A stretch of DNA of 31,271 bases from a virus, in the IMG/VR virus record IMGVR_UViG_3300046004_000751, positions 1 through 31,271 of that record. One strand, 5' to 3'. Under the pieces are notes generated by a model. That model was not told where the DNA came from. It was given only the letters and a program-made list of their open reading frames with translations, and did no database searches. Position 1 is the first letter of the stretch; the number at the start of each line of letters is the position of its first letter. The position numbers and the translations under genes are program-made. Of this stretch, positions 1 to 31,271 are shown in pieces.

Positions 1-1
1 G

Positions 2-1054
2 AAAGTGGCGCATCTATCTGAGTTTGCATTCTGGGCTAATGCGCAGATGCATATGGCTGGACTGGGTAACACCATTGCAGACATGGCAGGGACAGAAATC
101 ATTATCGAGAGCACGGCAAACGGCATTGGTAACGGTTATCACCAGATGTGGCAGGAAGCAGAAGCAGGCAGGAGCGATTTTTTAGCCATCTTCGTGCCGT
201 GGTACTGGCAGCCGGAATACAGAGCGCCGGTAAAGGATTCTGGGGCATTCTCAGAGGATGACATCGAGTACCAGCAGGTCTACAAGCTGGATGCCGAGCA
301 GATGCAATGGAGAGCCAACAAGATAGCGACCTACGGGGCAGGCTATGAGTGGCTATTCGACCAAGAGTATCCGGCAGCGCCTTCAATGGCGTTTAGAACG
401 TCAACGCAAAACCCGTTGATTAGCCCGAATCTGGTAATGGCAGCAGTAAATAACGTGCATTTCAGCGAAAAGCAAGGGGCATTGCTTATCGGTTGCGATC
501 CAGCCGGTGAGGGCGACGACAGGACGGCGATTGTGTTCAGGCAAGGGCGCACAGTGTTTCGGGTGGAGTACCACAGCAAACTAGACACGATGCAAGTAGC
601 AGGCAAGTTAGCGCAGTACTACAAAGAGCATCAGCCCGATGGAATCTTTGTGGACAAGGTTGGACTGGGTGCAGGTGTTTACGACAGGCTTAGAGAGTTG
701 CAGATACCCGTGGTTATCGGTGTAGGCGCAGGCAACAAGGCGAACAACACTGAGCGTTACGAGAACAAGCGTGCAGAGATGTGGTTCGAGATGCAGAAGT
801 GGTTTGCAGATGCACCAGTGCGCATACCGAACGATGCGGGATTGATTTCAGATTTAAGTTCGTTACAGGTGGCAAGCGTAAGCAGCGGAAGATGTGCGCT
901 GGAAAGCAAGAACAACCTACGCAAGCGCGGCATACGCAGCCCAGACGGTGCAGACGCATTAGCGCTTACCTTTGCCGAGCCAGTGGCTTCTAAGGCAGCA
1001 CAGAGCGTTTTAGCAGGTCGGCGGTATCAGACTCCGACCAGCGCAGGATATTAA
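2..1054 (+). CDS. terL: Terminase large subunit, C-terminal part (5' truncated)
   Basis: This is the DNA-packaging motor protein, which couples ATP hydrolysis to DNA translocation and cuts the concatemer at the procapsid portal. The frame is open to the left edge, so the ATPase Walker motifs lie outside the window. Numbering from the in-frame GTG at 5, ESTANG at residues 35-40 fits the conserved segment at the end of the ATPase domain, preceded by the terminase-typical HLSEFAFW. The RNase H-like nuclease domain follows, with GCDPAGEGDDRTAIVF (Asp165), IFVDKVGLGAG (Asp217) and SPDGADAL (Asp314/Asp317) supplying the expected acidic metal ligands. The GTG at 5 is internal and not the real start. 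The gene heads the morphogenesis block and sits 13 bp before the next gene. Confidence 0.93.
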   Translation, partial: KVAHLSEFAFWANAQMHMAGLGNTIADMAGTEIIIESTANGIGNGYHQMWQEAEAGRSDFLAIFVPWYWQPEYRAPVKDSGAFSEDDIEYQQVYKLDAEQMQWRANKIATYGAGYEWLFDQEYPAAPSMAFRTSTQNPLISPNLVMAAVNNVHFSEKQGALLIGCDPAGEGDDRTAIVFRQGRTVFRVEYHSKLDTMQVAGKLAQYYKEHQPDGIFVDKVGLGAGVYDRLRELQIPVVIGVGAGNKANNTERYENKRAEMWFEMQKWFADAPVRIPNDAGLISDLSSLQVASVSSGRCALESKNNLRKRGIRSPDGADALALTFAEPVASKAAQSVLAGRRYQTPTSAGY

Positions 1055-1067
1055 ACAGGAGAACATC

Positions 1068-2090
1068 ATGTTCGGTAAAAAAGAATTAGACAGTTTGGAC
1101 GAGTTCAGCAAAGGGTGGAAAGAAGCCCATGCAGCCAAGGAACCAGCCAAGGATACCGGCGCAGTCACGAATATGGACGACTTCGACTATGGCGACACAG
1201 TGAAGGACACAGCCGACGCCAAATCCATAACAGCAGCATCAACGCCAGAGGTTGATAGCATTGCTTCGGATGACGCTAAACGCGCAGTCCAGACAACACC
1301 AGCCGCGATAGTGCCAGCAGCCAAGCCTGCAATGTCATTCAAGCAGGCGTTTGCACAGGAGTACAAGCGGCACAAGGCAGACCCAAGCAGCCCCAGTACG
1401 TTTGATTGGAACGGCAAGAAGATTCTTTTGAAGCTGAAAAGCGAAGCTAAACCCGCAGCAGTACAGACAGCCAAGCCAGCGGCAAGCAAGCCAGCAGTCT
1501 CGACGGTGCAGACAGCGGGAGGGGATTTCCCTGAAGGCGAAAGCACAGCAGCAGCCAAGCCAGCAGCGCAGGTTGCTAAGGCAGTAGCACCACCAGTAGC
1601 AACTGGTAAGGATGATGAATCGCAAGCCGAGACAAGCCGACTAGCAGCAGCATCCAACGCATCCGAGCGACGGAAGAATAACGAAAGCTGGTTGCCAGCA
1701 TCGTTAGTAGGTGGAGATAACAGCACCGATAAGAAATCAAAACGTGAGATTGCGCGGATTGGCGTGAACGGAGTTTCTTACGATGCAATGGGCAATCCTG
1801 CTGGTCAGGATGCCGTTGGAAGCATGGACGCTGATAAGAAGGAAAGCGTGCCCGCAAAGACGGTTACAGCAGCAAAGAAGGATACAGGCAGTATATTCGG
1901 CAACTTCTTTGAGTCGTCATCTTTTGGCAGCAAGAGTACGGGGGATGAACACCGCATTGCTGCAAATGGCGTAAAGGTGGATCACAAAAATAAACCAGTC
2001 GATACCGCCGATGCAATAGCAAACACGATGGGCGTTAACCCCAATACTTTACTGCCCAATAAGCCAGCCGTTCAAGTGGCAAGTAAGTAA
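1068..2090 (+). CDS. Low-complexity head-region protein with SFxxAF-FxWNGK motif
   Basis: This 340-aa protein has no enzyme domain that I recognise. It is rich in Ala, Lys, Asp and Ser and looks largely disordered. Three ordered islands stand out. Near the N-terminus is a tryptophan motif, LDEFSKGWKEA (residues 10-20). In the middle, residues 90-126 carry SFKQAF, then TFDWNGKK and LKLKSE, a pattern I recall from other phage structural or ejected proteins. Towards the C-terminus are two copies of an imperfect repeat, IARIGVNGVSYDAMGNP (about 228-244) and HRIAANGVKVDHKNKP (about 295-310). The start follows AACAGGAGAACATC, a good ribosome site. Its place between terminase and portal suggests a virion or assembly role; internal, possibly ejected, is inference. 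Confidence 0.85.
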   Translation: MFGKKELDSLDEFSKGWKEAHAAKEPAKDTGAVTNMDDFDYGDTVKDTADAKSITAASTPEVDSIASDDAKRAVQTTPAAIVPAAKPAMSFKQAFAQEYKRHKADPSSPSTFDWNGKKILLKLKSEAKPAAVQTAKPAASKPAVSTVQTAGGDFPEGESTAAAKPAAQVAKAVAPPVATGKDDESQAETSRLAAASNASERRKNNESWLPASLVGGDNSTDKKSKREIARIGVNGVSYDAMGNPAGQDAVGSMDADKKESVPAKTVTAAKKDTGSIFGNFFESSSFGSKSTGDEHRIAANGVKVDHKNKPVDTADAIANTMGVNPNTLLPNKPAVQVASK

Positions 2091-2093
2091 GCC

Positions 2094-4295
2094 ATGCAAA
2101 ACACTGAGTACGATCTAGCAGCGCAGCAGGAGTTTGCCGATAACTCCGAGCATTCGCTTTCAACCGCAGCACTCGGTCCGATTCTGATTAACGAGTTCAA
2201 GCAAGCGGAACTCGAACGCAGAGAAACCGAATTGCGGTGGCTGGAGGACTTACGCCAGTACCGTGGGCAGTACAACCCAGACGTGCTAGCGCAGATCGGT
2301 CCGAATCGTTCTAAGGTGTTTGTGCGCAAGACTCGGGTAAAGGTCAAGACGGTGAATAGCCGTGTGGCAGACCTGCTATTTCCAGCAGGCAGCGAAAAGA
2401 ATTGGACGATTGATAACACGCCCGTGCCGTCGGTATCGGACGACCAGCGCAATCAGATTGTGCAGCAGTTGACGCAGGCGAATAAAGGCCAGCAGCCTGA
2501 CCAAGAGACTTTAGACAAGGCGGTACTCGAAGTAGCTCAAAAGGCGGCTAAGGGTATGTCAAAAGTAATCGAAGATCAGTTGGTAGAAGCACGTTACAAA
2601 AAAGCGTGTGTTCAAGCGGTTCACTCTGCACACCTCTATGGCACTGGAATTATCAAAGGTCCATTGGTAGAAAAGAAGGTACGGACACAGTTTGTGTTTG
2701 AAGGCGGCAAGTGGCAACCCAAGAGCCAGACCTACATTACCCCGTTCGTGGACTATGTGCCGTTGTGGCGCTGGTATCCCGATATGAGTGCGACCAATAT
2801 AGAGGATTGCCGCTACGCTTACGAGCGCCACCTGATGACCAAGGCTGACATGGCGGCACTGGCAGAGCGTAAAGCGTTTGATGGCGAGAAGATTAAAGAC
2901 TACATCCTAGCCAACCCCTACGGGCAATCGAACCCGTTAGCGGTGGACAGCGAGTTGAAGGTAATAGGCGACCGCGAAGCCTCGCAGAATTCCAAGGCTG
3001 GACAGTACGAAGTGTTGGAGCGCTGGGGATGGCTGGATGGCGATATGCTGATTCAGGCTGATGTGAACATACCACCGGAACGGGCGCATGAGTCGTTCTT
3101 TTCTAATGTATGGCTACTGCCTAATGGCGATGTGATTAAAGCTGTTCTACAGCCGATTAACGGTGTTACGTGGCCTTATCACTTGTACCACTTCGACAAA
3201 GATGAGACTAGCATCTTTGGTGATGGCTTGGCTGCAATCATGCGCGACGACCAGACGATGATTAACGCGGCTACTCGCATGGCACTAGACAATGCGGCGC
3301 TTACGTCCGGTCCGATGCTGGAGGTTTCTATCGGGTTGTTGTCCACGCTAGACAGGGTAGAGGAAATGCACCCTTGGAAAGTTTGGATGCGCAACAATAC
3401 AAACCCCGGCGCTCAAGCCATTCGTCCAGTCGAATTGCCTAGTTCTTTGGATAAGTTGTTTCAGTTGGTGCAGTTGTTTGAAACCAATGCTGACGAGGTG
3501 ACTGCGATACCCCGATACATGACGGGCGAGAACGCTACAGCCGGTGCAGCAGGTACAGCCAGCGGTATGTCAATGCTGATGGGTGCGGCCAACATCGTGA
3601 TTAAGGACTTGATTACGAGTTGGGATGAAGGCGTTACCCGCCCGTTCTTGCAAGCCTTGTACCGCTGGAATATGCAGTTTCACCACGACCCAAGTATCAA
3701 GGGCGACTTTGATGTGAAGGCACGCGGTACGGCTTCGCTGGTTGCCAAAGAGGTACGGGCGCAGCAGTTGAATAACTTTGCTCAGATGGTTGCTAACCCG
3801 ATGGATGCGCCTTATATCAAGCGCGAGAAGTTGTTGATGCAGCGGGCAGAGGCTAACGAGTTGTCGGACGTTGTAAAAACTGAGGAAGAAATGCAGGCCG
3901 AGCAAAACAATCCGCAGGCAGCACAAGCCATGCAGCAGCAGCAAGCCATGCAGCAGGCGCAGATGGCAGAGATGCAGGCAAAGGTTCAGAAGCTGGGCGC
4001 AGATGCCGAGCGCATTTTGGCGCAAGCAGAGTTAGCCCGTGCGCAGACGGTTAGCGCTAACGTTGAGTCGGTCTATGCAGCGATGCAGGCAGGCGGCGTA
4101 GCTACAGAGCGCCCATTGGTTGCACCAGCAGGCGACGAGGTGTTGCGCAGTGCAGGCTGGAAAGATGCTACACCAGCGCAGCCGGTAGGCGAGATTCCGA
4201 ATGATGCGCAGCTACCACCAGAGCAGCAAATGCAGGCTCCTGCATCCCCCATGCAAGGTGTACGCAGCGGCATAGAGACAGCGAGGATTGAGTAA
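2094..4295 (+). CDS. Portal protein
   Basis: This protein forms the dodecameric DNA channel at one capsid vertex and docks both terminase and the tail adaptors. At 733 aa it matches the large portals of P22- and N4-like podoviruses. The N-terminal third has the helical segment with RWLEDLRQYRGQYNP and the region around VKTVNSRVADLLFP. The middle contains the conserved SIFGDGLAAIMRDDQTMINA and TASGMSMLMGAAN stretches. The last 130 residues hold a Gln/Ala/Met-rich coiled segment (EEEMQAEQ through QAQMAEMQAKVQKL), as expected for a barrel-like C-terminal helix, then a Pro-rich tail. There is no clear ribosome site, and the start lies 3 bp after the previous stop, so translation is probably coupled. 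Confidence 0.9.
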   Translation: MQNTEYDLAAQQEFADNSEHSLSTAALGPILINEFKQAELERRETELRWLEDLRQYRGQYNPDVLAQIGPNRSKVFVRKTRVKVKTVNSRVADLLFPAGSEKNWTIDNTPVPSVSDDQRNQIVQQLTQANKGQQPDQETLDKAVLEVAQKAAKGMSKVIEDQLVEARYKKACVQAVHSAHLYGTGIIKGPLVEKKVRTQFVFEGGKWQPKSQTYITPFVDYVPLWRWYPDMSATNIEDCRYAYERHLMTKADMAALAERKAFDGEKIKDYILANPYGQSNPLAVDSELKVIGDREASQNSKAGQYEVLERWGWLDGDMLIQADVNIPPERAHESFFSNVWLLPNGDVIKAVLQPINGVTWPYHLYHFDKDETSIFGDGLAAIMRDDQTMINAATRMALDNAALTSGPMLEVSIGLLSTLDRVEEMHPWKVWMRNNTNPGAQAIRPVELPSSLDKLFQLVQLFETNADEVTAIPRYMTGENATAGAAGTASGMSMLMGAANIVIKDLITSWDEGVTRPFLQALYRWNMQFHHDPSIKGDFDVKARGTASLVAKEVRAQQLNNFAQMVANPMDAPYIKREKLLMQRAEANELSDVVKTEEEMQAEQNNPQAAQAMQQQQAMQQAQMAEMQAKVQKLGADAERILAQAELARAQTVSANVESVYAAMQAGGVATERPLVAPAGDEVLRSAGWKDATPAQPVGEIPNDAQLPPEQQMQAPASPMQGVRSGIETARIE

Positions 4296-4546
4296 TGGAG
4301 TTCACCAACATTCTTGATATGCAGCGCGGCATTGAAGCCTCTACTGCTTTGGTGCGCGCCTATGCCGGCTCTGATGTGAGTAAGGCGGTATGCGTCATGT
4401 TGGAAGAAGTGATTTCATCGTACAAGATGGAGTTGATGAATGTAACGCCAGACGGGTTAGTTCGGTTGCAGTCTTTGGTTCAGCAGGCCGAGGCCATCCG
4501 CGCCGTTGTGTCGGGCGACCGGCAGCACGGCACCGCGCAACTTTAA
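4295..4546 (+). CDS. Small helical protein downstream of portal
   Basis: This 83-aa protein is of unknown function. Its ATG shares the last base of the portal stop codon (TAATG), so it is almost certainly translated by termination-reinitiation from the portal message. It looks entirely helical, with amphipathic stretches around DMQRGIEASTALVRAY and VRLQSLVQQAEAIRAVV, and has no signal peptide or membrane segment. Position and size suggest a head accessory protein. I do not recognise a family. Confidence 0.78.
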   Translation: MEFTNILDMQRGIEASTALVRAYAGSDVSKAVCVMLEEVISSYKMELMNVTPDGLVRLQSLVQQAEAIRAVVSGDRQHGTAQL

Positions 4547-4553
4547 GGCAGCT

Positions 4554-4940
4554 ATGCCAACGAGTATTACATCCAAGCTAGCAGACGGCGAGTACCTGAA
4601 TGCATGGCGGCAGTTTAAAGACGAGAACCCCAAAACCTATGCGGCGATTGGTCTAGCGCCGGTAACAGGGCAGATTGCAGCAATCCCCGATTACGCAGAG
4701 GCCATGCAGCGCGGCTCAACGGCAGACAGCATGGCAGCAGCAGCATCATTTATACCCGGTGTAAAAATGGGTAAAAAGATTCTTTCATCAAGCAAGATAG
4801 CAGCCGCTGCAATGCTTGGCGAAAAGGCCGCAAAGGCAGACCAGATTAAAGAGGCCGTTACACGACAAGTGGATGACCTGACCTCTAAGCCCACGCTTTC
4901 AAGTACCAACGAGTACTCGAAGGCGTGGAACGAGAGTTGA
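4554..4940 (+). CDS. Small head-region protein with glycine-zipper/pre-toxin-like segment
   Basis: I chose the ATG at 4554 (128 aa) over the upstream in-frame ATG at 4506, because 4554 lies just after the previous stop and follows AAGG at a good distance, whereas 4506 would overlap the upstream gene. The core, from GLAPVTGQIAAIPDYAEAMQ to ASFIPGVKMGKK, has a small-residue-rich, membrane-active look. It resembles the linker found before toxin domains in polymorphic toxins, but no toxin domain follows. The same tryptophan motif occurs at both ends: EYLNAWRQF near residue 13 and NEYSKAWNES at the C-terminus. That motif is shared with the scaffold C-terminus. A virion-internal or ejected protein is plausible but unproven. 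A terminator follows. Confidence 0.75.
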   Translation: MPTSITSKLADGEYLNAWRQFKDENPKTYAAIGLAPVTGQIAAIPDYAEAMQRGSTADSMAAAASFIPGVKMGKKILSSSKIAAAAMLGEKAAKADQIKEAVTRQVDDLTSKPTLSSTNEYSKAWNES

Positions 4941-4991
4941 TTTCTAACCCCTTGGAAACAAGGACAGTTGGCCTGTTAGTTCAGGCGACAC

Positions 4992-5015
4992 AGCCCACCT
5001 AGTGTGGGTTTTTTT
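4992..5015 (+). terminator. Rho-independent terminator before the scaffold gene
   Basis: CCCAC (4994-4998) pairs with GTGGG (5004-5008) around a 5-nt loop, extended by a G-U and an A-U pair, and is followed at once by seven T. It lies in the 95-bp gap between the small head protein and the scaffold and would reduce read-through from the terminase-portal block. Confidence 0.82.
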
Positions 5016-5035
5016 ATGCCTGAAAGGAAATGCAA

Positions 5036-5923
5036 ATGAAAACTACCCCTAACCAAATGCAACAAGACGAGCAAGCCTACGCTGATGCATACGACGAAGA
5101 AGCGGCAATGCCCGCAGAGCAATCAGAGGACGAGGCTTTTGGCTTAGTCCCTGAAGCTGCCAGCGAGGAAGATGATTATCCCAATAGCCCAGAGGAAGCC
5201 ATGCTTGCCGAAGATGAAGCCGCTGAACCTATGGCTGAACCCGTTGCCGAGCCAGTTGCAGAAGCGCCAGACAGCGCCAAAGAAACACAGCGCTTGAAGT
5301 CTTGGGAAGGTCGGTTGAAGGCTCTGGAAGCACAGCTTAAAAGCAGCAAGTCGGCACCCGATGACAGTGGCGGCGATGTGATGGGTGACGGCGATGGCGA
5401 CGAAGGCATTGAAGATGGCGGAAACCCCGATTTGGCTACAGCCATGAAGGCGCTATCGGACGACTTCGGCGAGGGCTTCACCAAGATGCTGATTGCAATC
5501 ATTGATGCAAAGGTCGGTCAGGCCAATGAAAATGTCGCCAAGTCGGTGGACGAAATCATTAACGACATTGTGGATACCAAAGCGAAGGCGCACTTTGAAG
5601 CCATTGCTGACAAGCATCCCGATTTTATGGACGTGGCCGATAGCCCAGCGTTTGCAGAGTTCATTGCCGCGCAAGAAGATGCAGCCAAAGCGCAACAGGT
5701 TGTTGATGGCGGTACAAGCCGCGAGATTAACGCCTTGCTGGATGCCTTCAAAGCGACTCAGGCACAGCCAGAGCAACAAGGCGAACCAGCCGAGCAAGTT
5801 GAGCAGGCTGACGATGGCAGCATGGATGCAGCCGAGGGCGTGCGCTCTACAGGGATGCGCCTACCTATGCAGCCAAAAGCAAGTTCGGACTATGCAGATG
5901 CATGGCGAGAGTTTGCTGATTAA
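5036..5923 (+). CDS. Capsid scaffolding protein
   Basis: This protein directs procapsid assembly by binding the inner face of the capsid protein and then leaves or is degraded. The ATG at 5036 gives 295 aa and follows AGGAA by 6 nt; the in-frame ATG at 5030 lies too close to that site. The protein is very acidic, with an N-terminal Glu/Asp/Pro-rich half including a repeated AEPVAEPVAE. A predicted coiled coil follows (KETQRLKSWEGRLKALEAQL), then an Asp/Gly stretch (DGDGDEGIEDGG), a long helical segment and a short positively charged region ahead of the C-terminal SSDYADAWREFAD. That C-terminal tag recurs in two upstream genes. Its place directly before the major capsid gene fits the role. Confidence 0.82.
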   Translation: MKTTPNQMQQDEQAYADAYDEEAAMPAEQSEDEAFGLVPEAASEEDDYPNSPEEAMLAEDEAAEPMAEPVAEPVAEAPDSAKETQRLKSWEGRLKALEAQLKSSKSAPDDSGGDVMGDGDGDEGIEDGGNPDLATAMKALSDDFGEGFTKMLIAIIDAKVGQANENVAKSVDEIINDIVDTKAKAHFEAIADKHPDFMDVADSPAFAEFIAAQEDAAKAQQVVDGGTSREINALLDAFKATQAQPEQQGEPAEQVEQADDGSMDAAEGVRSTGMRLPMQPKASSDYADAWREFAD

Positions 5924-6175
5924 CGACTACCGAGGACGGTACATACCTGCCTCACAGCCGCTTGCCTAGTGGCGGTTATCACTAGGCATTTTGGAGCAAG
6001 ACAGCGAAACCAAGACGCGCAGACGCTAGTTATCGGAGATACGCTTTAGTGCGCCTCCACACGTTAACTAAATGCAGTTTGCATACGGCAGCGGCAGTAG
6101 TGTGGTCAGGCTTCTTTTTAGTTATTCGTTTGGTAGGAATGCCGAACGCGGATTGAAACTTTAAGGAAACTTATC
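5924..6175 (+). other. 252-bp intergenic leader of the capsid gene
   Basis: This is the longest gene-free gap in the window. It holds an 8-bp perfect hairpin (5964-5987), a small palindrome ATGCAGTTTGCAT near 6072, and the capsid ribosome site AAGGAA about 7 nt before ATG 6176. I see no convincing sigma-70 promoter. It may carry a phage-specific promoter or an RNA-processing site for high capsid expression. Confidence 0.55.
5964..5987 (+). other. Perfect 8-bp hairpin downstream of scaffold
   Basis: GCCTAGTG (5964-5971) pairs exactly with CACTAGGC (5980-5987) around an 8-nt loop. Only four T follow, after an A, so it is at best a weak terminator. It could instead be an RNA-processing or mRNA-stabilising hairpin. 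Confidence 0.55.
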
Positions 6176-7159
6176 ATGTCACAGACAAACTTCGGGGACA
6201 TCTCCCCACGTACCGCCGCCTATGCAGCTAAAAAATTGCTGAAACGCGGCCTTCCCTTCCTCGTTCTGGAGAAATTCGGACAAGCCGTTACTTTGCCTGC
6301 TTTCAATAGCAAGGTGATTAACTTTCGGCGCTTTACCGCGTTGCCAACTACCCCCACCACCTTAACCGAGGGCGTTACCCCCGGAGGTCAAGTGCTGTCT
6401 AAAACAGACATTACCGCGACACTGGCGCAATACGGCGACCGTGCCACCATTACCGATGTGATTCTTGATACCCATGAGGACCCCGTGCTGAACGAGGCCA
6501 TCGAATTGCTAGGCGAACAAGCCGCGCAGATGATCGAGAAAATGCGCTTCGGTGTTTTGAAAGCAGGCACCAGCGTCGGTTATGCCAATGGCGCAATGCG
6601 CAGCGATGTTAATTCGCCGCTGACACTGGCCGCGCAACAGCGTGCAGTTCGTAATTTGAAGCGCCAAAATGCGCGTCCGATTACCTCTATCGTTACTTCT
6701 TCTGCGAAGTACGATACCGCCGCTGTAGCCCCCGGCTTCGTTGGCTTGATTCACCCTGACTTAGAGGGCGATGTTCGCGCTATGACCGGCTTTACCCCCG
6801 CTGAAAAGTACGGAACCCTAACCCCTTGGGAAAATGAACTGGGCAAAGTGAACGATGTGCGCTACTTAACTAGCACCATCTTCGAGCCTTGGGTTGACGT
6901 GGGCGGTGTGGCTGGCTCTATGTTATCCACCAATGGTAGTAACGCCGATGTGTACCCCGTGCTGTATCTGGCGCGTGATGCCTTCGGTATCGTGGCGCTC
7001 AAAGGCCAGTACGCCATCACTCCGATGATTACCAACCCCAAGCCTAGCGATTCCGATCCTTTGGCTCAACGTGGTCACGCGGCGTGGAAAACTATGCAAA
7101 CTTGCGTTATTTTGCAGGATTTGTTCATGACACGTATTGAGGTTGCTGCAACCGCCTAA
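6176..7159 (+). CDS. Major capsid protein, N4-gp56 family
   Basis: This protein forms the icosahedral shell (HK97 fold). The 327-aa sequence matches the N4-gp56 family in length and in recognisable stretches: the N-terminal helix before KKLLKRGLPFLVLEKFGQ, the E-loop-like PTTLTEGVTPGGQVLSKTDI, ATLAQYGDRATITDVILDTHED, and the later FVGLIHPDLEGDVRAM and TPWENELGKVNDVRYL. A strong AAGGAA ribosome site precedes the ATG. It is isolated by a long leader upstream and three hairpins downstream, an arrangement that fits a highly expressed, separately controlled transcript. Confidence 0.95.
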   Translation: MSQTNFGDISPRTAAYAAKKLLKRGLPFLVLEKFGQAVTLPAFNSKVINFRRFTALPTTPTTLTEGVTPGGQVLSKTDITATLAQYGDRATITDVILDTHEDPVLNEAIELLGEQAAQMIEKMRFGVLKAGTSVGYANGAMRSDVNSPLTLAAQQRAVRNLKRQNARPITSIVTSSAKYDTAAVAPGFVGLIHPDLEGDVRAMTGFTPAEKYGTLTPWENELGKVNDVRYLTSTIFEPWVDVGGVAGSMLSTNGSNADVYPVLYLARDAFGIVALKGQYAITPMITNPKPSDSDPLAQRGHAAWKTMQTCVILQDLFMTRIEVAATA

Positions 7160-7166
7160 GCGTGAT

Positions 7167-7203
7167 TGAGGTGGTTTAGCAATAAGCCACCTCACCCCTT
7201 TTT
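7167..7203 (+). terminator. Terminator 1 after the major capsid gene
   Basis: TGAGGTGG (7167-7174) pairs perfectly with CCACCTCA (7187-7194), and the stem extends by three weaker pairs around a 6-nt loop. CCCC and then five T (7199-7203) follow. It is the first of three hairpins in the 110-bp gap. Confidence 0.8.
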
Positions 7204-7206
7204 AAA

Positions 7207-7228
7207 GCCCCTTCATTGGGGTTTTTTT
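7207..7228 (+). terminator. Terminator 2 after the major capsid gene
   Basis: CCCC (7208-7211) pairs with GGGG (7218-7221) around a 6-nt loop, with AAAG before the stem able to pair into the seven following T. The 15-bp stem-loop is repeated exactly 24 bp downstream. Confidence 0.8.
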
Positions 7229-7230
7229 AC

Positions 7231-7250
7231 GCCCCTTCATTGGGGCTTTT
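7231..7250 (+). terminator. Terminator 3, exact tandem copy of the stem-loop
   Basis: Positions 7231-7245 repeat 7207-7221 exactly. The stem gains a closing G-C pair (G7231 with C7246), and TTTT follows. Together with the two hairpins before it, it forms a tandem terminator block behind the capsid gene. Confidence 0.7.
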
Positions 7251-7269
7251 CTATTTGTGAGGCAACAAA

Positions 7270-7599
7270 ATGTCCGATTCTCAAGTTACTACTCTCGAAG
7301 AAGCACCCGCTTTAGCTACAACCAAAACGACCAAGGCCAAGGTTGCAAAACCATCAGCCGAGGGCGCTAAGTTCTTTAACGTGCTGATTCACCCAACGGG
7401 CGATGAAACATCGTCTAGCGTAGTGGAGGTAAGCGTCGAAGGCTTCCTGACGCGCATACCGCGTGGCGTTTCATGCCGTGTGTCCGAAAGCATTTTGCAC
7501 GTTCTGCAAAACGCGGTTGTGACCACGTACAAAAAGATGGGCGATGACGTACAGGAATTTAACACTCCACGTTTCCCGTTCAGCGCAACACCAGCCTAA
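7270..7599 (+). CDS. Small protein downstream of the capsid gene
   Basis: The 109-aa product has a Lys/Ala/Thr-rich, probably flexible N-terminal 35 residues. A compact domain follows with FNVLIHPTGDE, VEVSVEGFLTRIPRGVSCRV and a helix SESILHVLQNAVVTTYKK. The 'RG followed by a hydrophobic helix ending in a Tyr/Lys segment' pattern is one I associate with small proteins next to capsid genes in podoviruses, so a head-associated or decoration role is possible. No enzyme motif is visible. A GAGG ribosome site precedes the ATG. Confidence 0.75.
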   Translation: MSDSQVTTLEEAPALATTKTTKAKVAKPSAEGAKFFNVLIHPTGDETSSSVVEVSVEGFLTRIPRGVSCRVSESILHVLQNAVVTTYKKMGDDVQEFNTPRFPFSATPA

Positions 7600-7611
7600 A
7601 GGCGAGCCGGT

Positions 7612-8253
7612 ATGTCTCCCGATGAATTTTACCCATACGTCAGGGTGGATGTACCGGATTGTCCTGACCCGTTAATCGTCGCAGCAGTGATTGCTACGTG
7701 CATCGAATTTTGCAGGGATACCTTGGCTTGGACGGAGTTTCAGGACTCCTTACCACTGGTCAATGGCGTGTCCGATTACGAGATAGATGCACCCGCGCAA
7801 TCACGGCTGATTCAGGTGATGGATGTGTGGATGGAAGGTACGCGATTGGTGCCGGTAACGATGAAGGACTTACCAAGGCTTATGCCTAACTGGTCGAGCG
7901 CTTCATCAAACCTGCCGGTGTACTTCACCTCTGCGGTGGAGCGTGGAATCATGCGCGTGTACCCCAAGCCGACGAGCGTGAACGGTAGCAAGTTGACGCT
8001 GCGTATTGCGCTTATCCCTATCAGCAAGGCGACTACCTTGCCCGATTTCTTGGGGCTGCACCACTCCGAAACCATTGCTAGCGGCGCGAAGGCAAGGCTT
8101 TTGATGATGCCGTCTGCTCCTTGGTTTAACCCCAATTTGGCCGAGCGCCACCGGCAACTTTTTGGCGATGGCGTGATTAGCGCCCGCATTTCAGAACTGC
8201 ACGACAGAACACCCAGCACGGTGAATGTGCAGTACCGCAAGTTTGGTTTTTAA
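7612..8253 (+). CDS. Head-tail adaptor-like protein 1
   Basis: This 213-aa protein is probably one ring of the neck that joins portal to tail. It begins with a helical segment (FYPYVRVDVPDCPDPLIV, then ATCIEFCRDTLAW) of the kind seen at the start of gp4/tail-tubular-A-like adaptors. A beta-rich middle follows with NGVSDYEIDAP, VMDVWMEGTRL and IMRVYPKPT, then helices around ETIASGAKARLLMMP. The order helix bundle, beta insertion, helix and its position two genes before the fibres support an adaptor. It appears to be a distant paralogue of the next gene. I cannot assign an exact family. Confidence 0.72.
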   Translation: MSPDEFYPYVRVDVPDCPDPLIVAAVIATCIEFCRDTLAWTEFQDSLPLVNGVSDYEIDAPAQSRLIQVMDVWMEGTRLVPVTMKDLPRLMPNWSSASSNLPVYFTSAVERGIMRVYPKPTSVNGSKLTLRIALIPISKATTLPDFLGLHHSETIASGAKARLLMMPSAPWFNPNLAERHRQLFGDGVISARISELHDRTPSTVNVQYRKFGF

Positions 8254-8269
8254 TTACTAGGAGATTGCT

Positions 8270-8965
8270 ATGACTATTACGGCTCAATCGGTTATTCGTC
8301 GCGTGGTGGATACGCTGCAAGATAAAACTTCGATCACTTGGCCTGTGGCTGAGTTGGTTCGCTATTTGAACGACGGCCAGCGCGAGATTGTGCTGTACCG
8401 CCCCGATTCGATGGTGACTAACGCCACCGTAGATTTAGACCCGCGCAACTCGAAGCAGGCGATACCCGCCAACGGCTCCAAGTTGATTGAGGTGATTCGC
8501 AATACCGACGGCACCAAGCGGGCGGTACGGCTGACGACCCGTAGTATTTTGGATTCGCAGTCTCCCGATTGGCACTCGCACCCCAATGCGACCAACGAGA
8601 TTCATCATTATATGTTTGATGCGCGTGACCCTAAGACGTTTTACGTCTACCCGCCAGCCGGTGATGCGTGCAGCGTAGAGTTGGTGTACTCCAGCCTGCC
8701 CGGCGATATAGCTGAGCCTGTAGAGGGTGCGCTCTATACCGCTGTCGCCGGCAATATTTCTGTGCCTGACATTTATGCCAATATTTTGCAGGACTACATT
8801 CTTTACCGTTCTTACACCAAGGACAGTGAGTATGCAGGGAACGGCGCACGCGCCCAAGCGCATTACGCTGCGTTTGCTGCGGCGCTGGGTATCGAGATTA
8901 AATCGACGATTGCAGTTTCCCCCACCACGGCGGCAGCTAGTAACGCCACCCAAGCCGCAAGCTAA
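8270..8965 (+). CDS. Head-tail adaptor protein 2 (DUF6682-like)
   Basis: The 231-aa protein opens with a helical repeat (AQSVIRRVVDTLQD, then WPVAELVRYLNDGQREIVLYRPD) typical of the phage adaptor family I know as DUF6682. It continues with NGSKLIEVIRNTDGTKRAVRL, PKTFYVYPPAGDACSVELVY and a C-terminal helix with ILQDYILYRSYTKDSEYAGN. Such proteins form a ring beneath the portal in short-tailed phages. The last 25 residues are Ala/Thr/Ser-rich and look flexible. AGGAG lies 7 nt before the ATG. The family call comes from remembered pattern rather than a search. Confidence 0.78.
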   Translation: MTITAQSVIRRVVDTLQDKTSITWPVAELVRYLNDGQREIVLYRPDSMVTNATVDLDPRNSKQAIPANGSKLIEVIRNTDGTKRAVRLTTRSILDSQSPDWHSHPNATNEIHHYMFDARDPKTFYVYPPAGDACSVELVYSSLPGDIAEPVEGALYTAVAGNISVPDIYANILQDYILYRSYTKDSEYAGNGARAQAHYAAFAAALGIEIKSTIAVSPTTAAASNATQAAS

Positions 8966-8977
8966 TAAGGGCTGGCC

Positions 8978-10009
8978 ATGACTATACGAACTTGCAATGT
9001 TTCTTTTAGAGTTACAAACAGCGAGGGCGACGGTGTAGCAGGCGCAACGGTTAGCGCAACGTTAAACCGGAGCGCCTTAGCCGATGGTGTGCTCATTGTT
9101 CCAAAGTTGACCGAGGGCGTTTCCGGTGCTGACGGGATTGTGGTGCTGGAGTTGTGGCCGAATTCGCTGGGTTCGGTCAAAACGAATTACCGCATAAAGA
9201 TTGATGTGCCGGGCGTGGGTGCTACCTACGCTAAAGCATACGTGCCCGATGTGAGTGCGATTGAGTTTTACGCGATTGGATCGGTGTACGGAACGCCTAC
9301 TGACGCTGGCAGCGCGGCATCTTTAATCGGCCCACAAGGCTTACAAGGGGTGGCGGGCGGCAAGGGTCTAAAAGGCGATGCGGGCATTCAAGGCATTCAA
9401 GGTATTCAAGGGCCGAAGGGCGACAGGGGTGGCGTCGGTCCACAAGGGCAGGTTGTTACCGTTTCTGGAACGGTAGTGACTGGGCCAAAGGGCGAGACAG
9501 GGATAAGAGGGCTTCAGGGCGAGCAAGGCATTCAAGGTCCGAAAGGGGATGCAGGCGCAGCAGGTGCAAATGGTGCAACCGGCGCGCAAGGACTCCAAGG
9601 CTTAAAAGGGGATGCAGGCGCAAGAGGCTATCAAGGTGAGCGCGGCGCTACCGGCCCTATTGGTTCGCAGGGACTTAGAGGCTACCAAGGTGAGCAAGGT
9701 ATGCAGGGTGCCAAAGGCGACCCCGGCTTAACCGGCGAAACCGGCTTAACCGGCTTTAAGGGTGATAGGGGTGACGATGGCCCACAAGGCCACCAAGGCG
9801 TAGAAGGTATGCGTGGAGCAACTGGCTCCATTGGCCTGCAAGGTGTCCAAGGCTTAACCGGCTTAACCGGAGCTACGGGCGCAAAGGGCGACATAGGCGT
9901 TCAGGGCTTGCCCGGCATTGATACCGAGCCGGCTCTGGCGGCTATGTACTCGAATCAAGGCACGATACTCACAAAAATTTCAGTAATGCTTAGGTCTATA
10001 TTAAGCTGA
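8978..10009 (+). CDS. Collagen-like tail fibre 1
   Basis: This 343-aa protein is probably a trimeric fibre. Residues 1-100 form a beta-sandwich-like domain (TCNVSFRVTNSEGDGVAGAT to LELWPNSLG) clearly homologous to the N-terminus of collagen-like fibre 2. From about residue 117 to 313 there are Gly-X-Y repeats, with GIQGIQGIQGPKGD and GLTGETGLTG types and one interruption around VVTVSGTVVT. The protein ends with a short helix (LAAMYSNQGTILTKIS) instead of a globular receptor-binding domain, so it may be a linker fibre or depend on the genes that follow. Collagen-like stalks are well known in phage fibres. Confidence 0.88.
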   Translation: MTIRTCNVSFRVTNSEGDGVAGATVSATLNRSALADGVLIVPKLTEGVSGADGIVVLELWPNSLGSVKTNYRIKIDVPGVGATYAKAYVPDVSAIEFYAIGSVYGTPTDAGSAASLIGPQGLQGVAGGKGLKGDAGIQGIQGIQGPKGDRGGVGPQGQVVTVSGTVVTGPKGETGIRGLQGEQGIQGPKGDAGAAGANGATGAQGLQGLKGDAGARGYQGERGATGPIGSQGLRGYQGEQGMQGAKGDPGLTGETGLTGFKGDRGDDGPQGHQGVEGMRGATGSIGLQGVQGLTGLTGATGAKGDIGVQGLPGIDTEPALAAMYSNQGTILTKISVMLRSILS

Positions 10010-10017
10010 GGTAACTA

Positions 10018-10200
10018 ATGAGTATCAAATTTGAAATGGAATGTATAGCCGATATACAGGAGGAACTCTTGCAAATAAAGCGAATCAAGCAAACATTCCA
10101 GCGCGTATTAGCTCGCAAGGGCGTAAGTACCCGGAATGTGCCATTTACAGAATATGCAGAGCTAATACGTGGACTGCGTTCGAGAATCAAAAGGAATTAA
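10018..10200 (+). CDS. Small fibre-cassette protein (60 aa)
   Basis: This short, basic protein starts 8 bp after fibre 1 with GAGG upstream. It consists of a helical N-terminus (CIADIQEELLQIKRIKQTF) followed by GVSTRNVPFTEYAELIRGL. The last part, Gly-Val...Val-x-Phe-x-x-Tyr-x-x-x-Ile/Leu-x-x-Leu, also occurs at the end of the 78-aa protein before fibre 2. I take it to be a small partner or chaperone of the fibre proteins, but this rests only on position and the shared motif. Confidence 0.68.
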   Translation: MSIKFEMECIADIQEELLQIKRIKQTFQRVLARKGVSTRNVPFTEYAELIRGLRSRIKRN

Positions 10201-10201
10201 A

Positions 10202-11482
10202 ATGACTACTGTTAAACACTTTACCAATGTAATGCAAGGCGCACCCCAACTAGCGAATAAGTGGGGATGCATGGTGGAGTTACTGGATGCTTGTTTAGTC
10301 AATGGCTTTAATCAAAAGCCGGTTGCATCCATAACCGTTCCATCGCTGGGGACCGCTATCGTGACCATAGCAGCCGGGCATTTATACAAAGTCGATCAGG
10401 TGCTACTTATTGAAGGCGCGAACGAAGCGGCCTTTAATGGCGAGGTGCGCGTGGTTAGCGTGACTAGCACTAAGTTTACTTGCACCATCAATGCCCAAGC
10501 TGCTGGCAATGCAAGCGGCACCATGACCGTGAAGGTCGCTCCGCTGGGGTTCGAGAAGGTTTTTAGCGGGACAAGTAAGGGTGTGTACCGCAGCAAAAAT
10601 GTATTGAGCAACCGGCCTTACTTGCGGGTAGATGACTGCCGCGCTGATGCCTACCATACCGGATGGGCTAAAAGAGCCAAGGTAGGCATGGCGCAAGGCA
10701 TGGTGGATATTGACACGGTAGATGGGGCGCAGGCTCCTTATGCGCCATCGAACCCCAATCAAAATTGGGAGACAACGGGTGAGGTGAATTCAGGGGCAGT
10801 GGTAGATGGTTGGTATAAGTGGTACTACACAAGACACACGGGCTATTCTCATTCGGAATCCACTGGCGCTCCTGAGTACAACCGTCCGTGGGTGCTGGTG
10901 GGTGATGACCGGGGGTTTTACCTGTTCAACGAACACGATAACACGCAAGGAAACTCGGGGCGCGGCGGCTATTGCTTCACAGATTTTGAAAGCTACCGGC
11001 AAGGCGATCCGTTCAATACGCTGCTAGCCGCAACCGACAGGTATTGCCGTGCTGATGCGACTATAAGCGGATATGGCAACGATCACGCCAACTGGTTTAA
11101 TCGTTCGATGGATATGACCGGAAAAATCCTGATGCGCGACCACACGCTGTTAGGCGGCAATCAGCGGGTCGGGCTAACCTCGCTCAACACCAACAACGGG
11201 CAAACCATCAGCGGCAGGGCTACGGGGATTCCGTTTCCTAACCCGGTTGATTACTCGCTGATTTTGCATCCTACATTTTTGATGCAGGAAAGCAGCAAGG
11301 GCTTGCGCGGCAAGCTGCCCGGCCTGATGTGGGTGCATAACGACCAGCCACTACAGGATTTAAACATCGTTGAGAACGTGGTCGGCTATGCAGGGCGTAA
11401 ATTCCTGCTTGTGCGAATGTGTTATGAAAATGAACAAAGCACATCCGTGATGGCGATGGATATTACCGGCCCGTGGTGGTGA
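10202..11482 (+). CDS. Tail protein with conserved 'DITGPWW' C-terminus
   Basis: I chose ATG 10202 (426 aa), which follows AAAGGAATTAA; the longer frame beginning at 10169 would overlap the upstream gene. The sequence is beta-rich. It has an N-terminal domain with VKHFTNVMQGAPQLANKWG, a small beta insertion (SLGTAIVTIAAGHLYKVDQV) and VFSGTSKGVYRSKN then RPYLRVDDC. The C-terminal half has TISGRATGIPFPNPVDYSLI, GKLPGLMWVHND and MAMDITGPWW. I recall this set of motifs from structural tail proteins of other phages, where the chain ends in DITGPW plus one residue, so the stop here is a natural end. No enzymatic motif is visible. Confidence 0.78.
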   Translation: MTTVKHFTNVMQGAPQLANKWGCMVELLDACLVNGFNQKPVASITVPSLGTAIVTIAAGHLYKVDQVLLIEGANEAAFNGEVRVVSVTSTKFTCTINAQAAGNASGTMTVKVAPLGFEKVFSGTSKGVYRSKNVLSNRPYLRVDDCRADAYHTGWAKRAKVGMAQGMVDIDTVDGAQAPYAPSNPNQNWETTGEVNSGAVVDGWYKWYYTRHTGYSHSESTGAPEYNRPWVLVGDDRGFYLFNEHDNTQGNSGRGGYCFTDFESYRQGDPFNTLLAATDRYCRADATISGYGNDHANWFNRSMDMTGKILMRDHTLLGGNQRVGLTSLNTNNGQTISGRATGIPFPNPVDYSLILHPTFLMQESSKGLRGKLPGLMWVHNDQPLQDLNIVENVVGYAGRKFLLVRMCYENEQSTSVMAMDITGPWW

Positions 11483-11483
11483 T

Positions 11484-12479
11484 ATGTGGTGGACTACTGT
11501 ACCAAACTTAACCCCCGTTGCGGCATGGGATGCGACGCGGGTTGCTGGCGCTCAGTTGCTGGATGGGGTGGGGGATAACCATATTACCGCTACCAGCGAA
11601 ATAGTGACTCATAAATACTGGCTTAGAGGCGTTTCAGGGGACAGCAACCCTATGGCGCTCACTACCCCGATACCGATACCGGCTAACGGGGTAGTGGCTG
11701 GATTTTTTACGCCCAGACGGTCAACCGTCCTGCTGGCCAGAGGGTCTAACGATACCGCAGCCTATGCCCTACACGTAACTCCTGTGGGAAATTGGCACGC
11801 ATCAAATCATGGTAGCGGTGGCCACTATGGCAGTAACGGGGGCATGGGGTCGTCTATGTTTGCGGCAATGGTTTGTGTTGCTGATTCGTATTCATACCTC
11901 TACGTTAACGGGACATTGGTAGGTCAGATAAGTAGTTGGTACACCATGAGCCAGATAGGGCAGATTGGGTATGCGGAGAATGGTAACGAGCACAACCTTG
12001 ACGCGGACGAACACTTCCACGCTCTCGGCGTTTGGACTGGATCAGCAACGCAAGCGGATGTTAAGGCGCTAGAGGCGGCGGCTAGGGCTGAGCTTAGAGG
12101 GGAAGATGCGACTTTCCGTAGCATTGCCACTGGCCTTGGGCGCATGACGTTTCCTATTCCGCAGCACTTGCTACTGAGTCCGATACCTCCGCGCTTCGTT
12201 GGCTCCACCCTGACGCGGCGCGACTACCTTTTCGGCGGCAACGGGCGCATTGAGGGGTCGATCAAGGTGAAGGGCGTGCCCGATAAGCCATTCCAGCGGC
12301 GGGTACAACTCTATGATGAAACCAGCAAGACTATGACCCGCGAGGTGTGGAGCGACCTGAACTCTGGCGCTTACCTTTTCGAGAACATCGACCCGAAGCT
12401 AACCTACTCGATTATCAGCTACGACTATCAAGGCGCGTATCGGGCGGTGATAGCCAGTGGCATAAAAGCAAACACGTAA
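11484..12479 (+). CDS. LamG-like tail protein with C-terminal beta domain
   Basis: The 331-aa protein starts 1 nt after the previous stop. Its first two thirds look like a concanavalin/LamG jelly roll: ANGVVAGFFTPRRSTVLLA, AYALHVTPVGNWHAS, SYSYLYVNGTLVGQISSW and DEHFHALGVWTGSATQADVK. Such domains often bind sugars. The last 90 residues form a second beta domain (GRIEGSIKVKGVPDKPFQRR, SDLNSGAYLFENIDPKLTYS, GAYRAVIASGI) of the type found at the ends of phage fibre and tail proteins. It probably works with the preceding gene product in surface recognition. The binding partner is unknown. Confidence 0.75.
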   Translation: MWWTTVPNLTPVAAWDATRVAGAQLLDGVGDNHITATSEIVTHKYWLRGVSGDSNPMALTTPIPIPANGVVAGFFTPRRSTVLLARGSNDTAAYALHVTPVGNWHASNHGSGGHYGSNGGMGSSMFAAMVCVADSYSYLYVNGTLVGQISSWYTMSQIGQIGYAENGNEHNLDADEHFHALGVWTGSATQADVKALEAAARAELRGEDATFRSIATGLGRMTFPIPQHLLLSPIPPRFVGSTLTRRDYLFGGNGRIEGSIKVKGVPDKPFQRRVQLYDETSKTMTREVWSDLNSGAYLFENIDPKLTYSIISYDYQGAYRAVIASGIKANT

Positions 12480-12492
12480 CTAACCGGAGAAC

Positions 12493-12768
12493 ATGATGCA
12501 AAAACAAATTTTCAAACCTTGGAGTAAGGGCTACTCTACCAGCATGACTAACGCAGATGCGGTAATGACCGCTGAGGGAATGCCTGTTTGCCGGATGGTT
12601 GAGCCGGTAGTGCCGGACGCTATCGATCTGATTCTGGCCGCACCAGCGATGCACAAGGCATTGGCTGATTTGGTGCAATGCTTGGCGATGGGCAATGACC
12701 CGGCAGAGAAGAACCCGGCTGGCGTTAGCTTGCTGATGTTAGCCCAGCAATCATTGCCGAAGGGTTAG
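12493..12768 (+). CDS. Small hypothetical protein (91 aa)
   Basis: This short protein lies within the fibre cassette and is preceded by CCGGAGAAC. It has a basic N-terminus with KPWSKGYSTSMTNADAVMTA, a Pro/Val stretch and a helical C-terminus (MHKALADLVQCLAMG). It has no signal or membrane segment and no family that I recognise. Two ATG codons stand together at 12493 and 12496, and either could be the start. Confidence 0.62.
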   Translation: MMQKQIFKPWSKGYSTSMTNADAVMTAEGMPVCRMVEPVVPDAIDLILAAPAMHKALADLVQCLAMGNDPAEKNPAGVSLLMLAQQSLPKG

Positions 12769-12770
12769 CT

Positions 12771-13007
12771 ATGGCGGTTGATCTAGTGTTTTTAACCAGC
12801 GCTACAGAGATTGACCCCCGCATGGTCTTTGGTCAGGTATGGTCTGACCCCGCACCGTTGATACGGCAAGCAGATGGGCTACTCGCACAGTTAATGGCTG
12901 TAAAGCTGGATATACGAAGTGCGGTTGAAAGCCTTGGTGCGAACCTAACAGGCGTGGCTTTTGGTGCATATGTTGATTATCTGGATAAGCTAACTCTGGA
13001 TTTATAG
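12771..13007 (+). CDS. Small fibre-cassette protein (78 aa), motif shared with the 60-aa protein
   Basis: The start is 2 bp after the previous stop. The protein has a helical middle (LLAQLMAVKLDIRSAVESL) and ends with ANLTGVAFGAYVDYLDKL. This end resembles the C-terminal motif of the 60-aa protein after fibre 1: Val-x-Phe-x-x-Tyr followed by Ile/Leu-x-x-Leu spacing. It lies directly upstream of collagen fibre 2, as the 60-aa protein lies directly downstream of fibre 1. Function unknown; an oligomerisation or fibre-attachment role is a guess. Confidence 0.65.
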   Translation: MAVDLVFLTSATEIDPRMVFGQVWSDPAPLIRQADGLLAQLMAVKLDIRSAVESLGANLTGVAFGAYVDYLDKLTLDL

Positions 13008-13018
13008 CTGCACTTGCC

Positions 13019-13049
13019 GGCTCTGGCCGTACATTGCGAAACCAGAGCC
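13019..13049 (+). other. Perfect 8-bp hairpin in the gap before fibre 2
   Basis: GGCTCTGG (13019-13026) pairs exactly with CCAGAGCC (13042-13049) around a 15-nt loop. The + strand continues AGCGTAAAAAAA, and no T-run follows on either strand, so it is not a standard intrinsic terminator. Confidence 0.5.
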
Positions 13050-13140
13050 AGCGTAAAAAAATAAATCAGAGCTTTTGCCTTCCCTTCTGGCGGTAATTAT
13101 TTGACCATTGGCGGTTGTTATCGCCCTAATGGAGTATGTA

Positions 13141-15309
13141 ATGCCGATTACTTGCGCTGTTTCATGTCAAGTCAATGACCAGAAGAATCTTCCCGTTAAA
13201 GGGGCGATGATTTCTGCGACCCTCAGTGCTGTAGATATATATCAGGGATATGTCGCGCCCGCTGATGTTGAGGTTGTTACAGATTCCGCAGGTCGGGCGG
13301 TGATGCACTTATGGCCTAACCAATTAGGTGCGGTGGCATCGTTTTACAAGATCAGGATTACTACCCCTTCTGGTAAGTCGGTTCGCACTACTGCGGTTGT
13401 GCCGAATGCGCCGACTGCACAACTTCACCTTATTTCTGAACTTCCCCCGTATGAGGGTAAAACAACGGGCTATGTGTTACTGGATACGGTAGCAACAGCG
13501 GCGGCAAAACTGGATGCCAGTATTACAGCCGCACAGGCTACCGTTATAGCTTTGACCTCTGCCGTTGATGCGGCGGGTATGCCACTTGACCCGCAATCCT
13601 TGGAACGTTTGTACGCAAACCTTCGTGGACCACAAGGCGATAAGGGCGCTACAGGTGCAAGAGGTGCAGCGGGTGAGCAAGGACCAAAAGGCGATACAGG
13701 CGCTAGTGGTAGTGGTAGTGGTGGTGGTGGTGGTAGTGGCACAGGCGCGCAAGGACTGCAAGGACTGCAAGGCATTAAAGGTGATAAAGGCGATACAGGT
13801 GTTCAAGGGCTGCAAGGCGATAAAGGCGACCAAGGCTTGCAAGGCTACCAAGGCGTTGAAGGGCAGGTAGGTCCACAGGGAGAGCGTGGATTTACAGGTT
13901 CGAGGGGGCTGCAAGGGGCTACAGGGCTTAACGGTTCCGCAGGGCTTCGCGGCGAACGTGGTTTATCTGGTGATGCAGGCGACACTGGCGAGCAAGGCAT
14001 TCAAGGGTTAACAGGATTGACGGGTGCAACCGGCGATACGGGTGCGCAGGGGCCAAGAGGATTACCGGGCGCTCAGGGCTTTACCGGCATTAAAGGTGAT
14101 GCAGGCGCAAGAGGTGCAACCGGCGAACAAGGCATACAAGGTGCTACGGGCGAAAAAGGTGATACCGGCACTATCGGTGATACCGGCATACGCGGCGTAA
14201 CAGGACTACAGGGTGCAACTGGTGGTGCTGGCGCTACTGGCGCGGCGGGGGCTAAGGGCGATTCTGGCGTTAAAGGTGATTCTGGCGCGACTGGAGCTAA
14301 GGGCGAAGTGGGCGCGACGGGCGCTGCTGGTGCGCAAGGGGTAAAGGGCGACACCGGAACCGCAGGCGCTGCTGGTGAAAAAGGCGATGCAGGCGCTACA
14401 GGAGCCAAAGGCGACACGGGCTTGCAGGGCGCTACGGGTGCTGCTGGGGCTAAGGGCGATCAGGGAATTCAGGGTGCTACGGGCGCTGCTGGTGCCAAAG
14501 GTGACGCTGGCGCTGCTGGTGCCGCTGGTGCTAAAGGTGATACCGGCGACAAGGGCGACACCGGCCAGCGAGGATTACAAGGCGAACCCGGAACAGGGGG
14601 CGGGGCGGTTGCACGTTTTAAACGTGTGGCATGGGCAAACCCAATGGGTAGCTCTACTACGTTGGCGCAAGCGGGGCTTATGCTTATTGCGACAGGAACC
14701 GCAGTCAGCACTACAGTTACGACGCTAAACGCCCATCAGATGATGCGGCGGCTTTACTACGCTGCGACAGTCGCCGCAGTTAACGCGGTAGCAGGTACGC
14801 GGGGTCTTTCGGGGCAATGGTTTCGTGGTGCGCAGGGCAGTAAATTTGGTGGGTTTAATTTCCTCTGCCGCTTCGGCCCATCCACGGGCGCGGCTGCGAA
14901 CGCTACCCGCCGTGGCTTTTGTGGCCTGCGCACGGCCAACCTGCCTTCAGACACTGACCCGTCCACCGTTCAGAACATTTTAGGCGTGGGCTGCGATGCA
15001 GCGGATACCACCTACCACATCATGCACAAGGATAACTTGGGCGCGGTCACGAAGGTGGATACCGGCATTAGCAAAAGTGCGGCAGATTTCACCGAAGTTT
15101 ATGAGCTGGAGATGAGCTGCATACCCGGTGGCGATGTGACATTCAAATTTACCAACCTCACTACCGACGAGGTGTTTACCCATACCGCATCTACCAATCT
15201 GCCAGCCGCCACGGCGCTGCTGAATCCGCAGTTGTGGTACTCGGTGGGCGGCACTTCTAGCGTTATTGGTGCGTCGCTGATGCACTTATCTATTGAAACT
15301 GATTATTGA
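13141..15309 (+). CDS. Collagen-like tail fibre 2 with globular C-terminal domain
   Basis: I chose ATG 13141 (722 aa). GGAG lies 6 nt upstream, and the protein then aligns from its first residue with fibre 1, whereas the upstream in-frame TTG and ATG would add unmatched residues. Residues 1-100 are the shared beta domain (ITCAVSCQVNDQKNLPVKGA, HLWPNQLGAVASFYKIRI). A helix (AAAKLDASITAAQATVIAL) leads into Gly-X-Y repeats from about 163 to 487, broken by a Ser/Gly hinge at 189-199. The last 235 residues form a globular domain (LYYAATVAAVNAVAGTRGL, GQWFRGAQGSKFGGFNFLCR) probably used for receptor binding or trimerisation. Confidence 0.9.
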   Translation: MPITCAVSCQVNDQKNLPVKGAMISATLSAVDIYQGYVAPADVEVVTDSAGRAVMHLWPNQLGAVASFYKIRITTPSGKSVRTTAVVPNAPTAQLHLISELPPYEGKTTGYVLLDTVATAAAKLDASITAAQATVIALTSAVDAAGMPLDPQSLERLYANLRGPQGDKGATGARGAAGEQGPKGDTGASGSGSGGGGGSGTGAQGLQGLQGIKGDKGDTGVQGLQGDKGDQGLQGYQGVEGQVGPQGERGFTGSRGLQGATGLNGSAGLRGERGLSGDAGDTGEQGIQGLTGLTGATGDTGAQGPRGLPGAQGFTGIKGDAGARGATGEQGIQGATGEKGDTGTIGDTGIRGVTGLQGATGGAGATGAAGAKGDSGVKGDSGATGAKGEVGATGAAGAQGVKGDTGTAGAAGEKGDAGATGAKGDTGLQGATGAAGAKGDQGIQGATGAAGAKGDAGAAGAAGAKGDTGDKGDTGQRGLQGEPGTGGGAVARFKRVAWANPMGSSTTLAQAGLMLIATGTAVSTTVTTLNAHQMMRRLYYAATVAAVNAVAGTRGLSGQWFRGAQGSKFGGFNFLCRFGPSTGAAANATRRGFCGLRTANLPSDTDPSTVQNILGVGCDAADTTYHIMHKDNLGAVTKVDTGISKSAADFTEVYELEMSCIPGGDVTFKFTNLTTDEVFTHTASTNLPAATALLNPQLWYSVGGTSSVIGASLMHLSIETDY
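13705..13739 (+). repeat. In-frame AGTGGT/GGT microsatellite in fibre 2
   Basis: Three AGTGGT units are followed by a run of GGT codons and another AGTGG unit. They encode a Ser/Gly hinge that breaks the Gly-X-Y register. Slippage would change hinge length in steps of one codon without a frameshift. Confidence 0.7.
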
Positions 15310-15310
15310 T

Positions 15311-15418
15311 ATGAAACAAGAACTTTACTACGCCAAAGCCGTGTTGTGTGGAATAGCCGCGCTTTGGATGATGCTTGGGGGCTTAGCCCTCGAAGTGTTT
15401 ATTCGGATTTTATTCTAG
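15311..15418 (+). CDS. 35-aa single-span membrane peptide
   Basis: The frame starts 1 nt after the fibre 2 stop and ends 9 bp before the next gene. It encodes a short polar, charged N-terminus (MKQELYYAK) and one hydrophobic span (AVLCGIAALWMMLGGLALEV) ending FIRILF. The ribosome site is poor, so coupling to the fibre gene is likely. Single-span peptides of this size at the head of a lysis cassette can be holins, pinholins or antiholins. This role is inferred from position and hydropathy only. Confidence 0.58.
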   Translation: MKQELYYAKAVLCGIAALWMMLGGLALEVFIRILF

Positions 15419-15427
15419 GGGTGCGCC

Positions 15428-15829
15428 ATGAGTGAATTTACTAAACCGCCAGAAGTCCAGTCAGACCCGTTTGACCGCAGGGATAGCCGCGTATCTACCC
15501 AGTGGGTGCGCGATGCTTTTGCTGACCAATCGGAGAAGATTGACACGTTAACAACCAAGGTGGATGCGCTGCATAGCACCGTGACCGAATCTGTGCCGAA
15601 CAGCGACTTTAAGGCACACCACGACACCCATGCAATGCTGGCTAGGCGTGAAGAAGCATCCAACGAGCGTAAAAAGTTTTGGCGCTCTTTCCGTGATGAC
15701 ATTATGAAAAAAGGCTTAACAGCAGCCGTTGTTTTTATTGCGGCATTGTTTGCGCTTGGTAGTCAGGCCAAGTTCAAAGAATGGGTAAACGATGCGGTGA
15801 GCACAGCCCCAGTGGAGACTAAAAAATGA
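15428..15829 (+). CDS. Coiled-coil protein with C-terminal membrane span
   Basis: This 133-aa protein has a polar N-terminus, a predicted coiled coil (FADQSEKIDTLTTKVDALHS) and a basic patch (ARREEASNERKKFWRSFRDD). A single membrane span lies at about residues 97-114 (LTAAVVFIAALFALGSQA), and the tail is short. The layout resembles small holin-associated or holin-like phage membrane proteins. No catalytic motif is seen. Its stop overlaps the next ATG by 4 bp (ATGA), the first of a chain of coupled junctions in this cassette. It could be a holin, an antiholin or an anchor. Confidence 0.72.
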   Translation: MSEFTKPPEVQSDPFDRRDSRVSTQWVRDAFADQSEKIDTLTTKVDALHSTVTESVPNSDFKAHHDTHAMLARREEASNERKKFWRSFRDDIMKKGLTAAVVFIAALFALGSQAKFKEWVNDAVSTAPVETKK

Positions 15830-16266
15830 ACCACGCAACCCTCATGATTCGCATAGGTGGCTGGCTTAGCTTCGCTTGTACGCTGGTGTTTGGCGCGGTG
15901 TTGTTCATCACGTTTGACAGCGACCCGCCATTCTCGCCTGCTGATGGCGTGACCACGATTAGCAACCAAAACGGCGCAAAGGTGCTGGTTGAGAGCCGAG
16001 GCTTTGCAGGTAAAGATACCAGCGAGATGACCATCTACCGGACGTTCTACCACAAGAGTGATGCCGTTCACCATGTGGTTGCCGTTGAAGGCGGTGTGGT
16101 GATTAACCAAAAAACCGACTACGTGGTGCTGCGCTCGTTTGTCCTGCCTGCCCACGTAACTGGCTCTTGGTGCAGTACCGCGACGATTTACTGGCGACCC
16201 ATGCTGTCGCTCAAGCAGCACAGCTTCGCGTTACCCGACCTTTGTTTCGAGGTGCCCCATGATTAA
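15826..16266 (+). CDS. Membrane-anchored protein with external domain
   Basis: The 146-aa protein has one N-terminal span (WLSFACTLVFGAVLFITF, residues 13-30). A beta-rich domain of about 115 residues should lie in the periplasm (NQNGAKVLVESRGFAGKDTS, HHVVAVEGGVVINQKTDYVV), with two Cys (CSTATIYW and DLCFEV) that could form a disulfide there. It overlaps the gene before by 4 bp and the solute-binding protein gene after by 8 bp. The topology, inner-membrane anchor plus periplasmic domain, would suit an unusual spanin or an inhibitor of periplasmic enzymes, but there is no sequence evidence for either. Confidence 0.72.
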   Translation: MNHATLMIRIGGWLSFACTLVFGAVLFITFDSDPPFSPADGVTTISNQNGAKVLVESRGFAGKDTSEMTIYRTFYHKSDAVHHVVAVEGGVVINQKTDYVVLRSFVLPAHVTGSWCSTATIYWRPMLSLKQHSFALPDLCFEVPHD

Positions 16267-17017
16267 GTACATCCTAGCTTTGGCTTTGGCTATGCCTGCT
16301 TACGGACAGACCGTGAAGATGGTCACGGAAGATTTCCCCCCGTTTCAAACGCTCAATAACGGCAATATGCAAGGGCCGATGTACAGCATCATGCGCTCGA
16401 TTTGCTTGGAAGCCAACTTGCAATGCAGGTTTGAAATGCTGCCTTGGAAAGACGCTTACCGCAAAGCAGTTTCAGGCGAAGCCGATGTGGTGTTTAGCAT
16501 CTTGCTTGAAGTACCAGAGCGTAGAGAGTTTTTCTACCTGTCTCCGTCTATCGTAAACACCAGCTACAGCTTCTTTGTGCCTAGCCGTAGCAAGTGGGTG
16601 TACTCCGGTTTGCAGAGTCTGGACGGGATGATCCTCGGTGCCTATGGCCCAAGCGGTACATCTATCGTTGCACAAGAGGTCGTGACAAGTCGTGCGGTAC
16701 AGGGCTTTGAGCCTACGACGCTGATTATCGAGCCGAGCATTGTCGATAGCTTTCAGCAACTGATTATCGGCAAGTACGGCGTTAACGGTGCGATTGTTGT
16801 AAACAAGGATGTTGGCATAGCACTACTCAAAAAGCATTCGATCTTCGGCCCGAAAGTGGCCGGTGACATCAAGCAGATTACTTATGGCTTTGGCGTGTCT
16901 AAGAAGGCAAGTCGTAGTGACCTCTACCCGCGTTTGGTTGACGCGCTACGGCGCTTGCAACTGCGCGGTGAAGTGCTGGACACCTTGCGCTTTTACGGGC
17001 TAAAGGCGGCACCGTGA
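16259..17017 (+). CDS. Periplasmic solute-binding protein (SBP_bac_3-like), phage-encoded
   Basis: This 252-aa protein matches family 3 solute-binding proteins of ABC transporters, which bind amino acids or related small polar molecules in the periplasm. A short signal peptide (MIKYILALALAMPAYGQ) precedes the typical opening MVTEDFPPFQTLNNGN. QGPMYSIMRSICLEANLQC, FEMLPWKDAYRKAVSGEADV and SILLEVPERREFFYLSPSI follow. The C-terminal lobe has AYGPSGTSIVAQEV, then ITYGFGVSKKAS and a closing helix (LYPRLVDALRRLQLRGEV). The length is normal for the family and no damage is visible. No permease or ATPase gene is present. It is locked by overlaps between the membrane-anchored gene (8 bp) and the 51-aa gene (4 bp), so it belongs to the lysis cassette. 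Ligand unknown. Confidence 0.85.
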   Translation: MIKYILALALAMPAYGQTVKMVTEDFPPFQTLNNGNMQGPMYSIMRSICLEANLQCRFEMLPWKDAYRKAVSGEADVVFSILLEVPERREFFYLSPSIVNTSYSFFVPSRSKWVYSGLQSLDGMILGAYGPSGTSIVAQEVVTSRAVQGFEPTTLIIEPSIVDSFQQLIIGKYGVNGAIVVNKDVGIALLKKHSIFGPKVAGDIKQITYGFGVSKKASRSDLYPRLVDALRRLQLRGEVLDTLRFYGLKAAP

Positions 17018-17169
17018 CTATCGACACCGTACCAATGCCCCTCACCGATGCCGAAATTGCCGGGTTACTGGCAGACATTGAAAAAGATGAACTGGGCGAA
17101 CCCACGCTAAGTGCGGAAGAACTCAAAGACTGGCTTTCAGGAACTAACGGACACAAGGGAACTTTATGA
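17014..17169 (+). CDS. 51-aa acidic protein coupled to the endolysin
   Basis: The start is a GTG that overlaps the preceding stop as GTGA, and its own stop overlaps the endolysin start as ATGA, so the frame fits exactly between two certain genes. The product is acidic and probably helical, with LTDAEIAGLLADIEKDELG and LSAEELKDWLSG. No membrane segment or known family is visible. The double 4-bp overlap is the main evidence that it is real. Confidence 0.7.
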   Translation: MTIDTVPMPLTDAEIAGLLADIEKDELGEPTLSAEELKDWLSGTNGHKGTL

Positions 17170-17651
17170 ACTACGACCAAGCGTATGACCTGCTAATTAA
17201 ACATGAGGGCGGCTTTAGCAACCATCCCGATGACAAGGGCGGTGCAACGATGTGGGGTGTGACTGAGCAGGTTGCCCGTCAGAACGGCTATACCGGCCCG
17301 ATGAAAGACCTTAGCCAACCGTTCGCAAAAATCATCTATCGCAAGCTGTACTGGGATGCGGTGAGTGCCGATCAACTGCCTGATGAAGTGCGCTACTCCG
17401 TGTTTGATGCCGCGGTGAATAGCGGCACTGGTCGCGCAATCAAGTGGCTACAACAGGCCGTTGGTGAGACACAGGACGGTGTGATTGGCTCTGTAACGCT
17501 ACGGGCGGTGCGTCAAGCCATCCCCAGCATTACCGCCGCAAGCATTAACGGCAATCGTTTGCTGTTTCTGACAAACCAACCTAACTGGCCTGCCTTCGGT
17601 AAAGGCTGGTCACGTCGCATTGCATCTAATTTAACTGGGAGTTTGGTATGA
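17166..17651 (+). CDS. Endolysin, GH108-type N-acetylmuramidase
   Basis: This enzyme cuts the glycan backbone of peptidoglycan. The 161-aa protein starts YDQAYDLLIKHEGGFSNHP, with Glu14 in the Glu-Gly-Gly motif as the expected catalytic acid. DDKGGATMWGVTEQVARQNG, IYRKLYWDAV, YSVFDAAVNSGTGRAIKWLQ and DGVIGSVTLRAV follow, the typical order of GH108 plus its peptidoglycan-binding C-terminal part. There is no signal peptide or N-terminal membrane anchor, so it should be released by a holin. It overlaps by 4 bp with genes on both sides. Confidence 0.93.
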   Translation: MNYDQAYDLLIKHEGGFSNHPDDKGGATMWGVTEQVARQNGYTGPMKDLSQPFAKIIYRKLYWDAVSADQLPDEVRYSVFDAAVNSGTGRAIKWLQQAVGETQDGVIGSVTLRAVRQAIPSITAASINGNRLLFLTNQPNWPAFGKGWSRRIASNLTGSLV

Positions 17652-18511
17652 CTTTTAAAGTCGGGATTGTTTTGTCGGGTGGTGGCGCTAAGGGCGCTTT
17701 TGAAGTGGGCGCATTGTCGGTGCTAATACCGTACTTGCGTGCCAATGATATGCAGCTTTGCGCTATTGCCGGTACGTCGATTGGTGCCTTCAATGGTGCC
17801 TTTGTTGCTGCGAACCAGTTTGCTGAGCTGAAAGAGATTTGGCACGGCTGGGACAACCACAACTGCGCATTAACCGAATCGGGCTTCCTTGGCCCGCTGT
17901 TCTCACTGGCGGTACGGGGCTATATGTACCGTACTCCGTACTCGTTCTTGAAAGAGAATTTAGACGTAGAGAAGATGATGGGTAGCCGCATTAAGTACAT
18001 CAATACCGCCGTGCGCTTAGGCGATGGTCAGATGTACATCGGTGGTAACACCAAACCAAAATCAGATGACCTCGCTCTGCGTGAGATTCTGGCTTCTATG
18101 GCTCCTGCACCTGTTACGCCTGCGGTAACTATCAACGGCGAAGAATATGTAGATGGTGGCTTTCGAGATACCGTGCCTACCCGCGCACTGGTGGACAACT
18201 GCGGAGAACGACTAGACCGTGTGTTTGTGATTTCCGTAAATCCCAAAGAGCGCATCTGGAATCCAGCGGTAACTATGGGCGGCACATCTTCGCTGCTTGA
18301 CCGCGTGCAATTTGCCTTTAACGACATCCTTTGGGACGAGGCGCTACGCAACGATCTGGAGTGGGGTCAGCAATATTTCCCCAAGGATGGCTCTTATGTC
18401 GTGGTCTATCCCGAAGTGGCTCACACCACCGGCGCTAACTTCTCCAAGGTACGGATCAGCGCTGCCTATGCCCACGGCGTTGAAGTGATGGCCGGAATGC
18501 TACGGGGCTGA
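17648..18511 (+). CDS. Patatin-like phospholipase
   Basis: This is a 287-aa Ser-Asp acyl hydrolase of the patatin family, which cleaves fatty acids from phospholipids. All key elements are present: oxyanion-hole loop GGGAKG (residues 11-16), nucleophile elbow GTSIG with Ser44, the SMAPAPVTPAV segment (150-160) and the Asp-Gly-Gly dyad with Asp169. It has no signal peptide, so it would act on the inner membrane from the cytoplasm, or reach the outer membrane after holin action. It overlaps the endolysin gene by 4 bp (ATGA) and is followed closely by the 56-aa gene and a holin-like gene. No cysteine-rich or spanin-like pair is seen, and an envelope-disrupting lysis role is a reasonable inference. 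Confidence 0.92.
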   Translation: MTFKVGIVLSGGGAKGAFEVGALSVLIPYLRANDMQLCAIAGTSIGAFNGAFVAANQFAELKEIWHGWDNHNCALTESGFLGPLFSLAVRGYMYRTPYSFLKENLDVEKMMGSRIKYINTAVRLGDGQMYIGGNTKPKSDDLALREILASMAPAPVTPAVTINGEEYVDGGFRDTVPTRALVDNCGERLDRVFVISVNPKERIWNPAVTMGGTSSLLDRVQFAFNDILWDEALRNDLEWGQQYFPKDGSYVVVYPEVAHTTGANFSKVRISAAYAHGVEVMAGMLRG

Positions 18512-18512
18512 T

Positions 18513-18683
18513 ATGGACAAGCACACGATTGTGATTGATGCAAAGCTGGAGTTTGAAGTCGAGGCTAACCACGAGGTTGTGGCTACGAGTCAAGCATTGA
18601 TCTGGCTTTGCGATGCACTGACCAAAAGCGGGGATTCCCCGCTGAAGGCAGCAGGTTTTAACTTAGGCAACAAACAGGAGTAA
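18513..18683 (+). CDS. 56-aa protein between lipase and holin
   Basis: The frame starts 1 nt after the lipase stop and ends 3 nt before the holin-like gene, filling the gap exactly. The product has an N-terminal beta-like stretch (KHTIVIDAKLEFEVEANHEV), a helix (SQALIWLCDALTKSG) and a polar tail. The end of this gene contains the AGGAG ribosome site for the next gene. No family is recognised. Confidence 0.66.
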   Translation: MDKHTIVIDAKLEFEVEANHEVVATSQALIWLCDALTKSGDSPLKAAGFNLGNKQE

Positions 18684-18686
18684 ATC

Positions 18687-19205
18687 ATGGATATGTCATT
18701 TTTAAAGAGCTTTGCGCCCTTAATCGGTACTGCACTCGCTGGTCCTCTTGGTGCTGCTGCTGCATCCTTTGTGGCTGACAAACTGAACATTGAGAACAAG
18801 ACGGTGGAGGCGGTATCGAGTGCGCTGTCTGCAAGCAAACTCAACCCTGAACAGATCGCTGGCATTCGTGCCGCTGAGATGGAGTTCCAGAAGTTTTGTG
18901 AGCAAAACAAGATTGACCTTGCACGACTGGAAGTGGACAACGTGAAGTCTGCACGCGATATGCAGATTGCCAACAAGAGCAAGACGCCTGAGATTCTGTC
19001 CTTCGTTATCACGATTGGCTTCTTCGGGATTCTGGCTTATATGCTGACGATGGAAGCCAAACCCGGTGATGCCTTGCTCATCATGCTTGGCTCGTTAGGC
19101 ACTGCTTGGGCTGCTGTCTGTAACTTCTGGTTTGGTTCAACTAACGGCTCTGCCCGTAAGACTGACCTGCTGGCTCAGGCGCAACCTATCAGTGAAGCCA
19201 AATAA
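18687..19205 (+). CDS. Holin-like membrane protein (3TM type)
   Basis: This 172-aa protein probably forms the timed membrane lesion that releases the endolysin. An N-terminal hydrophobic Ala/Gly-rich stretch (APLIGTALAGPLGAAAASFV) is followed by a charged helical middle (AEMEFQKFCEQNKIDLARL) and two membrane spans (ILSFVITIGFFGILAYML and ALLIMLGSLGTAWAAVCNFW). The chain then runs FGSTNGSARKTDLL. Order and length resemble the three-span holin family (Holin_3TMs type), including the Asn/Lys-rich loop before the spans. AGGAG lies 5 nt before the ATG. The call is by architecture and position beside the endolysin and lipase. Confidence 0.82.
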   Translation: MDMSFLKSFAPLIGTALAGPLGAAAASFVADKLNIENKTVEAVSSALSASKLNPEQIAGIRAAEMEFQKFCEQNKIDLARLEVDNVKSARDMQIANKSKTPEILSFVITIGFFGILAYMLTMEAKPGDALLIMLGSLGTAWAAVCNFWFGSTNGSARKTDLLAQAQPISEAK

Positions 19206-19207
19206 TC

Positions 19208-19729
19208 ATGTATAAAAACCAGCGATTTGTTGACACGTTGCCAGTCATATGTACAAAAAAGGCGATTATTTGTGCATATGGTTTGCTTCTGTCCCTTAGC
19301 TGCACAGCGGCTACGTTCCACGGCATTGTCACTAAGGTGCAAGACGGTGACACCCTGACGCTGACCTCGGGCAAGACGATTCACAAGGTTCGCCTTGAGA
19401 GTATTGATGCGCCGGAGTTAAAGCAGTTCTATGGCTATGCGTCACGCAACTCATTGTCGCAACTGACACTGAATAAGAAAGCCACTACTGTTTGTTCTAC
19501 CAAAGACATTTACAAGCGGGATGTATGCACCGTACTGGTGGACAAGATAGACATCAATGCGCTGCAAGTAGAGCGCGGCATGGCGTGGGCTTACCTGCGC
19601 TATGCACCTAAAGGAACGCCGCTAAAGGGCATACAGGACAAGGCGCGTGAATCGAAGCTAGGGTTGTGGTCTGAAGCTGAACCCGAGGCACCTTGGGACT
19701 TTAGACGCGCTGTGAAAGCGGCGGATTGA
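19208..19729 (+). CDS. Exported thermonuclease-like nuclease (SNase family)
   Basis: This is a 173-aa Ca-dependent nuclease of the staphylococcal nuclease family. A hydrophobic segment (AIICAYGLLLSLSCTAATF, residues 19-37) acts as signal peptide or anchor, and its basic N-terminus is unusually long. The active-site set is complete: Asp48 in DGDTLTL, Arg62, Asp67 and Glu70 in VRLESIDAPE, and Arg104 in KRD. The spacings Asp48-Arg62-Asp67-Glu70 equal those of Asp21-Arg35-Asp40-Glu43 in the classical enzyme, whereas the loop to the second Arg is shorter. The start is 2 bp after the holin-like stop. It would act in the periplasm or outside the cell, for example on host DNA released at lysis. Confidence 0.88.
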   Translation: MYKNQRFVDTLPVICTKKAIICAYGLLLSLSCTAATFHGIVTKVQDGDTLTLTSGKTIHKVRLESIDAPELKQFYGYASRNSLSQLTLNKKATTVCSTKDIYKRDVCTVLVDKIDINALQVERGMAWAYLRYAPKGTPLKGIQDKARESKLGLWSEAEPEAPWDFRRAVKAAD

Positions 19730-19736
19730 GCCAATT

Positions 19737-19768
19737 AAAAAGCCCTTGGAGGTACGAACTCCAAAGGC
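19737..19768 (-). terminator. Leftward rho-independent terminator
   Basis: Read on the minus strand, GCCTTTGGAG pairs with CTCCAAGGGC (one G-U pair) around a 7-nt loop and is followed by TTTTT (complement of A at 19737-19741). On the + strand the same position is a C-A mismatch and no T-run follows, so the element is suited only to stopping leftward RNA. Confidence 0.72.
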
Positions 19769-19822
19769 CTTAGTACTGACACCAACACTGTCAATTCTAC
19801 TACTTTTCTTTTGGAGTTTTTC

Positions 19823-20956
19823 ATGTCACAGATTCTTATTAAGTACAGCCTTGTTACCGAAACCCCTGTATCTTTGGTTAAAGGTGAGTTAGCTTACTCA
19901 CAACTCAGCGGTAATCTGTATATTGGTTCTGACTCGGGCGTACCCCAGCTTATTGGCGGTGCTGATCTGGTCGCAAAATTCGGCGTTGTCGATGGTGCAG
20001 TTACCCAGTTAAAAATCGACGTTGATGCTGCGGAAGTCGAAATTCAGACGCTGATTAATTCAGTTCTAGGCGCAGGTGGCGTGGTTGAGCGCCTCGTCAG
20101 TCTTGAGACTGCCCGCGACGATCATGAGTCACGTATCACCGACAACACAGGCCGTATCAATGGCGTTGAATCTGCCTACCTAGCGGCTGATGCTGTTTTG
20201 GGTGTGCGTATTGATGGCGTAAGCGCAGAGATTGCCAATTTGCAGACGCAAGTAGGCACTGGCCTGACTGACCGCGTTAAAACGCTGGAAGATTCCCAGT
20301 TAGTACAAGACGGCCTTATTACTGATGTCATTGCTGAGTCTGCCGCAGCAACTGCCTTGCTCAACGGCGGTAAGCCCACTTTCAGCGATCTTACCGTCAC
20401 TGGCAAGCTTATCGTTAATGGTGGCGTTACCAGCATTGAGTCTACCGTTGTCACCATCAAAGACCCGGTTATCTCCTTGGGTGACGCTACGGCTTTGGTC
20501 AACGATGGCATGGATCGTGGTGTCGAGTTTAAACACTTCGACTCCAATGCGGGTGCCATTAAGACCGGCTTCTTTGGTATGGACGGGGTAGATAAGAAAT
20601 TCCGATTCATCCCCGATGCCGAGATGAACTCTGGCGATAACGTCTACACCGGCGACACTGGCATCATCGTCGGCAACATCGAGGGTACAGCAACCAAGCT
20701 GGCTGCTGAATTCGAGTTCAAAGTGTCAGGCGATGCTATAGGTCAAGTGAATGTGGACGGTGGCAGTAACGTCAACATGAGCGTTGCTGTGACCGGCTAT
20801 AGCGATGCTATCGCTGATGGCTTGGTTCGCCGTGATGGGGCTGGTAACGCTAAGTTTGCGATTATCGAAACCTTCGGTCAATCAATCTTCGGTGGCGGTG
20901 CTGACTTCAAAGGTAAAGAGTTGGTCGATGCGGTCATCAATGGCGGTGAGTTCTAA
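19823..20956 (+). CDS. Tail fibre/structural protein with cyanophage-like module
   Basis: I chose ATG 19823 (377 aa): TTGGAG lies 6 nt upstream, whereas the longer frame would start at the TTG inside that ribosome site. The first 45 residues form a small attachment domain (SLVKGELAYSQLSGNLYIGS, then GVPQLIGG) also found in the next gene. A coiled-coil stretch follows (ESAYLAADAVLG, EIANLQTQVGTG). The C-terminal part has TGKLIVNGGVTSIESTVVTI, KDPVISLGDATALV, DGMDRGVEFKHF, GFFGMDGVDKKFRFIPDA and VGNIEGTATKL. I associate this motif series with structural or fibre proteins of cyanophages and aquatic phages. It probably forms a tail-fibre or collar appendage. Confidence 0.78.
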   Translation: MSQILIKYSLVTETPVSLVKGELAYSQLSGNLYIGSDSGVPQLIGGADLVAKFGVVDGAVTQLKIDVDAAEVEIQTLINSVLGAGGVVERLVSLETARDDHESRITDNTGRINGVESAYLAADAVLGVRIDGVSAEIANLQTQVGTGLTDRVKTLEDSQLVQDGLITDVIAESAAATALLNGGKPTFSDLTVTGKLIVNGGVTSIESTVVTIKDPVISLGDATALVNDGMDRGVEFKHFDSNAGAIKTGFFGMDGVDKKFRFIPDAEMNSGDNVYTGDTGIIVGNIEGTATKLAAEFEFKVSGDAIGQVNVDGGSNVNMSVAVTGYSDAIADGLVRRDGAGNAKFAIIETFGQSIFGGGADFKGKELVDAVINGGEF

Positions 20957-20966
20957 GTAACGTAGC

Positions 20967-20992
20967 AAGGGGGTGGGGCAACTCACCCCCTT
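20967..20992 (+). other. Perfect 9-bp GC-rich hairpin upstream of the small TM fibre gene
   Basis: AAGGGGGTG (20967-20975) pairs exactly with CACCCCCTT (20984-20992) around an 8-nt loop. It begins 11 nt after the fibre stop and ends 6 nt before ATG 20999. The only purine-rich ribosome-site-like sequence of that gene lies inside the hairpin. No T-run follows, so it may control translation rather than end transcription. Confidence 0.55.
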
Positions 20993-20998
20993 CTTACC

Positions 20999-21247
20999 AT
21001 GAGCAATCAAATCATTCTCAAACACTCCGGTGTGCCCTACAAGGTGCCTAAGTATCTTGCGCTGGGCGAGTTAGCTGTCAATGCCGAAGACGGCGTGATC
21101 TTCTTTCGCTCTCCCTCTGGTGAGATGCACCAGATTAAATCCCTACAGCCCAACCTCATGGATGGTGTCAACCGCTGGCTGGTGTTCTTTCTGGCGATTT
21201 TCTGGCTGTCGGCTACTGCGGTACTGTTTATTAAGGCTTTGGTATGA
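20999..21247 (+). CDS. Small protein: fibre-attachment domain fused to a membrane span
   Basis: The 82-aa product joins two parts. Residues 1-48 (NQIILKHSGVPYKVPKYLAL, GELAVNAEDGVIFFRSPSGE) match the N-terminal domain of the preceding fibre protein, a domain often found at the base of phage fibres. Residues 58-80 form one membrane span (NRWLVFFLAIFWLSATAVLF, then IKAL). Its stop overlaps the nozzle gene as ATGA. Membrane anchoring of a fibre-type domain is odd: it could be an assembly factor, a tail-channel peptide or a superinfection-related protein. Function unknown. Confidence 0.74.
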   Translation: MSNQIILKHSGVPYKVPKYLALGELAVNAEDGVIFFRSPSGEMHQIKSLQPNLMDGVNRWLVFFLAIFWLSATAVLFIKALV

Positions 21248-22905
21248 AACTTACGCTGTCTGGTTTTCAAGGCGCTAACCGTGCGCTGCACCCTAAACTA
21301 CTGCCTGATGGCGTAGGCGTGGCGTCGAATAACCAGAAGCCGGGCCGTGGCGATCTGCGTCCGTGGCGTAGCCCGCTAGAGGTGGCTACCGTACCAGCGG
21401 GAACAAAGTCGCTGTACCGCATGGGGCGGGATGTGGCTTCGGACGCTTTGTACTGGTTGAGTTGGCCTAAAGAGGTTCATGTGTCGCAGGGTTTTGAGGC
21501 CGGGGATTCTGTTGTGTACGGATCAGACGGAGCAGTAACCGGAACCGGCAAAACTGAACGCACTTACTACACGGGTGACGGAGCACCAAAGGTTACAGAT
21601 ACGACATTGGCGCTGGCCGCTGCACCCTACCCGATGGCGGCGCGGGATTTGGGTGTACCTAAGCCTCCTAGCGCAATCACCGCCTCCCTTGCAACTGTTT
21701 TTGCTAAAGCGGGTTCTGCGGAGGCAATGCAGGAAACCGTGTTTTATGTGTACACCTATGTGTCTGATTGGGGTTCGGAGGGGGCACCTAGCAATGTAAG
21801 TATTCAGGTGGATAAGCAGCGCGTAGATACGGTTAGCCTGACGGGCTTTTCTGCACCACCCTCCGGCAATTACGGCATTAACCGAATGCGCATCTATCGA
21901 ACAAAAGCCAGTGCTGGTGGGGCAGAGTTCTATCTTTTCCGCACGGTGGCTATTGGTACGCAACTGGTCGTTGATGCTGACGAGGAATTGGGGGAGGTGA
22001 TGCCCACGGCTACATGGGAGATGCCGCCAGCAGATTTAAAGGGGTTGATTTCGCTTTGGAATGGAATGCTCGCTGGCATCAGTGGTAATTCAGTACGCTT
22101 TTGTGAGGCGTATGTGCCCTACGCTTGGCCTCCTGAGTACGACGCTGTACCGCCCGACGGCACGCCCGTTGCCCTTGGTGTGTTCGGTCAGAGCGTGCTT
22201 GTTCTGACAACCGGCAGGCCACTTCTGTTAAGTGGGTCGTCGCCGGACTCGATGGATCAGCAGCCACTAGAAATCCCGCAAGGATGCATGGCGGCGCGTT
22301 CGGTAGTGAGCATGGGTAATGGCGTGGCGTGGTCTAGCAATGACGGGTTGTGCTGGTACGGCGCAGGCGGTGCGCGGATTCTAACGTCGGGCATTATGAC
22401 CCGCGAAGATTGGCAGGCGCTACGCCCCGCTAGCGTGATCGGCTGTATGTACGAGGGCTTGTACTTCGGCAGCTATGACGACGGCACCGGGCGCAAGGGT
22501 TTCATGATTGACCCCGGCAACGCGCAGGGCATTTACTTTCTTGACGTTGGCTTTGAGGCTATGCACTTCGATGAGTTGCAAGATCAGCTTTATGTGGTGG
22601 CAGATAACAAGTTGATGCGCTGGGATGCGGGGATTCCTATGCAAGCGACGTTTAAGAGCAAGGTGTTCCGCACGCCTCACCCCACTAATTTTTCCTGCGC
22701 GCAGGTGGTGGCAGACGGCTATCCGCTAACCGTTAAGGTGTACGCTGATGGCGTATTGCAGCATACCCAGACGGTAGAGAACCGCCAGCCGTTTCGACTG
22801 CCTTCTGGATTTAAAGCGGAGGACTGGCAGGTTTCAGTGGTGACTAACCACGCTGTGCAAGGTCTTGTGATTGCTAACAATATGTCTGAATTAGGTGCTG
22901 TATGA
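21244..22905 (+). CDS. Tail nozzle/stabilisation-like protein
   Basis: The 553-aa beta-rich protein fits the nozzle or stabilisation proteins that extend the short tail tube below the adaptor rings. The N-terminus (LTLSGFQGANRALHPKLLPD, GVASNNQKPGRGDLRPWRSP) describes a strand lining the neck. A propeller-like body follows with VFYVYTYVSDWGSEGAPS, NRMRIYRTKASAGGAEFYLF, FCEAYVPYAWPPEYDAVPPD, LGVFGQSVLVLTTGRPLLLS and AWSSNDGLCWYG. I know this series from nozzle proteins of N4-like and related podoviruses. It lies far from the adaptor genes (about 12 kb), an unusual order. ATGA overlaps link it to both neighbours. Confidence 0.8.
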   Translation: MKLTLSGFQGANRALHPKLLPDGVGVASNNQKPGRGDLRPWRSPLEVATVPAGTKSLYRMGRDVASDALYWLSWPKEVHVSQGFEAGDSVVYGSDGAVTGTGKTERTYYTGDGAPKVTDTTLALAAAPYPMAARDLGVPKPPSAITASLATVFAKAGSAEAMQETVFYVYTYVSDWGSEGAPSNVSIQVDKQRVDTVSLTGFSAPPSGNYGINRMRIYRTKASAGGAEFYLFRTVAIGTQLVVDADEELGEVMPTATWEMPPADLKGLISLWNGMLAGISGNSVRFCEAYVPYAWPPEYDAVPPDGTPVALGVFGQSVLVLTTGRPLLLSGSSPDSMDQQPLEIPQGCMAARSVVSMGNGVAWSSNDGLCWYGAGGARILTSGIMTREDWQALRPASVIGCMYEGLYFGSYDDGTGRKGFMIDPGNAQGIYFLDVGFEAMHFDELQDQLYVVADNKLMRWDAGIPMQATFKSKVFRTPHPTNFSCAQVVADGYPLTVKVYADGVLQHTQTVENRQPFRLPSGFKAEDWQVSVVTNHAVQGLVIANNMSELGAV

Positions 22906-25900
22906 CCGACGAACGTAATGATTTACCCAACCCTTCGGCGAATAACTACGATCAGCGCGTTCGTGAAACTTTGATGACCTACATGGGTCGGCAAGGCAAC
23001 CCGTTAGATCGCGGCCTGACGATGCGCGATATGCTGGACGCGGGGTTAATAGCTATCAATGATGGCGCGAAGCTAACTACAGGCATGAGTAGACTGCCTA
23101 TCAAGTCAGGGCCTAATATTACAGCCGACACCCTGCCAGATTTAACGCCGCCACCTACGCCGGAAGGGTTTGAAGTACACGCCGGCTTCACGCAGATAAT
23201 GATTGAGCATGATCCGGCAACATTCACTCAGGGGCATGGGCACTTGCGTACAGTCGTTTACGGCAAGGTGCGGGCGGTGGGCGAAGCGGCTCCGGTGTTT
23301 GCACACGCGGTGAAGGTCGCAGAGTTTGGCGGCTCTGTGTTCTCTATGCCTAGCGCACCCGCTACAACATGGCACTTGTGGATTAAGTGGGAAACCAATG
23401 ACGGCGTGCTATCCGCAGACCCTGCTGGTGGCACTAACGGGCAGGTGGCTATTACAGGGCAGGATGTTTCCAAATTGCTGGAGGCGATGACAGGAGAGAT
23501 TACAGAGTCGCAGTTGTACGGCGATTTGACTAGGCGCATTGATCTGGTGGACGGCCCAGCCACGATGGTGAACTCCGTTGCAGACAAAGTAAAGGCCGAG
23601 GCAGAGGCGAGAGGTTTGGCCATTGAGGCAGAGGCGAAAGCACGGACAGACGCGCTGATCGATCAGGCTCGAACGATAGGGGCTTCGATTACAACTGTGA
23701 GTGAATCGGTGCAGACGCTATCCGAATCATACGGAAAGCACGTCATATCAATAACAGCGGGCTTGGGTGATGCGGTAGCGGCAGCGACAACAGAGACAGG
23801 GGTACGTGTATCTGCGGAGGATGTGATTGCGAAAAGTGTAACTGCGATGGGTGGCAGGATGGGCACTGCTGAGGCGTGGATAAACACAGAAACATCGACT
23901 CGACTTGAAAAAGACAAAGCTACAGGCAGGATTCTCGACGCCATTGGCTTGACAGTGGATGACCCGATAACTGGGGTAGCGGCTACCAGCGCTAAACTTA
24001 TTCGGGATTACAGCACCACCATTGATGCCAAGCAGTTTGTGCATAACAGTATTGTAGATTTCAGCGGGGAGGTGTATGACCCCGTGACGGGTGCGGTAAA
24101 GAGTGCGCTTAACTCGGAAATAATTTCATCAAAGGTGGACGCTGAGTTGATGATGGGCACCAAGATCACCAACTTTGGCAATGAGATTAAAGACCCGGTG
24201 AAGGGGGTTATTGCTTCCGCTATTTCATCCGGGGTAATCTACAGCAAGATTGACGCTAAAGAAGCGGTGTCAACAGAAATCAAGACGACGCAATCCAAGT
24301 TCATGAACCCGGAAACAGGGTTGATTAACGACGCAGCGATACAGACCACGCTGTTTACTCGGACAGACGCTAAAGAGGCAATAGCGAATGAGATTAAGTC
24401 GTACAAAGCAACCGTTGGCGGCAAGACCTTTAGCGAGATAGAGATTCAAGCGAACACGGCTGCAAGTGATGCAGGTGCTCTGAAATCTCAGTACACGGTG
24501 AAGTTGAATACCGTGGGCACTAACGGGGTGCTGGCAATAGCGGGCTTCGGCTTGGCGAGCGAACCCACTGCGGCGGGGGGGATGACCTCGCAGTTCTTGG
24601 TGAATGCTGACAGGTTTGCGGTGGTTTCGGGTACTGACGGGGGAACATATGCGCCTTTTACTGTGCAAGGTGTGGACGAAGTTCTGCCCAATGGAACGGA
24701 ACTCAAGAAGGGCGTTTACATGGACGCTGCGTTTATTCGTAACGCAACGATCACCGGCGCGATGGTTGTTCAGGGAACCATCGAAGATATGCACGTTACT
24801 GAGCTGAACGCCACTAAGTTGACTGCTGGTGAAGGCATTATTGGGGACAGGCTTAAAAGCCAGAACAATAACGATGCCAATACGCAAGGGTGGCGCATTG
24901 AGCCTAATGGCAATGCCACGTTCAACGGTGTTGTTGTGCGCGGCACGGTATATGCGGATGCGGGTCGCATTGGTGGACTGACATTGACGGGGGGAGTGAT
25001 TCATTCAAGTGGAGTCACACCACCGCCGCTATTAGTTGAGCCAGACCTAACGCGAACCCGTCCGGTCAAGCAAGTGGTAGCCACTGGCTCTGGTACGCCA
25101 TCTACGATTTTAGTGCTGCAAGATGGGGAGGTAATGGGCTTTGGCTATTGGGAATCCGGTCTTTTTGGTGCGGCTTACACGGCTGCAAGCGGCTTAACAG
25201 CAGGCACGCCTATGCCGATTGCGCTGCTTAAAAATCCAAATGGTACGCCATTCATTACCAATGTAGCTGCGGCAGATGCTGGTGAGAATTTCTTGGCATT
25301 CTTAAAACACGATGGTACGGTTTGGTTTATTGGAGGGTCAATTGAGAGCGTGATGATTCCCAATTTAACGATGATTGCCGGGGTGAGTGATGTAGTTTCC
25401 ATCTCTGCTGCGCAAAATTTTCTAGTCATGCTAACCGCCAGCGGGCAAGTGTATGTGCGGGGGCAGCAACGCGATGCTCTTTGCCATAACATTGAGGTTG
25501 CTAACCAAAACTGGGACGCACCATTGAATCTGGTGGCGTATGGATTCCAAGGCTCACTCAGAGCGACTAGGGTTATGAAAATCACGGCTGGTGGCTACCA
25601 CTTCGCCATGCTGGATTCAAACGGCTACGTGTGGACTGCGGGGCAAAACTTTTGGGGCGAGATGGGTGTGGAGTTACCAACCGAAAAAGGCGTGCACCTT
25701 TTCCATATACACCGCACGCTTATAGATGGGACGCGAAAGCACAACTACACTATTTCGGATATTTGGGCGGGTGATCGTATAACCATGTTTGCTATTAAGG
25801 CAACTTACCCCCACCCAAGCGGCACAGATGTTGGGTTACTAGCGGGTGGGTTATATAGTGTTGGGTGTGAGATGCCTTTTAGAAACCCCAAGCCCGGTGT

Positions 25901-27164
25901 TTTCGGAGATGCGTGGGTAGTTCTACCCGTACCTTACGACCCGCACCTTTTAGACACTAGGCACTACCCAAAATTGGTTTGTAAAAGCGCCGATACCGGC
26001 ACAACCTATAGGGTGGTTATTGGTGGTGGCATAAACGGCGTGCCCGGAGACTATCGCAGAGCAATCATCAGGCAGCAAGGTGCCTATAACCACATCTTTT
26101 GCCTCGGCTTTGAAGGGTTTGAGCGAGATTTGCCGGTGATGCAAATGAAACCGGCAAAAAACTTTAGCGGTGTCACCCAGACTATACAGAATGACTTTCT
26201 GTATAAAGGGGTTCGCGTTAACACCCCAGCCGAAGCCGTCTCTGCGCGGAGATACGATAGTCCATCGGGGGATCGGAATGAGAGCACGGCCCGGCCTATG
26301 GGTGATGTTTTCTACATAAAGGATGACGGGGATTATTCGTTAGTTCACCCGACTGATTCTTTATATACTTGGGTTAAAGGCAAGATGGCTAACCCTTTTA
26401 TGGCGTTAGTACCCGGTGGTGAAAGTTATGCAAGAGAGTGGCTTACAGGCTCTAAGGAACTGCCATCAGACATTCGTTATGGCTACCCGAATATGCGGCT
26501 GGATACTGATTTTCCGAATACCTATCAGGACGGTTATAACCTGAGAGCAACTGAAGAATATGGTTCAGGCGTTGTATTGGATAGGCCTACTGCTACTGAA
26601 AAACGTCACGTAAACAAAGGTTTATATAGCGTGGATGAGGTGCATACACAAACAGGCATTCCAATTTACAACAATCACAGTTACGACTTAACCCCAGCAC
26701 TCGATACAGAACTCCGTTGGTGGAACACTTACATCGGGCCGCTAACGGTTTGCCATATTAACGAGGTTAATGCTGTTTACACGGTGGCAGACGCTACTGT
26801 TTTTGGTGCTTGGACGGGGCTTTATGCACAAGACTTTACTTCGCAGTACGCCGCGCAGTACATAAACAAGTGGCGGGAGCGTTTGCGCTCTTTACGCTCT
26901 GGGGCGGGTTTTACCACTTCAAGAGAAGACCCTTCCATCCCGTTTGGCGGCAGTGGGTTTGGCGTAAAGTCAAACGGAAATTTTATGTTTGGTAATTCCG
27001 CTGGGAATAACCTCACGTTTAATGGCTCGGCCTTATCTTACAGAGGCTCACTTGATGTTAAGAGTTCAACCGATACCAATAAATCGCGTATGGAAATCAC
27101 GGATGATTGCATCAAGGTGTATGAGGGTAGCCAATTGCGGGTAGTGATTGGGAGGCTACCATAA
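22902..27164 (+). CDS. Giant tail-tip protein with DUF1983-like region and RCC1-like domain
   Basis: This 1420-aa protein is a probable host-recognition tip. Order: an N-terminal segment (LTMRDMLDAGLI) and fibronectin-like domain (PPTPEGFEVHAGFTQIMIEH) to about residue 190; a helical region with three 38-residue repeats plus a partial one, each starting [IVT]DA[KE] (about 374-507); a J-protein/DUF1983-like section (FLVNADRFAVVSG, AFIRNATITGAMVVQGTIED, LNATKLTAGEGIIGDRLKS, GGLTLTGGVIHSSG) to about 705; an RCC1-like propeller (FLAFLKHDGTVWFIGG, KITAGGYHFAMLDSNGYVWT, AGQNFWGEMGVEL) from about 722 to 960; a large unassigned beta-rich part; and a typical fibre end (GSQLRVVIGRLP). It overlaps both neighbours. 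Confidence 0.88.
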   Translation: MTDERNDLPNPSANNYDQRVRETLMTYMGRQGNPLDRGLTMRDMLDAGLIAINDGAKLTTGMSRLPIKSGPNITADTLPDLTPPPTPEGFEVHAGFTQIMIEHDPATFTQGHGHLRTVVYGKVRAVGEAAPVFAHAVKVAEFGGSVFSMPSAPATTWHLWIKWETNDGVLSADPAGGTNGQVAITGQDVSKLLEAMTGEITESQLYGDLTRRIDLVDGPATMVNSVADKVKAEAEARGLAIEAEAKARTDALIDQARTIGASITTVSESVQTLSESYGKHVISITAGLGDAVAAATTETGVRVSAEDVIAKSVTAMGGRMGTAEAWINTETSTRLEKDKATGRILDAIGLTVDDPITGVAATSAKLIRDYSTTIDAKQFVHNSIVDFSGEVYDPVTGAVKSALNSEIISSKVDAELMMGTKITNFGNEIKDPVKGVIASAISSGVIYSKIDAKEAVSTEIKTTQSKFMNPETGLINDAAIQTTLFTRTDAKEAIANEIKSYKATVGGKTFSEIEIQANTAASDAGALKSQYTVKLNTVGTNGVLAIAGFGLASEPTAAGGMTSQFLVNADRFAVVSGTDGGTYAPFTVQGVDEVLPNGTELKKGVYMDAAFIRNATITGAMVVQGTIEDMHVTELNATKLTAGEGIIGDRLKSQNNNDANTQGWRIEPNGNATFNGVVVRGTVYADAGRIGGLTLTGGVIHSSGVTPPPLLVEPDLTRTRPVKQVVATGSGTPSTILVLQDGEVMGFGYWESGLFGAAYTAASGLTAGTPMPIALLKNPNGTPFITNVAAADAGENFLAFLKHDGTVWFIGGSIESVMIPNLTMIAGVSDVVSISAAQNFLVMLTASGQVYVRGQQRDALCHNIEVANQNWDAPLNLVAYGFQGSLRATRVMKITAGGYHFAMLDSNGYVWTAGQNFWGEMGVELPTEKGVHLFHIHRTLIDGTRKHNYTISDIWAGDRITMFAIKATYPHPSGTDVGLLAGGLYSVGCEMPFRNPKPGVFGDAWVVLPVPYDPHLLDTRHYPKLVCKSADTGTTYRVVIGGGINGVPGDYRRAIIRQQGAYNHIFCLGFEGFERDLPVMQMKPAKNFSGVTQTIQNDFLYKGVRVNTPAEAVSARRYDSPSGDRNESTARPMGDVFYIKDDGDYSLVHPTDSLYTWVKGKMANPFMALVPGGESYAREWLTGSKELPSDIRYGYPNMRLDTDFPNTYQDGYNLRATEEYGSGVVLDRPTATEKRHVNKGLYSVDEVHTQTGIPIYNNHSYDLTPALDTELRWWNTYIGPLTVCHINEVNAVYTVADATVFGAWTGLYAQDFTSQYAAQYINKWRERLRSLRSGAGFTTSREDPSIPFGGSGFGVKSNGNFMFGNSAGNNLTFNGSALSYRGSLDVKSSTDTNKSRMEITDDCIKVYEGSQLRVVIGRLP
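24021..24422 (+). repeat. Tandem 38-residue (114-bp) repeats in the tip protein
   Basis: Copies lie at 24021-24134, 24135-24248 and 24249-24362, with a partial fourth copy at 24363-24422. Each opens with [IVT]-D-A-[KE] and keeps a D/N-P-x-x-G turn at position 20-24. DNA identity is low, so these are old protein-level repeats. Confidence 0.75.
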
Positions 27165-29566
27165 TGAGCGCACTTGACACGCAAATAAGTAACGCGGTTG
27201 TACGCAGAACAGATGTTAAGAATCAGTTGGATGCGTTGACCGCAAGGGTGAAAAACCTTCAAGATGGGCTTCCAGCCGTTTTTGCCGAAGTGAAAGCCTA
27301 CGCGAATGAGCAGGGTGTTGATTTGCAAGTCGGCAGTCCTAGCAAAGTTAAAATCCAAGACGTAGTGCAGTCGCAATACGGGCATACGCTCATTGTGATG
27401 GAAGATGGGTCTGTATTGGGCGCAGGAATTACGATGGGTTCATCCCTCGGGGGTGCCGCAGCAGAAAATTATGGCTGGAGTTGGGTTTCGCAAAAACACA
27501 ATAATGGGTTTGGCATTCACGGGCAGGTTATCCGCAATAACACTACTGATTACAGCGGAGAGGTTGCCCTTCAAGTGCTGCCAATCAGCGATGTGAAAAA
27601 AGCGGTAGCAGGTGAGCGATTTACTGCGTTCTTAAAAAATGATGGCACAGTGTGGTTTATGGGTGATTTGATTGGAGGGGTTCTTCGCTCTACTCCTGTA
27701 CAAATAGCCGACCTACCGTTAGCGCAAGATATATCGGCGGTGATGAGTTTTCTGCTTATTCTTACCAGAGATGGCGACGCTTTCTTTAGAGGCGACAAAT
27801 CTAACGAGTCAAATATTTGGCGGCGTAAATGGGTTAGCTCTGCATCCACTGACCGCAACCTCAAACTAGAAGCGCGCATACCAACATCCACACTAGAGGA
27901 TACGCAGAAGAACTGGCCGCATTCACATGGTTATGGTCCATTCGAGTTTGCGGAGTTTGATTTTACGTCCGACAACGCATGGGCCGCAAACGCAAATGAG
28001 CGATATTTCCGATGGAATTGGAGTTCTCCACGGAAATTCAAGCAAATTGCCGCAGGGCCGTTTCATATCGTTCTACTGGATACCGATAACATAGTATGGG
28101 CAGCAGGAACGCTATTCCACTACTATGGCAGCACTCCGATAGGATACCAGTCTGGTAGATTTGTTGGCTTAGAACCTCTTTGCAGTTGGGATACTTATTT
28201 TAGAACGTTTCCTTACAAAGCCAGCCAAATTTTTGCTGGCGAGTCTATCACGTACTTTACTTGCGCCGATCCGGGTGAGGCTGATCTTTATAATCGTTCT
28301 GGCAAGCTCGGCTCGTTGTACCAAGTCGGTACAAAAGTGGGGTCAAATTCAACGGCTTGGAATTACGCAATGCGCCCTGAAAAGGTTTTTGATGGCGGCG
28401 CTATTGACCCCAATAAGCGTTACAAAGTAAGCATAGGCGGGCTAGTAATACGCGCCAACACAGCAACCCAGCCGATAACGGACTCACGCTGCGCTGTAAT
28501 TGTGCCTTTATGGGAAAGGCAAGCGGCACCTTTCGCACATTGCTATAAATCGTACTACATCGGCGCACTGAGCTACAACCATTGGTCCGGTCAGGATAAT
28601 GATGGCTGGGGGACTGACACCCAAGCCAATTACCAGCCATTGCCACTAGGTTTAATACAAGAGGATACGGTTATCAGTTTGGGCAAGTACACTTTTTACT
28701 TGCAAAAAAAAGACAATTTGATTGTCACTGGAACCGTAAACTATCAGAGCGATACCGATCCGTTGAAATTCAAACCACACAAAACCTTTCTTGTGCAGTA
28801 CGACAAGAGCAAAAAACTTGTGTCCGGGCTAAAGTTTAAAAATGTGTTTGTTGAAAATAATGGCGTAGTTGAATACGATGAAGCGGATAAGAAAGAAGGC
28901 GGCATCTACAAGTATTACAGCAGGATTGATTCGCCGCTTGTCCCGCCGATGCTAATTGTGAGAGATATTTCTCGCATATCCACAAACGCAAACAATACAG
29001 AAGCAAGTCGAGATGCCGCCTTCAATACGTTAAATGGGACTTCTTTAAAAATATCAGATTTTCTAAAGACGAATAATTTTTGGCGTTTTTACTTTAACAC
29101 TACAAGCACGGTGACAGCGTATAGAAATATTTACGACGAAGTTGACCCGAAAAGTCGATATTATTTACTGGCGCAAGGCAATGAAGATTTGACGCAGTTA
29201 AAAAATGAGCGCCTTACTCTTTTGAGTAGCTATAATTACTGGACGGTTGAGTTGCTAAGGCTACAGGCACTACCTGTACCTATTGAGAAATTCGGGTTAA
29301 ATATTTTTAATTCAAACAATAAACTTATTTACGATAGCAACTCAATTACTTGGAATCAAGTTGATTTCTTTGAGGTTGCTGCTAACGGTTCTGCTAGTAA
29401 ATATTATCCTTTTTGCGTAGGTAAAGAAATGCTAGTGCTACAACATTTTATTGAACCACCACCTGTGGATAGGAAAATGCTTTCTCACACAATATCAGCC
29501 GGCAACGGTAGTGTAAGTCTCTCTGGTGGCTCAGAGCGTGTTCATGTTGTGGTGTTAATGCGATGA
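27164..29566 (+). CDS. RCC1-like tail protein, paralogue of the tip protein's propeller
   Basis: The 800-aa protein begins with a coiled coil (LDALTARVKNLQDGLPAVFA, up to residue 60). It then shows an RCC1-like region closely matching the upstream tip protein: HTLIVMEDGSVLGAG, RFTAFLKNDGTVWFMGDLIG, FLLILTRDGDAFFRG, FHIVLLDTDNIVWAAGT and GSLYQVGTKVGS (about 62-390). The match extends to YKVSIGGL, the equivalent of YRVVIGGG upstream. The C-terminal half is unassigned, and the protein ends with SAGNGSVSLSGGSERVHVVV. It lacks the tip protein's DUF1983-like part. The ATG shares its first base with the tip stop codon (TAATG), so it looks like a duplicated and diverged adhesin module. Confidence 0.83.
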   Translation: MSALDTQISNAVVRRTDVKNQLDALTARVKNLQDGLPAVFAEVKAYANEQGVDLQVGSPSKVKIQDVVQSQYGHTLIVMEDGSVLGAGITMGSSLGGAAAENYGWSWVSQKHNNGFGIHGQVIRNNTTDYSGEVALQVLPISDVKKAVAGERFTAFLKNDGTVWFMGDLIGGVLRSTPVQIADLPLAQDISAVMSFLLILTRDGDAFFRGDKSNESNIWRRKWVSSASTDRNLKLEARIPTSTLEDTQKNWPHSHGYGPFEFAEFDFTSDNAWAANANERYFRWNWSSPRKFKQIAAGPFHIVLLDTDNIVWAAGTLFHYYGSTPIGYQSGRFVGLEPLCSWDTYFRTFPYKASQIFAGESITYFTCADPGEADLYNRSGKLGSLYQVGTKVGSNSTAWNYAMRPEKVFDGGAIDPNKRYKVSIGGLVIRANTATQPITDSRCAVIVPLWERQAAPFAHCYKSYYIGALSYNHWSGQDNDGWGTDTQANYQPLPLGLIQEDTVISLGKYTFYLQKKDNLIVTGTVNYQSDTDPLKFKPHKTFLVQYDKSKKLVSGLKFKNVFVENNGVVEYDEADKKEGGIYKYYSRIDSPLVPPMLIVRDISRISTNANNTEASRDAAFNTLNGTSLKISDFLKTNNFWRFYFNTTSTVTAYRNIYDEVDPKSRYYLLAQGNEDLTQLKNERLTLLSSYNYWTVELLRLQALPVPIEKFGLNIFNSNNKLIYDSNSITWNQVDFFEVAANGSASKYYPFCVGKEMLVLQHFIEPPPVDRKMLSHTISAGNGSVSLSGGSERVHVVVLMR

Positions 29567-30459
29567 CTTACGGATTTATGGCAACCAACAGCAATGGGCA
29601 AGTACTGGTGTCTAGTCAGACGCGCAACTTGCATTTACTTCAAATCATGACGCCATCCTCGCTGTTATATACGGATAGCACGAACACGTATGGCGGTATG
29701 CACCAATGGGCGTATAGGTTTACAAGCCAAAGAACCCCGGTTCCTTTCTTCTCACTAACAGGCGCGCTCACTAGCATCTCCGCGATCAGGATGGTGGCAC
29801 CTGACGTATGGGAGGTGACGCTCATATGCGAAGGACTCAGTAATCCTCCTGCGCTTTATGTGTTCACTGATCCCGTGGGTAGAACATCACCAGAGAGTTA
29901 TGGGGTAAAGGTGCTCATGGATGATGATTCGCCCGCATTTGATAGCAGGTTTAATCCCCTATCCATTGGTTTTAGTGCGTTAATAGCCCCTGCTTCGGAA
30001 CCCCTACAAAACGGGAATGTAAGTAATTTAACCCCGGTTATTCAAGTTATAGCGGGCACTCTTAACGTCCCTACACCTATTGCGTCTTACTCTGCATTAG
30101 CGCAGTGTGAACGGGAGTCGTACCGTGCTTGGGAAACGGGTGGTCATGATGCTGAGATTTTGGGAAAAAAAATTAATCCTTGGACTGACTACCACTCGGA
30201 GCGCAAATGGGCTTTCTACCGCAGTGGGATTCGCATCTCACCAACTAATCAGCTTTATTGTGGGTGGATTTGCGTCAAACATGGTGTGTACACGACCTTC
30301 CAGCATAACTCTACATCCAGTCTGCCAAATATTGTTACCCTTGGGGGGGACGGCAATCATTCCAGTTTCGGTGATGGAGGCAGTCTGCCATACAGCAACG
30401 AGACGCTTAACTTGCAACCTTCCGCTGTGATTGTCGCTAATGGGTCGCTGTACGGCTGA
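29563..30459 (+). CDS. Distal tail protein (DUF6453-like start)
   Basis: The 298-aa protein opens with TYGFMATNSNGQVLVSSQTR and NLHLLQIM, a start pattern I know from small distal tail or tip-associated proteins in many phages (DUF6453-like). The rest is beta-rich (WEVTLICEGLSNPPALYVFT, YGVKVLMDDDSPAFDSRF, SGIRISPTNQLYCGWICVKH) and ends TLNLQPSAVIVANGSLYG. It overlaps the previous gene by 4 bp (ATGA) and closes the tail block, with a hairpin-rich gap behind it. It is probably a structural partner of the two RCC1-like proteins. Confidence 0.75.
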   Translation: MTYGFMATNSNGQVLVSSQTRNLHLLQIMTPSSLLYTDSTNTYGGMHQWAYRFTSQRTPVPFFSLTGALTSISAIRMVAPDVWEVTLICEGLSNPPALYVFTDPVGRTSPESYGVKVLMDDDSPAFDSRFNPLSIGFSALIAPASEPLQNGNVSNLTPVIQVIAGTLNVPTPIASYSALAQCERESYRAWETGGHDAEILGKKINPWTDYHSERKWAFYRSGIRISPTNQLYCGWICVKHGVYTTFQHNSTSSLPNIVTLGGDGNHSSFGDGGSLPYSNETLNLQPSAVIVANGSLYG

Positions 30460-30485
30460 GCATCCCTGCTGAACAGTGACCCTGC

Positions 30486-30514
30486 TGAGGGTGGGCAGGC
30501 ACTTCCCACCCTCA
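30486..30514 (+). other. Perfect 10-bp hairpin after the tail block
   Basis: TGAGGGTGGG (30486-30495) pairs exactly with CCCACCCTCA (30505-30514) around a 9-nt loop. No T-run follows on either strand. It is a strong RNA structure at the end of the tail operon, perhaps a 3' stabiliser or processing site. Confidence 0.6.
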
Positions 30515-30530
30515 CTTGTATTGCTTGAGG

Positions 30531-30555
30531 CTCCGCCTTCAGGGCGGAGGCTGTT
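30531..30555 (+). terminator. Second hairpin, weak terminator
   Basis: CTCCGCC (30531-30537) pairs with GGCGGAG (30543-30549) around a 5-nt loop, then GCTGTTT follows. The T-run is short and interrupted. With an A/T-rich stem at 30568-30583 nearby, the 187-bp gap probably ends the tail transcript. Confidence 0.5.
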
Positions 30556-30646
30556 TAAAACAATTTAAAAAACCCTCGTTTTTACCTTCCCTATTCGACT
30601 TAGTTATTGGATTATCTCTGCACCCCTATGTGCAAATGGAGATTTG

Positions 30647-31271
30647 ATGTACGAACTGTTTTTCCGACTGATGAAAGAGAACTCGTCGGCAACGGCGCTC
30701 TGCTTGTTGGTTTTCAATTGGGAGAACGACTACGACCATCTGATAGACAACGACATCCCGGAGTCTGAACGCGAGGAAACCTTGCATCGGGCCATGTGGG
30801 CTGTGGTGGTAGGACTCCAGACCAATGCGTTTTACCGCGCCCATATGGACGAGCTTTTGGTTACGCTAATCAACAGTATTTCCACATGGCGCACGGCCAA
30901 TACGTTGCAACAAGGGAACCACCCCAAGGGACACGAACTAGCCCATGTTTTGCGATGGAAACCCATAGAGTTTTTTACACATTGCGCACGACTGATCGGC
31001 GGTGAGGCGTGGGTACAGCAGGTAGCGCCGGACTTTTGGTTAGCCATGACCAAAGACCATTCTTTTGAACAGTTTGCAGGCGAGTGTGGTAGCCCTAAAC
31101 CGGGTAGTGGACGTAACTACGACACGGAGACGGCAGAGTATCTGAGGCACGGTATCCGGGTTATGCAGGCAGGTATGTTTGGCTCAACTGAGGCTGCGCA
31201 CGCCTACGAGCTATACCGCATGATCGCCCCTCCTAAAGGTGCTTGGGTCATTGACATGGGGTGCGGCGTCT
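30647..31271 (+). CDS. Helical domain joined to class I SAM methyltransferase (3' truncated)
   Basis: The ATG at 30647 follows TGGAGATTTG, and the frame stays open for 208 codons to the window end. Residues 1-160 look helical (ALCLLVFNWENDYDHLID, RAMWAVVVGLQTNAFYRAHM, LVTLINSISTWRTAN, IEFFTHCARLIGGEAW). I recall this pattern only as a conserved phage domain of unknown role. After a short linker, AAHAYELYRMIAPPKGAWVI runs into DMGCGV, a good match to methyltransferase motif I (hydrophobic-D-x-G-C-G), which binds S-adenosylmethionine. The catalytic part lies beyond the edge, so the substrate (DNA, RNA, protein or small molecule) cannot be named. Confidence 0.75.
   Translation, partial: MYELFFRLMKENSSATALCLLVFNWENDYDHLIDNDIPESEREETLHRAMWAVVVGLQTNAFYRAHMDELLVTLINSISTWRTANTLQQGNHPKGHELAHVLRWKPIEFFTHCARLIGGEAWVQQVAPDFWLAMTKDHSFEQFAGECGSPKPGSGRNYDTETAEYLRHGIRVMQAGMFGSTEAAHAYELYRMIAPPKGAWVIDMGCGV

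Follow-up and report, generated by a model that had tools for sequence, protein, structure and literature searches.

The 31,271-bp sequence analysed here (the window) is a virus record from IMG/VR that encodes terminase, portal, major capsid and tail proteins. Among its late genes lies one for a solute-binding protein (SBP; 16259..17017, + strand; 252 aa, ATG to TGA), whose product matched the family SBP_bac_3 (PF00497) over residues 22-238 with 45.8 bits (cut-off 26.4; E=6e-12). This was the only PF00497 match in the record, and no other domain was found in the 252 residues. A preliminary description, made from the letters of the sequence, had called the protein an intact member of SBP_bac_3 with a signal peptide, and we confirmed both points. 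The Sec-type signal peptide (approximately residues 1-16) begins with positive charge, followed by a hydrophobic core and an AxG/AxA site, and by eye a signal peptidase I site is plausible at MIKYILALALAMPAYG/QT; on inspection, the relatives described below keep this export-type N-terminus, with AxA-type motifs at the equivalent site. Here and below, signal peptides, topology and the absence of spanins were judged from inspection and hydropathy. No lipobox cysteine was seen by eye at the signal cleavage site of any SBP member, and an identity as lipoprotein or two-component spanin partner was rejected on this ground.

The PDB sequence matches of the SBP were mostly amino-acid-binding proteins. 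An AlphaFold2 model of the SBP (12 relatives) reached a pLDDT of 62.5 and a pTM of 0.66, with the second lobe below pLDDT 50. The top 50 Foldseek matches of this model in the PDB were all periplasmic-binding-protein folds, aligned over the full length with TM-scores of about 0.5 and an rmsd of about 11 Å, the second lobe being poorly predicted. The ligand site was read from an alignment with E. coli ArgT and HisJ, and invariance was scored in 12 sequences. Lobe-1 residues E24, F26, W63, S80 and R88 align with D11, Y14, F52, S69 and R77 of LAO, which we take to be ligand-contact residues, and are invariant, as is the C49/C56 pair, which aligns with the ArgT/HisJ cysteines. I81 and L83 stand at the positions of LAO S70 and S72, so the pocket is altered. 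Given the conserved lobe-1 residues, the ligand is likely amino-acid-like, with a differing selectivity. Overall, the protein resembles the family-3 amino-acid SBPs (ArgT/LAO, HisJ, ArtJ, GlnP domains, NocT; PF00497) in its profile match, in fold matches covering both lobes of the model, the second being poorly predicted, and in the aligned disulfide and lobe-1 residues, but differs from them by an identity of only about 13-20% (Foldseek), by I/L at S70/S72, by the lack of a permease and ATPase and by its obligatory membrane partner. An SBP_bac_3 domain is connected with murein hydrolysis in MltF, where it is fused to a lytic transglycosylase. An MltF-like identity was rejected because the 252-aa SBP contains no transglycosylase domain and no MltF entry was present among the PDB matches; unlike MltF, the phage protein has no catalytic domain, and the hydrolase is a separate, variable gene.

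Two genes precede the SBP gene and form a conserved unit with it, which the preliminary description had not recognised. Protein A (15428..15829, + strand; 133 aa) is, by its open reading frame and hydropathy, mainly soluble and heptad-like with one C-terminal transmembrane segment (residues 92-115). Protein B (15826..16266, + strand; 146 aa) is predicted to consist of an N-terminal transmembrane helix and a periplasmic all-beta, beta-sandwich-like domain (AlphaFold2 pLDDT 78), which holds two invariant cysteines. In the window A overlaps B by 4 bp and B overlaps the SBP gene by 8 bp (ATGATTAA), so that the 8-bp coupling to an upstream membrane-anchored gene noted earlier was borne out, B being that gene. 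No Pfam family matched B significantly, and Foldseek returned generic beta-sandwich matches only (best E=0.0015, none below 0.001); judged by sequence, B is a new family. No Pfam or PHROG family matched A significantly either. An XhlA-type identity was considered for A and rejected, as the PHROG match was marginal ('hemolysin', E=0.007) and Pfam XhlA gave none, and an hhalign comparison of A with the short tail-anchored protein of one SBP-less relative was not significant.

Pattern-based scans of IMG/VR, which miss distant relatives, recovered the SBP at 64-81% identity in 12 other contigs (L-numbered below), all uncultured and many incomplete. All 12 relatives exceeded the PF00497 cut-off, and the last two scans, with the most divergent member as query, gave no further contig. 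The gene immediately before the SBP gene is B in 13/13 contigs (L003 holds only the tail of B), and the 8-bp overlap recurs in every contig except L019 (4 bp). Wherever the two ends were accessible, A comes before B and overlaps it by 4 bp, and its orthologue occupies the same place in all contigs that extend that far. A separate IMG/VR search for B, also pattern-based, gave 11 contigs; each carries the SBP, and none had B without it. The SBP was the most conserved of the three proteins in most comparisons, with dN/dS of approximately 0.04-0.14 in pairs with usable dS, many wider pairs being saturated. Because 12 other contigs keep the gene at this identity under purifying selection, it is not a product of chance, and a chance open reading frame or a decaying gene was ruled out. 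Host contamination was likewise ruled out, as phage late genes surround the gene and other virus contigs also carry it. Bacteria have many SBP genes, and one could have been acquired from a host by accident and carried without a role; nothing specific speaks for this, and strong purifying selection in 13 contigs with the same partner and overlaps contradicts it, making it extremely improbable. The earlier argument that the coupling speaks against a recent random insertion was thereby strengthened.

The trees of the three genes conflicted with each other. A of the window grouped with L005-L007, L016 and L017 (support 97/98), B with L018 and L029 (86/95), and the SBP with L001 and L002 (95/94). 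AU tests on A rejected the grouping seen for the SBP (p=0.007) and that for B (6e-5), those on the SBP rejected the groupings of A (1.5e-4) and B (0.002), and those on B rejected the swapped groupings more weakly (0.005-0.045), with short alignments and with groups picked after the identities had been viewed. The conflict indicates that the trio recombines yet stays together, and is good, though not final, evidence for separate recombination of the A, B and SBP genes. In the flanks first examined, no gene common to L002-L007 and the window was detectable at 1e-4 beyond the unit. The unit moves between different surroundings but remains intact.

Downstream, the SBP gene overlaps by 4 bp (GTGA) a 51-aa open reading frame with a GTG start (17014..17169, + strand), which in turn overlaps by 4 bp the endolysin gene (17166..17651, + strand; GH108, the N4 gp61-type N-acetylmuramidase family; PF05838 E=5e-27, phrog_315 endolysin E=2e-48). 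The placement of the SBP between a membrane-anchored gene and the endolysin and the 4-bp overlap at its 3' end thus held, but not the direct adjacency to the endolysin, as the 51-aa frame intervenes and is the overlapping partner. In L001 and L018 the corresponding DNA is joined in frame to the endolysin gene and extends the N-terminus of its product. A patatin-like phospholipase (17648..18511, + strand; PF01734 E=5e-20) and a 172-aa holin-like protein (18687..19205, + strand; phrog_1544 E=2e-18; hydrophobic segments near the C-terminus by hydropathy) follow, and a relative of the latter (46%) carries a holin annotation in MW202701. When related contigs were surveyed for the SBP gene in the same position, membrane protein B was constant on its upstream side and the type of endolysin varied on the other: GH108 in the window, L001, L018 and L029, and M15 in L002, L003, L005-L007, L016 and L017; in L019, which has a different arrangement, no endolysin was recognised directly downstream. 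The holins of the GH108 and M15 backgrounds had no detectable relationship. An endolysin and a holin neighbour the unit in both.

The SBP-less phages used for comparison were linked to these contigs by a related M15 endolysin (about 60% identity) or by a holin distantly related to that of the window. Upstream of the holin, several of them encode tail-anchored proteins, one short and another of 150-175 aa, so B-SBP seems to occupy a place that elsewhere belongs to another lysis-region membrane protein. An alternative explanation is that B and the SBP act mechanically in place of spanins or of another lysis membrane protein, helping to disrupt the outer membrane or its peptidoglycan contact. Inspection revealed no spanin pair, B-SBP occupies the place of the 150-175-aa protein, and the membrane and periplasmic genes overlap as a pair; the SBP, however, has no lipobox, the B model has no coiled-coil periplasmic domain and the conserved ligand-site residues would be left unexplained, and we regard a mechanical part as improbable.

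Lipase-type genes recur in the lysis regions of SBP contigs, namely patatin in the window (17648-18511) and L001 and an alpha/beta hydrolase in L001 (L001 coordinates 8108-8977 and 5756-6694), together with a 267-aa putative serine esterase family (L018:4224-5027; L019:7763-8566; a similar L029 frame ends near 7025). These genes may help to disrupt membranes. An SNase-family nuclease with a hydrophobic, export-like N-terminus adjoins the holin (window 19208-19729; L001:8974-9471; L018:8656-9129) and could act on periplasmic DNA.

The earlier observation that no permease or ATPase gene is near was confirmed and extended to the relatives. The window and its 12 relatives (13 records, perhaps incomplete) gave no match to the permease family PF00528 and none over the cut-off to the ABC ATPase family PF00005, both of which were detected in 14/14 control genomes. 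A single pattern scan of bacterial genomes found a best cellular relative of the SBP that is approximately 30% identical. These results bear on nutrient scavenging, in which, at a late stage of infection, the SBP would pass an amino acid or a comparable solute to an ABC permease of the host, in the manner of an auxiliary metabolic gene like cyanophage PstS. The SBP family is transporter-type, its lobe-1 ligand residues are conserved, and phage PstS, which has been connected with a normal lysis time when phosphate is limiting, provides a precedent (PMC10976474). Like the protein described here, cyanophage PstS is a known phage-encoded SBP without its own permease; it is, however, of another SBP family, and it clusters with the genes of hosts and shows no constant gene order (PMC10976474), whereas the synteny of our SBP is rigid and a close cellular homologue was not found. 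Scavenging would also leave the obligatory B unexplained. Because of the missing permease, the rigid synteny and the lack of a close cellular homologue among those found, nutrient capture, one of the roles in the preliminary description, is less favoured and in our view unlikely, and the recruitment for lysis or envelope signalling listed beside it is favoured; the third role listed there, blocking of a host receptor, is a conceivable alternative.

That the SBP is always locked to the same membrane partner beside lysis genes suggests sensing of a small molecule in the envelope rather than feeding. We propose, with a probability of roughly 0.4, that it is a periplasmic receptor for a small molecule that acts through B and A on lysis, with a ligand, contacts and effect that we infer. 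The exported SBP would bind an amino-acid-like small molecule between the lobes and dock, in a ligand-dependent way, on the periplasmic beta-sandwich of B, which the inner membrane would hold beside tail-anchored A; the unit would then signal its ligand state to the holin/endolysin system, thereby setting or vetoing the timing of lysis. More tentatively, the system may amount to a ligand-gated lysis checkpoint, in which a repurposed amino-acid-type binding protein serves as a periplasmic chemical sensor and, via a dedicated membrane-protein pair, decides when the cell lyses.

The receptor is favoured because B is translationally coupled directly upstream in all 13 contigs and a search for B finds only SBP contigs, because the A-B-SBP linkage survives recombination, and because the SBP is under purifying selection with invariant lobe-1 residues and C49/C56. 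Further reasons are the endolysin and holin neighbours in both backgrounds together with the missing permease, and the tail-anchored proteins that fill the slot upstream of the holin in SBP-less relatives. By analogy, two precedents also argue for it. In T4, RI loses its signal peptide to become a soluble antiholin of the periplasm; there it binds the periplasmic domain of holin T, which has one transmembrane segment, and DNA in that compartment is the signal it is believed to sense (PMC8385771, PMC12642591). Bacterial sensor kinases and chemoreceptors are stimulated by ligand-loaded SBPs (PMC9864684). Similar to RI/T, the locus is predicted to pair, among lysis genes, a soluble periplasmic protein with a cleavable signal and an inner-membrane protein with one transmembrane segment and a periplasmic domain; the difference is that an SBP fold replaces RI, that a separate holin is present and that a superinfection or DNA signal is not implied. 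Neither B nor the SBP had a Pfam or PHROG antiholin or holin match that would point to homology with T or RI, and our best reading is that the unit would work like RI/T by analogy, without homology. The altered pocket (I81/L83) and the poorly predicted second lobe count against a receptor. The occurrence of the unit with two unrelated holins speaks against one fixed holin-antiholin interface and weighs most heavily against a direct antiholin. The lysis-region location could also be incidental.

The same tolerance of two unrelated holins leaves room for exclusion or another self-contained envelope role. In superinfection exclusion, an inner-membrane and periplasmic A-B-SBP complex would shield the envelope and hinder the entry of competing phages. 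Such a role would suit a self-contained membrane and periplasmic unit that moves between unrelated cassettes with an export-like nuclease nearby (19208-19729), but a match to a defence family was not found and a position in the lysis region is late for exclusion. We know of no SBP fold in an exclusion system, and consider this role unlikely.

A, B and the window SBP had no match among INPHARED phage records, and the matches of the most divergent SBP member there were weak; a HisJ probe matched 72 INPHARED records, many of them tiny, unannotated or very large and resembling host DNA. The SBP-like viral structures in BFVD came mainly from giant viruses and from Bug-type proteins of uncultured Caudovirales, which share a binding-protein-like fold in a virus but are 10-14% identical and bear other names and families (Bug/TTT, transporter). 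In the open-access literature we found no report of an SBP or binding protein in a phage lysis cassette. Phages sense signal peptides (arbitrium) and, in T4, superinfection; we know of none whose lysis machinery responds to a small metabolite by way of a binding protein. If the receptor reading is true, envelope sensing of a small molecule by a dedicated receptor in the lysis region would be new, and should the protein scavenge after all, it would remain a transporter-type protein of a kind rarely seen in phages, and the first we could find that is tied to lysis genes. Being compact, conserved and associated with differing holins and endolysins, the unit lends itself to cloning and testing as one piece in a laboratory strain, and two of its three proteins (A and B) have no significant Pfam or PHROGs match.

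Several further features were recorded in these contigs. A single-transmembrane micro-ORF of 35-50 aa lies directly upstream of A and is kept in the four GH108-type contigs (window 15312-15419, with a longer start at 15293; L001:4006-4131; L018:4979-5131; L029:7018-7125). In M15-type contigs this place is taken by a 135-aa protein with GDCEDF and NHC motifs (L005:3760-4173; L002:3725-4132; L016:4772-5182), which by eye resembles a transglutaminase or papain-like cysteine protease and had no Pfam match. The window also encodes two collagen-repeat, tail-fibre-like proteins (13108-15309 and 8978-10009), the larger of which has a terminal domain kept in L001, and a 1420-aa tail J-like protein (22902-27164), residues 722-857 of which weakly match RCC1-type phage families. 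Finally, L029 and L137 lie at the end and the start, respectively, of the 47-kb contig IMGVR_UViG_3300035703_000148, whose ends overlap at 94-97% identity, with about 268 additional bases between the SBP and endolysin genes in one copy, suggesting a circularly permuted or strain-mixed near-complete genome.
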